Assembly: GCA_011525625.1 (NCBI GenBank)
Contig: WYAX01000016.1
Coordinates: forward strand, 62,001 to 126,000
Source of the DNA: Nitrospira defluvii
GTDB lineage: Bacteria > Nitrospirota > Nitrospiria > Nitrospirales > Nitrospiraceae
Direction of reading: 5' to 3'
DNA length: 64,000 nt
Below are positions 1-64,000 of the stretch, in pieces. Each line of letters starts with the position of its first letter. The stretch's first letter is position 1. The notes below the pieces were generated by a model. It was not told the origin of the DNA and made no database searches. It was given only the letters and a program-made list of their open reading frames with translations. Position numbers and translations under genes: made by a program.

Positions 1-2
1 TC

Positions 3-461
3 CTCCAGGGGCCAGACCTGGCGCAGCTGGTGCAGTCCATTCGAGACCTGCCTGCCTTGATCGCCACAGCTGCGCAACCGCGCGCATTGAACGGGGCGCT
101 CCAGTCGCATGTAGGCATGAACAGGGCAGAGGCCTCGTCTCCCACGGCCGTCCCTGAGGGGCGCGAGGAACTGGAGCGGCAATTGGAAGGGCTCTGGCGC
201 CAGGTGTTGGGGGCGGAGCAGATCGGCCGCGAGCAGGATTTTTTTCAGGCAGGGGGAGAATCCCTTGCTGCGCTGCAGCTTCTGAATCGTGTGCAGGAGC
301 TGTACCGATTGGAGGTGTCGTTGCGGGACTTCTTCTCCGCTCCGACGATCTCGGGTTTAGCTGTAACCATTCGTGCCGCGCAGGCGTCGGGGGCGCGCGA
401 GGAAGCGGGGATCGTGCCCGTGCCGCGCGCATCGCGACGGTTGCGGAGTGTCACGGCGTAG
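3..461 (+). CDS. C-terminal carrier domain of an upstream PKS/NRPS megasynthase (partial)
   Basis: The reading frame is open to the left edge, so only about the last 150 residues are visible. They contain one acyl/peptidyl carrier domain whose phosphopantetheine serine lies in the motif FFQAGGESLAALQ, near nt 260. After the carrier there is a short PVPR-type linker and then the stop; such linkers normally lead into a condensation domain, which here is supplied by the next synthase in trans. The stretch before the carrier (LVQSIRDLPALI) does not look like the end of an adenylation domain. It resembles the C-terminal end of PKS ketoreductase domains, so the missing part may be a PKS module; this is inference from a short match. 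The gene ends 10 bp before the ABC exporter, in the same operon as the four NRPSs downstream, and probably loads C1 of NRPS1. Confidence 0.85.
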   Translation, partial: LQGPDLAQLVQSIRDLPALIATAAQPRALNGALQSHVGMNRAEASSPTAVPEGREELERQLEGLWRQVLGAEQIGREQDFFQAGGESLAALQLLNRVQELYRLEVSLRDFFSAPTISGLAVTIRAAQASGAREEAGIVPVPRASRRLRSVTA

Positions 462-471
462 GGCTGAGCGG

Positions 472-2184
472 ATGGATTTGATTCGATTCTTGCTCAAGAA
501 ATCCTGGGGTCTGATGTGCTGTTCGATCGCGGCCGGCCTGATCAGCGGGCTTGCGGGAGCGGGATTGATCGCGGTGATCCATCGAGGCATGAACGAATCG
601 CCGGTCTCGGCGTCCCTGGCCTGGAGTTTTCTTGGACTGGCAGTCGCGGTGGCCGTCTGCAAGGCCCTCTCGGAAATTCTACTCACCCGGCTGGGACAAT
701 CGACGATCTCGGAACTTCGGTATCACTTGAGCCGCCGCATCCTCGATGCGCCCCTCGGACAACTCGATCGACTGGGCCATCACCGGCTGTTGGCCGCCTT
801 GAGCGAGGATACCGACGTGATCGCGCAGGCCTATGTCCAATTGCCCCTGATCGGCATCAACGTGGCGACGACGCTGGGTTGTCTGGCCTACCTCGGCTGG
901 TTGTCGTGGCCGATTCTCTTGCTCGTGCTGAGCGTGATGACGCTCGGCGCCCTGACCTTTCAATGGCAGGAACGCAAGGCCATCGCGTTTTTCACGCGAT
1001 CCCGCGAGACCAGCGATCGTCTGTTCGGCCACTTCCGCTCGATCATGGCGGGGATCAAGGAGCTCAAGCTGCATCGCGGCAGGAGACAAGCGTTTCTCGA
1101 CGATCAACTCAGGCACACGGTGAAGGCCTATGAGCGGGACTTCGTCGGCGGCATGACGGTCTATTCCATCGCGTCCAGCTGGGGGCTGCTGTTGTTCTAC
1201 GTCGCCATCGGCACGGTCTTGTTCGTCTGGCCGTCATGGCACGCCGACTCGACGGACACCATCGTCGGGACGACGCTGGTGTTGCTGTACATGATGGGGC
1301 CGTTTTCCCAAATCGTCGAATTGCTGCCGGGCGTGGGGCGCGCCAACGTGGCGTTGAGCAAGATCGACACCCTGGGGTTGTCGCTCGCTGCTGCCACGGA
1401 CGGCGACCGGCGCGAACCAGATCGACAAGCGGAAGGGATCGGCGTCGACTTGAACCTTCGCGGGTGGACCCGGCTCGATTTGGTCAACGTCACACACCGG
1501 TATGCCCGGGAAGGCGATGAACGCCCATTTCTGCTCGGGCCCATCGATTTGACGTTCCGGCCAGGCGAGGTGACGTTCCTGATCGGCGGCAACGGCAGCG
1601 GCAAGACAACGCTGGCGCTCCTGCTCCTCGGACTCTATCCGCCGGACGGCGGGCATATTGCGTTGGACGGCGTTCCGATCGACGACAGCAATCGCGAAGC
1701 CTACCGGCAGCTGTTCTCAACCGTATTTTCCGATTTTCATTTGTTCGACTCGCTGCTCGGACTGGAGCAGGACAATCTGGATGGGGTGGCGCGGGTGTAC
1801 CTTGAGCGACTGCGGCTGGAATCGAAGGTCCGTATCGAGGGGGGGGCCTTCTCCACCCAAGCGTTGTCGCAGGGCCAACGCAAACGACTCGCCCTGCTGA
1901 CGGCCTACGTCGAGGACCGGCCCTTTTATCTGTTCGACGAGTGGGCCGCGGATCAGGATCCGTTGTTCCGCAAGGTGTTTTATACGGAATTGCTGCCCGA
2001 TCTGAAGGCTCGGGGAAAGGCGGTCCTGGTGATTACGCATGACGACCGCTATTTCTCTTGGGCCGACCGGTGTATCCGACTGGATCTCGGTCGATTGGTC
2101 GAGTCCCTCGAGGGGGCCGACCTGGCCGGGGAGCAGACATGGTCGTCGCCGTCCCGTTCGCACGGGGCCGGCACGGCTTCATAA
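472..2184 (+). CDS. Cyclic-peptide/siderophore ABC exporter, SyrD/PvdE family (fused TMD-NBD)
   Basis: This is a 570-residue half-transporter with an N-terminal membrane domain (about residues 10-300, several hydrophobic helices) fused to an ATPase domain (about 340-560). Walker A is GGNGSGKTT near residues 372-380. The signature-like LSQGQRKRLALL lies near 465, and Walker B FDEWAADQDP has its Asp-Glu at about 489-490. The DEWAADQDP form is typical of the SyrD/PvdE subfamily, which moves peptide siderophore or toxin precursors across the inner membrane. The frame extends upstream to 373, but the ATG at 472 directly after the preceding stop gives the usual hydrophobic N-terminus. No strong Shine-Dalgarno is visible, so translational coupling to the upstream gene is likely. 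Position in the operon suggests export of the acylated precursor to the periplasm, where the acylase two genes downstream would act. Confidence 0.9.
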   Translation: MDLIRFLLKKSWGLMCCSIAAGLISGLAGAGLIAVIHRGMNESPVSASLAWSFLGLAVAVAVCKALSEILLTRLGQSTISELRYHLSRRILDAPLGQLDRLGHHRLLAALSEDTDVIAQAYVQLPLIGINVATTLGCLAYLGWLSWPILLLVLSVMTLGALTFQWQERKAIAFFTRSRETSDRLFGHFRSIMAGIKELKLHRGRRQAFLDDQLRHTVKAYERDFVGGMTVYSIASSWGLLLFYVAIGTVLFVWPSWHADSTDTIVGTTLVLLYMMGPFSQIVELLPGVGRANVALSKIDTLGLSLAAATDGDRREPDRQAEGIGVDLNLRGWTRLDLVNVTHRYAREGDERPFLLGPIDLTFRPGEVTFLIGGNGSGKTTLALLLLGLYPPDGGHIALDGVPIDDSNREAYRQLFSTVFSDFHLFDSLLGLEQDNLDGVARVYLERLRLESKVRIEGGAFSTQALSQGQRKRLALLTAYVEDRPFYLFDEWAADQDPLFRKVFYTELLPDLKARGKAVLVITHDDRYFSWADRCIRLDLGRLVESLEGADLAGEQTWSSPSRSHGAGTAS

Positions 2185-2217
2185 CGTGATGGGTCTTTGT
2201 CGCGAGGAGGTGTGGTG

Positions 2218-3624
2218 ATGTCGGTTCACGTGGATGAGATGTGGGAAGCCCTCCCGACCGGTTGCGTCTCCCCCAGGGAGCTGTCGCGGGACAATCCTTA
2301 CCTGGAGCGCCAGGCCGCGCGGGAATCGAATGCGCGCAGTTATCCCCGACGACTGCCGTTGGCCCTGAGCAAGGGAAAGGGCCTGTATGTACAGGATACC
2401 GACGGCCGTAGCTATATCGATTGTCTGGCCTGCGCCGGGGCGCTGGCCCTCGGACATAACCATCCGGTCGTCGTCGAGGCGATCAACCGCATGTTGCGGG
2501 ATGGCCTGCCGTTCCAAACACTGGACCTGACGACACCCGTGAAAGACCGGTTCGTGAGTACGCTCTTCGACTGTCTGCCGCCTGCATTTGCCGAAGGCGC
2601 GAAAATCCAGTTTTGCGGACCCTCGGGTGCGGATGCGGTGGAAGCCGCCATCAAGCTTGTCAAGATCGCGCGCGGGCGCCGGACGGTGTTGGCGTTTCAC
2701 GGGGCCTATCACGGGATGACGCACGGCACCCTGGGACTGACGGGGCATCTGGCGCCGAAGGAAGCCGTGAGCGGGCTAATGGCCGACGTACATTTTCTGC
2801 CGTTTCCCTACGATTACCGTTGTCCCTTCGGTGTCGGCGGGGAAAAAGGCGTGCGACTCTCCTCGGCCTACATCGAACGGCTCTTGGACGACCCCAACAG
2901 CGGAGTCGTGGAACCGGCGGGCATGATCTTGGAAGTCGTGCAGGGGGAAGGCGGGGTCATCCCGGCGGCCGTCTCGTGGCTTCAAGAGATCCGCCGCATC
3001 ACCGCGCAACGGGGAATTCCCCTGATCATCGACGAGGTGCAGACGGGACTCGGGCGAACCGGCCGCCTGTTTGCGTTCGAACATGCCGGCATCGTGCCTG
3101 ATGTCGTGGTGCTGTCCAAGGCCGTCGGTGGGGGATTGCCGCTCAGCGTGGTCGTCTATCGACCCGAATGGGATCGGTGGACCGCCGGGGCCCATGCCGG
3201 CACGTTCAGGGGCAACCAACTTGCCATGGCGACGGGCCAGGCCACCATGGAATTCATCGTGGCCGAACGGATCGACGAACATGCGGCCCGCATGGGGGAG
3301 CGTCTCTTCGGATTGCTCCGACGGATTCAGGCCGAGTCCCGGAGCATCGGCGATGTACGGGGGCGCGGGCTTATGTTGGGCGTGGAGATTGTGGACCGGG
3401 ACGAGCCGACGGATTTCCCGGGTTGTCACCCCTGTGCTCCGGGACTCGCATCGGCGATCCAGCACGAAGCCCTGCGTCGAGGGCTGATCCTCGAGTTAGG
3501 CGGGCGTCATAACAGCGTGGTCCGTTTTCTGCCGCCCCTCATCGTGACGGCGGAGCAGATCGATACGATCGCCACCATCTTCGCAGATGCCGTGAGGGCA
3601 GCTGAACAACAACACGAGGCATGA
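2218..3624 (+). CDS. L-2,4-diaminobutyrate:2-oxoglutarate aminotransferase (class III)
   Basis: This 468-residue class III PLP-dependent aminotransferase makes 2,4-diaminobutyrate from aspartate semialdehyde with glutamate as donor. Family motifs are AGALALGHNHPVV near the N-terminus, FCGPSGADAVEAA (cofactor phosphate region), IIDEVQTGLGRTG with the PLP-ring Asp, and VVLSKAVGGGLP with the Schiff-base lysine at about K301. The TLDLTTPVKDRF stretch is typical of the Dab/PvdH branch. The frame opens at a TTG at 2197, but a clear AGGAGG at 2205-2210 sits 7 bp before the ATG at 2218, which I take as the start. Three adenylation domains in this operon carry a Dab-type code (DIWELTADD), so this gene probably supplies three residues of the product. 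It overlaps the acylase gene by 4 bp. Confidence 0.92.
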   Translation: MSVHVDEMWEALPTGCVSPRELSRDNPYLERQAARESNARSYPRRLPLALSKGKGLYVQDTDGRSYIDCLACAGALALGHNHPVVVEAINRMLRDGLPFQTLDLTTPVKDRFVSTLFDCLPPAFAEGAKIQFCGPSGADAVEAAIKLVKIARGRRTVLAFHGAYHGMTHGTLGLTGHLAPKEAVSGLMADVHFLPFPYDYRCPFGVGGEKGVRLSSAYIERLLDDPNSGVVEPAGMILEVVQGEGGVIPAAVSWLQEIRRITAQRGIPLIIDEVQTGLGRTGRLFAFEHAGIVPDVVVLSKAVGGGLPLSVVVYRPEWDRWTAGAHAGTFRGNQLAMATGQATMEFIVAERIDEHAARMGERLFGLLRRIQAESRSIGDVRGRGLMLGVEIVDRDEPTDFPGCHPCAPGLASAIQHEALRRGLILELGGRHNSVVRFLPPLIVTAEQIDTIATIFADAVRAAEQQHEA

Positions 3625-6008
3625 TGACCGGGCGCCGTCTCTTCGCCATTGCTATCGGGAGCATGGTCGCCGGAGCCGCCGTGCTCTGGCTGGTCTGCTC
3701 CGCTTCGCTGCCGGTTCGCGACGGCGCCTTGACGCTTCCGGGATTGCAGGCGCCGGTGGCGGTGGCCTTCGACGGGTATGGCACCCCGACCGTGACCGCC
3801 GAATCCCGCGTCGATGCGTTCCGGGTGCTTGGTTATGTGACGGCTCAGGACCGTCTCTTTCAGATGGATCTCCTGCGTCGCACAAGCGCGGGACGGTTGG
3901 CCGAGATCTTCGGCGACCAGGCCGTGCCGATCGATGTCAAACAGCGCCGGCTCGGTCTGTCGAGGGTGGCGGAAGCGGTGCTGCGGAGGCTCCCCGCGGA
4001 TCAGTCGGCCGTGCTGTCGGCCTACGCCGAGGGCGTGAATACGTTTCTGGAGGAGATGAGGATCCCGCCGTTCGAATGTCTCGTGCTGGCCTACCGTCCG
4101 ACCCGATGGGAGCCGACAGACAGTCTCCTGGTCGTTTTGGCGATGTTCCAGATGCTGAACGGTTCCGAGGACGATGAACGGATGCGGACCGTGATGAAGG
4201 CCTCGCTGCCGGAAGATGTCGCGGGATTTCTGCTCCCTTCGCTCGACCCGTACACGGCACAGCTGCTGAGGGGAGGGAGTCGTCATGAGATGCCGGCTCC
4301 GGTACCGGTGGAAGCCTTGGCCGCACTTCGCCGGACAGGGGCGCAGAGCCGCTCGTCGCAGATGTCGATGGTGCCGAGCCGGAAACGGGAGATCGGCTCG
4401 AACGCGTGGGTCGTGGGACCGACAAAAACTGCGGACGGCAGAGCCATCCTGGCGAACGACATGCATCTCGATGTGGGAGTGCCCAACATCTGGTATCGAG
4501 TTCAGTTGCGCTACGGGAGGAGTGAACTCAGCGGAGTCGTGGTGCCCGGCATTCCGGTTGTCATTGCCGGTTCCAACGGGTCGGTGTCCTGGGGCCTCAC
4601 GAACGTCGAAGGGGATTTTCTGGATCTCGTACGCCTCGAACTCAACCCGCAGAATCCGAACGAGTATGCCACGCCAGAGGGGTGGGAGCGGTTCATTCAG
4701 CGCCAAGAGCGCATTGCCGTCAGCAGCGGTCCTGATCGGATCGTGGACATTCAGGAGACGCGTTGGGGACCTGTGGCGGAGGAGCCGTTGATGGGAGAAC
4801 CGGTCGCACTCCGTTGGACGGCCTTGGATCCGGAAGCGGTGGATCTCGGCTTGCTTCACATGGACCAGGCCCGTTCAGTTTGGGATGGCATCGCCGTCGC
4901 CACGCGGGCGGGAACGCCGCCGAACAATATCCTCTTGGCAGATGCCGGTGGGCACATTGCCTGGACCTATATGGGAAGAATTCCAATCCGGCGTGGCCTG
5001 GATGGCTCGGTCAGCCAGTCCTGGTCCGATGGACGGACTGGATGGAGTGGGTTCATTCCGCCGGACGAACTTCCCCGGATCGTCGATCCTCCCTCCGGGT
5101 ACCTCGTAAGCGCCAATCACCGTATGACGGACGAGACCTACCCCTACGTCATCGGCCACGCGTATGCGAGCGGGTACCGTGCCGTTCGTATTACGGAACG
5201 ACTGCGCGGCATGGAGCGAATTCGAGAGCAGGACCTGCTGGCGCTCCAATTGGATACGACGACTCAGGTCTACGACTTCTACCGCGACCTGTTGCGAGGC
5301 CTGCTCACCGATGACGTGATCGCCCGACGCCCAGAGCTGGCGGACGCGCGCCAGGCCGTCGACAGGTGGGATGGACGGGCAGACAAGGACAGTCGTGGAT
5401 TCGCCTTGCTGGTCATGTTTCGCCGAACTCTTGGGGCCTCCGTCTTCGCTCCGTTTCTCCAGGGCTGTCGAGAGAAAGACGCCGGGTTCGTGTTCGACGG
5501 CGATCTCGATACACCGCTCAGAAGTCTGCTTGTGGAGCAGGCGCTTGCCACGTTGCCGGACCCTGTGACGTTTGCGGACTGGCCGTCATTCCTCCTTCAT
5601 GAATTGGCTGAGACCGTCGCAGTCCTCAAGGCGGACTATGGGATCTTGCGTCTCGACGATCTGGCCTGGGGCATGGCGAATCGAGTGCGTATGACCCATC
5701 CGCTCAGTGAGGCCCTTCCGGTCGTGGGACGATGGTTGGACATGGGGGACGACGCCGTCTCCGGCTGCGGGCCCTGTGTGCGCGTGCAGAGCGGGAGTTT
5801 GACCGCCAGTGAACGGATGGTGGTCTCACCGGCGCACCATACGGACGCGTTGTTTCATATGCCGGGCGGCCAGTCCGGGCATCCGCTCTCAGCGCACTAC
5901 CGCGATCAGCAACGCAACTGGAGTCAGGGCCTTCCGACCTCGTTGCTGGCCGGAACACCGATCCAGACACTGAAGTTTTCGCCGGAGAGTCGTGCCACTC
6001 GATTGTAA
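3621..6008 (+). CDS. Ntn-hydrolase acylase, penicillin acylase/PvdQ family
   Basis: This 795-residue protein has the layout of penicillin-acylase-type Ntn hydrolases. It has an N-terminal hydrophobic export segment (residues 5-27), an alpha chain, a spacer, and a beta chain whose nucleophile is the serine at about S260, in the motif [11 protein letters not shown]. The Gly-Ser bond before it is the expected autocleavage point. Other family blocks seen include ILANDMHL and [15 protein letters not shown]. In pyoverdine producers the homologue PvdQ removes the fatty acyl chain of the precursor in the periplasm. The same role here is inferred from the operon context: exporter upstream and NRPSs downstream. 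It starts in a 4-bp ATGA overlap with the aminotransferase, so the two are translationally coupled. An alternative start is the ATG at 3624. Confidence 0.88.
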
Positions 6009-6042
6009 CGTCGCAGCTCACTCACAACCCACAGGAGGCGTC

Positions 6043-6288
6043 ATGGGACAGGACGAACAGGAAGACACAACGATCTACAAGGTGGTAGTCAATCATGAGG
6101 AGCAGTATTCCATTTGGCCTTCCTATCGCGATAACCCGCTGGGCTGGAAGGATGCGGGCAAGACCGGCCTGAAAGACGAATGTCTGGCCTACATCAAGGA
6201 AGTCTGGACGGATATGCGGCCGCTGAGTCTGCGCAAGTGGATGGCGGAGCAGACTGAGCAGACGGAAAACCAGGCGGCGCCATGCTGA
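6043..6288 (+). CDS. MbtH-family NRPS activator protein
   Basis: This 81-residue protein carries nearly the whole MbtH signature: [29 protein letters not shown] and SLRKW, including the three conserved tryptophans. MbtH proteins bind adenylation domains and help them fold and activate amino acids. This one presumably serves the eight A domains encoded downstream. The frame is open from 5992, but AGGAGG at 6033-6038 places the start at ATG 6043. The last 7 bp overlap the thioesterase gene. Confidence 0.96.
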
Positions 6289-7043
6289 CCACGACCGATC
6301 GCCGCCCGTGGTTGGTGACGTGCCGCCCGGGGACCGGTCTTCGCCTGATCGGCTTTCCCTATGCCGGAGGCGGCCCATCCCTGTTCCGTTCGTGGCCCTC
6401 CGACCTGTTGCAGGACATCGAGCTCTGCGCGGTGCACCTGCCGGGCCGGGAGGCCAGGATGAAGGAGGAGCCGATCGGAGACCTGCATCGCGCGGTCGGG
6501 GAGCTGGTCGAGGCGATTGAGCCGGTCTGTGACAGACCCCTGGCCCTGTTCGGCCACAGCATCGGCGGATTGCTCGCCTTTGAATGCGCCCGTGAGTTGC
6601 GCCGCCGCTTCGGCATCACTCCCGTCCATCTGTTCGTGTCGGGCTGTCCTGCTCCGCAGCTGCGCGACCACGACCGGCTCTTCGATCTTCCCGACGAGGA
6701 ATTTCTGGAACGGATGAGGCGGTTCAACGGGACGCCGCGCGAAATCCTGGAGCATGCCGAACTGATGGAATTGATGCTGCCGGCGCTGCGCGCCGATTTT
6801 TCGTTGCGCGATACCTACGTCCATCACGAGGCCCCGCCCCTGAGCTGTCCGATCACCGCCTTTGGCGGCATGGCGGATGACGCGGTCGGAGCCGCCAAGC
6901 TGGAGCCGTGGAGGGAGCACACCGCGGACGGGTTTCAATTGTGGTTGTTTCAAGGGGATCACTTCTTCATCCGGACCGCGCAATCGGTCGTGGCGGAGAC
7001 GGTGACGTTCGTTCTGCAACCCTACATCCAGACGCGACGGTGA
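6282..7043 (+). CDS. Type II (editing) thioesterase of the NRPS operon
   Basis: This 253-residue alpha/beta hydrolase is of the GrsT/RifR type. The N-terminal block [18 protein letters not shown] is characteristic of the family. The nucleophile elbow is FGHSIGG with S93, the catalytic His lies in QGDHFFI at about H227, and an Asp is available in the [10 protein letters not shown] segment. Such stand-alone thioesterases clear stalled or wrongly primed carrier domains rather than releasing the product, which here is done by the domain at the end of NRPS4. It overlaps mbtH by 7 bp, so both are co-translated. Confidence 0.93.
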
Positions 7044-7092
7044 TGCGGCGGATCGACCCTGTCCCCGTCAACCTGAAGCCGGAGGTACCACG

Positions 7093-8127
7093 ATGAATCA
7101 TGAAAGAGGAACGTCCTGTGCGCCGCTCGCCGGCGTCAATGGCAGTCTGCAGGAGCAAGGGGGACTGACGGCCGAGCCGCTCACGGCCGACGGCCGTCTG
7201 CCCTGCGTCGTGACGCCCACGGAAGACCGTCGATTGGATGAGTATTTCGAGGCGGCCCGTTACTATGCGAACACCTTGCTACCCTCCTGCGGAGGCTTGC
7301 TGTTTCGCGGCCTGCCGGTTCGCTCCGTTCACGACTTCGAATCCTTCGTGAGTGCCTTCACGGCCTCCCTCGTGTCTTATGAATTCGGTTCCACGCCGAG
7401 ATCGCAAGTCCAGCGGCACGTCTATACCTCGACGGAATATCCGCCGCACCAACACATTCCGCTGCACAACGAACAGGCCTACACCAGGGAATGGCCGATG
7501 AAGATCTGGTTCTACTGCGGTCATGCGCCCGTCGAAGGCGGATATACCCCGATTGCGGATAGCCGTGAGGTCTATCGATGCATACCGGCCCGCATTCGCG
7601 AACGGTTCGCCGAAAAGCAGATCATGTACGTCCGCAACTACGGAAACGGCTTGGACGTGCCGTGGCAAAAAGTGTTCAACACCCACGAACCAGCGGTCGT
7701 GGAACAATTCTGCCGCGACAACGACATTCACTACGAGTGGAAGGAAGACGGCGAATTGCGAACCAGGCAAGTGGCGCAGGCGGTCGCGACCCATCCTCGC
7801 ACGGGCGAACGGGTGTGGTTCAATCAGGCTCACCTGTTTCATGTCTCGAATCTGGATCCTGCAGTGCGCGAGGCCCTGTTGGCCGTCGTGTCGGAAGAGG
7901 ACCTTCCCAGAAACGCCTGTTACGGCGACGGGAGCCCGATCGAAGCCGATCTTCTCGATGAAATTCGAGACGTCTACCGGAGCCTTGCCGTCCAATTCGC
8001 CTGGCAGCAAGGCGACGTGATGATGCTCGACAACATGCTGGCCGCCCACGGCCGGACGCCGTTTACCGGGCGCCGGCAGATCCTCGTCGCCATGGCCGAA
8101 CCGAGGGGAGCCCAAGGTCCATGCTGA
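7093..8127 (+). CDS. Stand-alone Fe(II)/2-oxoglutarate beta-hydroxylase, SyrP/TauD-like
   Basis: This 344-residue protein is of the TauD/SyrP superfamily. The iron-binding facial triad can be read as H125-x-E127 (PLHNEQAY) and H319 (NMLAAHGR), with the 2-oxoglutarate-binding Arg at R327/R328 (FTGRRQI). It is clearly related to the hydroxylase domain fused to NRPS3: shared blocks include YPP, EGGxTPI and MYVRN. Enzymes of this type in siderophore clusters hydroxylate the beta carbon of carrier-bound aspartate, and stand-alone members have been linked to L-erythro beta-hydroxy-Asp. The likely target here is one of the two Asp modules, possibly module 5 of NRPS3; this is inference. The gene ends in a 7-bp overlap with NRPS1. 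Confidence 0.9.
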
Positions 8128-11100
8128 TGCCCCAGGATCGCGCACAAGAGCCGGCGGCGGAAGCGGAACAGTATCTGTTTCCGATGAGCTTCGGGCAACG
8201 GCGGTTGTGGTTCCTGTCGCAGTTGGAACCGGACAGCGCCTCCTACAACACGGCCATCGCGGTGCGGATGGAAGGGCGGGTGGATCGGGAGATCCTCCTG
8301 GACTGTTTCAATCGCATCGTGGCACGGCACGAGGTCTTGCGCACGACCTTCGGGTCGGAGGAGGGCGAACCGGTCCAGATCGTGGCGGCGGCCGGTCATG
8401 TGACCTTGGAATGCGACGTTGTGGAGAATCGACCGGAGGCCGTACGACAGGCCGCGCGCGAGGAAGCGCAGCGTCCGTTCGATCTCGAGCGTGGCCCGCT
8501 GTTGCGGCTGCGCCTGTTCGATCTCGCAGAACACGACCATCTGCTGGTGGTCACGTTGCACCATATTGTGTGCGACGGCTGGTCTGCGCAGATCCTGGCG
8601 CGTGAATTCGCCCGACTCTACGCCGCGGCGGTAATCGGGATCGAGTCACCCCTCCCGACACTGCCGATCCAATATGCCGATTATGCGGAATGGCAGCGCG
8701 GGTGGCTGCAAGGGGAGGTCCTGGAGCGGCAGCTGGCCTATTGGAAGAAACAGTTGGCCGGGGACTTGCCTGTTATCGCGTTGCCCACCGACCGCCCGCG
8801 TGGATCCGTTCAAACCTCGTCGGGGAGCCGGTATGACTTCGCCATCCCGACGTCCATCGCAGCGGGCCTGCGGGACCTCAGCCGCCGGCACAACGTGACC
8901 CTGTTTATGACCCTGTTGGCCGCATTTCAGACCTGGCTGATGCGCTACACGGGCCTCGAGGATATCTGTGTCGGGACACCCATCGCCTGCCGGACGAAAC
9001 GCGAGACGGAAGAGCTTATCGGCTTTTTCGCGAATACCCTTGTGCTGCGGACGAACCTCTCGCACAACCCCACGTTCCCCCAACTGCTCGAACGGGTCCG
9101 GGAAGTCGTCATCGGCGGGCAAGAGCATCAGGAACTGCCGTTCGAAGAGCTGGTGGATACGCTGAAACCGGCGCGAGCCCTGAGTCATTCTCCCTTGTTC
9201 CAAGTGTTGTTCGTGCTCCAGACCACGCTGAACGAAGCCCTGTCGCTTCCCGGGTTACTGGTCGAGATTACGGAGGTGGATACCTCGGCCGCCAAATTCG
9301 ATCTGTCGTTGGACATGGCCGAAACGGAGACGGGCTTGGAAGGAGTCTTCGAATACAACACCGATCTGTTCGATGAGCAGACCATCGCCCGCATGGCCGA
9401 ACACTTTCAGACCCTGTTGGCCGGCATCTGCGCGCAGTCGGATCGCAGGCTGAACGAACTCCCGTTCCTTTCGCCGGAAGAGCAGGTGCAGGCGCTGTTG
9501 GTCGGGCCGGAGCCTTCCGTCGAGGCGGCGGGATTCTCCGACTTTGCCGCGGCCTTTGAGGCACAGGTGGAGCGGAGCCCGGACGCCGTCGCCGTCGAGT
9601 GCCGGGGAGTGACGCGAACCTATGCGGAGCTGAACGGGGAGGCCGATCGGATTGCCCATGCACTCTCGACCGTCGGCGTGGGGCCGGATACGGTCGTGGC
9701 GCTGTTGTTGGATCGCGGCATCATGTTGCTGACGGCCATCGTGGGAGTATTGAAAGCGGGCGGCGCATATCTGCCGCTGGACCTCACACATCCGGCGGCT
9801 CGCTGGAACGAAGTCATGGCCTCAAGCGGAGCCCGCGTGGTGGTGACGAGCGAGTCCGCGCGCGCCTTGCTTCTGGAGGCCAGTCCGCTGGTGTCGTCGG
9901 GAGCCGTCGCGTTGGTCACCATCGACGGCCTTGGAAGCATGGGCCCCGCTTCGTGTGCGACTCCCCGCTGTTCGCCCGATCAGTTGGCCTACATCATCTA
10001 TACCTCAGGCTCGACCGGCAGTCCCAAGGGGGCCATGGTTACGCAACGGGGCTTGATGAACCACCTCTGGAGCAAATGCGAATCGTTGGGGCTTGGCTCG
10101 TCGGATGTGGTGGCGCAGACCGCCTCTCCCTGTTTCGATATCTCCGTCTGGCAACATCTCGCCGCGCTCTTGTGCGGGGGGCGAACGCTGATCGTCCCTG
10201 AGGACGTGGCGCGCGATCCCTCGCGCCTGCTGCATCACCTTGACGAGGGCAAGGTCACCGTGGTCGAGACGGTACCGATCCTGCTCAAGGGTATGTTGGA
10301 CAGCCAGGAGACGGCCACCCTCCGACCGTTGCGCTGGTTATTGCCGACCGGCGAAACCCTGCCGCCGCAGCTCTGCCGGGAATGGCTCGAGCGCTACCCC
10401 GGCATTCCGCTGGTGAACGCCTATGGCCCGGCCGAATGTGCGGACGATGTCGCCACGGCGACGATCGCCGTCCCGCCGACGGCCGACGATGTCTGCATGC
10501 CGATCGGACGCGCCATTCGAGGCATACGACTCGTCGTCGTAGATCGCTGGTTGGCGCCGGTGCCGGTCGGGGTACCCGGCGAATTGTGTATCGGCGGCGT
10601 CGGTGTCGGGCGCGGCTACATCAACGACGCGTCACGTACGGCTGCGGTGTTCGTCCCGGATCCGTTCGGGCCGGAGCCCGGCGCGCGGCTGTATCGCACC
10701 GGTGACCTGGTGCGCTTGCGGCGCGACGGGAATCTGGAATTCCTCGGGCGAGTCGACCATCAAATCAAACTACGTGGCGTGCGGATCGAACCGGAAGAGA
10801 TCGACGCTCGTTTGCGATCGTTACCCGGCATTCGGGACACGGTCACGGTCTTGCGAGAGGACCGTCCTGGCCAAAAACGGCTGGTGGCGTATGTGGTGGC
10901 GTCAGACGATCCTTCGCCCTCTGTCGAGGCGTGGCGCGGTGCCCTGCGGCGGCAACTCCCCGAGGCGATGATTCCATCACAGTTCCTGTGTGTGGAAGTC
11001 ATCCCTCGCACGGCAAACGGCAAAGTCGATCGATTCTCCTTGCCGAAGCCACCGGAAGGGAGCGGCGGGGAGTATGTGCCTCCACGCGATGCCGTCGAAG

Positions 11101-14100
11101 CGCAGCTCGCAGAGATCTGGGCGGACGTCCTGCAGATCGAACGGGTCGGGATTCATGACAACTTCTTTGAATGCGGGGGGGATTCCATCCTGAGCTTGCA
11201 GGTGGTGAACCGTGCCAGGCACCGGGGGTTATCGTTGACCCCGAGGCAGCTCTTTCAGCATCAAACCGTCGCCGAATTGGCGGCGGCATCGGTCGAGCCC
11301 CACGAAGGCAGTCCGCCACACCGTGCGACCGATCTGTCTGCCCGCCTGCTTGACGAGGCTTCGTACGCCGCAGCGGAAGCCGCCTGTCCGACCCTCGAAG
11401 ATGCGTATCCGCTGAGCCCCCTGCAGCAGGGCCTGCTGTTTCACAGCCTCTATGCCCCAGGATCCGGCGTCTACGTCGAGCAGATGAGTTGGCGCATGCA
11501 GGGTCCCCTGGACCCGTTGCTGTTTCGCGAGGCGTGGCAGCGGATCCTCGATCGACATCCGGTCTTGCGGACGAGGTTGTTGTGGCGTGAGGTTTCGTCG
11601 CCGATCCAGATCGTGCTGCCCAACGTGCGGTTGCCCTGGGCGGAGTTGGATTGGCGTGACTGTCCACCGGACGAACAGGATCGTCGGTTCAATCGCTTGG
11701 TAGAAGAAGACCGGCGGACGGATTTCGATTTCGAACGGCCTCCACTGATGCGCCTGGTGCTGATCCGTCTCGGGCAGGAGTCCTTCGCGGTGTTGTGGAC
11801 GCACCACCACATACTCATGGACGGTTGGTGCCTGCCGATTCTGTTGCAAGAGGTCTTGAGCACCTATCAGGCGAGCCAGCGCGAAGAGCAGCTGCGGATC
11901 GAACCGGTCGTGCCCTATCGCCATCATATCGCCAGGCTGCTTGCGCAAGACCAGACCGAGGCCGAGCGCTTTTGGCGTGCGGCCCTGAAGGGCAAGACGA
12001 CGCCGACGGTACTGGGTGAAGAGATCGTGGCCGATCGGGTTGCGCCTGGTCCCCCCAACGGCATCGCCACCGTCGCACTCTCCTCCGAGGCGACCGCGCG
12101 ATTGCGCACCTTCGCGCAGACGCATCGGGTGACGCTCAATACGCTCGTGCAGGGGGCCTGGGCGATCCTGTTGAGCCGCTATAGTCGGGAATCGGACGTC
12201 TTGTTCGGGACGACCGTATCCGGCCGGTCCTCCGACCTCCCCGGGATCGACACCATGATCGGGCTCTTCATCAACACCCTGCCGTTACGTATCCGCGTCG
12301 CGCCCGATGCGGTCCTCTCCGACTGGTTACAAACGCTGCTGGCGCAGAACGGCGAACTGCGGCAATTTGAGCAGACCCCGCTGGTGCAGATTCAAAGCTG
12401 GAGCGAGGTGCCGCGAGGGCAGCCGTTGTTCGAAAGCCTGGTCGTATTCGACAACCATCCCATGGATGAACGCCTGGAAGGGGAGACCGGCGTCACAGTG
12501 GAGCGGGTGGTCCTGTCCGGGCAAACGAACTATCCCTTGACGCTGAACGTGTTGCCGGGGAAGGAGCTCACCTGTTCGCTCTGGTACCAACCGAGCCGGT
12601 TCCGGGACGACAGGGCGCATCGCCTTGTCCGACAGCTGGAAACGCTGCTCATGGGCATGGTGCAGGCACCCCATGCGCGCCTGGGCCTCCTTCCCCTGAT
12701 GGATGAAGCAGAGCGGGAGCAGGTGGTGGGGGAGTGGAACCAGACGGCGCGGGGCTATGTGCGGACGGCCGTGCCGGCGCAGATTGCGGCGCAAGCGGCG
12801 CGGACGCCGGCGGCCATCGCCGTGCGGGCCGGCGCGCACACCCTGACCTATGCGGCGTTGCTCCGGCGGGCGTACCAACTCGCCCAGACCCTCCGCCGAG
12901 GCGGGGTCGGGCCGGAATGCCTCGTCGCGGTGGCCCTGGACCGGTCGGTGGATCTCGTGGTCGCCCTGCTCGGGACCTGGTACGCGGGGGCCGCCTTCGT
13001 GCCGCTCGATCCGTCGTACCCCGTCGAGCGGCTGCGCTACATGCTCGACGACAGCCAGGCGGCGCTGCTCGTGACGGACAGCGCGCAGGCGGCACGTCTA
13101 GCGCATCCCGGGCCGACCCTCTGTCTCGATCAGAATCGCGCCACCCTGGCCACCCTGCCGGCCACGCCCCCGCCGGGGCCGGTGGCCGAGGCGCAGCTCG
13201 CCTACGTGCTCTACACGTCCGGCTCAACCGGGCAGCCGAAAGGCGCCGGCAACAGCCACGAGGGTTTACGCAACCGGCTCCAGTGGATGCAGGAAGCCTA
13301 TGGGCTGACGGACCGTGACCGCGTGTTGCAGAAAACCCCGATCAGCTTCGACGTGTCCGTGTGGGAATTCTTCTGGCCGCTGCTCGTCGGCGCCGAACTG
13401 GTCATGGCCGAGCCGGGGGCCCATAAAGAACCGGCCCGCCTGATCGAGCAGATCATCGCCGCGAGCATCACCACCCTGCACTTTGTGCCGCCCATGTTGC
13501 AGGCCTTCCTCGACCAACCCGGTGTCGAGCGCTGCCGGAGCCTCCGGCAGATCCTCTGCAGCGGCGAAGCCCTGCCGGCGACGCTGCCGCCGCGGGTACA
13601 GCAGCTGCTGCCGGGGGTGGCGCTGCACAATCTCTACGGGCCCACCGAAGCCGCCATCGACGTGACGGCCTGGACCTGTCCGACTCCGCCAGCGGCCCTC
13701 GTACCGATTGGCCGGCCCATCGCCAATCTGCAGATCTACATCCTGGACCCGCAGGGCGAGCCGGTGCCGATCGGCGTGCCGGGCGAGGGCTACATCGGCG
13801 GGATCGGGGTGGGCCGGGGCTACCATCGGCGGCCGGACCTGACGGCCGCGCGCTTCGTGCCGGACCCCTTCAGTGCGCAGCCCGGGCAGCGGCTCTATCG
13901 AACGGGCGATCTCGTGCGGTACCGGCCGGACGGGACCATCGAGTATCTGGGCCGGTTGGACCATCAAGTGAAGATCCGGGGCGTCCGCATCGAGTTGGGC
14001 GAAGTGGAAGCGGCCTTGCGGCAGCAGGCAGGGGTGCGGGAAGCCGTGGTGGTGGCGCGGCGGAACGGCCCGGGCGGGGCACGGCTCATCGCCTATGTGA

Positions 14101-14618
14101 CGACCGATCCGGATCGCCTCGTCGACGCGGCGGCACTCAAGGCCGCGCTCGCGCAGACGCTGCCGGAGTATCTCGTGCCGGCGCTCATCGTCCCGCTCGC
14201 CGCACTCCCGCTGAGCCCGAACGGGAAGGTGGACCGTGCGGCCTTGCCCGCGCCGGAGCTGGCGGCACTGCGCACGACGGCCTATGAGACGCCGAAGACG
14301 GAGGCCGAACAGCAGTTGGCCGCCATCTGGGCCCAGGTGCTCGGCCTCGCCCAGGTCGGCCGCCACGACAACTTCTTCGAACTCGGCGGGGATTCGATTA
14401 CGAGTCTGCAAGTCCTGGCCAAGGCCCATCGAGAAGGCATCACGCTGACCCCGAGGCAGCTCTTCGAGCACCCGACCGTCGCGTCGGCGGCTGCCGTGGC
14501 GGTGATCGGGACTGTTGACGCCATCGTGCCGTCGGCGGATGAACAGGATCCGGGACGGATCGTGGACGTGGAATTGAGCGACGAGGAGATGGAGAACCTG
14601 TTGAAGGAGATTGGATAG
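8121..14618 (+). CDS. NRPS1: C1-A1(Dab)-T1-C2-A2(Ser)-T2
   Basis: This is a 2165-residue two-module synthetase. C1 (about residues 20-450) has H147-H148 in [10 protein letters not shown]1 (about 455-950) has the P-loop [10 protein letters not shown] near 628 and pocket residues read as DIWELTADD(K), a diaminobutyrate code. T1 has its serine at about S1022 (GGDSI). C2 starts near residue 1095 (YPLSPLQQG) with HHILMDGW at about 1229. A2 has [10 protein letters not shown] near 1698 and code DVWHLSLID(K), the classical serine code. T2 has its serine at about S2092 (GGDSI). The C-terminus is a short acidic helix ([15 protein letters not shown]), likely a docking segment for the N-terminus of NRPS2, which begins 2 bp downstream. 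C1 would accept the chain from the synthase that ends at 461. The A2-T2 stretch is a near-duplicate of A4-T4 in NRPS2. Confidence 0.95.
12711..14396 (+). repeat. Ser A-T cassette, copy 1 (in NRPS1)
   Basis: This stretch, from the end of C2 through A2 to the carrier serine codon of T2, is strikingly similar in DNA and protein to 19232-20914 in NRPS2. The two copies share long identical runs such as [30 protein letters not shown] and [14 protein letters not shown]. Similarity fades on both sides: the C domains before them belong to different classes, and the carrier sequences diverge right after GGDSI. The copies differ by about 3 bp in length. It looks like an intra-cluster duplication or gene-conversion tract. 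Confidence 0.85.
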
Positions 14619-14620
14619 GC

Positions 14621-17600
14621 ATGCAGGCGAACAGGATCGAGCAGCAGACGACCGAGCGCGCGACCGGCGGAGCCCTTAAGAACATCGAGGCGGTGTATCC
14701 GCTCTCTCCCATGCAGGAGGGCATGCTGTTCCATACGCTGATGAATCCCGGAACCGGCATCTACCTGATGCAGAACCGGTATTACGTGGAAGGTGAGGTG
14801 GACCCGACGGTATTTCGCCAAGCCTGGACACAGGTCATCGCACGCCATGCCATTCTGCGCACCTCGTTCGTCTGGAAAAACCAGAAACGTCCCCTGCAAG
14901 CCGTTCACAAGGAGATCGAGGTCCCGCTCGATGTCATGGATTGGCGGGGGAAAGAGCGGGCGGCGCAGATCGCCGAGCTCGATGCGGTGTTGCAGCAGGA
15001 GCTTGCCCAAGGGTTCGATTTTGCCAAGGCGCCGCTCATGCGTCTGCGGCTCATCCGTCTGACCGACCGCACCTATCAGTTCGTGCATAGTTTTCACCAT
15101 ATCCTGCTCGACGAGTGGTGTATCTCTCCGCTGTTGATGGATTTCCTGGCCCACTACGAAGCCTGTGCCCAGGGTCTCGTGTGCCAGGCGGAGAAACCTC
15201 GCTCCTATCGGGACTATATCGCCTGGCTGCAGAAGCAGGATCTGGACGCAGCCAATCGGTTTTGGCGCGAGTATCTGCAGGGATTTTCCACGCCCACTCC
15301 GCTTGCCTATGACCGGCCCCCGGAGGGGTTGGCCGACCAAAACGATGACGCGGCGGATCATTGCGTCCACCTGAGCGCGGATCTCACGGCACGGCTCACG
15401 GCCCTGGCCCAGCAACATCGTGTGACGGCGAATACCTTCGTGCAAGGAGCCTGGGCCCTGCTCCTCGCGCAGTACAGCGGGGAGAAGGATGTGTTGTTCG
15501 GCGTGACGGTGGCGGGCCGACCGACCCAACTCGTCGGGGTGGAATCGGTGCTGGGCCTCTTCATCAATACGCTGCCGTTGCGCGTGTCGGTGGCGCCGGA
15601 CCGTCCGGTCATGGCCTGGTTGAAAGACCTGTTGGCGGAAAACGTCCGCCTTCGCGAGTATGAATATACCCCGCTCATTCAGATTCAACGCTCGAGCGAG
15701 ATCCCGCGGGGAGAAGCCCTCTTTCACAGCCTGTTCGTGTTTGAGAACGCCCCGGTGGATCCGGCGTTGTGCGAGGGGCGGATCATGTTCCGCGCCGAGG
15801 AGGAGCAGTATCGCGTCCATACGAATTATCCCATGACCGTGATGGGTTGGCCGGGGAAAGAGTTGGGGCTCAAACTGTCCTATGACCGCCGCCTGTTCGA
15901 TTCGGACACGGTCCTCCGGATGATCGGTCATCTACAACATCTGTTGGAAGCCGTCATCACGCGGCCGGATGCCCGCATCGGCGACCTGCCTATGGTCGAT
16001 CGGGAAGAACGCACGCGGCTGCTGTCGTATGGAATCGGAGAGACGGATCAGCCGCAGGACGACCGTCCCTTTGCCCTGCGATTCGAAGCGCAGGTGCGGC
16101 GATCTCCGCAGGCCATCGCGGTCCGCTGCGGCGATCAGTCGTTGACCTATGACGTCCTGAACCGTCGGGCCAATCGTCTGGCCCATCGGCTGCGGGCGGA
16201 AGGAATCGGTCCGGATGCGGTCGTTGCAGTCCTGGATGAGCGTAGCCCAGACCTGCTGACGATGATCCTCGGTTGTTTCAAGGCCGGCGCGGCCTATCTG
16301 CCGCTCGACCCACACCATCCGGTCGCCCGTGTCGCGCGGCTGCTGGAACTGAGCCGCGTCCGCGTCGTCGTCGTCTCGCGGCGTCTGAGCGCCCATTTGG
16401 AGCAGGCCCTGTCGGCGATGCCTCAGGCGACACGTCCGTTCGTGGCAGTCCTCGACGATCTCGTGGCGCAGCAGGGGAAAGACGAAGATCGTCCAGTCGT
16501 TTCGCGGCCGGATCAGTTGGCCTATGTCATTTATACTTCCGGCTCGACGGGCATCCCCAAGGGAGCCATGGTCACGATGGGCGGCATGCTCAACAACATC
16601 GAGAGCAAGGTGCGGTCGTTCGCGATCGGACCTCAGGATGTCATCGCACAAACTGCCTCCCAATGTTTCGATATTTCGGTCTGGCAGTTCTTGACCGCAC
16701 TGCTGTGCGGAGCCACCACCCATATCCTGTCCGATGAGCTGGTACGAGAGCCATCGCGACTGCTGACACATCTGGAGACATCGGGCGTCACCATCTACGA
16801 AGCGGTGCCTGCCGTGTTGCAGGCCCTCTTGGACGCCGGCGACTGTGCGGACGCGCCACCGGTCCTTGCCTCTCTGCGCTGGGTCTTGCCGACGGGGGAG
16901 GCGCTGCCGCCGGCCCTCTGTCGCCGCTGGTTCGAGCGCCACCCGAAGATCCCCCTTATGAACGCCTATGGGCCGGCCGAATGTGCCGACGACGTCGCCG
17001 TCCATCCCATCCAGGCGGCGCCGCCTGCGGATGCCGTCCGGGTTCCGATTGGGCGGCCGATTCAACACCTGCGCCTCTACATCGTCAACCGGTTGTTTGA
17101 ACCGGTGCCGGTCGGCGTCTCCGGCGAACTGTGGATCGGAGGAATCGGTGTCGGTCGAGGATATCTGGAAGACTGCGCCAGAACGGCAGAATCGTTCGTG
17201 CCGGATCCGTTCGGGGACGCGCCCGGAGCAAGGCTGTATCGCACCGGTGATCTGGCCCGTTACCGGCCCGACGGCACGATCGAGTACGTGGGGCGTGTGG
17301 ACCACCAGGTTAAGGTGCGGGGATTCCGGATCGAACTCGGTGAGATCGAATCCTGCCTGACCGACCAGGAGGATGTGCGGGAGGCAGCCGTGGTCGTTCG
17401 GGAAGACCGCCCCGGAGAACGGCGGTTGGCGGCCTACGTCGTGCCGCAGGAAGGCCGATCGATCGATAGCGACGGGCTGCGGACCGCGCTCCAGGGACAA
17501 CTTCCCGAGTACATGGTTCCCTCGATTGTGCTCACGCTGGACTTTTTGCCGCGTACGCCGAACGGCAAGGTGGACCGGCGTGCCTTACCGGCTCCCGATC

Positions 17601-20600
17601 TATCTGGTCTTCAGGACGCCTCCTACCTCGCGCCGCGTACCGTCACGGAAGAGCTGCTCGCCGGTATCTGGGCGGACATTCTCGGTCTCGAACGCGTCGG
17701 GGTGCGGGACCATTTCTTTGAGCTGGGAGGTCATTCGCTCCTGGCTACGCAGGTCGTGTCCCGCATCCGAAACGCCTTTCACATCGAGCTGCCGTTACGC
17801 GCTGCGTTCGAATGTCCCACCATCGCCGATCTGGCGGCGACGGTGGATCGGGTTCGTGCCGAAGGCAGCGGAGACCGGATTCCCCCGTTGACGGCCTCGC
17901 GCCGGGAGGGGCCGGCTCCCTTGTCCTTTGCGCAACAGCGGCTCTGGTTCCTGGCGCAATTGGAGCCGGAGAGCTGGCTGTACAACCTCTCATTCGGACT
18001 CCGTCTCCGTGGCCCGCTCGATGTGGATGCGTTGCGAGCGAGTTTCGAAGTCGTGGCGACGCAGCACGATCAATTGCGGACGTGGTTCCTCCGCGTCGAG
18101 GGTCGCCCGGCGCAGGTCGATCTGGATTCACCGGCCGTGCCGTTCGATCGGCAGACTGCCGATCCTGGACCAGGCCTATCGTTGGAGCAATACGTCGAAG
18201 CGCTGGCCGGGGAGGAGGCCCGAAGGCCGTTCGCGTTGGAAGGCGGCCTCCTGTGGCGCGTCAAGCTGGTTCAATTGGGCGACCAAGATCATCTGTTGCT
18301 CGTCACCTTACATCATGCCATCGCAGACGGGTGGTCATTGAATCTGTTGCTGGCAGACATGCTGGCGGCCTACGGTGCCTTGCGTGACGGGGAACCCGTG
18401 GCTGTGCCGACGCCGACGGTGCGGTACGCCGACTATGCACGGTGGCAGCGTGAGTGGCTGACAGGCGAGGTGCTCGATCGTGAACTGGACTATTGGAAGA
18501 GGACGCTCGCAGGAGCTCCCCCCCTGTTGAGCCTGCACGCCGACCGTCCTCGTCCCACTATCCAGACGTTCCGTGGGGCACGCCACACTTTCACCGTGTC
18601 ACCGGACGTCGCCGCCGCCCTGCAAGGGCTGAGTCGGAGACAGGGCGTAACCCTGTTCATGACGTTGCTCGCGGCGTTTCAGGTGTTGTTGCACCGGTAT
18701 AGCGGAGAAGCGGACCTGTCGATCGGGACGCCGATTGCGAATCGCACGACTGTCGAGACGGAAGGGGTGATCGGCTTCTTCGTCAACACCCTCGTGCTGC
18801 GGACCGATGTAAGCGGTCATCCGCGTTTCATCGATCTTCTCGAGCGGGTGCGAGAAACGGTGTTGGGCGCACAGAGTCATCAGGATGTGCCGTTCGAGCA
18901 GGTCGTCGATGCGCTCAAGCCGGATCGTGATCTCAGCCATGCCCCGCTGTTTCAAGTGATGTTTGCGCTGCAGACCCTTGGCCGGGACATGGTGGAAATT
19001 CCGGACCTCACGATCGAACCGCTGGAGGTCGATCCCGGGAGCGCGAAGTTCGATCTCTCGCTGGAAATGACCCTAGCGCCGGAAGGTCTCACCGGGTTTT
19101 TCGAGTTCAATCTGGATCTCTTCGAGCCGTCCACGATCGCGCGCATGGCCGGTCATTTCCTTACCCTGCTGGAGAAGATTGTCGCGGAGCCGCAACGCAG
19201 GCTCACGGCGTTTCCGATGATGGACGCCGCGGAGCGGGCGCAGGTGGTGGGGGCGTGGAACCAGACGGCCTGCGCCTATCCGGCGGTGTCGGTGCCCGCG
19301 CAGATCGCCGCCCAGGCCGCGCAGACCCCTGAGGCCGTGGCCGTGCGGGCCGGCGAGCAGACGCTGACCTATGCCGCATTGCTCACCCAGGCGCAGCAGC
19401 TCGCCGGCGCGATCCGAGCGCGCGGGATCGGCCCGGAATCGCTCGTCGCGGTCTCCCTGGAGCGCTCGCTCGACCTGGTCGTGGCGTTGCTCGGCACCTG
19501 GTACGCCGGCGCCGCCTTCGTGCCCCTCGATCCCTCCTATCCTGTCGAGCGCCTGCGCTACATGCTCGACGACAGCGACGCGGCCCTGCTGCTCACCGAC
19601 CGTGCCCAGGCCGTCCGGCTCGCCCCGGTCGGCCCCACGCTCTGCCTCGATCAGGACCGGGCCCAGTGGACCGCGGCGTCGGTGATGCCTCCGCCCGTTC
19701 CGGCCGAGGCGCAACTCGCCTACGTGCTCTACACCTCCGGCTCCACCGGCCGGCCGAAAGGCGCCGGCAATACCCATGCGGGCCTGCGCAACCGGCTCCA
19801 GTGGATGCAAGCCGCCTATGGCCTGACCCCGGCCGACCGCGTGCTGCAGAAGACCCCCATCAGCTTCGATGTCTCCGTCTGGGAATTCTTCTGGCCCCTC
19901 ATCGTCGGCGCCGAACTGGTCATGGCCGAGCCGGGCGCCCATAAAGATCCCGCCCGCTTGCTCGACCACATCGACCAGTACGGCATTACCACCCTGCATT
20001 TTGTGCCGCCTTTGCTGCAGGCCTTCGTCGATCATCCCGGCGTCGCACGCGGCCGGAGCCTGCGGCAGATCCTCTGTAGCGGCGAAGCCCTCCCGGCCAC
20101 CTTGCCCCCGCGCGTGCAGCAGCGCTGGCCGGAGGTGACTCTGCACAATCTCTATGGGCCCACCGAAGCGGCCATCGATGTCACGGCCTGGACCTGTCCG
20201 ACGCCCCCGCCGCCCACGGTGCCGATCGGGCGGCCCATTGCCAATCTCCAGTGCTACATCCTCGACCCGCAAGGCGAGCCCGTGCCGATCGGCGTGCCGG
20301 GGGAATGTTACCTCGGCGGCATCGGCGTCGGGCGGGGCTACCACCGGCGGCCGGAGCTGACCGCCGAGCGGTTTGTGCCCGATCCCTTCAGCGCCCACCC
20401 GGGCCAGCGGCTCTATCGTACGGGCGATCTCGTGCGCTTTCGGCCCGACGGGGCCATCGACTATCTGGGGCGGTTGGATCAGCAGGTGAAGATCCGCGGC
20501 GTGCGGATCGAATTGGGCGAAGTCGAAGCCGCGCTCCGGCAGCAGCCGGGCATTCGCGAGGCGGTGGTCGTGGCACGGCGGGACGGCCAAGCCGGAGCCC

Positions 20601-22486
20601 GGCTCATCGCCTATGTGACGGCCGACCCGGATCGCCCGTGGGAGACCGCGGCGCTCAAGTCGGCGCTCGCGCGCACGCTCCCGGAGTATCTGGTGCCCGC
20701 GATCATCATCCCGCTGGCGCAGCTGCCGCTCAGCCCGAACGGGAAGGTGGATCGCCGCGCCTTGCCCGCCCCGGAGTGGGACACACAACGGACGCAGTCC
20801 TACGAGGCGCCCGCGACCGAGACCGAGCAGCAGCTCGCCGCCATCTGGGCTCAGGTGCTCGGCCTCCCCCAGGTCGGCCGCCACGACAACTTCTTCGAGC
20901 TCGGCGGGGATTCGATTCTTGCGCTGCAAGTCATTGCACAGGCCAAACAGATCGGTCTCTCGCTGACGCCCCGGCAGCTGTTTCAACAGCAAACGATCGA
21001 CGCGCTCGCGGTGGCCGCCCATCTGGAGGCGGACCGGTCGCCGGCCATTCAGGCTGATCAAGGAAGGGTAGCGGGATCATTCCCCATGACGCCGGCCCAA
21101 CGCTGGTGGTTCGAGCAACGATTGTCCGAGCCTCATCACTGGAACCAATCGCTCATGGTCACGCTATCCGAGCCGCCCGATCGCGCCAGGCTGGGCCGCG
21201 CGATCCGGTGGCTGCTGGATCAGCATGACGGTCTGCGCTGCCGCTTCACGCGCACGAATGCCACCACCGCAAGAATCGAAGCGGCCGTCTCTCCGGACGA
21301 GGCGCTGGTGGTGATCGAACTTCACGAAGAGGCCGGCAGCGAAGCGTCGACCGCAATCGCGCGCGAGGCGGAGCGGTATCAGCAGAGCTTGGATGTGGAA
21401 CGGGGGCCGCTGTTCCGCGCCGTCCTGTTTGACTCGGGCCCACTGCGTCCCGCGACGCTCCTGTTCATCGCGCACCATCTGGTCGTGGACGGCGTGTCGT
21501 GGCGCATCCTCTTGGAGGACCTTGAGCGGGTCTATCGCGATGAGGCAGGTGTCGCGCCGACTGCCTGGCCTAAAACCACATCGATCAAACAATGGACGGA
21601 AGCGGCGCAGCAGGCTGCTCAGTCCGAGACGGTCCTGAATGAACTGCCTTTCTGGGAGAAACAGGTTTCATCGGAAGTCTCCGGCCTCCCACTGGACCAT
21701 CCGGCGGCTGATGGGACGGAAGCCTCGGCGGAAACCTGCCCGGTGACATTCACCAGGGCAGAAACCGAGGCGTTGCTGCGGGAAGCTCCCGCGGCCTACC
21801 GGACGCAGGTGAACGACCTTCTGCTGGCGGCCTTGGCACAGACGTTTCAGCGCTGGACCGGGCAGGGTCATCTGCTGGTGGACCTGGAAGGCCATGGCCG
21901 CGAGCCCTTCGTGCCGGGAACGGATCTCGCTCGGACGGTCGGATGGTTCACGAATATCTATCCGATTCTTCTGCGATTGCCGGAGGGTTCGAACGGCGAC
22001 ATCGTGAAGGGCATCAAGGAACAACTGCGGGCGGTCCCTTCCGGTGGAGTCGGGTACGGCCTGCTGCGGTATCTATCGCAACATCCCGGCGCCGTCCGGC
22101 TTCAGCAACCATCCTCTCCCCAGGTCTGCTTCAACTATCTGGGGCAGCTGGATCGGGGGACAGCCGGACAGAGCCTGTTTGAGCTGGCCGCCGGACCGAC
22201 GGGCAGGGAGCATGGACCATCCAATGTCATGCGGTACGAGTTCAACATCAACGCGGACATCACCGATGGCTGCCTCACCGTCAACTGGACGTACAGCCGC
22301 GCCAGAATCGATCGATCGACGATGGACAGGCTGGCGGCCTCGTATCGCCGGCACCTGTGCGACCTGATCGCCCATTGCTGTTCGCCGGAGGCGGGCGGGT
22401 ACACCCCGTCCGATTTCCCGGACGTCGACCTCGACCAGGATGTCCTCGACACTATTCTTCAGTCTATGGAGAGCCATGCACGATAA
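14621..22486 (+). CDS. NRPS2: C3-A3(Dab)-T3-C4-A4(Ser)-T4-E
   Basis: This is a 2621-residue two-module synthetase ending in an epimerase. After a short docking-type N-terminus, C3 starts at about Y26 (YPLSPMQEG). Its active-site motif is HHILLDEW (H159-H160), with Glu where Gly is usual. A3 (P-loop near 638) reads DIWELTADD(K), i.e. Dab. T3 has serine S1039 in GGHSL. C4 starts near 1101 ([11 protein letters not shown]) with HHAIADGWS at 1231-1232. A4 (P-loop near 1704) reads DVWHLSLID(K), i.e. Ser. T4 has serine S2098 in GGDSI. The final domain from about 2154 ([11 protein letters not shown]) with [11 protein letters not shown] at 2285-2286 is an epimerization domain, so module 4 should deliver D-Ser. 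An AAGGAG about 11 bp upstream supports the ATG at 14621. The 3' end overlaps NRPS3 by 11 bp. Confidence 0.95.
19232..20914 (+). repeat. Ser A-T cassette, copy 2 (in NRPS2)
   Basis: This is the partner of the copy at 12711-14396. It covers the end of C4, all of A4 and T4 up to the carrier serine codon. The homology stops at GGDSI, after which this copy continues LALQV and the other TSLQV. Both copies keep the unusual PKGAGN block after the ATP-binding loop and the same serine pocket code. Confidence 0.85.
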
Positions 22487-25400
22487 ATCGCACATCGAAG
22501 CCATGTATTACTTGTCCCCGCTGCAGCAGGGGCTGCTCTTTCATCGCCTCGCCGACGCGGCGTCCGATCCCTACTTCTACCAGTATGCCTATCGCTTGCG
22601 GGGCGACCTGCGACTGGACGCCTTCGAGGAAGCCTGGCAATCGGCGGTGGACCGCCATGCCGTGCTGCGGACGGCCTTCATCTGGGAAGGAGTGGAGAAA
22701 CCGCTGCAAGTCGTCCGCCGGCAGGTGCGGCTTCCGATCGAGCGCCATGATTGGCGAGGCGTACCCGAGGAGGAACAACGCGCGCGGTTTCAGTCCTTGC
22801 TCGAACGCGATCGCACCGCTGGAGTAGATCTGCTTCAGCCGCCCCTGATGCGGCTCCATCTGATTCGGAAGGAGGAGCGCGAGTGGCTGTTGGTCAACAG
22901 CCACCACCACATCCTGTTGGATGGATGGAGCATGGCCATCCTGTTGCGTGACGTGCTCACGGCTTATGAAACGCTCGTGACGGGGAAGACTGCGGCATTG
23001 GCGACCACCAGGCCCTATCGCGACTACATCTCGTGGGTCAATCGCCGGGACATGCAGCAGGCGGAAACCTATTGGCGCGGGATGTTAGCGGGATTCGCGC
23101 GGCCGACCACCATACCGATCGAGGCTCCGTCTGAACAGATGAGCGCCGACTCATGGCCGTTCGCCGAACAGTGCTGGCAATGGTCAACGGAGAAGACCGA
23201 TGCGCTGCAAGCGTTCGCCAAGCGGTGCAGGGTCACCGTCAATACGGTATTGCAAGGAGCCTGGGCCTTGCTGTTGCATCGCTATAGCGGAGATCAAGAC
23301 CTCTTGTTCGGCGCGACCGTCTCCGGGCGCACGCCCGAGCTGGCCGGCGTGGAGGACATCGTCGGGCTCTTCATCAACAGTTTGCCGATTCGTATCTCGG
23401 TTCGACCGGAGCAGAAGCTGGCGGACTGGCTGCGTGCTCTGCAGGAGCAGAATGCGACGTTGCGGCAATATGAATGGACTCCCCTCAGCGACATCCAACG
23501 TTGGAGCGACGTTCCCAACGGAACAGCTTTGTTCGAGAGCCTCCTGGTGTTTGAAAGTTACCCGGAGGCCACCGACGACCACACGCCCTCGCTCATCATC
23601 GAACCGCTGGCTGCAGAACGAACCGGCACGTATACCTTGACACCGGGGCGTAACAACTATCCGCTTTCGCTGATGGTGGAGCCGGGCCGGGACCTGCGTG
23701 TCATCGTCTGCTACGCCCACCGGCGGTTCGCGCATGCAGCGATCACCCGGATGATCGGGCATCTGGAGGCGCTACTGACCGCGATGGTCGAGAACAGGGA
23801 TGCCGCAATCGGGACCCTGGGCATGACCACTGAGCGGGAAGAGCGGCGACTCGCAGACTGGAACGGTTCCCTTTCAAGCGGCGAGCCGGAAGAGCGTTGC
23901 ATCCATGATGTGATCGCCGCCCACGTGCAAGAGCAGCCCGATGCGGTGGCGGTCGTCACGAAACTGGAGCGGGTGACCTATGGTGAGCTGGACCGTCGGG
24001 CGAACCGGCTGGCCAGATATCTTCAGGCGCAAGGAATGAAGGTGGAGGACCGGGTCTGCCTCTGTCTGGACCGGTCGCTGGATCTGGTCGTCGGAATGCT
24101 CGCCGTGCTCAAGGCCGGCGGGGCCTATGTGCCGCTGGATGCGAGCTATCCTCGTGAACGGCTCGCCGCGATGGTGGCCGACAGCGAGTCCCGTTTCCTC
24201 ATCAGCCGAAGCGAGGACGCAAAAGGCCTCGAACAGGGCCACGCGCATCTGATCCTGCTGGACCGCCAAGCCGGGGTCATCGGGAATGGCGATGACACCT
24301 CGCTCGCAACACGAGTGTCGCCCCGCAATCTTGCCTATGTGATCTATACCTCCGGCTCTACCGGCCGCCCTAAGGGAGTGGCGGTGGAACATCGCCAGGT
24401 GACGACCTATGTGAACGCCATCCTGCAGCTTGAACCGGTCGCGGCCGGAAGAAGCCTGGCGGCCGTCTCGACCGTAGCGGCTGATCTCGGCAACACGGCG
24501 CTGTTCGGTGCGCTCTGTTCCGGCCGCACGCTGCATCTCCTTCCGACCGAAGACAGTTTCGACCCCGATGCCATGGCCGCAGCCATGCATGATCGGCAGG
24601 TCGAGGTGCTCAAGATCGTGCCGAGCCATCTGAAAGGGCTCCTCCATGCCGCCCATCCCGAACGGGTGTTGCCCACTCGCTGTGTGATGCTCGGGGGAGA
24701 AGCCCTGCGTGGCGATCTCATCCGAGAGATTCGACGATTGGCCCCGGCCTGTGCCATCGTGAACCACTATGGGCCGACCGAAACGACGGTCGGCTGCTTG
24801 GCCCATGTGATCCAAGAGTCAGCCGACGCGATTGCAGCCGGCGCGCCGATCGGTCGACCCTTCTCGTCTGTACAAGCCTACGTCCTCGACGGTCATGGCC
24901 GGCAGACTCCCGTCGGCCTCCCGGGTGAACTCTACATCGGTGGATCGCAAGTCACGCGGGGCTATCTCAACCGGCCGGAGGCCACGGCGGAACGGTTTGT
25001 GCCGGATTCCTTCGGCAGCCGGCCCGGAGGCAGGCTCTACCGGACGGGGGACCGGGCGAAACGCAGGGCCGACGGCACCATCGAATTTCTCGGACGCGTG
25101 GACCACCAGGTGAAGGTGCGCGGGTTCCGCATCGAATTGGGCGAGATCGAAGCGCAATTGCGGAGGGACCCGGAAATCTCCGATGCGGTCGCTGTCGTGC
25201 GCGAACAAGCAGACGGCACGCAACAGCTCGCAGCCTATGTGACCGGTCCATCTTCACTGGATACGCAAGCCGTTCGAACCAAGCTCCTTTCCCGTCTCCC
25301 CGAGTACATGGTGCCGAACGCCTTGGTGCGATTGGAGGCTTTTCCACTGACGGCCAACGGCAAGCTCGACCGGGCCGCCTTGCCTGATCACGGGCTGCAG

Positions 25401-28400
25401 CCTGTTGCGGCCCAGTCACCCTACGTCGCGCCACGGAACAGGGCCGAGGAGATTCTGACGGGAATCTGGCAAACCGTGTTGCAGCTCGATCGGGTCGGCG
25501 TCCATGACAATTTCTTCGCGTTGGGCGGCGACTCGATCCGCACGCTGCAAGTTATTGCGCGCGCCAACCGAGAAGGCGTGAAACTCACGCCCAAACAACT
25601 CTTTGAACATCAGACCATCGCTGCCGCCGCGGCGGTCGCGCAGGTGAAGGCTGGGCCGACGCAGGACCACCTGCCCAAGGCAACAGTTACCCAGGAGCAA
25701 GTCACCACGGTCGCCTCAACCCTTCCGGACTTTCCGCTCACGGGCCTCGCGCCGGAAGACCTGGCGGCGCGCCGTGACGATTGGGCGGCCATCGAAGATT
25801 GTTATCCCCTGTCGCCCATGCAGGAAGGCATGTTGTTTCACAGTCTGATGAATCCCGGTTCCGGCATCTATCTCATGCAGCAGTTTTACGCCTGGGAGGG
25901 GAAGCTGGATCGTGAGGTTTTTGGTCAGGCCTGGCAATCGGTCATCGACCGGCATCCGATGCTCCGCACCTCCTTCATGTGGAAGGACCTGTCGGCGCCG
26001 CTCCAACTCGTCCACCGGCAGGTCCGGGCGGAGGATGTGATCCAAGACCTGGATTGGAGTGAGCTCAACGAGGATCAGCAGCAGAGCCGCATGGGGGAAT
26101 TGTTGGAGCAAGAGCTGAAAGAGGGGTTGGATTTCGAACGGGCTCCGCTGATGCGGATTCGTCTGGTCCGGCGCGGTCACGACCGGTACGCGATCGTGCG
26201 GAGCTTTCACCACATCCTGACCGACGATTGGTGTTTCTCCCTGCTGATGATGGACTTTCTCACCCACTACGATGCTCGCCTGCAGGGCCGGGTGCCCGAG
26301 CTACAGAAGCCGGCGCCGTATCGCGACTACATCGCCTGGTTGCAACGGCAGGATCAGCGGGCGGCGGAAGAATTTTGGAAACAAGAGCTCGCCGGTTTTA
26401 CGACTCCCACCCCCTTGGCGATCGAACGGTTAGACCCCGATGCCTCGACCGGCGGGTCGGCCGTGAGCGATGAGTTCATGGAGTTGTCGCCCGCCCTGTC
26501 CGAAAGCCTGCGGACCTTGGCGCAGCAGCACCATGTGACTCCGAACACGTTTCTGCAAGGCGCCTGGGCCATTCTGCTTTCGCGTTACAGCGGAGACCGA
26601 GATCTGTTGTTCGGCGTCACCGTCGCCGGAAGGCCGACCGACTTACCGGGCGTCGAAGACATCGTCGGCCTCTTCATTAACACCTTGCCGCTTCGCGTGA
26701 CCGTCAGGCCGGATGTTCCGGTGATGACCTGGCTGCGGCATCTGTTGGCGGAGAACTATCGCATCCGCCAGTACGAATACGCGCCGCTGGTACGCATCCA
26801 ACAATGGAGCGAGGTGCCGGCGGGGCAGGCGCTTTTCCGCAGTCTGCTCGTCTTCGAAAATGCGCCGAAGGATGCACGCCTGGGAGAAGAACGGGCGGAC
26901 CGGTCGCTCTCCTACGATCAGGATCGCGTCCACACGAACTATCCCATGACCGTCGTCGGCTATCCCGGCGAATCGATGGGCGTGCGCCTCTCCTACGATC
27001 GGCGCCTCTTCGACTCCGCCGATGTGGCGCGGATGTTAGCGCATCTCAAGCGACTGCTCGAATCGATGGCGACTTCGCCTGAAGCGGCAATCCGTGATCT
27101 GCCCATGTTGGATGAGGGTGAACGGGATCGCCTGGTGACCCTGTGGAGCGGGAGCGGCCGCGATGAAGCGACGGCGGCTGATTTCCCCACGCTCTTCGAG
27201 GCGCAGGTCACACGCATGCCGTCCGCAACGGCGGTGGAATGCGGCGATGCCGTCATGACCTACGATGAACTCAACCGCGCTGCCGATGGTGTAGCTCGGG
27301 GGTTGCGCGGACAGGGAGTGGGGACCGATGACATCGTCGCGTTGCTGGACGATCGCAGCCCGGCACTTTTGTCGATGATCGTCGGCGTGCTCAAGGCCCA
27401 GGGAGCCTATCTGCCCTTGGATCCTCACCATCCGGCTGAACGGCTGGCACAGATCGTCTCGTCCGCCCGCGTGAAAGTTCTCCTGGCGGGCCCACGCCAT
27501 CTCGCCTTGGCTTCCGCCGTGGCCGGCATGATTGCGGAAGGCGTGAGGCCGTTGCTCCTGTCTTCTGAAGCGGTGAGCAAATCCGGGGATCGGGAGATCA
27601 CGCCGTCCGGTGCCGCAGCATCCAACGGTACCGCTCGTCACCGCCTTGCCTACGTCATTTTCACCTCCGGCTCCACCGGCACACCAAAAGGCGCGATGGT
27701 GGAATCACGAGGCATGATGAATCACCTGACCAGCAAAATCCCGACGCTGGGGCTGACGCCGGCGGATGCCGTCGCGCAGACCGCCTCGCAATGTTTCGAC
27801 ATCTCGGTGTGGCAATTGTTGACACCGCTGCTCTGCGGCGCGCGGGTGTGCATCATTCCCGATGAGATCGTTCGCGACCCGCAGCGTCTGTTGAACGAAG
27901 TGGCGGCGCGCCGCCTGTCGGTGCTGGAGCTGGTGCCGTCCTTGTTGGGTGGGCTGCTGGATGGGCCCCCCTTGCCGCTCCCACATCTGCGCTGGTTGTT
28001 GCCCACCGGCGAAGCCTTGTCGCCGGCCTTGTCTCGCCGCTGGTTTGCTCGGTATCCAGCGGTGCCGTTGCTGAACGCCTACGGTCCGGCCGAGTGTTCA
28101 GACGATGTGGCCGTGGCCTGTATCCGCCACGCGCCGGCCGAAGACGAAACCAGCATGCCGATCGGCTGGCCGATCACCGGTGTACGGTTGTATGTGCTCG
28201 ATCGCCATCTGGATCTGATGCCGCCCGGCGTGGCCGGAGAGCTCTGCGTCGGCGGCGTGGCGGTGGGGCGGGGGTACCTCCATGATCCGGCGCGAACCGC
28301 GGAGGTCTTCGTGCCGGACCCGTTCGGCACCGGCCCCGGGAGCCGGCTGTACCGGACCGGTGACCTGGTGCGGTACAGGCCTGACGGCCTGCTCGAGTTT

Positions 28401-31400
28401 GTGGGGCGACGCGATCATCAAGTGAAGCTCCGCGGATTCCGCATCGAACTGGGCGAGATCGAGGCGCGGCTGGCGCAACATCCCGAGGTGGACCGCTGTG
28501 TCGTCGTCGTGGCGGAACCGCAGCGCGGACATCAGCAATTGGTGGCCTACGTTGCCACGGCGGCCGCGCTGCATGCCGATGGGTTGCGGGTCTTTCTGCG
28601 CCGTACCTTACCTGACTACATGGTGCCGGCCTTGTTTGTCTTGCTGCCTGCCTTGCCGCTGACGCCGAACGGCAAGATCGATCGAAAGGCCTTGCCCGTA
28701 CCGGATGCGGATCGTGCGGCGGACGATTTCGAACCGCCGGCTACACCCACGCAGGACCTTGTCGGGGGGATCTGGGCCGAGATTCTCGGTCTGGATCGCA
28801 TCGGCAGGCGCGATCACTTTTTCGAGCTGGGAGGCCATTCACTCCTGGCCACTCAAGTCATGTCCCGTGTGCGCACCACGTTCCAAATCGAACTGCCGTT
28901 ACGGACATTATTCGACCATCCCACGGTAGAGGCCTTTGCCGCAGCCATCGATCAAGCGGTGACACAAGGCGACGAGACTCACGTGCCTCCGCTTCTTCCG
29001 ATGCCAAAGACTGATGCGATGCCGCTCTCCTTCGCGCAGCAGCGCCTCTGGTTCCTGGCGCAAATGGACCCGGACAGCGGCGCCTACAACTTGCCGTTCG
29101 CCCTGCGCCTGGGCGGCACCGTGAATCATCACCTGCTCGAGCGCAGTTTTCTCGCCCTGATTCGCCGGCATGAAACGTTGCGCACGACCTTTCCCGCAGT
29201 GGACGGAGAACCGCGGCAGGTGATCGTCGAGGCGGATCACTTCCCGATCCCCATCGAGGACCTGGCAGCCTTGTCGGAGTCCGAGCGGACGGCGACCATC
29301 AGCCGGTATGTGGAATCAGAGGCGCATGAGCCCTTTCGCCTCGATCGAGACCTGCCGATCCGTGCGCGCCTCCTCAGGATCAGCGCCGAGGCGCACATCC
29401 TCCTCGTGACGGTTCATCATATCGCCGCCGACGCCTGGTCCTTGGCGGTGGTGACCCATGAAGTCGCGGCCCTCTACAACGGGTTGGCACGGGAGCAGGA
29501 TGGCGAGCAGGTCCCGTCGAACGATGCTTCCGCAGCGCTCCTGCCTCCGCTGCCGATCCAGTACCGCGACTTTGCCTTGTGGCAACGGCAATGGCTCCAG
29601 GGTCCCGTACTCGAACGGGAGATCGGGTATTGGAAGCAACGATTGGGATCGGCGCCGCCTCAGCTGACGCTTCCGACCGATCACCCGCGGCCCGAGCAGC
29701 AGAGTTATCGCGGCGGACGGATCACGTTCCACATACCGGCAGAGGTGCTCGAACCGCTGCGGCGATTGAGCCGGCGGCAGGGCGTGACCCTGTTCATGAC
29801 GTTGCTGGCCGCGTTCAAGGTGCTGTTGTCCCGGTTGGCCAGGCAGACCGATATCCTGGTCGGCACGGATGTCGCCAACCGCAACCGCGCCGAAACCGAG
29901 CAGCTGGTGGGATTTTTTGTGAATCTGCTCCCCCTGCGTACGGACCTCAACGGGAACCCTTCGTTCGTGCAGCTCTTGGGACGCGTACGGGACACGGCGT
30001 TGGGTGCCTATGCCCATCAGGATGTGCCCTTCGAAAAAATCGTGGAGTCGCTCAAGTTGCAGCGGGATCTCGGGAGGAATCCGCTGGTGCAGGTGTTGTT
30101 CGTGCTTCAGAACGTGCCGCCTCCGTCCCTGCAGTTGTCCGGTGTGGATGTGGAGTCGCTGGAATTCGAACACGAGGTGTCGCGATTCGACGTGGGACTC
30201 TTCATGGAGGAAACGGAGGACGGTTGCGCGGGTCTCTGGAAGTTCAGCCGCGACCTGTTCGAGTTCGAGACGATAGCCGGATGGACGGATCGTCTACTGG
30301 GACTGTTGCGGCAGATCGGACTCTCGCCCGAGCGGGGGATCGACACGTTGGGCTGGGAGGATGAACGGACAAAGGAGGCGCAGACCATGGATCAGCAGCA
30401 ACGAACCGAGCAACGGCTCCAGCGATTCAAGGCGATCAAGCCGAAACCGATCGCCTTGGCCCAACGCACGTTGGTGACCGGTCGCCCGCTCCTGGAGGGC
30501 CATGCGATGCCCTGGATCTATACTCCGGCGGTGGAAGACGTCGATCTGACGGGATGGGTCGGAGAACACCGCAGCCGATTGCAGCGTGAACTACTGCAGT
30601 CGGGCGCACTGTTGTTCCGCGGGTTCGCGCTCAAGACGGTGCAGGACTTCGAGTCCGTTGCACAAGCCTTTTGTCCCAATCTCTTCGGCGAATATGGCGA
30701 TCTGCCACGGGAGAAGAGCGGCCGCCATATCTATGGATCGACACCCTATCCGCCGGACAAGCCCATTCTCTTCCACAACGAGAGTTCCCACATGCATCGG
30801 TGGCCGCAGAAGCAGTTCTTCTTCTGCCTCCAGGCCGCGCAGGAAGGCGGTCAGACCCCGATCGTGGACGGCCGTCTGATGCTCAAGGGGCTTCGAGCCG
30901 AGCTGCGCGAGCGGCTGCGCGCCAAACAACTGATGTATGTCCGCAACTTTCTTCCCGGCGTAGATGTGAGCTGGCAAGACTTCTTTCACACCACCGACAA
31001 AGCAGAGGTGGCGGCCATCTGCGCCGCGAACGGCATGGTCTGGCAGTGGTTGGAGAAGGAGGGCTTACGGACCCAACAACTGTGTCCCGCCATCATCGAG
31101 CATCCCGATACGGGCGAGGCGGTGTTCTTCAATCAAATCCAGCTACATCATGTCTCCTGTTTGGAGCCCGCGGTGCGCGAGTCCCTCTTGTCGATGCTCG
31201 GTATCGATTCTCTGCCGCGAAACGTCTACTACGGTGACGGTACACCGATCGAGGACGAAGTGGTCGATGAGATCGGCGCCTTGTACGAGCGGACCGCCGT
31301 ACGGTTTCCGTGGCAGGAGGGGGACCTCATCATGCTGGACAATATGCTGGTAGCGCATGCCCGAGATCCCTTCGTCGGACCCAGAAAAATCGTGGTCGCC

Positions 31401-31448
31401 ATGGGAGACATGATCGCGCAGTCCGCCGTTCACTCCATGACGTCGTAG
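22476..31448 (+). CDS. NRPS3: C5-A5(Asp)-T5-C6-A6(Dab)-T6-C7 fused to Fe/2OG beta-hydroxylase
   Basis: This 2990-residue protein begins at ATG 22476 after a GGAGAG. The frame is open from 22440, but that start lacks a ribosome site. C5 ([17 protein letters not shown] at 144-145) follows the E domain of NRPS2. A5 has pocket residues DLTKMGHVG(K), an aspartate code, and T5 has S1020 (GGDSI). C6 begins near 1110 with an altered HHILTDDW (1245-1246). A6 reads DIWELTADD(K), i.e. Dab, and T6 has S2122 (GGHSL). C7 begins near 2184 with HHIAADAWS (2314-2315). No A or T domain follows C7. Instead, residues 2638-2990 form a TauD/SyrP-like hydroxylase with H2767-x-E2769, H2961 and an Arg near 2970. This matches the fused beta-hydroxylases of siderophore NRPSs, which are associated with L-threo beta-hydroxy-Asp. 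Its partner is probably the interface-like domain opening NRPS4. Confidence 0.95.
30371..30389 (+). promoter_or_regulatory. Internal Shine-Dalgarno plus in-frame ATG before the fused hydroxylase domain
   Basis: Inside NRPS3 a perfect AAAGGAGG (30371-30378) lies 8 bp before an in-frame ATG (30387) located exactly at the junction between C7 and the hydroxylase domain. Translation from here would give a free hydroxylase of 353 residues starting [10 protein letters not shown]. It may be an active internal start or the relic of a formerly separate gene. Confidence 0.55.
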
Positions 31449-31457
31449 GGGGAAGGC

Positions 31458-34400
31458 ATGCAACAGGAAATCGAGATCGAAGGATTACGACTCTCGCCGC
31501 AACAGAAGAGGCTCTGGCTGTGGCAGCAGCAGGGTCATTTCAGCCTGGGACGAGCCGTTGTCACGCTGGACGGCGCATTCGACGAGGACGCGGTGTTGGC
31601 GGCGCTTCGACGGGTGATCGCCCGGCACGACAGCCTGCGGACGACGTTTTATCGTCAACCGGGCATGAAGGTGCCGTTTCAGGTCGTCCATGAGGCAGGG
31701 GACGTGGACTGGCAGGTGCTCGATCTCCGTCATCTCACCCGGGATGGCGAACGCGAAGAAGCGCTGGAGCAGGTGGCCCATCGGAGTGACGCGCCTGATT
31801 GGGAACGTGGACCGCTCGTGCGCGCCGTCTTCTGTCGATGGACGGAGACCCATGCGCGGGTTCTCCTCGACATACCGGGTCTCTGTGCCGATGCCAAGTC
31901 GCTGTCGAACATGGTTGCCGAACTAAGCCGTGCGCTGGACGGAGATCCCGGCGATCTAGGGGACGACCCCGTTCAATATGGACAGTTTTCAGAATGGCAG
32001 CATGAGCTGATCGAAGCGGAAGAGGCGGCCCAGGGACGAGCCTGGTGGTCTCGTTACACCGGCGCCGGGCCGGGCAGGGTTGTCCTGCCGTTTGAACGAG
32101 ACCCTTCTCTCAGAGACTCCGATGCCGGGAGACGGCCGATCCATCGGGCGCTCTCAACGGCCGAGATCCGGCGGTTGCAGGACCGGGCCGGCGACGCTCA
32201 CGTCTCCCTGCCTGTGCTGTTGTCTGGCTGTTGGTCGGCGCTGCTCTCTCGCATGACCGAGTCGCGCGAGGTCACCTGCTGGTGGCGAACCGACGGCCGT
32301 CCGTATGAAGAATTGTCCGAGGGGATCGGACTGTTCGAACGGTGGCTCCCGCTTCCCTTCCGGATAGAAGGCAATATGGCGCTCGGAGATCTGCTGTCGC
32401 TGTTGTCCCGCCAACAGGCGCAAGCAGAAGACTGGCAGCAATATTATGCCGGTCGGTCGGAGGACGAAGAACTGCAGGCGGTCAGGGATGCGATCGGCTT
32501 TGAGTACAGCCGTCGTCCTACGCCTCACCGGACGGCGGCCGGTCTCATCGCGCTGGCGGAGCGGTCGCTATGCGCTGAGCCCTTCAAATTGCGCCTGGCG
32601 TGTTTGGAAGATGCCACGGGCCTTGCCATGAGCTGGCACGTCGACCGGGAACGGATCCCGAGCGAGATGATGGAGGTACTGGCGGATCGCTACGTCGAAT
32701 TGCTGCGCGGCCTTCCGGATCGGCTCGACATCGCGATCGATGAGTTGGAGATCGTCGGCGCACAGGAACGGATCAGACTGACGCGGGAACTCAACCGTAC
32801 CGGTCACTCTTGCCAGTCCACCTCTTTGATGCACAGCCTGATCGAGGCTCAGGCGAAACAGCAGTCCGGGCACACGGCCCTGGTTGCCGGCGGTCAGCGC
32901 CTGTCCTATGACGCACTCAACCGCCAGGCCAATCGGATTGCACGGGCGCTCAGACGTCGCGGTGTCACCATCGGGGCCCGCGTCGGTCTCTGCATCGATC
33001 GTTCGGCCGACATGATCGTGGCGATGCTGGGCGTCCTGAAAGCCGGTGCCGCCTACGTACCGATCGATCCGGCCCATGCTGCGGTGCGACTGACTCCGCA
33101 GATGGCCCAGAGCGGCGCGGAGATTCTGTTGACCCGATCGGCGACGGACCAAGCGCTTCTTGGATTCGACGGAGTGAGACTGAATCTTCCTGAGGATGTG
33201 GTAGACGAACCGGATGAGGATCTCGACCTGGCGTTCTCGCCGGACGAACTCGCGTACGTGATCTACACGTCAGGATCGACCGGCCAGCCGAAAGGGGTTG
33301 CCGTTTCCCATCGTAGTCTTGCCAACTATACGTCCGCTGTCACCGGACGATTAGGCTTGGCCGGACGTCTGCAGTTTGCCACCGTCTCCACACTGAGCGC
33401 GGATTTGGGCCACACGGTTATTTTTCCCGCACTCACCTCCGGCGGCTGCCTCCACGTGATCGACTATGAAACCGCAACCGATGGACGGTCGTTCGCCTCA
33501 TACCTCAGCACACATCCCATCGATGTGCTGAAAATCGTGCCGTCCCATTTCAAGGCTCTGCTGGCGACCAGCGAAGGAGAGGCGGTCTGGCCGCGCGCCT
33601 CTCTCATCTTCGGCGGTGAGACCTTGTCCTGGGATCTGGCCGATCAGGTCAGGCAACAGGCGACCTGCCGCGTCATCAACCATTATGGTCCTACGGAAAC
33701 CACGGTCGGCGCCACGACCACCGCCGTGACCGACGACCCCGCACCTCGCATCGCCCGCAGCGTGCCCATCGGGCGTCCGATCGACAATCTGGAGACCTAC
33801 ATCCTGGACGAACGACTGGAGCCGGTGCCGGTCGGCGTGGCGGGAGAACTGTATGTGGGAGGGCTTGGGGTTGCGCGCGGCTATTGGAATCAGCCGGATC
33901 GCACCGCCGAACGGTTCGTTCCCAATCCGCATGCCTCTCAACCAGGATCACGCCTCTATCGAACCGGCGATCGAACCAGGCGGCTACCGGACGGCTCGAT
34001 CGAATTTCTAGGCCGAGTGGACCACCAAGTGAAACTCCGGGGATTCCGGATCGAACTTGGAGAAATCGAGTCGGTGCTGCGGGAGCATCCCGCTATTCAG
34101 GATGCCGTCGTCACGGTTCGCGAAGAGAGCCAGGGTGAATCGTCTCTCGCAGCCTACTATGTGGCACGAGGGGTGGAGCCGGATGGCCGATCCATCCAGG
34201 ATTTTCTCCGCTCCCGTGTGCCGGACTACATGGTCCCGACTGCCGTCATCGCGTTGCCCGCCCTACCGCTGTCCGCCAACGGCAAGGTTGATCGTCATGC
34301 GCTTCCGGAGCCGGAACGCGACGGACAAGGCGTTCGGCACTACGTCGCTCCCGCCACGCCTACCGAAACCATTCTGGCCGGGCTCTGGACCGACGTGTTG

Positions 34401-37400
34401 AAGCGGGAGGGGATCGGCGTGCAGGACAATTTTTTCGACCTGGGCGGGCATTCGTTGCTCGCCACGCAGGTCATGTCCCGGTTACGAACCGCGTTCGCGG
34501 TGGAGTTACCGTTGCGAACGCTCTTCGAGGCCCCCACGATCGGGCAGCTGGCTCTGGTAGTTGAGACGGCGAGAGGGAGCGAGAGGGGAGAGCAGGCCCC
34601 CCCGCTGATCCCGTTTGCGCGAACCGGACCCATCCCGCTGTCGTTCGCCCAACAACGGCTCTGGGTGCTTGCGCAGCTGGAGCCGGACAGTACGGCGTAC
34701 AATATTCCGATCGCCCTGCGCGTCAGAGGGGCGCTTGACGTCGCGGCCTTGGAGCGCAGCTTCCACGAGGTTGTCGGTCGTCACGAATCCTTGCGCACCA
34801 GGTTTCACAGTCTGAACGGGGTTCCGGTGCAGGTGATCGGGCCCGCCCGGCCGTTCACGATTCCGCTCATCGATCTGCAACATCTTCCCGAGGAGCGCCG
34901 TGCGCAGGCGGCCACTCGCTTGGCGGCGGTGGAAGCGGAGCGTCCGTTCGATCTTCGGTACGGGCCGCTCTTGCGCGTCAGTTTGATTCGACTCCGTTCC
35001 GATGAGCACCTTGTGTTGCTGACGTTGCACCACATCGTGTCGGACGCCTGGTCCGCACATGTCCTCGTGCAGGAGCTGACGGCACTCTACGCCGCTGCGG
35101 TCGAGGGGCGTCCGGCTCCGTTACCCGACCTGCCGGTGCAATACGCCGACGTCGCGCAATGGCAGCGGGCGTGGCTGAGCGGCCCGATCCTCGAACGGGA
35201 ATTAGGATTTTGGAAAACCGTGCTGGGCGGTGACTTGCCCGTCCTCAATCTTCCGACGGATCGCCCCAGGCCGGCCGTGCAAACGTCACACGGCGCGATG
35301 GTCACCGCAACCATCCAGCCGGGTCTTTCCGGGGACCTCAGGGCGGTGAGCCGCCGGCTGGGCGCGACTCTGTACATGACGCTTCTGAGCGCATTCTTTA
35401 TCCTGCTGGCTCGCGTTGCCGACCAGTCTGATCTGATCGTCGGAACGCCCATCGCCAACCGGACGAGAAAGGAAACGGAGGGGCTCATCGGCTTCTTCGT
35501 CAACACGCTCGCGATTCGCACGCGCCTCTCGCAGCAGAGCACGATCGCCGACGTCATTGCGACTGTGCGCGAAGCCTGCCTGGAGGCCTATGCGCATCAG
35601 GAGACCCCGTTCGAGAAATTAGTGGACGCGTTGCAACCGTCGCGCGATGTGAGCCGTTCACCGATCTTTCAAGTCATGTTCGATCTTCAGAACGCGCCCG
35701 TGGCCGACTTGCAGGTCAGCGGATTGGAGTTCGAGGCCATCGAGATCGAGACGACGACCGCGAAGTTCGACCTCTCCATGACGGTGCAGGAGGCGGACGA
35801 CGAGTTGATCGTGGGGCTCGAGTACAACACCGATCTCTTCGAGGCCGCCACGGCGAGCAAGCTGCTGCATCAGTATGAGCTGATTGTGGCTTCGTTGGTT
35901 CGAGACGTCCGCATGCCCGTGGGATCGATTGCCTTGTTGACCTCCGGGGAACGGCAGGCCCTGTTGTCGGTGAATCGGGGCTGTCTGCCATCACGGCCCG
36001 CGCTGCCGCCGTCGCGGCTCTTCGAACAGCAGGTGGAACGGACGCCGACCGGGACGGCGGTGGTATTCAAAGACGAGGCCTTGTCCTATGTTGAACTGAA
36101 CCGGAAGGCCAATCGTCTGGCGCGCTGGTTGCGGAGTCGGGGCGTGGGGCCGGAAGGGCGAGTCGGCATCCGCTTCGAGCGTTCCGTGGAGCTGGTCGTC
36201 GCGCTGTTGGCGATTCTGAAGGCCGGCGGAGCCTATGTGCCGATCGATCCGGCGTACCCGGCCGCGCGACAACGACAGGTGGCACTCGACGCAGGACTGG
36301 ATCTCTTGCTGATCAGCGGAGCCGGGCTGCCTGGCGATCATGAGTTCCCCATGCCGGTCCAGTCGCTCGATCTGCTGGGTGACGACCTGCAAGCACTGGA
36401 CGGCGACAATCTGCCGGGCATCTATTCTCCTGACCAAGCCGCCTATGTGATGTACACGTCCGGCTCGACCGGCAGCCCCAAGGGCGTCGTGGTCTCCCAC
36501 GGCGCGCTGTCACGGCACCTGCAAGCCATCGCGCCTGCGTATTGCCTCGGTCCGACTGATCGAGTCTTGCAGTTTGCCTCGATCGGCTTCGACGTGGCGG
36601 GTGAAGAGCTGTGGTCTGCTCTCCTGGTCGGCGCGGCCGTGATGCTGCAACCCTGCCGCCTGTTCGATTCGCTTCCGGAGTTTGCCCGGTTTCTCGATCA
36701 CCAACAGGTGACGGTCGCAGGGGTCCCGGCTTCGTACTGGCATGAATGGATCGGCGCCATTGAGAGCAGCGGCTGCGCGGTGCCCCGGTCCTTGCGGTTG
36801 GTGATCGTGGGCAACGAGCCGGTCGCCTCCACCGATCTTGACCGATGGCGGCGGCTGGTGGGTCCGACGGTACGGTGGCTGAACGCCTATGGTCCGACGG
36901 AAACCACGGTGACTGCCAGCCTTCACGAGCCGGTGCGCACGACGAGGAGCGAGCCGGCGACCGTCCCGATCGGCCGCCCCTTGGCGGGCCGGGCCCTGTA
37001 CGTACTGAACCGAGACCTCGAACCGGTGCCATTCGGGTCGCCGGGAGAGCTCTACATCGGGGGCGAGAGTCTGGCCCGCGGTTATTTGGGGGATCCCGCG
37101 CGCTCGGCTGCGGTGTTCGTGCCGGACCCGTTCAGCGAGAGGCCGGGAGCGCGCCTCTATAAAACGGGAGATCGGGTTCTGGTCCGGCGCGAGGGTACGA
37201 TCGAGTTTCTTGGTCGAGTCGACGACCAGATCAAGTTGCGTGGATTTCGCATCGAACCAGGTGAAATCGAAGCGTGCTTGCGCAGACATCCCGATGTGCA
37301 GGCGGCCTTTGTTCGCCCTCGAACGGACGCGCAAGGCCGAACGAGACTCATCGCCTATGTGGTGCCACGGGAGGCTGGGGTGGTGGAAAGCCAGACGCTC

Positions 37401-38633
37401 CGCCGTTGGCTCGGCCCAACGCTTCCGGACTATATGGTGCCCGCTGTCATCGTGCCGGTCACCGACCTGCCGAGGACCCCGGGGGGGAAGATCGATCTAA
37501 AGGCATTGCCCGAACCGGATTGGGCCGGCCCAGACCAGCAGCCCTCCGCAAGGCCGATCACGCCGCTTCAACGGCGGTTGGCGACGATGTGGAGCGAGGT
37601 CCTCGGTGTCGGTCGGATCGGGCTCCAAGATAATTTTTTCGATCTCGGAGGCCATTCTCTTCTGGCCGTGCAGCTGATCGCACGGATCCAGACTGTGGTG
37701 GATCGTCCCCTGACGTTGATGGACCTCTTCCGCCATCCGACCGTGGAGCAGCTGGCTCAGCGGCTTGACGAGGGGCAAGTCTGTCCATCCCCGGAGGTAG
37801 TCCCGCTGCGTGAGGGGCGTGACCTGCCTCCGCTGTTCTGCTTCGATCCCGATGGCACGCACGTGCAAGCCTATCGGCCGCTGGCGCTGTCGCTGGAAGA
37901 GGGGCGGCCGGTATACGGCTTGTCGTTGAGTCACCTCTTTGCAATGCGCTGGCAGGATGTGTCGATTCTCAAGCTGGCTGAGCGGCAAGCGGCAGCGATT
38001 CGCGATCGACAGCCGCATGGTCCTTATCACTTGGTGGGGTGGTCGAACGGGGGCGTGCTGGCGTTGGCGGCAGCGCAGGTGCTGGAGCGAGACGGGGAGA
38101 AGGTCGCGTTCCTTGGGCTCTTAGATAGTCAGCCGGAGCACGCCTTGTACGAGACGCAGGGGCCCACGCCGGTGGAGGAACTCCTGGCCTACATCCGGCG
38201 GGACCGACGAGATGCGTTCGCTGCCATTCCGGAATCCGAACGCATCGCCTTGAGGCAGAATCTGGATCGGCTGGATGAGGAGCACCGATTGGAGGCGGCC
38301 ATTCAGTGGGCGCGCGAGTGGGAGTTCCTCTCCCCCGAGGAGGCGGAAGCCTCGATCGGTTCGCTCAAACTCGGATACGCCTTGGCCAGGGAAGCCGCAC
38401 GGTTTCTGTCGAGGACCAGGAACCATCCCATCCAGGCCCCGATTCACGTCTGGTGGACGAGTGCGACCCTCTCGCGTTGGGGGAAAGGTCCGGTCGAATG
38501 GTCGGAGCATACGACAGGACCAGTCTCGGTGGAAACCGTGGACGGGGACCATATGGACGCGGTCCATAGCATCTACGCCCATCAGCGGATCGGGGCGGCT
38601 TTAGCAGGCGACACAGGGTGCTCTGGCACGTGA
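31458..38633 (+). CDS. NRPS4: interface-like domain-A7(Asp)-T7-C8-A8(unknown)-T8-TE
   Basis: This 2391-residue terminal synthetase has a GGGGGAAGG just before its ATG. The first ~440 residues have the condensation-domain fold signature (LSPQQKRLWLWQQ, IARHDSLRTTF), but the HHxxxDG position reads PGLCADA (about 140-146), so both catalytic histidines are missing. This fits the 'interface' subfamily that positions beta-hydroxylases. A7 (P-loop near 603) reads DLTKIGHVG(K), i.e. Asp; T7 has S999 (GGHSL). C8 ([11 protein letters not shown] near 1061) has HHIVSDAWS at 1191-1192. A8 (P-loop near 1665) reads DVEGIGAVT(K), which I cannot assign; Glu at the third position suggests a cationic side chain. 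T8 has S2067. A thioesterase from about 2125 has nucleophile S2196 (GWSNGG), Asp in LLDSQPEH and His at H2365 (GDHMDAVHS); it would hydrolyse or cyclise the finished peptide. This is the last gene of the operon. Confidence 0.94.
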   Translation: MQQEIEIEGLRLSPQQKRLWLWQQQGHFSLGRAVVTLDGAFDEDAVLAALRRVIARHDSLRTTFYRQPGMKVPFQVVHEAGDVDWQVLDLRHLTRDGEREEALEQVAHRSDAPDWERGPLVRAVFCRWTETHARVLLDIPGLCADAKSLSNMVAELSRALDGDPGDLGDDPVQYGQFSEWQHELIEAEEAAQGRAWWSRYTGAGPGRVVLPFERDPSLRDSDAGRRPIHRALSTAEIRRLQDRAGDAHVSLPVLLSGCWSALLSRMTESREVTCWWRTDGRPYEELSEGIGLFERWLPLPFRIEGNMALGDLLSLLSRQQAQAEDWQQYYAGRSEDEELQAVRDAIGFEYSRRPTPHRTAAGLIALAERSLCAEPFKLRLACLEDATGLAMSWHVDRERIPSEMMEVLADRYVELLRGLPDRLDIAIDELEIVGAQERIRLTRELNRTGHSCQSTSLMHSLIEAQAKQQSGHTALVAGGQRLSYDALNRQANRIARALRRRGVTIGARVGLCIDRSADMIVAMLGVLKAGAAYVPIDPAHAAVRLTPQMAQSGAEILLTRSATDQALLGFDGVRLNLPEDVVDEPDEDLDLAFSPDELAYVIYTSGSTGQPKGVAVSHRSLANYTSAVTGRLGLAGRLQFATVSTLSADLGHTVIFPALTSGGCLHVIDYETATDGRSFASYLSTHPIDVLKIVPSHFKALLATSEGEAVWPRASLIFGGETLSWDLADQVRQQATCRVINHYGPTETTVGATTTAVTDDPAPRIARSVPIGRPIDNLETYILDERLEPVPVGVAGELYVGGLGVARGYWNQPDRTAERFVPNPHASQPGSRLYRTGDRTRRLPDGSIEFLGRVDHQVKLRGFRIELGEIESVLREHPAIQDAVVTVREESQGESSLAAYYVARGVEPDGRSIQDFLRSRVPDYMVPTAVIALPALPLSANGKVDRHALPEPERDGQGVRHYVAPATPTETILAGLWTDVLKREGIGVQDNFFDLGGHSLLATQVMSRLRTAFAVELPLRTLFEAPTIGQLALVVETARGSERGEQAPPLIPFARTGPIPLSFAQQRLWVLAQLEPDSTAYNIPIALRVRGALDVAALERSFHEVVGRHESLRTRFHSLNGVPVQVIGPARPFTIPLIDLQHLPEERRAQAATRLAAVEAERPFDLRYGPLLRVSLIRLRSDEHLVLLTLHHIVSDAWSAHVLVQELTALYAAAVEGRPAPLPDLPVQYADVAQWQRAWLSGPILERELGFWKTVLGGDLPVLNLPTDRPRPAVQTSHGAMVTATIQPGLSGDLRAVSRRLGATLYMTLLSAFFILLARVADQSDLIVGTPIANRTRKETEGLIGFFVNTLAIRTRLSQQSTIADVIATVREACLEAYAHQETPFEKLVDALQPSRDVSRSPIFQVMFDLQNAPVADLQVSGLEFEAIEIETTTAKFDLSMTVQEADDELIVGLEYNTDLFEAATASKLLHQYELIVASLVRDVRMPVGSIALLTSGERQALLSVNRGCLPSRPALPPSRLFEQQVERTPTGTAVVFKDEALSYVELNRKANRLARWLRSRGVGPEGRVGIRFERSVELVVALLAILKAGGAYVPIDPAYPAARQRQVALDAGLDLLLISGAGLPGDHEFPMPVQSLDLLGDDLQALDGDNLPGIYSPDQAAYVMYTSGSTGSPKGVVVSHGALSRHLQAIAPAYCLGPTDRVLQFASIGFDVAGEELWSALLVGAAVMLQPCRLFDSLPEFARFLDHQQVTVAGVPASYWHEWIGAIESSGCAVPRSLRLVIVGNEPVASTDLDRWRRLVGPTVRWLNAYGPTETTVTASLHEPVRTTRSEPATVPIGRPLAGRALYVLNRDLEPVPFGSPGELYIGGESLARGYLGDPARSAAVFVPDPFSERPGARLYKTGDRVLVRREGTIEFLGRVDDQIKLRGFRIEPGEIEACLRRHPDVQAAFVRPRTDAQGRTRLIAYVVPREAGVVESQTLRRWLGPTLPDYMVPAVIVPVTDLPRTPGGKIDLKALPEPDWAGPDQQPSARPITPLQRRLATMWSEVLGVGRIGLQDNFFDLGGHSLLAVQLIARIQTVVDRPLTLMDLFRHPTVEQLAQRLDEGQVCPSPEVVPLREGRDLPPLFCFDPDGTHVQAYRPLALSLEEGRPVYGLSLSHLFAMRWQDVSILKLAERQAAAIRDRQPHGPYHLVGWSNGGVLALAAAQVLERDGEKVAFLGLLDSQPEHALYETQGPTPVEELLAYIRRDRRDAFAAIPESERIALRQNLDRLDEEHRLEAAIQWAREWEFLSPEEAEASIGSLKLGYALAREAARFLSRTRNHPIQAPIHVWWTSATLSRWGKGPVEWSEHTTGPVSVETVDGDHMDAVHSIYAHQRIGAALAGDTGCSGT

Positions 38634-38770
38634 TCCCGAACGAGGCGCCGCTCGTTGCGGCCATGGCACCCTGTCTCTATGTACTCTCTAGAAAACGAGA
38701 TGCGCTGAGCGCTCAGGATGGACAACGTGCGAGAAGATGCATCCCCGGCAACCGCGTGCTTGTCCTGAAA

Positions 38771-39145
38771 CTAGCGGTTGGGCGTGGCAGATCGGAGTTG
38801 TCTCATCAACCTGGGAAAATCTATTGCGCCCCATGATGCTGCAATCTTCTTGTCCTCGATTCTGTCAATCACCAGCGCGGTAAATTCGACCGGCCGCTCT
38901 GTGGGGGCAATACCTTGGAATTCTCCACGATGCGTGGCTCGATCGGTCGTACGCAGGGCCACTCTATCATCCTCTGCAAACAGATCATCAATCGAGTGGT
39001 GGGTGTCCGGGAATGATCGACGAAACTCCCGCTCAAGACGTTCCGACTCCTCTCGATCCATCGCGCTCCCATCCAAATGTCCTACATAGTCAGGACCAAT
39101 GAACTCGTCGAGACTTCCGGGGAGATCTTGTATTGGCGAATGCAA
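38771..39145 (-). CDS. SnoaL-like (NTF2-fold) protein, possibly N-terminally short
   Basis: This 124-residue protein looks like the SnoaL/ester-cyclase group of the NTF2 fold: LDEFIGPDYVGHL near the start, then FPDTHHSIDDLFAEDDRVALRTT, GEFQGIAPT and the closing FPRLMRQL. Members of this group bind small hydrophobic ligands and most have no known role. The only start available is a TTG at 39143-39145. The frame runs upstream only to a stop near 39182 with no ATG or GTG, and the usual first helix of the family is missing, so the gene may be truncated at its 5' end. It is convergent with NRPS4 and its base composition is lower in GC than the NRPS operon. There is no evident link to the siderophore. 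Confidence 0.6.
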   Translation of the reverse strand: MHSPIQDLPGSLDEFIGPDYVGHLDGSAMDREESERLEREFRRSFPDTHHSIDDLFAEDDRVALRTTDRATHRGEFQGIAPTERPVEFTALVIDRIEDKKIAASWGAIDFPRLMRQLRSATPNR

Positions 39146-39389
39146 TCCACCGCCGAATGAGCTCTTTGTTTGAATGCGTGGTCATGGGCTCATTGGGTTG
39201 CTGATGGACTCCTGCCGAGCGCGCAGTCCGCTATGGATTCGCCCTGTTTCCTTTCTGCATTCAATGATAGAGTCAGACTCGTCGACCAGGCAATGGGCAT
39301 GGGAATTGGTCGTTGCAGACCAGGCCTAGCTCCCCGACCGCGTGCAGCACCATAGACAGAGGGATCGGCACTCCAACGGGAGGAATCAG

Positions 39390-39971
39390 GTGGTCTCGCC
39401 TCAGATCATTTGCCTGAACGACACATCGAGCGCCGGCAAAACCGCCATTGCCAAGCAGCTTCAGGAAAAATTGCTGCCAACGATCTACTTGAACTTCTCG
39501 ATCGACAGCATCCTGTATACCCTGCCTCCCAGCGCCCTTGACCGCATGACTCATGGGCAGGATATTGCTGATCTCAACTATCCGCACTTGGTGGGGTCTT
39601 TCAACGCCTGTGTCGCGCGGTTGGTCGAGCTGGGCCATTTTCTGGTGATCGACAATGCGATGGATCGAACCGAACACGTCATCGACCTCCTCGAGAGGGT
39701 CCAGGGATATAGCATTCTGTTGGTCGGGGTTCATTGTTCGCTGGAAGAACTGAATCGGAGAGAACGGCAGCGGCAGGATCGAACGATCGGGGAAGCGGCT
39801 GCGCAGTTCAATCGGGTACATCGGGGTCTCATGTATGATGTTGAAGTCGATTCGAGCACTCAAGGCCCAGCTGAGTTGGCCTCCGAGATTATGGATTGCA
39901 TCAAACGTGTGGATGTCTTGCAGGGACGCGACAAGACCATGGCATACCTACAAACACTCGGCCATGGGTAG
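39390..39971 (+). CDS. Chloramphenicol phosphotransferase-like P-loop kinase
   Basis: This 193-residue protein begins at GTG 39390, preceded by GGGAGGAA at 39379-39386. The frame is open from 39342, but that start has no ribosome site. The P-loop NDTSSAGKT is at residues 10-18, followed by KQLQEKL and an Asp-containing FSIDSILY strand. The overall pattern matches the chloramphenicol 3-O-phosphotransferase-like family of small-molecule kinases. The substrate cannot be told from sequence; many family members in non-producers do not act on chloramphenicol. It stands alone, with short gene-free gaps on both sides. Confidence 0.7.
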   Translation: MVSPQIICLNDTSSAGKTAIAKQLQEKLLPTIYLNFSIDSILYTLPPSALDRMTHGQDIADLNYPHLVGSFNACVARLVELGHFLVIDNAMDRTEHVIDLLERVQGYSILLVGVHCSLEELNRRERQRQDRTIGEAAAQFNRVHRGLMYDVEVDSSTQGPAELASEIMDCIKRVDVLQGRDKTMAYLQTLGHG

Positions 39972-40125
39972 ACATGTGTGCTCGGCAGTTCACATGCGAT
40001 CACCGCTCAATATCGCTCTCTCCCAATAGGCGATACTGACAGCCGTGCGCAGCAGCGTCTGACAGACGTTGTCATGAGAAGCCAACCGTCTGATACGCAT
40101 TAAGGCCGGGGAGCGCTTCCGGCGA

Positions 40126-43100
40126 TCAGGACTGCGTTGGCTTGAGGGCCGCGACGTGCGAACCGTCCGTTGCCTGTGCCTGCCGCACGGGACCTCGCCA
40201 ACGCAACTCCGCCAACATCGTATAGATCACGGGTACCAAGAACAGGGTGAGGAGCGTCGAGAGCACGAGACCGTTGATGACGACGAGGCCGATGTGCCAC
40301 CGGCCGGCGGCGCCGGCACCGGAGGCCAAGGCCAAGGGGAGGGCGGCGAGGATGGTGGACATCGTCGTCATGATGATGGGACGAAGTCGCAACGCTGCCG
40401 CTTCGACGATAGCCACCTGAGTGGGACGGCCGTCCTGCCGCAGTTGATTCGCAAACTCCACGATGAGGATGGCGTTTTTCGTGACCAGCCCGATCAGGAT
40501 CATCAACCCGATTTCGCTGTAGATGTTCAACGTCCCACGGAACAGCAAGAGGGCCAGCAAGGCACCGGCCAGGGCCGGGGGCACCGACACGAGGACGGTG
40601 AGCGGGTGGCGGAAGCTCTCGAATTGCGCCGCCAGGATGAGATAAACGACCAGTAGGGCCAGCACAAAGGTGAAGTGGAGGTTGCCGGACGACTCCTTGA
40701 ACTCTTTGGTTTCGCCTGCGTAACTGATGCTGGCGCCGGGGGGGAGATGTGTGCGGATGATCTGTTCCAACGATTCCACCGATCGGCTGAGAGTGGAGCC
40801 GGGACCGACCCCGGCGCTGATCGTGGCGGCGCGCAGTTTTTCGTAATGGTTGAGCTGTTTGGGAGCGACGGCTTCGCTCAAGGAGACGAGGTTGCTGAGA
40901 GGGATCAAATCTCCCTGCGTCCCGCGGACGTGCAGGCGGTCGATGTCCGATTTGGTGCCGCGATGCTGGGGCCGCATCTGGATGATGACGGGATACTCCT
41001 TCCCCTCGCGCATGAACATGGAGGCTTTCCGTCCACCGAGGAACACTTCCAATGTCCGGCCGATCGTCTCGACCGGAATGCCGAGATCGGCCGCTTTGTC
41101 CCGACTGATGTCGACCCGCAGCTCGGGCTTGTTGAGGTCGAGGTCGCTCTCGACGTTCACCAACGCCGGATGGTTCACCGTGTCATGGCGGACCTGCGTC
41201 ATGATCCTGTCCAACACGTCATAGGTCGGACCGCGTACCACCAGTTGTACCGGCGTCTTGCTGTCTTCCTGATTAAAGGGCGGCGGGTTGAGCGCGAAGA
41301 CGCTGGCGCCGGGGATGGCCGACAGGGCCGGTTCCACCTCGTCGACGATCTCTCGCTGCGCCCGGTCGCGATCGGACCAGTCCTTGAGCGTGACCCAAGT
41401 GACGGCGCGGGTCACCAGCGTCGGGCGCCAGCCCCGCGCGACGACGGTGTAGTAGGAATCCATCTCGGGAATGCGTGCGGCCGTCGTCTCGGTGTCCTTG
41501 GTATAACGATCCGTGTAGTCGAGGGTGGACCCCTCCGGAGTGTTGACGTGGATGGCGAACCAGCCCGTGTCTTCCAGCGGCGCGAGTTCGCTCGGGAGGG
41601 CCCAGAGGAGCAGACCGCTCACGGCCAAGGAGACAAGAGCCGCGAGCACCACCAGCGAAGGCCGCCGGAGGGATGTCTCCAGAGTGGCCTGATAACGCCG
41701 GGTAAGCCATTGCAGCCAGGCGGCACTATCCAATGCCGACCCCGTTGACGACGAGCCGGCAACGACGGTTCGACTCAACAGGCGGGCGCACATGGCCGGC
41801 GTGAGGGTGAGGGCGATGAATCCCGACAGCAGCACCGATCCGGCGACCGCGATTCCCAGCTCCGAGAATAATCGACCGACAATGCCAGGGAGAAAGATGA
41901 TCGGAAAGAAGACGGCCGCCAGCGTCAACGTCGTCGAGATGACGGCGAACCCGATTTCCCGGCTCCCTTCGAGGGCGGCTTCCGTGGGGGGGAACCCCTG
42001 TTCGATGCGTCTGTAGACATTTTCGACCACGACGATCGCGTCGTCCACGACCAGGCCGATGGCCAATACGAAGCCCAGCAACGTGATCGTGTTGATGGAA
42101 CTGCCGGTTGCCTGCATCAGGACGAAGGTGCCCAGAATGGAGCCGGGAATGGCCACGGTGGGGATCAGCGTGGCACGGGCGCTCCGCAGAAATAGAAACA
42201 CAACCAGGACGACGAGGAGCACGGACAGGGCCACAGCCTCGTAGACTTCGTGCAGCGATCGCTCGATGTAGATCGAGCTGTCGAACGCGGTGACGAGCTG
42301 CATGCCTTCGGGAAGCAGTGCTTCCAACGTGGGCAGGGTGCGTTTGACGGCCCGAGCGGTCTCCAGCGTATTCGCCTTCGACTGTTTCATGATGCCCAGC
42401 CCGATCGCCGGCTTGCCGTTCACGCGCACCAGTTTTCGCTCGTCTTCCGCGGCGATTTCGGCAAGACCCACATCCTGCAGTCGCACCGGGTAGCCGTCAC
42501 GATAGGCCAGAATCAACTGATTGAACTGTTCCGGGCGCTCCAGCCCGCCGCCCATCCGCACGCTGAATTCCCGCTGGGTGCTTTCGATGCGACCGGTCGG
42601 CATGGAGACATTCTGTGTGTGGAGGGCATTCTCGACGTCTTGCACTGTCAGGAGCCGGGAGGCGAGCCGATCCGGATCCAGCCAGATACGCATCGCATAG
42701 CGGCGTTCGCCATCGAGGACCACGCTGGAGACGCCCGGCAACGGCGCGAGCCGATCTTTCAGCTGACGTTGGGCGAAGTCGGTGATGTCCAGTTCGCTGT
42801 GGCGGTCGCTGATCAGCGCGAGCCACATGATGCCGTCCGACTCACTGTCTTCCTTCATCACCAGCGGGGGTTCGATCCCTTGAGGCAAAAGGTATTGCAC
42901 TCTGGCCACCCGGTCGCGCACATCGTTGGCGGCGGCATCCAGGTTGCGCGTGAGGGCAAATTCAAGGCTGATGGTGGAGAGGCCCTCTCGACTGGTCGAC
43001 CGCAAGGTTCGCAGTCCCTCGACGCCGCTCAACGCATCCTCCAGCACTGAGGTGATGTCTGTTTCGACCAGTTGGGCGTCGGCGCTCTGGTAGACGGTCA

Positions 43101-43242
43101 GCACGGAAACCACGGGGAAGGTGATGTCGGGATACTCACGGATGGGCAGTCGTGAGTACGACAACAGACCGAAGAGCATCAGCAAAAGTGTTGCCACAGT
43201 GGCGAGGATCGGACGCTCGATGGAGAGGGCGGACAATTTCAT
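40126..43242 (-). CDS. RND-family inner-membrane efflux permease (HAE1/AcrB type)
   Basis: This 1038-residue protein has the typical RND length and layout. TM1 is at the N-terminus (SIERPILATVATLLLMLFGLLSY), followed by a large periplasmic porter domain, TM2-6, a second periplasmic domain and TM8-12. The proton-relay Asp pair is visible in GLVVDDAIVVVENVYRRIEQG. The end of the protein carries ILIGLVTKNAILIVEFA. With the membrane fusion protein immediately upstream (19 bp gap) it forms an efflux pair. No outer-membrane channel gene is in the window. The pair lies at the end of the exbB-exbD-tonB operon, which makes a link to siderophore export or recycling possible (compare PvdRT-OpmQ), but this is only inferred from position. 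Confidence 0.93.
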   Translation of the reverse strand: MKLSALSIERPILATVATLLLMLFGLLSYSRLPIREYPDITFPVVSVLTVYQSADAQLVETDITSVLEDALSGVEGLRTLRSTSREGLSTISLEFALTRNLDAAANDVRDRVARVQYLLPQGIEPPLVMKEDSESDGIMWLALISDRHSELDITDFAQRQLKDRLAPLPGVSSVVLDGERRYAMRIWLDPDRLASRLLTVQDVENALHTQNVSMPTGRIESTQREFSVRMGGGLERPEQFNQLILAYRDGYPVRLQDVGLAEIAAEDERKLVRVNGKPAIGLGIMKQSKANTLETARAVKRTLPTLEALLPEGMQLVTAFDSSIYIERSLHEVYEAVALSVLLVVLVVFLFLRSARATLIPTVAIPGSILGTFVLMQATGSSINTITLLGFVLAIGLVVDDAIVVVENVYRRIEQGFPPTEAALEGSREIGFAVISTTLTLAAVFFPIIFLPGIVGRLFSELGIAVAGSVLLSGFIALTLTPAMCARLLSRTVVAGSSSTGSALDSAAWLQWLTRRYQATLETSLRRPSLVVLAALVSLAVSGLLLWALPSELAPLEDTGWFAIHVNTPEGSTLDYTDRYTKDTETTAARIPEMDSYYTVVARGWRPTLVTRAVTWVTLKDWSDRDRAQREIVDEVEPALSAIPGASVFALNPPPFNQEDSKTPVQLVVRGPTYDVLDRIMTQVRHDTVNHPALVNVESDLDLNKPELRVDISRDKAADLGIPVETIGRTLEVFLGGRKASMFMREGKEYPVIIQMRPQHRGTKSDIDRLHVRGTQGDLIPLSNLVSLSEAVAPKQLNHYEKLRAATISAGVGPGSTLSRSVESLEQIIRTHLPPGASISYAGETKEFKESSGNLHFTFVLALLVVYLILAAQFESFRHPLTVLVSVPPALAGALLALLLFRGTLNIYSEIGLMILIGLVTKNAILIVEFANQLRQDGRPTQVAIVEAAALRLRPIIMTTMSTILAALPLALASGAGAAGRWHIGLVVINGLVLSTLLTLFLVPVIYTMLAELRWRGPVRQAQATDGSHVAALKPTQS

Positions 43243-43261
43243 ACGTCTGTGCCCTGGGGCG

Positions 43262-44341
43262 TCAGCGGGAGGGCTCCGTCAAGGCGACGATGGGATCGCC
43301 CTCCTGCAACTTGTGATGCCCGACGCGGATGATCGTATCCTGTTCCGTGAGGCCGTTGAGGACTTGGACGAAGCCTTTGGTGCGTGTGCCCAGGGTAATT
43401 TCCCGTTGTTGGGCGGTGCCCTCCCGCGCCACGTAGACGTAGGTCTTCTCCTGTTTCGGCATGACGGCCTCTTCCGGGATCAGCAACGCACGTTCCTCCT
43501 GACCGTACGTGAGGAGGACTTGGGCGAACATGCCGGGACGGAGACGCTGTTGCGAATTGGGGATGCGGGCACGCACCTGCACGGATCGGGTGGTCATCTC
43601 GACTTGGGGGTCGATCACGTAGACGGCGCCATGGAAGATTTCGCCGGGGTAGGCGTCCGTCGTCAACTCGATGGGCTGACCCGGCGCCAGATGGCGCAAC
43701 AGCGTTTCCGGGACCTTGAAGTCGATCTTGAGCTGGGCGAGATCTTCCAGGTTCACGATGTCGAGACCCGCGCCGACGAAGTCGCCGGGTGAGACCCGAC
43801 GGATTCCGGTGATGCCGGAAAAGGGGGCGCGAATCTTCGTTTTGGCTAATCGGGTGGCATAGAGGGCATGGTTGGCCTGGGACACGTGGAGCGCACCGGC
43901 GACTTCATCGAGTTGCTGTTTCGTGACGTACCGTTTCCCATCCAAGTCGAGTTGTTTCAGCCGTTCATAGGTCAGCCGGCTGACTTTGAGTTGCGCTGCG
44001 GCCTGAGCGAGTTCCGCCTGAAGTTCCGAGTCGTCCAGGTCGACCAGGAGCTGGTCTTTTTCCACAGTCTGGCCCTCTTCGAACCAGACCTGGCGGATGC
44101 GTCCCGCGATCTCCGGACGAATCAGGATGCTTTCGTTGGCGCGTAAGGTTCCAACGGCTCTGATGGTGTGCCGAATGCGATCAGTCGTGACCGGCGCCAA
44201 CACGACGGCCGTGCCCGTGGTGGGAGTGCCGGACAGGTCTGAAGCGGGGACCGGCGTCAAGCCGGTCCATTTCACGGCATACGTGACGAAGATCGCCGTC
44301 AACGCGAAGAGCAACAGGTAGGTGGTGCGACGAGGAGTCAT
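43262..44341 (-). CDS. RND membrane fusion (periplasmic adaptor) protein
   Basis: This 359-residue adaptor has an N-terminal membrane anchor (about residues 8-24). The lipoyl/barrel-sandwich halves are visible as ILIRPEIAGRIRQVWFEEGQTVEKDQLL and IRAPFSGITGIRRVSPGDFV. An alpha-hairpin with a coiled-coil character lies between them, then a beta-barrel and a membrane-proximal domain (GTRTKGFVQVLNGLTEQDTI). These proteins link the inner-membrane RND pump to an outer-membrane channel. It precedes the permease on the same strand with 19 bp between them. Confidence 0.93.
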   Translation of the reverse strand: MTPRRTTYLLLFALTAIFVTYAVKWTGLTPVPASDLSGTPTTGTAVVLAPVTTDRIRHTIRAVGTLRANESILIRPEIAGRIRQVWFEEGQTVEKDQLLVDLDDSELQAELAQAAAQLKVSRLTYERLKQLDLDGKRYVTKQQLDEVAGALHVSQANHALYATRLAKTKIRAPFSGITGIRRVSPGDFVGAGLDIVNLEDLAQLKIDFKVPETLLRHLAPGQPIELTTDAYPGEIFHGAVYVIDPQVEMTTRSVQVRARIPNSQQRLRPGMFAQVLLTYGQEERALLIPEEAVMPKQEKTYVYVAREGTAQQREITLGTRTKGFVQVLNGLTEQDTIIRVGHHKLQEGDPIVALTEPSR

Positions 44342-44413
44342 GAGTGGTGCGACGGCGCTCCTGATCCTCCGGACCGGCGGCGACAGACGTGTTTCAGGCG
44401 CGACAGGGGCGGC

Positions 44414-44872
44414 CTATTTGAACTCGAGCTTTTTCAAGCCCTGCACCGGAAGGTCGACTTGGCCGAAGTCCGAATCGCCCTTGAAGCTCCCGTCGATGGC
44501 CAGAGGAAAATCTCCCGTCTTGCCGCTGGTCAAGGTGATGTGCAGCGACGGAGGGGTCTTATCCGCCCCCGGCGTTACCTCGATGTGTTTGACCCCGTCG
44601 AACTTGATGTTCACCGTGGCGGTGCCGCGCTTGACCGGGAGATGTTTCAGTTCATGCGGAATAAACGACGTTTCACTGACCTTCTCTTCCCAATAGAACA
44701 CGACATTTTTCAAGTCGGTCTGCATATCCTTGGCATCGGTCACGAGCGCATGAAACGGTTTGTCTCCGGTCTGCTGAGCGAAGGTGGGTGCGACCGCCCA
44801 GGAGCTCAGGGTGGCGATGGACGCGGCTGTCACGAGAGAGAGCGAATGCAAGCAGGAACGACGTAATGACAT
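44414..44872 (-). CDS. Hypothetical secreted protein in the tonB-RND operon
   Basis: This 152-residue protein has a clear signal peptide (basic start, hydrophobic core, TFA cleavage region near residue 31). The mature part of about 120 residues includes KPFHALVTDAKDMQTDLKNVVFYWEEK and VKRGTATVNIKFDGVKHIEV. I do not recognise the family. The frame is open from 44962, but the ATG at 44872 with a GGAG about 8 bp upstream gives a proper signal sequence. It lies between tonB (31 bp away) and the RND adaptor (72 bp away), all on the same strand, so it is probably a periplasmic partner of one of these systems. Confidence 0.7.
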   Translation of the reverse strand: MSLRRSCLHSLSLVTAASIATLSSWAVAPTFAQQTGDKPFHALVTDAKDMQTDLKNVVFYWEEKVSETSFIPHELKHLPVKRGTATVNIKFDGVKHIEVTPGADKTPPSLHITLTSGKTGDFPLAIDGSFKGDSDFGQVDLPVQGLKKLEFK

Positions 44873-44903
44873 AAGAATCTCCGTTGCGTGGTCTAGAGGG
44901 TGA

Positions 44904-45938
44904 TTATTCCATGCGGTACGAAAAGGGCAGATCCAGTTCAAGTTTTGACTGCGCCATCTCATGTTTCACCTTGAGGGGAAAGGCGTTGCGCACCATTTCG
45001 AGCGTGTGGCGATCCAGCACCGAATGGCCGGAGCTTTCTTCCAGCGACAAATTGAGCAGATGGACTGCCGCGCCGCGCTGTTCAATCGTGAGACGAAGGA
45101 TGACACGGCCCTCCCAATGGTTTCGCTTGGCTTCGGCCGGGTAACGCTTGCGTTGATCGACCGATGACCACAGCGCTTGAGAAAGCCAGCCGTAGTCCGG
45201 GCGCTCCCCTGGGCGTGTGTGAACCTCCCGCTGTTTCACGACCCGCTGCTGCACGGTTTGAACCGGGCGCTGCACGATTTCCTGTCGGATGTGCTGTGGC
45301 GCCTCGACCGGGGCGGGGGCCGATTCCACCGCCGGTACGTCGCTGACCACCGCTGCGACCTGCGTGGTGGCCTCGGCTTGTCTGGTTACCGGTGCGGATG
45401 AGGCGACCGCTTGGGGTGCCGAGTACTGTTGTACGGCGGGAGCCGCTTCCTGGACGGCCGCAGTGCTTTCCACGACCGTCTGCACCACTTCAGACGTAGG
45501 ACTGACCGTTTCCTGAATTGCCTGTGTGACGGTTTCGACCTGTTGAGTCGTGACCTGTTGCACGGTTTGCGCGGTTTGCACCGGCAGGCTTTCCTGAATG
45601 GGTTGGACCTGCTGAACCGGTTGCTGCACCTCCTGTACCTGCCGGACGACGGGCTGCGCCTTGGCGACAGGCACCTGCTTGGGCTTGGGCGGTGTCACCG
45701 GCTGAGGCGTAGGCGGCGGTTGAGACTCGACTGGTGGCGGGGGCGCCGGTTCCGCCGCAGGCGGCGGCGTGTGCACCACGGCGACATCCCACTTGAAGAC
45801 GGGTGGGGGCGGCGGCGGCATTTCCGTAAGCAACAAGACCGCCATGCCGACGAACAGGCCGTGGATCGACATGGAGAAGGCCCAACAGAGCGAGGCCCGT
45901 TGGCGCTGTGACGAATCGAATGGTAGCGCCAGGCTCAT
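44904..45938 (-). CDS. tonB: TonB energy-transducing protein with a Gln/Val-rich linker
   Basis: This 344-residue protein has a single N-terminal membrane anchor (about residues 18-39) and then a proline-rich start (PPPPPPVF and PPPxxEPAPPPP). A long linker from about 95 to 200 consists mostly of Gln, Val and Thr (QPVVRQVQEVQQPVQQVQ and similar), rather than the usual Glu-Pro/Lys-Pro repeats. The C-terminal TonB domain is seen in RYPAEAKRNHWEGRVILRLTIEQRG, with the expected second half. TonB carries proton-motive energy from ExbB/ExbD to outer-membrane receptors such as those at 54186-56693 and 63342 onward. Its start overlaps the end of exbD by 4 bp. Confidence 0.92.
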   Translation of the reverse strand: MSLALPFDSSQRQRASLCWAFSMSIHGLFVGMAVLLLTEMPPPPPPVFKWDVAVVHTPPPAAEPAPPPPVESQPPPTPQPVTPPKPKQVPVAKAQPVVRQVQEVQQPVQQVQPIQESLPVQTAQTVQQVTTQQVETVTQAIQETVSPTSEVVQTVVESTAAVQEAAPAVQQYSAPQAVASSAPVTRQAEATTQVAAVVSDVPAVESAPAPVEAPQHIRQEIVQRPVQTVQQRVVKQREVHTRPGERPDYGWLSQALWSSVDQRKRYPAEAKRNHWEGRVILRLTIEQRGAAVHLLNLSLEESSGHSVLDRHTLEMVRNAFPLKVKHEMAQSKLELDLPFSYRME

Positions 45939-46309
45939 GAGCGAACCACCTCGAGATTGACCTGTTGAAAGCCTAAGCTGCGGATCTCATCGACGACGGA
46001 CACAAATCTGTCCAGGACGGTGACGCGATCGGCGCGTACCAACACAGACGAGTCCCGCGACTGTGAATTGAGCACGATCCGCAGTCCGTCCGGTGGCACC
46101 GGCTGGTCGTTCATGAACAGCGACCCCTCCGCCGTGAGGGTAATCACCAGCGGGACATCCTTGCGGTCGCCCGATTCCTTGGCCTTCGCCAGCTGGACAG
46201 GGACCTGGCCGGTGGTGATGAACGTGGCCGTGGTCAGGACGATCACCAGCAGCACCAGCATCACGTCGACCAGAGGAATCACGTTGATCTGGTCGATATC
46301 ACGTCCCAT
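45935..46309 (-). CDS. exbD: ExbD/TolR-family proton channel subunit
   Basis: This 124-residue protein has the ExbD layout: a short cytoplasmic start, one transmembrane helix with the essential Asp (D15 in PLVDVMLVLL), and a periplasmic domain ending in FVSVVDEIRSLGFQQVNLEV. It works with ExbB and TonB. It overlaps exbB by 11 bp and tonB by 4 bp, so the three are translated together. Confidence 0.94.
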   Translation of the reverse strand: MGRDIDQINVIPLVDVMLVLLVIVLTTATFITTGQVPVQLAKAKESGDRKDVPLVITLTAEGSLFMNDQPVPPDGLRIVLNSQSRDSSVLVRADRVTVLDRFVSVVDEIRSLGFQQVNLEVVRS

Positions 46310-46724
46310 GTTGGACCTTAAACTGGGTCATCAACTCCGTGACCCGGCGACGCAGCACATTGTTCAGGACCACGCAGGGGATCGCCACCAACAGGCCGAC
46401 CGCGGTGGCTTTGAGCGCAAGGCTCAGGCCCACCATGATGGTCTGAACCGCCATGGTGCCGGACGACCCCATGGTGTGGAACGTCAACATGATGCCGAGC
46501 ACCGTTCCCAGCAGGCCGATGTACGGGGCATTCGCCGCCACGGTGCCGATCACCACCAACCGTTTGGTGAGCGCGACTTCGAATTCTTCTTCTGAGCGGT
46601 ATCGCCTGAGATCGATGCGCCGATAGAAGACCCAGCGTTCTGCAGCCACCGCAATGGCCCAGAGGCTGAGGGCTAAGAGAAGACCGATAATTCCGTAATC
46701 CACAACGTGCTTCAGGCTGTCCAC
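46299..46724 (-). CDS. exbB: ExbB/TolQ-family proton channel subunit
   Basis: This is a 141-residue protein if translation begins at the GTG at 46724, which has AAAGGA about 8 bp upstream. The frame extends to an ATG at 46784, giving 161 residues with an atypical N-terminus. The three expected membrane helices are visible: YGIIGLLLALSLWAIAVA, the central APYIGLLGTVLGIMLTF, and ALKATAVGLLVAIPCVVL. The protein is at the short end for ExbB. It heads the minus-strand operon exbB-exbD-tonB-hypothetical-MFP-RND. Confidence 0.92.
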   Translation of the reverse strand: MDSLKHVVDYGIIGLLLALSLWAIAVAAERWVFYRRIDLRRYRSEEEFEVALTKRLVVIGTVAANAPYIGLLGTVLGIMLTFHTMGSSGTMAVQTIMVGLSLALKATAVGLLVAIPCVVLNNVLRRRVTELMTQFKVQHGT

Positions 46725-47143
46725 TTGGTAATCCTTTAGAAGGTTAAACCCCTTTATCCTGTGCCAGGACGAAAGTCGAAACACAGGTTCACCTAGTTAT
46801 GACGTATGAGATGCTGGATTCTGCACCACATTAAGAGGAAAAATTTTGTCCTATGGTTATTCAATGCGTTGCGTGACATATCTCGCCCTATCATTGAGAT
46901 GAATGCGCCTCATGCATCGATGAATGCCTTTGGCGCCCTGTTTCACCCACGGTTCAGTACTGACACAGGAGGTACGTGATCGCATGCGCTTCGAGAATCC
47001 TGGATTTCAAGCGGCCCAGATGTTCCGCATGGATCGCAGTGCATGAAGCCAGACAGGAGGACAATAGTTTCTGAGGAGCTGTAAAGGGAATGCTCGATTG
47101 CCGGAGATCGTGTTTTCGTAGGCCTAAGCGAAGAACCAGGGGC
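46725..47143. other. Gene-free stretch upstream of exbB, with a short direct repeat
   Basis: This AT-richer stretch is where the promoter of the exbB operon should lie. A 9-bp direct repeat (GATGAATGC) occurs at 46898 and 46919, spaced 21 bp apart, i.e. two helical turns. I could not find a convincing Fur box or a strong sigma-70 promoter by eye. No coding region is supported here. Confidence 0.4.
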
Positions 47144-47308
47144 TCAGCTACTCGGGTTCGATGCGGTCGAGGTGTTGCGGGCCTTCATGAGCGAGGCGAG
47201 GGTGTCTTTGGTCGCCCCGCAGTTGATGCAGCGCCATTTGGCTTCCTTGGCATAAAAATCCAGCACCCGATCGATGATCATGTATCCACCGCATTTCAGG
47301 CAATTCAT
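47144..47308 (-). CDS. Small zinc-ribbon-like protein (54 aa)
   Basis: This short gene begins at ATG 47308, with AAAGGAAG about 7 bp upstream. The 54-residue product has two Cys pairs, C3-x2-C6 (NCLKCGG) and C27-x2-C30 (RCINCGA), spaced as in a zinc ribbon, followed by a short polar tail. The function is unknown; proteins of this kind often bind nucleic acid or act as small regulators. The good ribosome site and the conserved-looking Cys spacing argue for a real gene. Confidence 0.7.
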   Translation of the reverse strand: MNCLKCGGYMIIDRVLDFYAKEAKWRCINCGATKDTLASLMKARNTSTASNPSS

Positions 47309-47829
47309 CGTCTCTTCCTTTCGTGTGAAAGTAGATCGTTCTGATTCCCCCGTCGTGGGGTTGTCACCTTCCGGGGCCGGTTGCGCCCTGGCTGCGGTCG
47401 TTCGGTCAATCGCCGTCCCCAGCCACTCGATCAGCCAAGGTTCGCCGACCCTTGATCGTCAGGGCATTCGGGTGCTTCGAGCAGCCGGCGATAGGACCGC
47501 GTAAGGGCTCTTACTGTAAGAGACGTATCAATCCGGCGATTCCACACATCCGTGCCGCGTTTGTCGCCATGAAAGGAACCGGAGCCTGGCGACTACGCAT
47601 TTTCCTACAGCCTCAAGAGCTATACGGTTCAGTATGGCTGGACAGTTCGCTGATCGCTGCGGAACGAACGTCGCCACACAGTCGTGCACCTGGACGGCCA
47701 ATCAGCCCGAGCAGCGCAAGTGGAGTGCAGCATTCCATCCTTGTGTTGACCGTTTTTCAGTCTCTTCCTAGACTGTGTTTTGCCCACCCATTCGTTGTTC
47801 ACGTATCGAGTTGCGCTGGAGAAGACGCT
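47309..47829. other. Gene-free stretch before the S9 peptidase, with a perfect 15-bp palindrome
   Basis: The frame of the downstream peptidase stays open back to 47452, but that part has no ribosome site and reads like non-coding sequence. A perfect inverted repeat with 7-bp arms and a 1-bp centre (CTCTTAC-T-GTAAGAG) is at 47508-47522 and could be a regulator site. Nothing else is recognised. Confidence 0.4.
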
Positions 47830-49926
47830 ATGCGTGGATTCTGGTCTCATGCCGTTACCTGTCAACGGGCGATCCCCGTCCTCGATCAGCCACTCACATC
47901 GTGGCATCTGTTCGCGTGCGCGACGATGCTGCTGGTCGCGTTAACAGGCGGCTGCAAGACGAGCGGGCAACCGACAGTCGAGCCACTGCCGGCAGATGAT
48001 CATGACGAGATTCCAGGCCGTATTCCTTTGAAAGCCTTTGCTTCACTCCCGGTGGTACGAGATATGAAGTTGTCTCCCTGCGGTGAGCATGTCGCCTCCA
48101 TTCAAAATACAGCCGAGGGCAAGACCTATCTGGTGGTGACGACCTACGACGGTAGGGACGCTCGAAGACTCTTGGAGAGCGACAACAAGCGGTACTCGAT
48201 TCGCTGGTTCGATTGGGTCAATGACGAACGGTTGGTGGTGGGCGTGGGGGCAGACGATGGGTGGAGTAATCTCCGGTGGACGGAGACGCGCCTCTTCGCC
48301 ATCAATCGCGACGGGTCGAATCTCAAGACGGATCTCATTACTCCAGGTCGTGACAGATACTATTCTTGGGAACATATCCCGCAACTTCAGGATCGCGTCA
48401 TCGGCAAGATTCCAGGCGACGATCAATCGGTTCTGATCGCCCTCGATCTGCAAACCGCACTCTATCCAGATGTCTATAAATTGGATGTCTACACCGGGCG
48501 CCGCGAATTGATCGAGAGAAGCACCTATGGGATTCGGACTTGGATGGCCGACCGGCAGGGGGTCGTCCGCTTGGGAACGGCCGTCGAAGGGACCATCGTC
48601 CACATCCTGGTCAAACCGGCTGGGCAGGAACGCTGGGTGACGCTCACCAAATACGACGCGCTGAGCGAACCTGGTATGACTCCTCTCGGATTTGACGAGG
48701 ATCCCAACACGCTGTTTGTGGCACAACCACTCGATGGAAGAACGGCAATTTACAGCATCAACATTGCCGAATCACATGTGCCGCCTAGGCTCCGGGCATC
48801 ACATGCCACGTACGACATCGATGACGGTCTCATCTATTCCTCCTGGCTCAAGCAGGTTGTCGGTGTGCGCAGCAGCCTTCATGACTCTGCAGGCATCTAT
48901 TGGAATTCTGATGCTAAGGAACTGCAGACCCGGCTCGATTTGGCCCTTCCTAGACGATTCAATGACATCCAGAGCAGCAGTCAAAATGGTCGCCGACATA
49001 TCGTCGTGTCCAGCCATGCGACGCAACCGCCTCAATGGTATCTGTTAGACGAGGATCTCAACCGGCTCACGTTGATGGTGGACGGGTATCCGAAACTGGT
49101 CCCGAATGAACTGGTCAAACCCATGCCGGTCACTCTCAAGGCCAGAGACGGCACGGTCTTGCATGGGTTTGTGACTCGTCCCGCGCAGGAACGGAAGCGG
49201 GTGCCCCTCGTCTTGTTGCCCCATGGCGGGCCGGCCAGCAGAGACGTGCTGGATTTCGATTACTGGACCCAGTTTCTCGTGAGCCGCGGCTGGGCCGTGC
49301 TGCAAGTGAACTTCAGGGGGTCCAGCGGCTACGGCGGGGAGTTTTTGCAAGCAGGATTCAAGCGGTGGGGACTCGAAATGCAGGACGATCTGACGGACGC
49401 CGCGCAATACGCGATCGAGCAGGGAATTGCGGATCCTGAACGCGTCTGTATCGTGGGTGGGAGTTATGGGGGCTACGCGGCATTGATGGGAATCGTCAAG
49501 ACACCGGAGCTCTTCCGTTGCGCGGTGAGTTTTGCGGGAGTGTCGGATCTCCGCGCGCTGTTGACGGACAAGCGGCAGTTCCTGGGGTATGAGCTGGGAG
49601 CGGAGCGGCAGCTAGGCGCCTGGTGGTCGGATCGCGACCGGCTGAAGGCCACGTCCCCGGTCAACCACGCAGAGAAGATTCGCACCCCGCTCCTGATCGT
49701 GCATGGGGCGGAGGATCGGACGGTTTCCGTTGAACAATCCCGCGCCATGGTCGAGGCCTTGAAGGATGCGGGCTTCAATAAGCTGCGCTATGTCGAATTG
49801 CCGGACGGCGACCATTACCTGAGCCGGCAGGATGATCGCCTGAGGTTGTTTCGCGAAATGGAGCGGTTTCTGGCCACTCACCTGGATGAGCCGCGCGCTG
49901 GAACCAAACTACAACACAGTCGGTGA
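47830..49926 (+). CDS. S9-family prolyl oligopeptidase-type serine peptidase
   Basis: This 698-residue protein starts at ATG 47830, with GGAGAAG 5 bp upstream. A hydrophobic stretch ends in LTGGC (C42), a marginal lipobox, so it may be an exported lipoprotein. Residues about 60-430 look like a beta-propeller, with a LKAFASLPVVRDMKLSPCG start and several W/DG repeats. The C-terminal alpha/beta hydrolase begins near 440. It contains HGGPASRD, the nucleophile S545 (GGSYGGYAAL), D629 (HGAEDRTVS) and H662 (DGDHYLSR), a complete catalytic triad. The family (acylaminoacyl peptidase/DPP-like) cleaves short peptides. It stands alone, convergent with the phosphodiesterase downstream. Confidence 0.9.
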   Translation: MRGFWSHAVTCQRAIPVLDQPLTSWHLFACATMLLVALTGGCKTSGQPTVEPLPADDHDEIPGRIPLKAFASLPVVRDMKLSPCGEHVASIQNTAEGKTYLVVTTYDGRDARRLLESDNKRYSIRWFDWVNDERLVVGVGADDGWSNLRWTETRLFAINRDGSNLKTDLITPGRDRYYSWEHIPQLQDRVIGKIPGDDQSVLIALDLQTALYPDVYKLDVYTGRRELIERSTYGIRTWMADRQGVVRLGTAVEGTIVHILVKPAGQERWVTLTKYDALSEPGMTPLGFDEDPNTLFVAQPLDGRTAIYSINIAESHVPPRLRASHATYDIDDGLIYSSWLKQVVGVRSSLHDSAGIYWNSDAKELQTRLDLALPRRFNDIQSSSQNGRRHIVVSSHATQPPQWYLLDEDLNRLTLMVDGYPKLVPNELVKPMPVTLKARDGTVLHGFVTRPAQERKRVPLVLLPHGGPASRDVLDFDYWTQFLVSRGWAVLQVNFRGSSGYGGEFLQAGFKRWGLEMQDDLTDAAQYAIEQGIADPERVCIVGGSYGGYAALMGIVKTPELFRCAVSFAGVSDLRALLTDKRQFLGYELGAERQLGAWWSDRDRLKATSPVNHAEKIRTPLLIVHGAEDRTVSVEQSRAMVEALKDAGFNKLRYVELPDGDHYLSRQDDRLRLFREMERFLATHLDEPRAGTKLQHSR

Positions 49927-49944
49927 TTCGGCCGATTATCTCCG

Positions 49945-51225
49945 CTATTCGAGCACCAATCTCCTCAGCCATCCCGGCCGTCCATCGATGTCTGCCGGGA
50001 TGGTCAATCCCAGTAACTCCGCAAGTAATGGATAGATGTGAATGTTTTCGAAGGCAGGAATCGTCGCGCCTTGTTTGATGCCGGGACCGGTGGCCACAAA
50101 GATGCCATGCATGTCGGGGTGCGCGGGATTCCATCCATGCTCGCCATGAGGAAGTAACGATTCAAACTCTTTCCACCAGATGAGATGAGGCATGTCCATC
50201 AGAATCACGACGTCGCCGATGTTTCGGTCAAGACGGTAGTGCAACGACTCCGGTAACTCTTCACGGAGGTAGGCCCGACCATGCCGGAGCACCGCGTTGA
50301 GCCGGTCGCGCGTCTTGATGGGATCGTGCACCGCAGGGTTCAGGTGCAAGCTGGCGTAGGCGCCGAGTGCGCCGATCCACTCGCCTGGTTCCTCGTGTAT
50401 CAGACTGTCCATCCAGACGACGTGGTCGCGTCGAACAGACAGCATGCCGTGGTCGCTTACAATGATCACGAAGATCCGTTCCCTGATGGAGAGGGTCTCG
50501 AGACGGTCCAGAAGGAGCCCGAGTGTCTGATCCACGCCCTGCGCGGCGAGACGAATCTCGGGAGAGTCGGCGCCGAAGCGATGTCCCGCCTCGTCAAGGT
50601 CACTCATATACAAGGTCAGGAAATGGGGCCGTCTGTCGGAGGGCAACTGCAACCAGGCCAAGACCCGGTCGACACGACTGCTGTTGGGGACCTGTTGATC
50701 GTATGGCAGTGAATACGTCGGTTGGATTCCGTCGATCGTTGTTTCACAGCCGACCCAAAAGTAACAGGCAGTCGCAATCCCTTGCGTCTCCGCCGTGATC
50801 CAGATGGGGCGACGGTGGTACCAGGTTCCATCGGGGCGGCTTGGAGGGTAGAACACCTGCTCTCGTGTCGGGTCATAAAAGACATGTCCGACGATGCCAT
50901 GTTTCTCAGGATACAGTCCGGTCACCATTGAATAATGGTTGGGAAAAGTGATGGACGGAAAGACCGGCATGAGCCCTTCCGCTCGCACCCCATCCTCGAT
51001 CAGATGCCGGAAATTGGGTAGGTCGAAGCGGTCTAAGTAATCAGCCCGGAAGCCGTCGAGTGAGACCAGGATCACATAGGGTTTCTGTTGCTGGTCCGCC
51101 CGGTTGATGCCGTCTGAGCTTAGGTCGGCCAGGTGCTGGTCGGGAGGGGAGCCCTCATCCGCTCCGGCGAGAACAGGTGGCGAGAGCAGCAATCCCGCCA
51201 GAATGAGGCCGCGCAGCGCGATCAT
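49945..51225 (-). CDS. ENPP-type nucleotide pyrophosphatase/phosphodiesterase (alkaline phosphatase superfamily)
   Basis: This 426-residue secreted enzyme has a signal peptide at residues 1-20. Motifs in order are the metal-site SLDGFRADYL (D57), the nucleophile region PSITFPNHYSMVTGLYPEKHG (T93), SDLDEAGHRFG, and SDHGML with further metal ligands. The order matches bacterial ENPP/NPP enzymes, which split phosphodiester or pyrophosphate bonds in nucleotides or related compounds in the periplasm. The natural substrate is not evident. It is convergent with the S9 peptidase, 18 bp away. Confidence 0.9.
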   Translation of the reverse strand: MIALRGLILAGLLLSPPVLAGADEGSPPDQHLADLSSDGINRADQQQKPYVILVSLDGFRADYLDRFDLPNFRHLIEDGVRAEGLMPVFPSITFPNHYSMVTGLYPEKHGIVGHVFYDPTREQVFYPPSRPDGTWYHRRPIWITAETQGIATACYFWVGCETTIDGIQPTYSLPYDQQVPNSSRVDRVLAWLQLPSDRRPHFLTLYMSDLDEAGHRFGADSPEIRLAAQGVDQTLGLLLDRLETLSIRERIFVIIVSDHGMLSVRRDHVVWMDSLIHEEPGEWIGALGAYASLHLNPAVHDPIKTRDRLNAVLRHGRAYLREELPESLHYRLDRNIGDVVILMDMPHLIWWKEFESLLPHGEHGWNPAHPDMHGIFVATGPGIKQGATIPAFENIHIYPLLAELLGLTIPADIDGRPGWLRRLVLE

Positions 51226-51255
51226 GTCATGTGAATGTAATGCATGAGGTTTTGG

Positions 51256-51657
51256 TTATTTCAGCGAAGTCCGACCGTCAAAATGATGATCGTGGTCGGC
51301 GTCGGCTTCTGCCTTGGTCTTGTGCACGATGCCGTCTTTATGTTCCGGAGGGCTGTACAAACTATAGAGTTTGAGGGGAGCCTTGCTTCCGCTGTTGACC
51401 ACGTTGTGTCTGGTGCCGGCCGGGATGACGACCGCAAAGCCGTCGCTGACCGCATGGTTCTTACCGTCCAGGATGACGGTTCCCTCACCTTCCTCGAAAC
51501 GGAGAAATTGATCCAATTCATGAACTTCTTCTCCGATTTCTTCGCCGGGCTTCAGACTCATCAAGACCAATTGAGAGTGTTGCGCCGTAAAGAGCACCTT
51601 GCGGTAATGCTGGTTGTCGCGTGTGGCGTCTTCGATGTGGACGATGTAGCCCTTCAT
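51256..51657 (-). CDS. Cupin-domain protein
   Basis: This 133-residue protein starts at ATG 51657, with AAAGGAG 7 bp upstream. The frame stays open to 51933 without another ribosome site. A single cupin barrel is indicated by the two conserved motifs around EIGEEVHELDQFLRFEEGEG (His/Glu metal ligands) and IPAGTRHNVVNSG. The His/Asp-rich tail (DADHDHHFDG) could bind metal. Small cupins of this kind are often sugar or small-molecule binding proteins; the function is not known. Confidence 0.85.
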   Translation of the reverse strand: MKGYIVHIEDATRDNQHYRKVLFTAQHSQLVLMSLKPGEEIGEEVHELDQFLRFEEGEGTVILDGKNHAVSDGFAVVIPAGTRHNVVNSGSKAPLKLYSLYSPPEHKDGIVHKTKAEADADHDHHFDGRTSLK

Positions 51658-51909
51658 GATCGACTCCTTTCTTCGCATGGCAGCGCGTGAGTAGTAGGGC
51701 GGAAGGACATAGGGAGGACTGTAAACCAGGACCGTGGCGAAAGCCATGCCTATTCTCACGGCACCATCAAACGCGGCCGAATCGTCTCGTGATCCGGGAT
51801 CAGCTTCGGCATGCGTTTCTGCAGGTGAGGGCGTGGGCAGAAGTTCTAAGCGGGGCCGCGTGGACAAGGGCGTCACTCTGTTGTAACATTGTGAGAACGG
51901 AGGTGCACG

Positions 51910-52137
51910 ATGATCAAAACCCTTCAGAAGCACGGCAACAGCATGGCGCTGGTCATCGAAAAACCGATGATGGAAGCGCTCGGCATCACCGAGGATACTC
52001 CGTTACAGATTACGCTCAACGGCAATGCGCTCGTCATCACACCGGCGAATGTAGGAATAGGTCAAGCGCGGGTTGAAGAGTCGCTCAAGAAGATGCGTCG
52101 CCGGTACGGGCCGATGCTCAAACGGTTGGCGGAGTAG
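51910..52137 (+). CDS. AbrB/MazE-type antitoxin
   Basis: This 75-residue protein has a SpoVT/AbrB swapped-hairpin pattern (KHGNSMALVIEKPMMEALGI, PLQITLNGNALVITPA), which binds DNA, and a charged C-terminal tail that would contact the toxin. A purine-rich ribosome site lies just upstream. It is followed after 3 bp by the Doc-like gene, so the pair forms a toxin-antitoxin operon. In such modules the antitoxin usually represses the promoter. Confidence 0.85.
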   Translation: MIKTLQKHGNSMALVIEKPMMEALGITEDTPLQITLNGNALVITPANVGIGQARVEESLKKMRRRYGPMLKRLAE

Positions 52138-52140
52138 GCC

Positions 52141-52539
52141 GTGAAAGAGATCGCCTTTCTCAGCGTCGAGGACGTGGTGCAGATTCATGCCAGCGCCATT
52201 GCGCACGAGGGCGGCATGGAAGGAGTGAGGGATCACAACCTGCTCGATGCAGCCGTCGCGATGCCGCGGCAACAGTTTGGGGGCGCCTATCTTCACGAGG
52301 ATATGGCAGCTATGGCCGCGGCCTATCTGTTTCACATCGCCCAAAACCACCCGTTCTTCGATGGAAATAAGCGAGCGGCAGTCATGGCAGCGTTTGTGTT
52401 TCTCGATAACAACGGGATCGAGCTCACGACCGCGCCTCATGATCTCGAAACCGCGACGCGCAAGGTCGCGGCCGGGAACATGGCGAAGGATGAACTGATT
52501 CGTTGGATGCGCACACAGACCGGCGGCGGGAAGGGATAA
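52141..52539 (+). CDS. Doc-type toxin (Fic fold)
   Basis: This 132-residue protein begins at GTG 52141. The Fic motif is HPFFDGNKRAA (His at about 70), with Lys-Arg-Ala instead of the second part of the canonical AMP-transfer motif, as in Doc proteins. It starts with the typical FLSVEDVVQIHASAI and GGMEGVRDHNLLDAAVAMP blocks. P1 Doc phosphorylates EF-Tu; the same activity here is inferred from family membership. The AbrB-type antitoxin is directly upstream rather than the Phd type of the classical module, a known kind of partner exchange. Confidence 0.88.
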   Translation: MKEIAFLSVEDVVQIHASAIAHEGGMEGVRDHNLLDAAVAMPRQQFGGAYLHEDMAAMAAAYLFHIAQNHPFFDGNKRAAVMAAFVFLDNNGIELTTAPHDLETATRKVAAGNMAKDELIRWMRTQTGGGKG

Positions 52540-52660
52540 CCTTCACCGGCCGCCGGGTTTGTCGAGGAGGCGGTTCCGACTCGCAGGGATCGATCCAGCA
52601 GTCGTCGGGATATCGTCTGACGGTTCCTACCGCCTCGGACTGTGCTGAAGCCTGTTACCG

Positions 52661-53224
52661 TTACAGTTTGCCGACGAGATCCAGGCCGGGCTTCAACGTG
52701 GCTTGTCCTGGTTGCCAACTGGCAGGGCAGACTTCGCCTTCGCCGCTGCGGACGCGGATCGCGGCCTGCAGTTTACGCAGCGTTTCATCGGCATTGCGGC
52801 CGATGCTGTTGTCATGCATTTCACAGGCGCGCAACACGCCGTCGGGATCGATCAAAAACGTTCCGCGGAGCGCCACACCATCATCTTCCAGATACACACC
52901 GAAAGCCTGCGACAGCGCCCTGGTCGGGTCGGCAATCAACGGGAATTTGACGGAACGAATCGTCGCCGACGCGTCATGCCAAGCCTTGTGGACAAAGACG
53001 GAGTCGGTGCTGACGCCCCAAACCTGCGCGCCGAGCTTTTGAAATTCAGGATACAGCTTGGCCATCTCCGCCAATTCCGTCGGGCAGACGAAGGTAAAAT
53101 CGCCGGGGTAAAAGAAGACAATCAACCATTTCCCCCGCTGGTCATTGAATGTGACCGATTGAATCGAGTCTTCGGCGTAGGCTTGATAGGTTCCGTCAGG
53201 GACCGGTTTCCCGATGGCAATCAT
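52661..53224 (-). CDS. ahpC: AhpC-type 2-Cys peroxiredoxin
   Basis: This 187-residue protein is the exact usual AhpC length. The peroxidatic Cys is C47 (FTFVCPTE) and the resolving Cys is C166 (EVCPASW). Other blocks are FFYPGDFTF and the FRGTFLIDP-like RGTFLIDPDG. It reduces peroxides with electrons from AhpF or a thioredoxin-type donor, neither of which is in the window. The frame extends upstream to 53332, but AAAGGAA just before ATG 53224 fixes the start. Peroxide defence near iron-uptake genes is common, but there is no operon link here. Confidence 0.93.
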   Translation of the reverse strand: MIAIGKPVPDGTYQAYAEDSIQSVTFNDQRGKWLIVFFYPGDFTFVCPTELAEMAKLYPEFQKLGAQVWGVSTDSVFVHKAWHDASATIRSVKFPLIADPTRALSQAFGVYLEDDGVALRGTFLIDPDGVLRACEMHDNSIGRNADETLRKLQAAIRVRSGEGEVCPASWQPGQATLKPGLDLVGKL

Positions 53225-53583
53225 GGTTCCTTTCTTGATCGTACCGACCGTATCGATGTCGATCATCGAGAGAGTGAAGGAGTACGTACGTGCCCCGTTA
53301 GCCACCGGATAGTAACAACTGCCTGCCACCAACGTCTACCGGTCACCCGCGAGAAATTCGGCGCTCCCACGGCGTGGCACAATCGGCCTCGAATTTCGCA
53401 TGAGACCAATCCCACCTACGGCCCATACAACAATCCGCTGCAGGCGGCACTGGTCTTATCTTGAGGCCGGCTTGGTATCTGTGGGCCTGGCCGAGAGGTC
53501 GTTCGCGAACGATGCGTGGATCTCGCGGAAATCGTGGATCATTCCATTCACCATCGAAATTCGAAGATGATGCCCGCCGGCGG
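53225..53583. other. Gene-free stretch with a 14-bp palindrome
   Basis: No coding region is supported between the peroxiredoxin and the antitoxin-like gene. A perfect palindrome, TCGTTCGCGAACGA, is at 53499-53512. If the antitoxin-like gene once had a toxin downstream on the minus strand, it would have lain here, but I see no recognisable remnant. Confidence 0.35.
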
Positions 53584-53778
53584 TCAACGACCGGCGTATT
53601 TGCGCCAACGAGCAATGCTTTCTTTCGATGCTTGATGAGTGAGAACACGCCTCTCTGCGACATCCTGGGGTCCCTTCTCGACCTGTTGCTTGAAAAAAGC
53701 TTCTCTATAAATCATACCGATGGCCGCATCATCCGGTAGGTTTTGACTCATCTCCAACGCTTCGGTCTTAGCCTTCAT
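53584..53778 (-). CDS. Orphan antitoxin-like small protein
   Basis: This 64-residue protein has AGGAGA about 8 bp before its ATG. The sequence LPDDAAIGMIYREAFFKQQVEKG followed by LTHQASKESIARWRKY resembles the C-terminal part of small type II antitoxins, whose members read LPDDAT...IYxRxKIExG...SHEEVKxR. No toxin gene follows. It is either an orphan or a leftover of a broken module. The family call is by pattern only. Confidence 0.5.
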   Translation of the reverse strand: MKAKTEALEMSQNLPDDAAIGMIYREAFFKQQVEKGPQDVAERRVLTHQASKESIARWRKYAGR

Positions 53779-54185
53779 GCTCGTCTCTTCTCCTGCTGAT
53801 GCTATCGAATCAGCGATGCTCAGAAGGTAGATAGCGCAAGTAAGGCACGGCGCCTGGCGTCATCCGGAAGAATGTTATTCGCATCCCTCCTTGGTGTGTG
53901 AGCCGATGAAACATGCGGATTTTTTTAGACCAGTCTAGTATTGGTCTATAGAGACCCTGCGGGTGAGGAGGATGACAGGAAGCACTGAATTGGCTCGTAC
54001 GAGGCGAAAACGAAGCTGCCAGAACTGTTCACCGCCCGGACAGCCTTGAAGAACGCATGCGTTCATGTCAGCCCGTTGACCGAGGGCCGTGACCAGGCAT
54101 CGCCCTGAGGGGCGTGCCTCCTGTGAAACGGCGAACGGCGCGCGCCCTCCCGCACCTTCCTGAGCCAAATCCGCGAATCAGGCTT
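53779..54185. other. Gene-free stretch downstream of the siderophore receptor, with an inverted repeat
   Basis: No gene is supported. An inverted repeat with 7-bp arms (TAGACCA / TGGTCTA, 9-bp spacer) lies at 53926-53948 next to a run of T on the plus strand. The T run precedes the stem on the plus strand and would be A on the minus strand, so it is not a normal terminator for the receptor gene. Confidence 0.35.
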
Positions 54186-56693
54186 CTAATAAAACTCTAA
54201 CTTGAGCGAGCCGATCACCGTCAGCGGCGCGCCGGGATAGAGGGCCAAGCCCGAAAACTGGGATCCGGCGAAGTACCGCTGATCAAGCAGGTTGCTGAAA
54301 TTGACAGCGGCCAGGAGGTTGGTCTTCTCAAAGACCTGCGGCTTCCGATAGTACAACGCAGCGTCCAATCGGACGAAACCCGCCATTTCGAAGGGGGCAC
54401 CGCAATCGGCTGGATTCTGGCATGCGATGATTCCCTGGCGGCGACCTTGTGCGTACAGGCCGACCCCCGCGCCAAATCCCTTGCCAAGTCCTTCCGGCAA
54501 AAAATACGTCGTCCACAAGCTTCCCTGGTGGAGCGGGACATTTGCGAGTCTACTGCCGATAGCAAATGTATTGTCCTCCGTGACCTTCGCATCCGTATAG
54601 GCGTAGGTTGCGATCACGTTCCAACCGGGCCCGATCTCCCCGTTCAGGTCGAATTCGAACCCCCGGCTGCGCTGCTCGCCTGCGGTGACTGAGAAGGCGG
54701 GGCCATTGACGGGATCAGTGGTCAACACATTCCTCTTGGTGATAGTAAAGGCGGCCAGGGTTGAGCGAAGCCGCCCGTTCTCCGTCTGAAATTTGAGACC
54801 GCCTTCGATGGCTTTCCCACGCTCAGGCCGGAAGATGCTTCCGGTGACGCTGCGTGCTCCCGCGAACTGAGGCGCGAAAGATTCCGTATAGTTGGCAAAG
54901 ATCGAGACCCATGGCCAAGGCTGGTAGGCGGCTCCAATCGACGGGCTGAACGCCGTTTCCGTCGTATTGGTCCCTCGCGTGGTCGGATCGAAGTCGTCCG
55001 GGCGACTCCGCTCTTTCTGTTCGATCACATCGTAGCGACCCCCGAGATGAACATGCAGGTTCGGCAAGAGATCAATCTGGTCGCCTGCATAGACTCCGAG
55101 GATACTGTTCGTATTGAGAAAATTACCGGCAGAAGTAAGTGGACCATCGGTAAAGAGGGGCCGGCTGGAGTTGAAGACGTTGATAGCGTTTCCCAGCGCC
55201 CCCAAATCGCTCCGGAACTGCTGTGATTGCACTTCACGCCCAAGTTCAATGCCGACAACACTCTTGTGTTTGATCGACTGGGTCGTGAATGTTCCCAACA
55301 GTTCATTCTGCCAGTAGTGGCTCTGATTGACCGACGGCAATTCGTTGCGCTCCAATGACAGAATTCCTGTCGTGTCATCGAGGCTTGAACCTTCAAGGCT
55401 TGAGTAGCGTTCATGCGTCACTGCAGTACGAAAGGCACTGCGCAACCGGAGCTGAGTATTCAAATCATGGAGCAGAATCAGAGTGGCCTTCCCCGCATTG
55501 GTTTCCCGTCGGCGAGCCGGATCGCCCAGAAATCGACCGACAGGAATCGGCGCCGGGGCATTACCGAAGGCGACAAGACCTCGATCGATCGGCGATTTGT
55601 CGTAAACGTACTCGCCTTCGAATCGAAAGGTGGTCCGCGGCCCGATCTCCCATCCGATCGTCGGAGCAAGAAAGACTCGGTCGGTCTTCACACCCTCTCG
55701 GAAACTTTCTGCCGATTCGTACAACCCATTGAATCGATAGGTCAGAGTCTTACTTTCGTTCAGCGGCCCGCCGACATCGAACGTGGGACGGTAGAGATTG
55801 TAGCTGCCGACGATCACTTCCGTGGCGGCGTAGCGATCTTTCAACGGAGCCTTGGTGACCTGATTGATGATCCCTCCCGGATCCGATCGCCCATACAGGT
55901 AGGACGGCGGCCCCTTCACAACCTCAATACTTTCGAGGTTGATGACGTCGTAGGGGACTTTGGTGCCGAACGTGCCATCGTCGCGAAAGCCGTTTTTAAA
56001 TACGTTCAAGTTGGTCTCAAACCCACGAATCGTAAACGCGCCGCCTCGCCCACCGCCCGACTGCGACTGAAACACGCCGCTTACATTCCGCAACGCGTCA
56101 TTCATGCGAATCACTTTTTGATCCTCCATGACCTGACGAGTCACCACGCTGATAGAGCGCGGAACGTCTTCAATCGGGACGGGAATCCTCGTGGCACTCG
56201 AGGACTCATCCGCAGTATAGCGATGCTCGTCCCGTTCCTTGACATCCTTCACCACAATCTCCGGCACCTTGACGGGCTTCGGTGGCGGTGCTGCGGCTGT
56301 CATCGCCCCGTTGGACGGCGGGGTTTGGCTTTTTGGAGGGATCACCACCGGCCCCACGGGCGGCAACATGCCCCGCTCGATGGTCGCCATCTGGGCCCCG
56401 TCCATCCGGTAGGTCAGGCCAGTGTCGGCCAGCAGAGTTCGTAAACCCTGCTCGCGCGTATAGGTGCCCACCAGACCGCGCGTATCGATCCCGCTGGTCA
56501 GTTCGCTTGACGCGCTGACCTGCCAGCCGCTTGCGACGGCAAAGGCATTCAAGGCCGAACCCAACGGCTGCGCGGGAATGTTGAAATCGAGCGGGGCGGC
56601 CGCCGGCGGCGTCGCCCCCTCCTGCGCCAGGCCTATTCCCACATTCCACGTCAGCATCATCACCCACGCGAACATCCACGCATACTTCAGCAT
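54186..56693 (-). CDS. TonB-dependent siderophore receptor with STN signalling domain
   Basis: This 835-residue protein starts at ATG 56693, with AGGAGG about 7 bp upstream. A signal peptide (about 1-23, cut near LAQ) is followed by an STN domain (about 35-108: LDFNIPAQPLGSALNAFAVASGWQV). A TonB-box-like EIVVK comes next, then a plug domain (VEDVPRSISVVTRQVMEDQ, NVSGVFQSQSGGGRGGAFTIRGF) and a 22-strand-type barrel ending in KLEFY with the expected terminal aromatic. STN domains pass the ligand signal to FecR, which is encoded directly upstream together with FecI, so uptake and signalling are coupled. It is the best candidate receptor for the siderophore made by the NRPS operon. Confidence 0.95.
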   Translation of the reverse strand: MLKYAWMFAWVMMLTWNVGIGLAQEGATPPAAAPLDFNIPAQPLGSALNAFAVASGWQVSASSELTSGIDTRGLVGTYTREQGLRTLLADTGLTYRMDGAQMATIERGMLPPVGPVVIPPKSQTPPSNGAMTAAAPPPKPVKVPEIVVKDVKERDEHRYTADESSSATRIPVPIEDVPRSISVVTRQVMEDQKVIRMNDALRNVSGVFQSQSGGGRGGAFTIRGFETNLNVFKNGFRDDGTFGTKVPYDVINLESIEVVKGPPSYLYGRSDPGGIINQVTKAPLKDRYAATEVIVGSYNLYRPTFDVGGPLNESKTLTYRFNGLYESAESFREGVKTDRVFLAPTIGWEIGPRTTFRFEGEYVYDKSPIDRGLVAFGNAPAPIPVGRFLGDPARRRETNAGKATLILLHDLNTQLRLRSAFRTAVTHERYSSLEGSSLDDTTGILSLERNELPSVNQSHYWQNELLGTFTTQSIKHKSVVGIELGREVQSQQFRSDLGALGNAINVFNSSRPLFTDGPLTSAGNFLNTNSILGVYAGDQIDLLPNLHVHLGGRYDVIEQKERSRPDDFDPTTRGTNTTETAFSPSIGAAYQPWPWVSIFANYTESFAPQFAGARSVTGSIFRPERGKAIEGGLKFQTENGRLRSTLAAFTITKRNVLTTDPVNGPAFSVTAGEQRSRGFEFDLNGEIGPGWNVIATYAYTDAKVTEDNTFAIGSRLANVPLHQGSLWTTYFLPEGLGKGFGAGVGLYAQGRRQGIIACQNPADCGAPFEMAGFVRLDAALYYRKPQVFEKTNLLAAVNFSNLLDQRYFAGSQFSGLALYPGAPLTVIGSLKLEFY

Positions 56694-56722
56694 CGACGCC
56701 TCCTGTCCGTTTTCTCTGTGTG

Positions 56723-56747
56723 TAGACGGAGCGGGGCAAGGGTTTTC
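56723..56747 (-). promoter_or_regulatory. Possible FecI-type ECF promoter of the receptor gene
   Basis: In the 97-bp gap between fecR and the receptor, the minus strand reads GAAAAC (56747-56742), 13 bp, then CGTCTA (56728-56723). CGTC-type -10 elements are common in iron-starvation ECF promoters. The spacing is shorter than usual, so this is tentative. Confidence 0.3.
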
Positions 56748-56790
56748 GCACCTGACAACGATGGGGGGCGGAGAAAAATTACGAATTGGA

Positions 56791-57795
56791 TTAAAAGAGG
56801 ATGACGACGCGATCGGCCAGGGTGGCCGTGCGGAGCGGGAAAGTCTTCGTGAGGTGATACAGCACGTTGGAGGGCTCGTCCAGCTTGTAGGTGCCGGTGA
56901 CGTGCCGGTTCGCCATCTCCCGGTTCCACAGCACAATCGTGCCGGGATAGTATCGGCGGAGTTCTTCGATCAGTGAGGCCAGGGGGACGTCATCGACGAT
57001 CAAGAGGCCTTGCCGCCAAGCCGAGGCCGTGGAGACATCAATCCGTTGGACGGTTCCGAGGCGGCCGCCGGCATGTTCGACCATGTGGCCGGCGGTCAGC
57101 CGCTCCGTCGAGGCGCCGTTGCGAAGGGAGCTGACATCCACGGTGCCCTCGATGACGGTCACCCGATCGCCCCGGTCCTGTTGCCGCACGACAAACTCCG
57201 TTCCGACGGCGCGGGTAGAGGTCTCCGCGCTTTCGACCAGAAAGGGGCGCGTCGAATCGGGTTGCACATGAAAAAACGCTTCGCCCTTCAGCAGCCGGAC
57301 TGTTCGCGCCGCGCCGTCGAACGACAGGGCGATGGCCGAATGGGTATTGAGCGTCACCGTCGACTGATCCGGTAGGCGCACCGTCCTCCGCTCGCCGACC
57401 GCCGTCTGCTGGTCTGCCTGCAGCCGCGTCGGCAGGTCAACGTACACCGTCCCAAGCGCCAGGAGGACGATCGATACCGCCGTGGCCCATTTCGTGCGCA
57501 CCCAGCGGTCTTCTACGGCAGAGCCATGGCTGGAAACCGGACCACCCGCGCGGCTCCGCTCGGTGTGCGCCACCAGCAGGGCGGCCCGGTTCAAATCGGC
57601 GTTGTCCCAGATCTGCGCGAGCCGTTGATAGGCGCGGGCATGGCCGGGACTTTGCGCTCGCCAGATCTCGAACGACCGTCGGTCTTCTGCCGTGGCCTCG
57701 CGATCGCTCAAACGAGCCAACCATCCGATCGCTTCTTCCCGGAGCGCCGGGTCGTCCGGCGGCGACTGATCCTGTGGCTGTGAAGGAGACGGCAT
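56791..57795 (-). CDS. fecR: FecR-family anti-sigma factor/signal transducer
   Basis: This 334-residue protein has the FecR layout. A cytoplasmic N-terminal sigma-binding part contains EEAIGWLARLSDREATAEDRRSFEIWRAQSPGH with the conserved Trp residues. One membrane helix lies at about 102-120. The periplasmic FecR domain contains GERRTVRLPDQSTVTLNTHSAI and GEAFFHVQ, and a C-terminal part (PLASLIEELRRYYPGTI) contacts the receptor STN domain. The likely start is ATG 57795, with a modest GAGG upstream; the frame stays open to 57945. It lies between fecI (76 bp) and the receptor (97 bp). Confidence 0.93.
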   Translation of the reverse strand: MPSPSQPQDQSPPDDPALREEAIGWLARLSDREATAEDRRSFEIWRAQSPGHARAYQRLAQIWDNADLNRAALLVAHTERSRAGGPVSSHGSAVEDRWVRTKWATAVSIVLLALGTVYVDLPTRLQADQQTAVGERRTVRLPDQSTVTLNTHSAIALSFDGAARTVRLLKGEAFFHVQPDSTRPFLVESAETSTRAVGTEFVVRQQDRGDRVTVIEGTVDVSSLRNGASTERLTAGHMVEHAGGRLGTVQRIDVSTASAWRQGLLIVDDVPLASLIEELRRYYPGTIVLWNREMANRHVTGTYKLDEPSNVLYHLTKTFPLRTATLADRVVILF

Positions 57796-57871
57796 ACGGT
57801 GCCTCAAGGGCGGCGTCGGCGGTTCGAGAAGGGGCCAGTATATCGTGTGACGGTTCGGCACTCCAAGACAC

Positions 57872-58390
57872 TTACTCGTTCTGGTCGAGCGCGGCGATAG
57901 CCCGAGTGGTTTGGTCGATCGCTCGGCGGATATGTTTGTCAACACCGCTGACTGAAATATTCATCCGCGCCGCGATTTCGAGGTAGGCGCAGCCATGGAC
58001 CCGGTAGAGGAGAAAGGCTTCTCGCGTGCGCGGGGGCAGATTGTTGATGACCGCCATGTATTGTTCGAGACGTTGCTTCCCCATCAGCTCGCGTTCTTGC
58101 GTCGGCCTGGGGGAAGGCAGTTCGAGCGCCGCGTCCAACGGCTCCGCCTGGCCCAGCCCGCTTTGGCCTGCGCGCAGATGATCGATAGCGAGATTTGTGG
58201 CAATGCGGTGGAGGAGCGCGCGCGGATGCCCCACGGATTGGATATCCGTCAGCCGCACCAACCGCAAATAGGTTTCCTGCACCAAGTCCGCGGCCGTGTC
58301 CCGTGACCGCACCATCTGCGACATGCGCCGTAACAGCTCAGCGCGATATTCCCGAAACAGGGATTCAACTTGGGCGTAGGAAAGCGACAT
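57872..58390 (-). CDS. fecI: FecI-type ECF sigma factor
   Basis: This 172-residue sigma-70 factor of the ECF iron-starvation group has region 2 visible as FREYRAELLRRMSQMVRSRDTAADLVQETYLRL and region 4 as LPPRTREAFLLYRVHGCAYLEIAARMNISVSGVDKHIRRA. The ATG at 58390 is 7 bp from a GAAGG, a better spacing than the ATG at 58396. With FecR and the STN receptor it forms a complete cell-surface signalling set that should switch on the receptor gene when the siderophore is present. Confidence 0.93.
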   Translation of the reverse strand: MSLSYAQVESLFREYRAELLRRMSQMVRSRDTAADLVQETYLRLVRLTDIQSVGHPRALLHRIATNLAIDHLRAGQSGLGQAEPLDAALELPSPRPTQERELMGKQRLEQYMAVINNLPPRTREAFLLYRVHGCAYLEIAARMNISVSGVDKHIRRAIDQTTRAIAALDQNE

Positions 58391-58532
58391 AGGCATGCCT
58401 TCGAAATCCGGTCAGCACGGCAATGGGAGGGGACGCTAACACGGAGCGATTCCCGAAGAGAATGTCCGGTATCCGGAAGATGAGGCAGGTCGGGTGGTTC
58501 AAGGTCGGGAGCAGGGGCCGGTCGATGACGCG

Positions 58533-59753
58533 TTACCGATGGGCGACAGTTCCAGCCGTGGGCTTGCTCAGCGCGGCGTTGATCGCCGTCACACTTCCGC
58601 GCCGTTTCGCCCAGATCACGACGCCGGTGACGGAGAGGGCGGCAACGACCAGCCCCATGAGCGAAATGAAGATGCGGCCCGGAATTCCGGCAATGCGGCC
58701 GCTGTGGAGGGGGAATTGTAACTGGAGAAAGATATCGCCCGCGGTGCCGCTGCCGGGAATATGCTCGCCCAGGTAGTCTCCGGTTACGCCGTCATAATAC
58801 AGCCTCCGGACGCCGAAGCCGCCCGAGCCGTGATCCTGTCCGGGGTGAAAAAATCGCACCTGATAGATCCCAAAGCGGGCGTTGTAGGAGGCGCTCCCGA
58901 CCGGTTCCTGCCAGCCTTTCCGCTGCGCGGCTTCCACGGCCTGCGCAATGATGGCGGCATAGTCCCCTCGCGGCTCTAGCGGCTGATTCAACGGCCGCTG
59001 TGGCCGCAGATCGAACGGCGAGGGGGTCACCGTGGTGACGGCCGCCACGGCGGGACGAAACAGTTCGCGGTTCAGATTCAGATACACCGCGCTCAGCGCC
59101 AAGATCAGCAGGATGGTCCAGGTCCACAAGCCGCCCGCCCGATGGAGGTCGAAGTTGAATTGATACCGGCTGCCGTGGCGAATGGCAAACGATCGTGTCC
59201 ACCTGTTCCGGTCGGGGAAGGAAATGGTGAGCGCGACAAAACAGTCGAGCAGCCAGATGAGCGCAATGCCGCCCATGAACCAGAGGCCCCAGCGATTAAT
59301 CCCGGCGAAATCCGGAATATGCATCGTGTAGTGCAATTTGTAGAGAAAGGCCAGCAGGTGCTCGCGGTCGAGCGCCACCGCTCCCCAGTCACGCCGACCG
59401 ATCTCACGGCCGGTCGCCGGGTCGATGAAGACCTGGTTATAGCCCAGTTTGTACAACGTGCCCGTGTCGGGATTCACGCGCGGTTGCACGCCGAAGAGCA
59501 GGGAATGGCCCGGTTCGGTTTGCAGGGGAATATTGCTGACGCGCGCCCGCGGATCCGCCGCCTGAATGCGGGCGGCCAGCTCGAGATACGGTAGGGGCGG
59601 ACCGCCGGCGTGCACCTCGAACAGCTCGGCATTCAGCCATTCGTCCAGTTCATGGTCCCACGAGATGATCGCGCCGGTGAGCCCGGAGACGAAGAGAAAA
59701 GCTGCCGTCAGCAATCCAGCCCAACGGTGGATAATCACCCCAGCGGCGCGCAT
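58533..59753 (-). CDS. PepSY-associated membrane protein (PiuB-like)
   Basis: This 406-residue inner-membrane protein belongs to the PepSY_TM family. TM1 has HRWAGLLTAAFLFVSGLTGAIISW, a PepSY-like periplasmic part follows, and further helices include WGLWFMGGIALIWLLDCFVALTIS and two near the C-terminus (RIFISLMGLVVAALSVTGVVIW). Members are often next to siderophore receptors and are thought to help reduce ferric siderophores or release iron in the periplasm. It has AGGAGAG about 10 bp upstream and sits 142 bp before fecI on the same strand. A fragment of a second copy lies at 60525-60588. Confidence 0.9.
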   Translation of the reverse strand: MRAAGVIIHRWAGLLTAAFLFVSGLTGAIISWDHELDEWLNAELFEVHAGGPPLPYLELAARIQAADPRARVSNIPLQTEPGHSLLFGVQPRVNPDTGTLYKLGYNQVFIDPATGREIGRRDWGAVALDREHLLAFLYKLHYTMHIPDFAGINRWGLWFMGGIALIWLLDCFVALTISFPDRNRWTRSFAIRHGSRYQFNFDLHRAGGLWTWTILLILALSAVYLNLNRELFRPAVAAVTTVTPSPFDLRPQRPLNQPLEPRGDYAAIIAQAVEAAQRKGWQEPVGSASYNARFGIYQVRFFHPGQDHGSGGFGVRRLYYDGVTGDYLGEHIPGSGTAGDIFLQLQFPLHSGRIAGIPGRIFISLMGLVVAALSVTGVVIWAKRRGSVTAINAALSKPTAGTVAHR

Positions 59754-59877
59754 CGAACGCTCACTCTCCTCTCAATGCCCTGAAGGGGCCTTCCGGTTTT
59801 GGTTCTGCTCCAGTGCGTGACAGTCGGAGAATCAAAGACACCGATCGATTGACTGAGGCTTATTGTGGGTCTACTAT

Positions 59878-60132
59878 ATGGTTATGATTAAGATCAATGT
59901 TCACGAAGCCAAGACTCATCTATCCTACTATTTGACCAAACTGAAAAAACGGGGAGAAACCATCATCTTGTGCAACCGTAATCAACCGATCGCTGAGATT
60001 CGACCCTTACCTTCGCCGCTGGCGGGCAAGCGTCCTATTGGATTGGCGAAAGGGCAGTTTTCCATTCCCAAAGCATTTTTTGATCCTTTGCCAGACGATG
60101 TGGCCGATGACTTTTCGGGCAAGACGACATGA
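59878..60132 (+). CDS. Phd/YefM-type antitoxin
   Basis: This protein of about 84 residues starts MVMIKINVHEAKTHLSYYLTKLKKRGETI, the standard Phd/YefM N-terminal DNA-binding part, followed by NRNQPIAEIRPLP. The C-terminal tail (PKAFFDPLPDDVADDF) would bind the toxin. Starts at 59863 (TTG), 59878 or 59884 are all possible; GTGGG 8 bp upstream favours 59878. It overlaps the PIN toxin gene by 4 bp (ATGA). Confidence 0.88.
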   Translation: MVMIKINVHEAKTHLSYYLTKLKKRGETIILCNRNQPIAEIRPLPSPLAGKRPIGLAKGQFSIPKAFFDPLPDDVADDFSGKTT

Positions 60133-60515
60133 AACTACTCCTCGACACGTGCACGTTCTTGTGGCTCATTTCAGACGATGCGGCACTCTCGAGCAAGGCG
60201 CGGGATCTTTTCATTGATCCTGTCAATGAGGCCTATCTCAGCAGCGTCTCAGTGTGGGAAATTGTGGTGAAGGTCGGCCTGGACAAACTTCTGCTTCCAT
60301 ACCCACCGGAGCGTTTCATCCCCGAGCAACGTGAACGACATGGAATCACCACGCTGGCCTTGGAAGAACCGGCAGTATTCTATCTTCCTCGCCTGCCCAC
60401 ACATCATCGAGATCCATTCGATCGCATGTTGATTTGTCAAGCCATCCAGCACGAACTCACCCTGCTCACACCCGATCCGTTGATCACGCAATACCCGGTC
60501 AAGACCGTCTGGTAG
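60129..60515 (+). CDS. vapC: VapC-type PIN-domain ribonuclease toxin
   Basis: This 128-residue PIN-domain protein has all the acidic metal-binding residues visible: D6 (LLLDTCTFLW), E44 (SVWEIVVK), D98 (RDPFDRMLICQA) and D116 (LLTPDPLI). VapC toxins cut tRNA or rRNA when freed from the antitoxin. The gene is coupled to the antitoxin by the 4-bp overlap. It ends just before the FecI-PepSY remnant. Confidence 0.9.
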   Translation: MKLLLDTCTFLWLISDDAALSSKARDLFIDPVNEAYLSSVSVWEIVVKVGLDKLLLPYPPERFIPEQRERHGITTLALEEPAVFYLPRLPTHHRDPFDRMLICQAIQHELTLLTPDPLITQYPVKTVW

Positions 60516-60524
60516 GACCGTTCA

Positions 60525-60700
60525 TAGTCCCACGAGATGATCGCGCCGGTGAGGCCCGAGACAAAAAGAAAGGCGGCGGTCGGCAACCTGGCGTAGGTTT
60601 CCTGGGTCCTATCGGCTGCCTCATGCGGGCAGCGGAGCTTGGCCGTCAAGAAGGCTAACAGCTCCCCGTCGTAGCGGGTGCAGGCCGTCCATGTCCAGTT
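60525..60700 (-). pseudogene. Fused remnant of a second FecI sigma factor and PepSY protein
   Basis: On the minus strand the segment 60690-60588 encodes a piece of sigma-factor region 2 (YDGELLAFLTAKLRCPHEAADRTQETYARL). At about 60585 it is joined, in frame, to a PepSY TM1 piece (TAAFLFVSGLTGAIISWDYE). The latter is nearly identical in DNA to 59651-59705 inside the intact PepSY gene. No complete domain is left and the frame then runs into unrelated sequence. This is best explained as decay, by internal deletion, of a second fecI/PepSY locus related to the intact one next door. Confidence 0.75.
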
Positions 60701-60928
60701 GCATGAGTCTGATCCCATCGGCGAGCACGGTCCTTGATCCATCCTTGGCGCGGCGGTCGAATCATAGAACACGGCGGCTGGCCCGGCCATGTTTACACTC
60801 CTGGACATGACGATCTTTTCCTCATCGTGAAGCAGACGAACGAGCCGCGAAAACTCCAACCCCTGATCGGAAACGCCCTTGCCGGTGCGGCGTCCTTAGT
60901 AATCGGATGCCCCGAGCGTTATGCGTCG

Positions 60929-61819
60929 ATGTGTATACGACTCAACAGGCCCATCATGACCATGCTGCCGTGCTTGATGCTGCTGGTTCTCACGTCCTGT
61001 CTGTCCGGTCCTCCCGGCCGATCACTCAACGACACCTTACAGATCGACGGCACGCGGATCGGGGTGCTGAAAGGCATGATGCGGTTTCTCGCGGACGACA
61101 GCGAGTTGGCCGTCGTGATTGCCCATGAACTGGGCCATTGCAGGAGAGGGCATGTCGAACAGCGCCGGGCGCGTCAGGGCAAACGATTCGCTTCCATCGC
61201 TTCCCTCTGGGGAGCCAAGCGGTCCGATCGCGACGAAGAACGAGAAGCTGACGTCGATGCGTTGCATTTCGTATACGACGCCGGACTCCCTCTCGAGGCG
61301 GCGGTTTCACTGTGGGAGGGGAAAGCCGCGGCGTTGAAAGCGGGCTGCGATTCAGTCACCAACCAGACCTTGCTTTCTCCCGACGGCGCTCCGGCATCCT
61401 TGCCTGCCTGGTTCGACCGAGCGCTCGTCTTCGGCCGCTCCACATTGCTGCGCCGGATCGCCCAGGGCCATGCGGTTTTCTCGGCTCGCCATCGCCGGGC
61501 CCTCGAACAGCAACGGGCTCGCCTGAAGAGCACGGAGCAGTTATCCGATCGGTACGCTGCCTCGACTATGGCGGCCGAGGCCCACGAAACGATCATGAAG
61601 ATCCAGCGCGAGATCGGCGAGCGGGAACGATCGATTGAACGGGCCTCGATAAATGCGATCCGGCGCCAGGTCGGCCGTTTGGCTGAGGCAGAGACTCGCA
61701 CTGATCCGAACGGTCGCTTGATCGCCTTGCTGGATGAGGCGCCGAACCTGGCGGGAACAGTGAGCGGTGATGCCGTTCCTCCGGCGTTCCGACCCTCATC
61801 CGCTCATGCGGAGGCCTGA
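60929..61819 (+). CDS. M48-like metalloprotease, putative lipoprotein
   Basis: This 296-residue protein has a hydrophobic N-terminus ending in a lipobox-like VLTSC. The zinc motif HELGH (H66, E67, H70) is followed by the third-ligand region EREADVDALHFVYDAGL, as in M48 peptidases. The C-terminal half is helical and charged (RRALEQQRARLKSTEQL, MKIQREIGERERSIERASI), with coiled-coil character. The start is uncertain: ATG 60929 gives a basic n-region, ATG 60956 is possible, and the frame is open from 60734. Compared with its neighbour downstream, it lacks about 50 residues between lipobox and catalytic part. It overlaps the start of the related pseudogene by about 50 bp. Confidence 0.75.
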   Translation: MCIRLNRPIMTMLPCLMLLVLTSCLSGPPGRSLNDTLQIDGTRIGVLKGMMRFLADDSELAVVIAHELGHCRRGHVEQRRARQGKRFASIASLWGAKRSDRDEEREADVDALHFVYDAGLPLEAAVSLWEGKAAALKAGCDSVTNQTLLSPDGAPASLPAWFDRALVFGRSTLLRRIAQGHAVFSARHRRALEQQRARLKSTEQLSDRYAASTMAAEAHETIMKIQREIGERERSIERASINAIRRQVGRLAEAETRTDPNGRLIALLDEAPNLAGTVSGDAVPPAFRPSSAHAEA

Positions 61820-62869
61820 TTGCGCCCTGCCACGTGCCGGTCTCGTTGCGGTGGGATTGTTGCTCCTCTGCGCCGGTTTGCTGCCGGCAAGTTGCGCCAC
61901 GCAGCTGACGCCGGAGGAAGTCCGCACCAGAGAAGAGTTGTTGGAGAAGTTGCGACCCTGGCGGCAAGAACAGCGGGACCGGCTGAATTTCCTGAGCGTG
62001 GCGTTGCAAGACAGTCTCGGCTGATCGACGGTCATGCCGGTGCTGCTGTATGCGGGGCGGGGCGACGATCGGATCGACGCGGGGTGCACGGGAGAAGCCA
62101 TCGGGCTGTTCGAAGGGATGGTACGGTTTTTCTTGAGCGACGATGAATTTGCCTTCGTCATCGCCCATGAGATGGCCCATTGTCTCAACGGTCGTCCCTC
62201 CCGGCCAGCAGCCCAGCGTGGCGTTTCTCTCACGCGTATGTGCCGTCCGATGAGAACGCGGCCGATGCCGATGCGCTGGCGCATCTGTATCAGGCAGGGG
62301 TCGATGTGGATACGGGCGTGGAAACCCTGATTCGCCTCACCACTGAAGTGCCTCGCAGTCAGGCCTGTCTGCATTTTCGGCTGCACCCGCATTCCCTCGA
62401 GCGGATCGCTCATACCAAGGAGAGCGCGGCTGTCCTTCGCAGCGGGCTCCATCCACTCACGAAACAGGCACTGCCGATGCCGTTGCCGAAAATGACCTAT
62501 GCGATGACTTCCTGGGTCGATCTGAACCGCGTCACCGAGGAATCGTGCTGGATTCGACAATTCGACGACGAGATGCGCGCGTTCGCCGAAATTCGGCTCC
62601 GTGAAATCGACGCAGCCAAACGACGCCTGCGCCTCGCAGAGGACCAAGGCGATCCCTTCGGCGTCCGAGCGACCAAGAAAGAATCCGAGGCGCTGATGCA
62701 CAGGCTTCAGGAGGAAATCGCCGTCAAACAGAGGGAGATTCTCTTGCAGACCTCGCAGCCCTTTCATCGAGCCATCGTGCAGGTGACCCGCGGAGGATTG
62801 CAGAGCGATCCGAACGCCCGGCTTACGGAAACACTCGACCGGACGCATCTGCCGTCGTCACGGCAGTGA
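61770..62869 (+). pseudogene. Broken paralogue of the M48-like metalloprotease (stop codon and frameshift)
   Basis: The first part (61770-62021) encodes a signal/lipoprotein N-terminus (VGLLLLCAGLLPASC) and 35 further residues, then hits an in-frame TGA at 62022. The same frame resumes (STVMPVLLYAGRGDD) and includes the zinc motif HEMAH. Near 62200-62245 the match moves to another frame, which carries the expected ENAADADALAHLYQAGV third-ligand block and a charged C-terminal half to 62869. The two lesions mean no full protein can be made by normal decoding. The order of blocks is the same as in the intact gene upstream, so it is a tandem duplicate in decay. Confidence 0.75.
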
Positions 62870-63341
62870 ACAGTCCGTGCGGGAATGGCGAAGGCGGGCC
62901 ATGGGCATCGAACAGACGAGGCCGAGAAGCGGCTGCTTCATAACCGCACCCGATTGGCGAACCCTTTCAGACCCGCATCCCCACTGTGGCTACGACGATG
63001 AGGCGTGCGCCGAAGAACAGGCGCGTGGTCGAGTTAGAGGCCGACTCGATATCGCCCTGGTCGAAGGTGTTCCGAAAATTCACGACCACGTTCACATGTT
63101 TCGCGTGGAGCTAATTTCCGGGCTGCAGATCAGAGCGGAGGGCCGGATGAGAATAGAAAGTGGAAGGAGCCGAACAAAGGTATATCGTCCGGCTCCCTCC
63201 ACGTGGCTCCTGTATGTGGGGGCCTGGTCCGAGAGCGAGCGAGCTGCAAGTGGTTGGCTCGTGAGCCGAAACTCTTCTTGATGAACGTAAGGCAAGGCCC
63301 GCGCTTCTGTCGCGACATTCATCCTCGACCTTCGCTTGGTG
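62870..63341. other. Gene-free stretch between the M48 pseudogene and the second receptor
   Basis: A frame at 62877-63281 is open for 134 codons on the plus strand, but it has no recognisable features and no convincing ribosome site, so I do not call it. The main feature is the long hairpin at 63160-63202, listed separately. Confidence 0.4.
63160..63202 (-). terminator. Hairpin, possible terminator of the second receptor gene
   Basis: The arms GTGGAAGGAGCCG (63160-63172) and CGGCTCCCTCCAC (63190-63202) pair over 13 bp with one mismatch around a 17-nt loop. On the minus strand the stem is followed by a T-rich stretch (CTTTCTATTCTC), which is weak but in the right place, 140 bp beyond the receptor stop. 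Confidence 0.4.
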
Positions 63342-64000
63342 CTAATAGTACTCCAGCTTCACGGAGCCAAAAAACGCGAGAGGCAAGCCGGGTAAACCCG
63401 CGATGCCTCTGCCCTCGCCACCGCCGGCGAAATACTGGGCGTCCCGCAAGTTCTGCACGTTCAATTGGGCAATCAGATTGGTGCGGGCGAAGAGGTCAGG
63501 CTTCCGGTAATACAATGCCGCGTCCGCGCGCACATATCCCGGTAGGTAGAAAGTATTGGCCAGATCCCCGGCCCGTTGACCGACGGCAAAGATTCCGGCA
63601 CCCACACCTAATCCGCGTAACCCACCCTCCTGAAACTCATAGGTCGTCCAGAAACTCCCCGTATGCCGAGCAATATTCGGTAGGCGATTGCCGATCGGGA
63701 AGTCCGTGTCTGCGGCAAGCCGAGCGTCGGTATAGGCATAGGTTGCGATCACCTGCCATCCCGGCAAGAGCTGAGCCGCGAGATCGTATTCGATGCCTTG
63801 GCTCTGCTGGGCCCCGGTTTGAATCTGCAAGAAGGGGTTGGTCGGGTTCGTTGCGAGCGCGTTCTTTTTGAGAATCCGGTAAATGGCCAGGGTAGAAGTC
63901 AACCGCCCGGGGACGATATCCGTCTTGATCCCGGCCTCATATTGCGTCGCGGTTTCAGGAATGAATTGGTTGCTGTTGGACGGCGTAGGATTGAGCCCAC
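63342..64000 (-). CDS. Second TonB-dependent siderophore receptor (3' end only)
   Basis: About 219 C-terminal residues are visible and the frame is open to the right edge. The sequence is a receptor barrel: QYEAGIKTDIVPGRLTSTLAIYRI, GIEYDLAAQLLPGWQVIATYAYTDARLAAD, SFWTTYEFQEG, YVRADAALYYRKP, and the terminal KLEYY with an aromatic last residue. The end region closely parallels the receptor at 54186-56693 (same GWNVIATYAYTDA-like and ALYYRKPxxFxxTNL blocks), so the two are paralogues. The N-terminal part, including any STN domain, lies outside the window. Confidence 0.92.
   Translation of the reverse strand, partial: GLNPTPSNSNQFIPETATQYEAGIKTDIVPGRLTSTLAIYRILKKNALATNPTNPFLQIQTGAQQSQGIEYDLAAQLLPGWQVIATYAYTDARLAADTDFPIGNRLPNIARHTGSFWTTYEFQEGGLRGLGVGAGIFAVGQRAGDLANTFYLPGYVRADAALYYRKPDLFARTNLIAQLNVQNLRDAQYFAGGGEGRGIAGLPGLPLAFFGSVKLEYY

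Follow-up and report, generated by a model that had tools for sequence, protein, structure and literature searches.

Gene and domain organisation of the cluster

The window analysed here, a stretch of 64,000 nucleotides from Nitrospira defluvii (contig WYAX01000016.1), contains what by its sequence is a conserved siderophore-type NRPS/PKS cluster of Nitrospira. The cluster encodes a FAAL/PKS start, two Asp modules and two hydroxylases ( Table 1 ). Genes for an ECF sigma factor (FecI), FecR, TonB-dependent receptors, a PepSY protein, TonB and ExbB also occur in the window, together with exporters of the RND and cyclic-peptide ABC types, as expected for a siderophore cluster. The code of A1, A3 and A6 at the PheA positions is DIWELTADDK, which we take to be a diaminobutyrate code, in agreement with the presence of a diaminobutyrate aminotransferase gene at 2197-3624 (NF005393, 773 bits against a cut-off of 671). 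A2 and A4 share the Ser code DVWHLSLIDK.

Table 1. Positions in the window of the NRPS3 and NRPS4 domains and of the standalone hydroxylase
Feature	Position	Strand	Basis or remark
Standalone TauD hydroxylase	7093-8127	+	Pfam; tree
NRPS3: C-A(Asp)-T-C-A(DIWELTADDK)-T-C7-TauD	22440-31448	+	Pfam; A codes; 3002 aa
Ordinary C domain before A5, HHILLDG	22506-23852	+	
A5, Asp code DLTKMGHVG, no interface domain	23910-25394	+	
C7 condensation domain, histidines kept (HHIAADA)	29004-30389	+	
Fused TauD/SyrP-type Fe(II)/2OG Asp beta-hydroxylase (predicted)	30417-31448	+	PF02668
Iron-binding HNE of the fused TauD	30774-30782	+	
Distal His of the fused TauD	31356-31358		
Arg of the fused TauD	31383-31385		
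NRPS3/NRPS4 junction	31446-31460	+	TAG 31446-31448, Shine-Dalgarno-like GGGGAAGG, ATG 31458
NRPS4: I-A(Asp)-T-C-A(DVEGIGAVTK)-T-TE	31458-38633	+	Pfam; A codes; 2391 aa
Histidine-less condensation-like interface (I) domain	31458-32780	+	C-domain fold predicted, pLDDT 86
PGLCADA replacing HHxxxDG	31875-31895	+	Asp is D145, invariant; both His gone
A7, Asp code DLTKIGHVGK	32838-34310	+	Ten PheA positions
T7 carrier domain, proposed Asp carrier during hydroxylation	34350-34600 (approximate ends)	+	PF00550

A first-pass annotation of this DNA had proposed that NRPS3 ends in C7 and a hydroxylase with neither an A nor a T domain, that NRPS4 begins with a condensation-like domain reading PGLCADA in place of HHxxxDG, followed by an Asp-type A7 and T7, and that a single module is thus divided between two proteins. 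The domain order confirms this arrangement. The PF02668 match spans residues 2698-2987 of the 3002 of NRPS3 (E 4e-47) and Pfam finds nothing beyond it, while T7 is recognised by Pfam and the code read from A7 predicts the activation of Asp, on which the proposal hinged. C7 would couple peptidyl-T6 to the Asp on T7 of NRPS4.

The residues H113-N-E115, H307 and R316 of the fused TauD are invariant in 14 homologues, so that the HxE...H and 2-oxoglutarate Arg positions are kept. Its closest named relatives come from Nitrospira MAGs, at up to 94% identity, and from Candidatus Nitrospira defluvii, at 89%; its identity to the fused TauDs of cyanobacteria and proteobacteria is 52-56%, and the TauD of CcsFGH, from the cyanochelin B pathway, is placed in the same tree. 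These data support its prediction as an NRPS-fused Asp beta-hydroxylase of the IBH_Asp or CyanoBH_Asp1/2 type; no NCBIfam model was found that fits the subclass of the Nitrospira hydroxylase.

The histidine-less domain of NRPS4

When the first domain of NRPS4 was aligned with the 12 other C-like domains of the two NRPS loci of the genome, all 12 proved to carry HH at the motif, leaving NRPS4 as the one that reads PGLCADA. A C-domain HMM derived from the window gives this domain 94 bits, compared with about 770 bits for C7 and C8, both of which are among the seeds, and 165-170 bits for C domains outside the seed set; among the C-like domains only the epimerisation domain scores lower (68 bits). 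Its AlphaFold model is nevertheless that of a complete C domain (pLDDT 86), matching solved C-family domains with Z of 33-38 (up to 37.9) over about 400 residues. The domain has 62% identity to that of N. defluvii, is conserved across several phyla, and retains D145, within PGLCADA, and R281 without exception in 36 sequences. The residues matching these two in C domains are believed to form a structural salt bridge, suggesting that the fold of the I domain would be under selection and the catalytic histidines not. A chance loss of the histidines in this one genome was ruled out, given that they are lost in all relatives.

In the loci gathered around the best 80 of 337 TauD candidates, 98 histidine-less C-like domains were recovered, from Nitrospira, cyanobacteria, Sorangium, Acidobacteria and proteobacteria, and with few exceptions the motif reads [P/S][A/S/G][L/I/M]CAD. 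After removal of near-copies, the 69 remaining were separated by FastTree from 161 other C-like domains (C, E and starter, most of the C-row subtype labels being derived from context and not from a curated reference set) on one branch of length 0.48 with a support of 0.997. With the motif columns removed the split is still 69/0 and its support falls to 0.46, and an IQ-TREE analysis under the C20 site-mixture model, likewise without these columns, set 22 histidine-less domains apart from 47 other rows with an SH-aLRT of 100. A regular-expression search of the gathered loci for cyclisation (Cy) domains found none, and the Cy domain of cyanochelin B, taken by position, was added as a 48th of these other rows; the SH-aLRT stayed at 100, with the Cy row outside the histidine-less clade. 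The NRPS4 domain thus belongs to that clade and stands apart from LCL, DCL, starter, E and Cy domains. Interface domains are typified by a neighbouring beta-hydroxylase and an A domain for Asp or His. Together with its fold, its missing histidines and its TauD and Asp-A neighbours, the grouping supports the first-pass view of a siderophore-type interface domain which, by analogy, would lack condensation activity and would contact the hydroxylase.

Some C-fold domains, such as Cy domains, work without the canonical histidine pair. The NRPS4 domain could by the same token still be catalytic through other residues, for instance in a further condensation or in acyl transfer, with recruitment of the hydroxylase as a secondary role; the motif Asp and much of the C fold that it keeps are in line with this. 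We nonetheless judge it very improbable, since the Cy row stands apart in the tree and an intact C domain lies upstream, at the end of the TauD-bearing protein, in 9 of 9 Nitrospira clusters, so that no condensation is missing.

Linkage to the hydroxylase and the junction between the two proteins

A TauD gene or domain lies directly upstream of the histidine-less domain in 95 of the 98 cases, a count that is biased toward TauD neighbours and under-samples I domains without a TauD, as similarity to TauD was the criterion for choosing the loci (best 80 of 337). In the same loci an Asp-coded A domain, DLTK(I/V/L)GH(V/I)G, follows 92 of the 98, and this second linkage is not a consequence of the way in which the loci were chosen. 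Where the next A domain was readable behind a histidine-bearing C domain, an Asp code was found only at Asp5 of the window. Nine Nitrospira-family clusters, each read over about 40 kb, all contain the unit C-TauD / I-A(Asp)-C-A, as well as a standalone TauD and an Asp-coded module preceded by an epimerisation-type and an ordinary C domain; they differ in how many further modules they have. Conservation in 9 of 9 indicates that the TauD / I-A(Asp) pattern is not due to chance.

These patterns bear on whether the domain has a function at all. A decayed C domain, left as a functionless relic of module fission next to a TauD that acts on Asp-T7 alone, would account for the absence of the catalytic histidine pair, but would not be expected to retain a complete C fold and invariant residues across several phyla, nor to form one old clade paired near-exclusively with TauD and Asp codes. 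We therefore consider decay scarcely credible.

Only 9 bases separate NRPS3 from NRPS4. The last conserved strand of TauD is followed by 15 residues of NRPS3, and 11 residues of NRPS4 precede the first interface motif. Similar values were obtained for the fused pairs: past that strand the median tail is 13 residues, and the median lead to the first interface motif is 10. Such short stretches leave no room for the usual docking domains, and for this reason the contact between TauD and the interface domain is taken as the link between NRPS3 and NRPS4; in addition to its proposed role in hydroxylation, it probably holds the two proteins together.

The first-pass annotation had implied that the distribution of the module over two proteins is unusual. 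This is not borne out: in the loci of the best 80 of 337 candidates, TauD and I domain are on separate proteins in 95 of 95 pairs, none of them in one continuous frame, and the split is therefore the rule. It was seen in Nitrospira, many cyanobacteria, Sorangium, Acidobacteria, Azospirillum, Variovorax and Eleftheria, and in Methylocystis the TauD is free-standing and still a separate protein from the I domain. A frameshift cutting one protein in two was also considered and ruled out, as the stop, ribosome site and start are intact and every homologous pair is split. Any model of the way in which TauD and interface domain work together is constrained by this separation, which holds for every pair seen.

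A proposed split beta-hydroxyaspartate module and its known counterparts

The reading we favour, with a probability of about 0.87, is that NRPS3 and NRPS4 share a split module for beta-hydroxyaspartate in a siderophore-type NRPS assembly line, where the TauD of NRPS3 is brought to Asp-T7 by the interface domain. A7 of NRPS4 would load Asp onto T7; the histidine-less domain would form no peptide bond and would hold the C-terminal TauD of NRPS3 beside Asp-T7; TauD would hydroxylate the C-beta of Asp using Fe(II), oxygen and 2-oxoglutarate; and C7 of NRPS3 would then transfer the T6-bound peptide to the beta-hydroxy-Asp on T7. Hydroxylation on T7 itself, its timing before condensation and the physical contact of TauD with the interface domain are what this scheme proposes. 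An L-threo (3S) product would be expected from the analogy with cyanochelin B and from the rule that has been published for fused enzymes.

The closest counterpart is cyanochelin B of Leptolyngbya sp. NIES-3755, whose solved structure has beta-hydroxy-Asp at positions 4 and 6; its authors attribute residue 4 to CcsI, which comes after the NRPS-fused hydroxylase at the end of CcsFGH, and residue 6 to CcsL, which comes after the standalone enzyme CcsK (PMC12628792). On the Leptolyngbya plasmid (AP017310), CcsI reads PALCADT and DLTKIGHVG, and CcsL reads PSLCADA and DLTKIGHVG. As in CcsFGH/CcsI, one Nitrospira protein ends in C-TauD and the next begins with a histidine-less domain-A(Asp)-T; a second, standalone hydroxylase, a PKS/FAAL lipid start and an adjoining siderophore receptor gene are further likenesses, whereas the other residues and the starter differ. 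The fused TauD might instead hydroxylate another residue, for instance the diaminobutyrate-coded residue 6 or Asp5, leaving Asp7 to the standalone enzyme. T5 and T6 do share a protein with the fused TauD, and two TauDs accompany two Asp modules in 9 of 9 clusters. We regard this as highly improbable, however, because the fused TauD nearly always adjoins I-A(Asp), whatever lies upstream, and because the cyanochelin B assignment (PMC12628792) goes against it.

Siderophore interface domains, which a citing paper credits to Reitz and others (2019) and for which antiSMASH 8 has a profile (PMC12230676), are likewise histidine-less C-family domains paired with an Asp beta-hydroxylase, IBH_Asp or CyanoBH_Asp, as in the split module proposed here; the cyanochelin hydroxylases were named CyanoBH_Asp1 and 2 in a 2026 eLife survey (PMC12971057). 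A more remote parallel is the X domain of glycopeptide synthetases (teicoplanin, PDB 4tx2/4tx3), which the predicted fold of the NRPS4 domain matches with Z 33.6 and which is a non-condensing C fold that brings an oxygenase to a substrate on its carrier. Its partners are P450s, acting at the end of the line, and not a TauD, and the comparison is one of functional analogy with no claim to membership.

The standalone TauD groups with CcsK with a support of 1.0, although at a large distance (1.4 changes per site), and is the probable hydroxylase of Asp5. CcsK serves a histidine-less module, CcsL, whereas the only other Asp module in Nitrospira, Asp5, has an ordinary C domain and no interface partner. 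The standalone TauD would then either work without an interface domain or borrow that of NRPS4. The same division of labour is described for potashchelin of Halomonas sp. MG34 (PMC7100376): FAAL-ACP-C-TauD, in which C and the fused TauD close PtcB, is followed on a further protein by C-A(Asp)-PCP, and a standalone hydroxylase, PtcA, serves a second Asp whose module has an ordinary C domain. The peptide itself differs (Ser, Gly, Thr and cyclic OH-Orn), and the second C domain is not termed an interface domain in that description; the likeness is one of described domain order.

It is tempting to combine both observations, so that the TauD-interface pair would be a handshake between synthetases and, at the same time, hydroxylation in one assembly line would rely on an interface domain at one Asp and on a standalone enzyme alone at the other, even though CcsK, the nearest characterised relative of that enzyme, acts on an interface-bearing module; we offer this as a possibility about which we are more doubtful than confident. 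If true, the Nitrospira line would be a natural side-by-side test of the purpose of interface domains.

This kind of module, its split over two proteins and metallophore clusters in Nitrospirota are already on record, the latter as 16 NRP-metallophore regions in 15 of 307 Nitrospirota genomes in the 2026 survey (PMC12971057); a literature search on Nitrospira siderophores found no description of the present cluster. What is mildly new is the lack of docking room at the junction and the standalone hydroxylase without an interface partner. Taken for the organism, the results support the presence in nitrite-oxidising Nitrospira of a conserved cyanochelin-type cluster for a beta-hydroxyaspartate lipopeptide, with which competition for iron and the use of photoreactive siderophores become testable in this group.

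A loading adenylation domain spread over two proteins

The adenylation domain of the loading protein is divided between two proteins encoded just upstream of the window, since its lid and the T domain that follows lie on an ORF of their own (Table). At the expected position of the lid, the C-terminal end of the loading protein carries instead a methyltransferase-like stretch (EVGFGMG...DTYP), which had no match in a Pfam search and which we take to resemble guanidinoacetate methyltransferase. An identical two-protein division occurs in the related cluster G038, and none was found in the stretch read of the related cluster G001.

Table. Coordinates of the features discussed
Feature	Location	Motif or code
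Loading protein, FAAL-ACP-C-A	L009:9542-15271 (G000:C4, just upstream of window)	A code DVENIGAVT
Separate overlapping ORF, A-domain lid and T domain	L009:15273-15917 (G000:C4, just upstream of window)	GKVDRKAL (lid)
Penicillin-amidase family acylase, inside cluster	window 3621-6008	
Standalone TauD, CcsK-related	window 7093-8127	
Module behind ordinary C domain	window 22506-25394	Asp-coded

Hydroxylase, histidine-less domains and acylase

The standalone TauD hydroxylase accompanies an Asp-coded module that sits behind an ordinary C domain, and has no interface partner in its own cluster; this pattern recurs in all nine clusters read. Condensation-like domains lacking the HHxxxDG histidines and any preceding TauD occur at L104:10673 and L117:1112 in other loci; one of the accompanying A codes is non-Asp (DAWQFGLID) and the other is DLTKIGEVG.

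The acylase bears a weak likeness to PvdQ, scoring 50 bits where the cut-off is 950, and its role may be to shorten the acyl chain in the course of maturation. In Leptolyngbya boryana, an acylase gene adjoins the TauD-interface genes.

Module turnover among relatives

Cluster comparison revealed that G001 and G038 lack some diaminobutyrate/Ser-coded modules present in the window, and that the A codes of three further relatives (G055, G025 and G033) differ from those of the window. Modules have been lost or gained, and swapped, among the clusters of close relatives.
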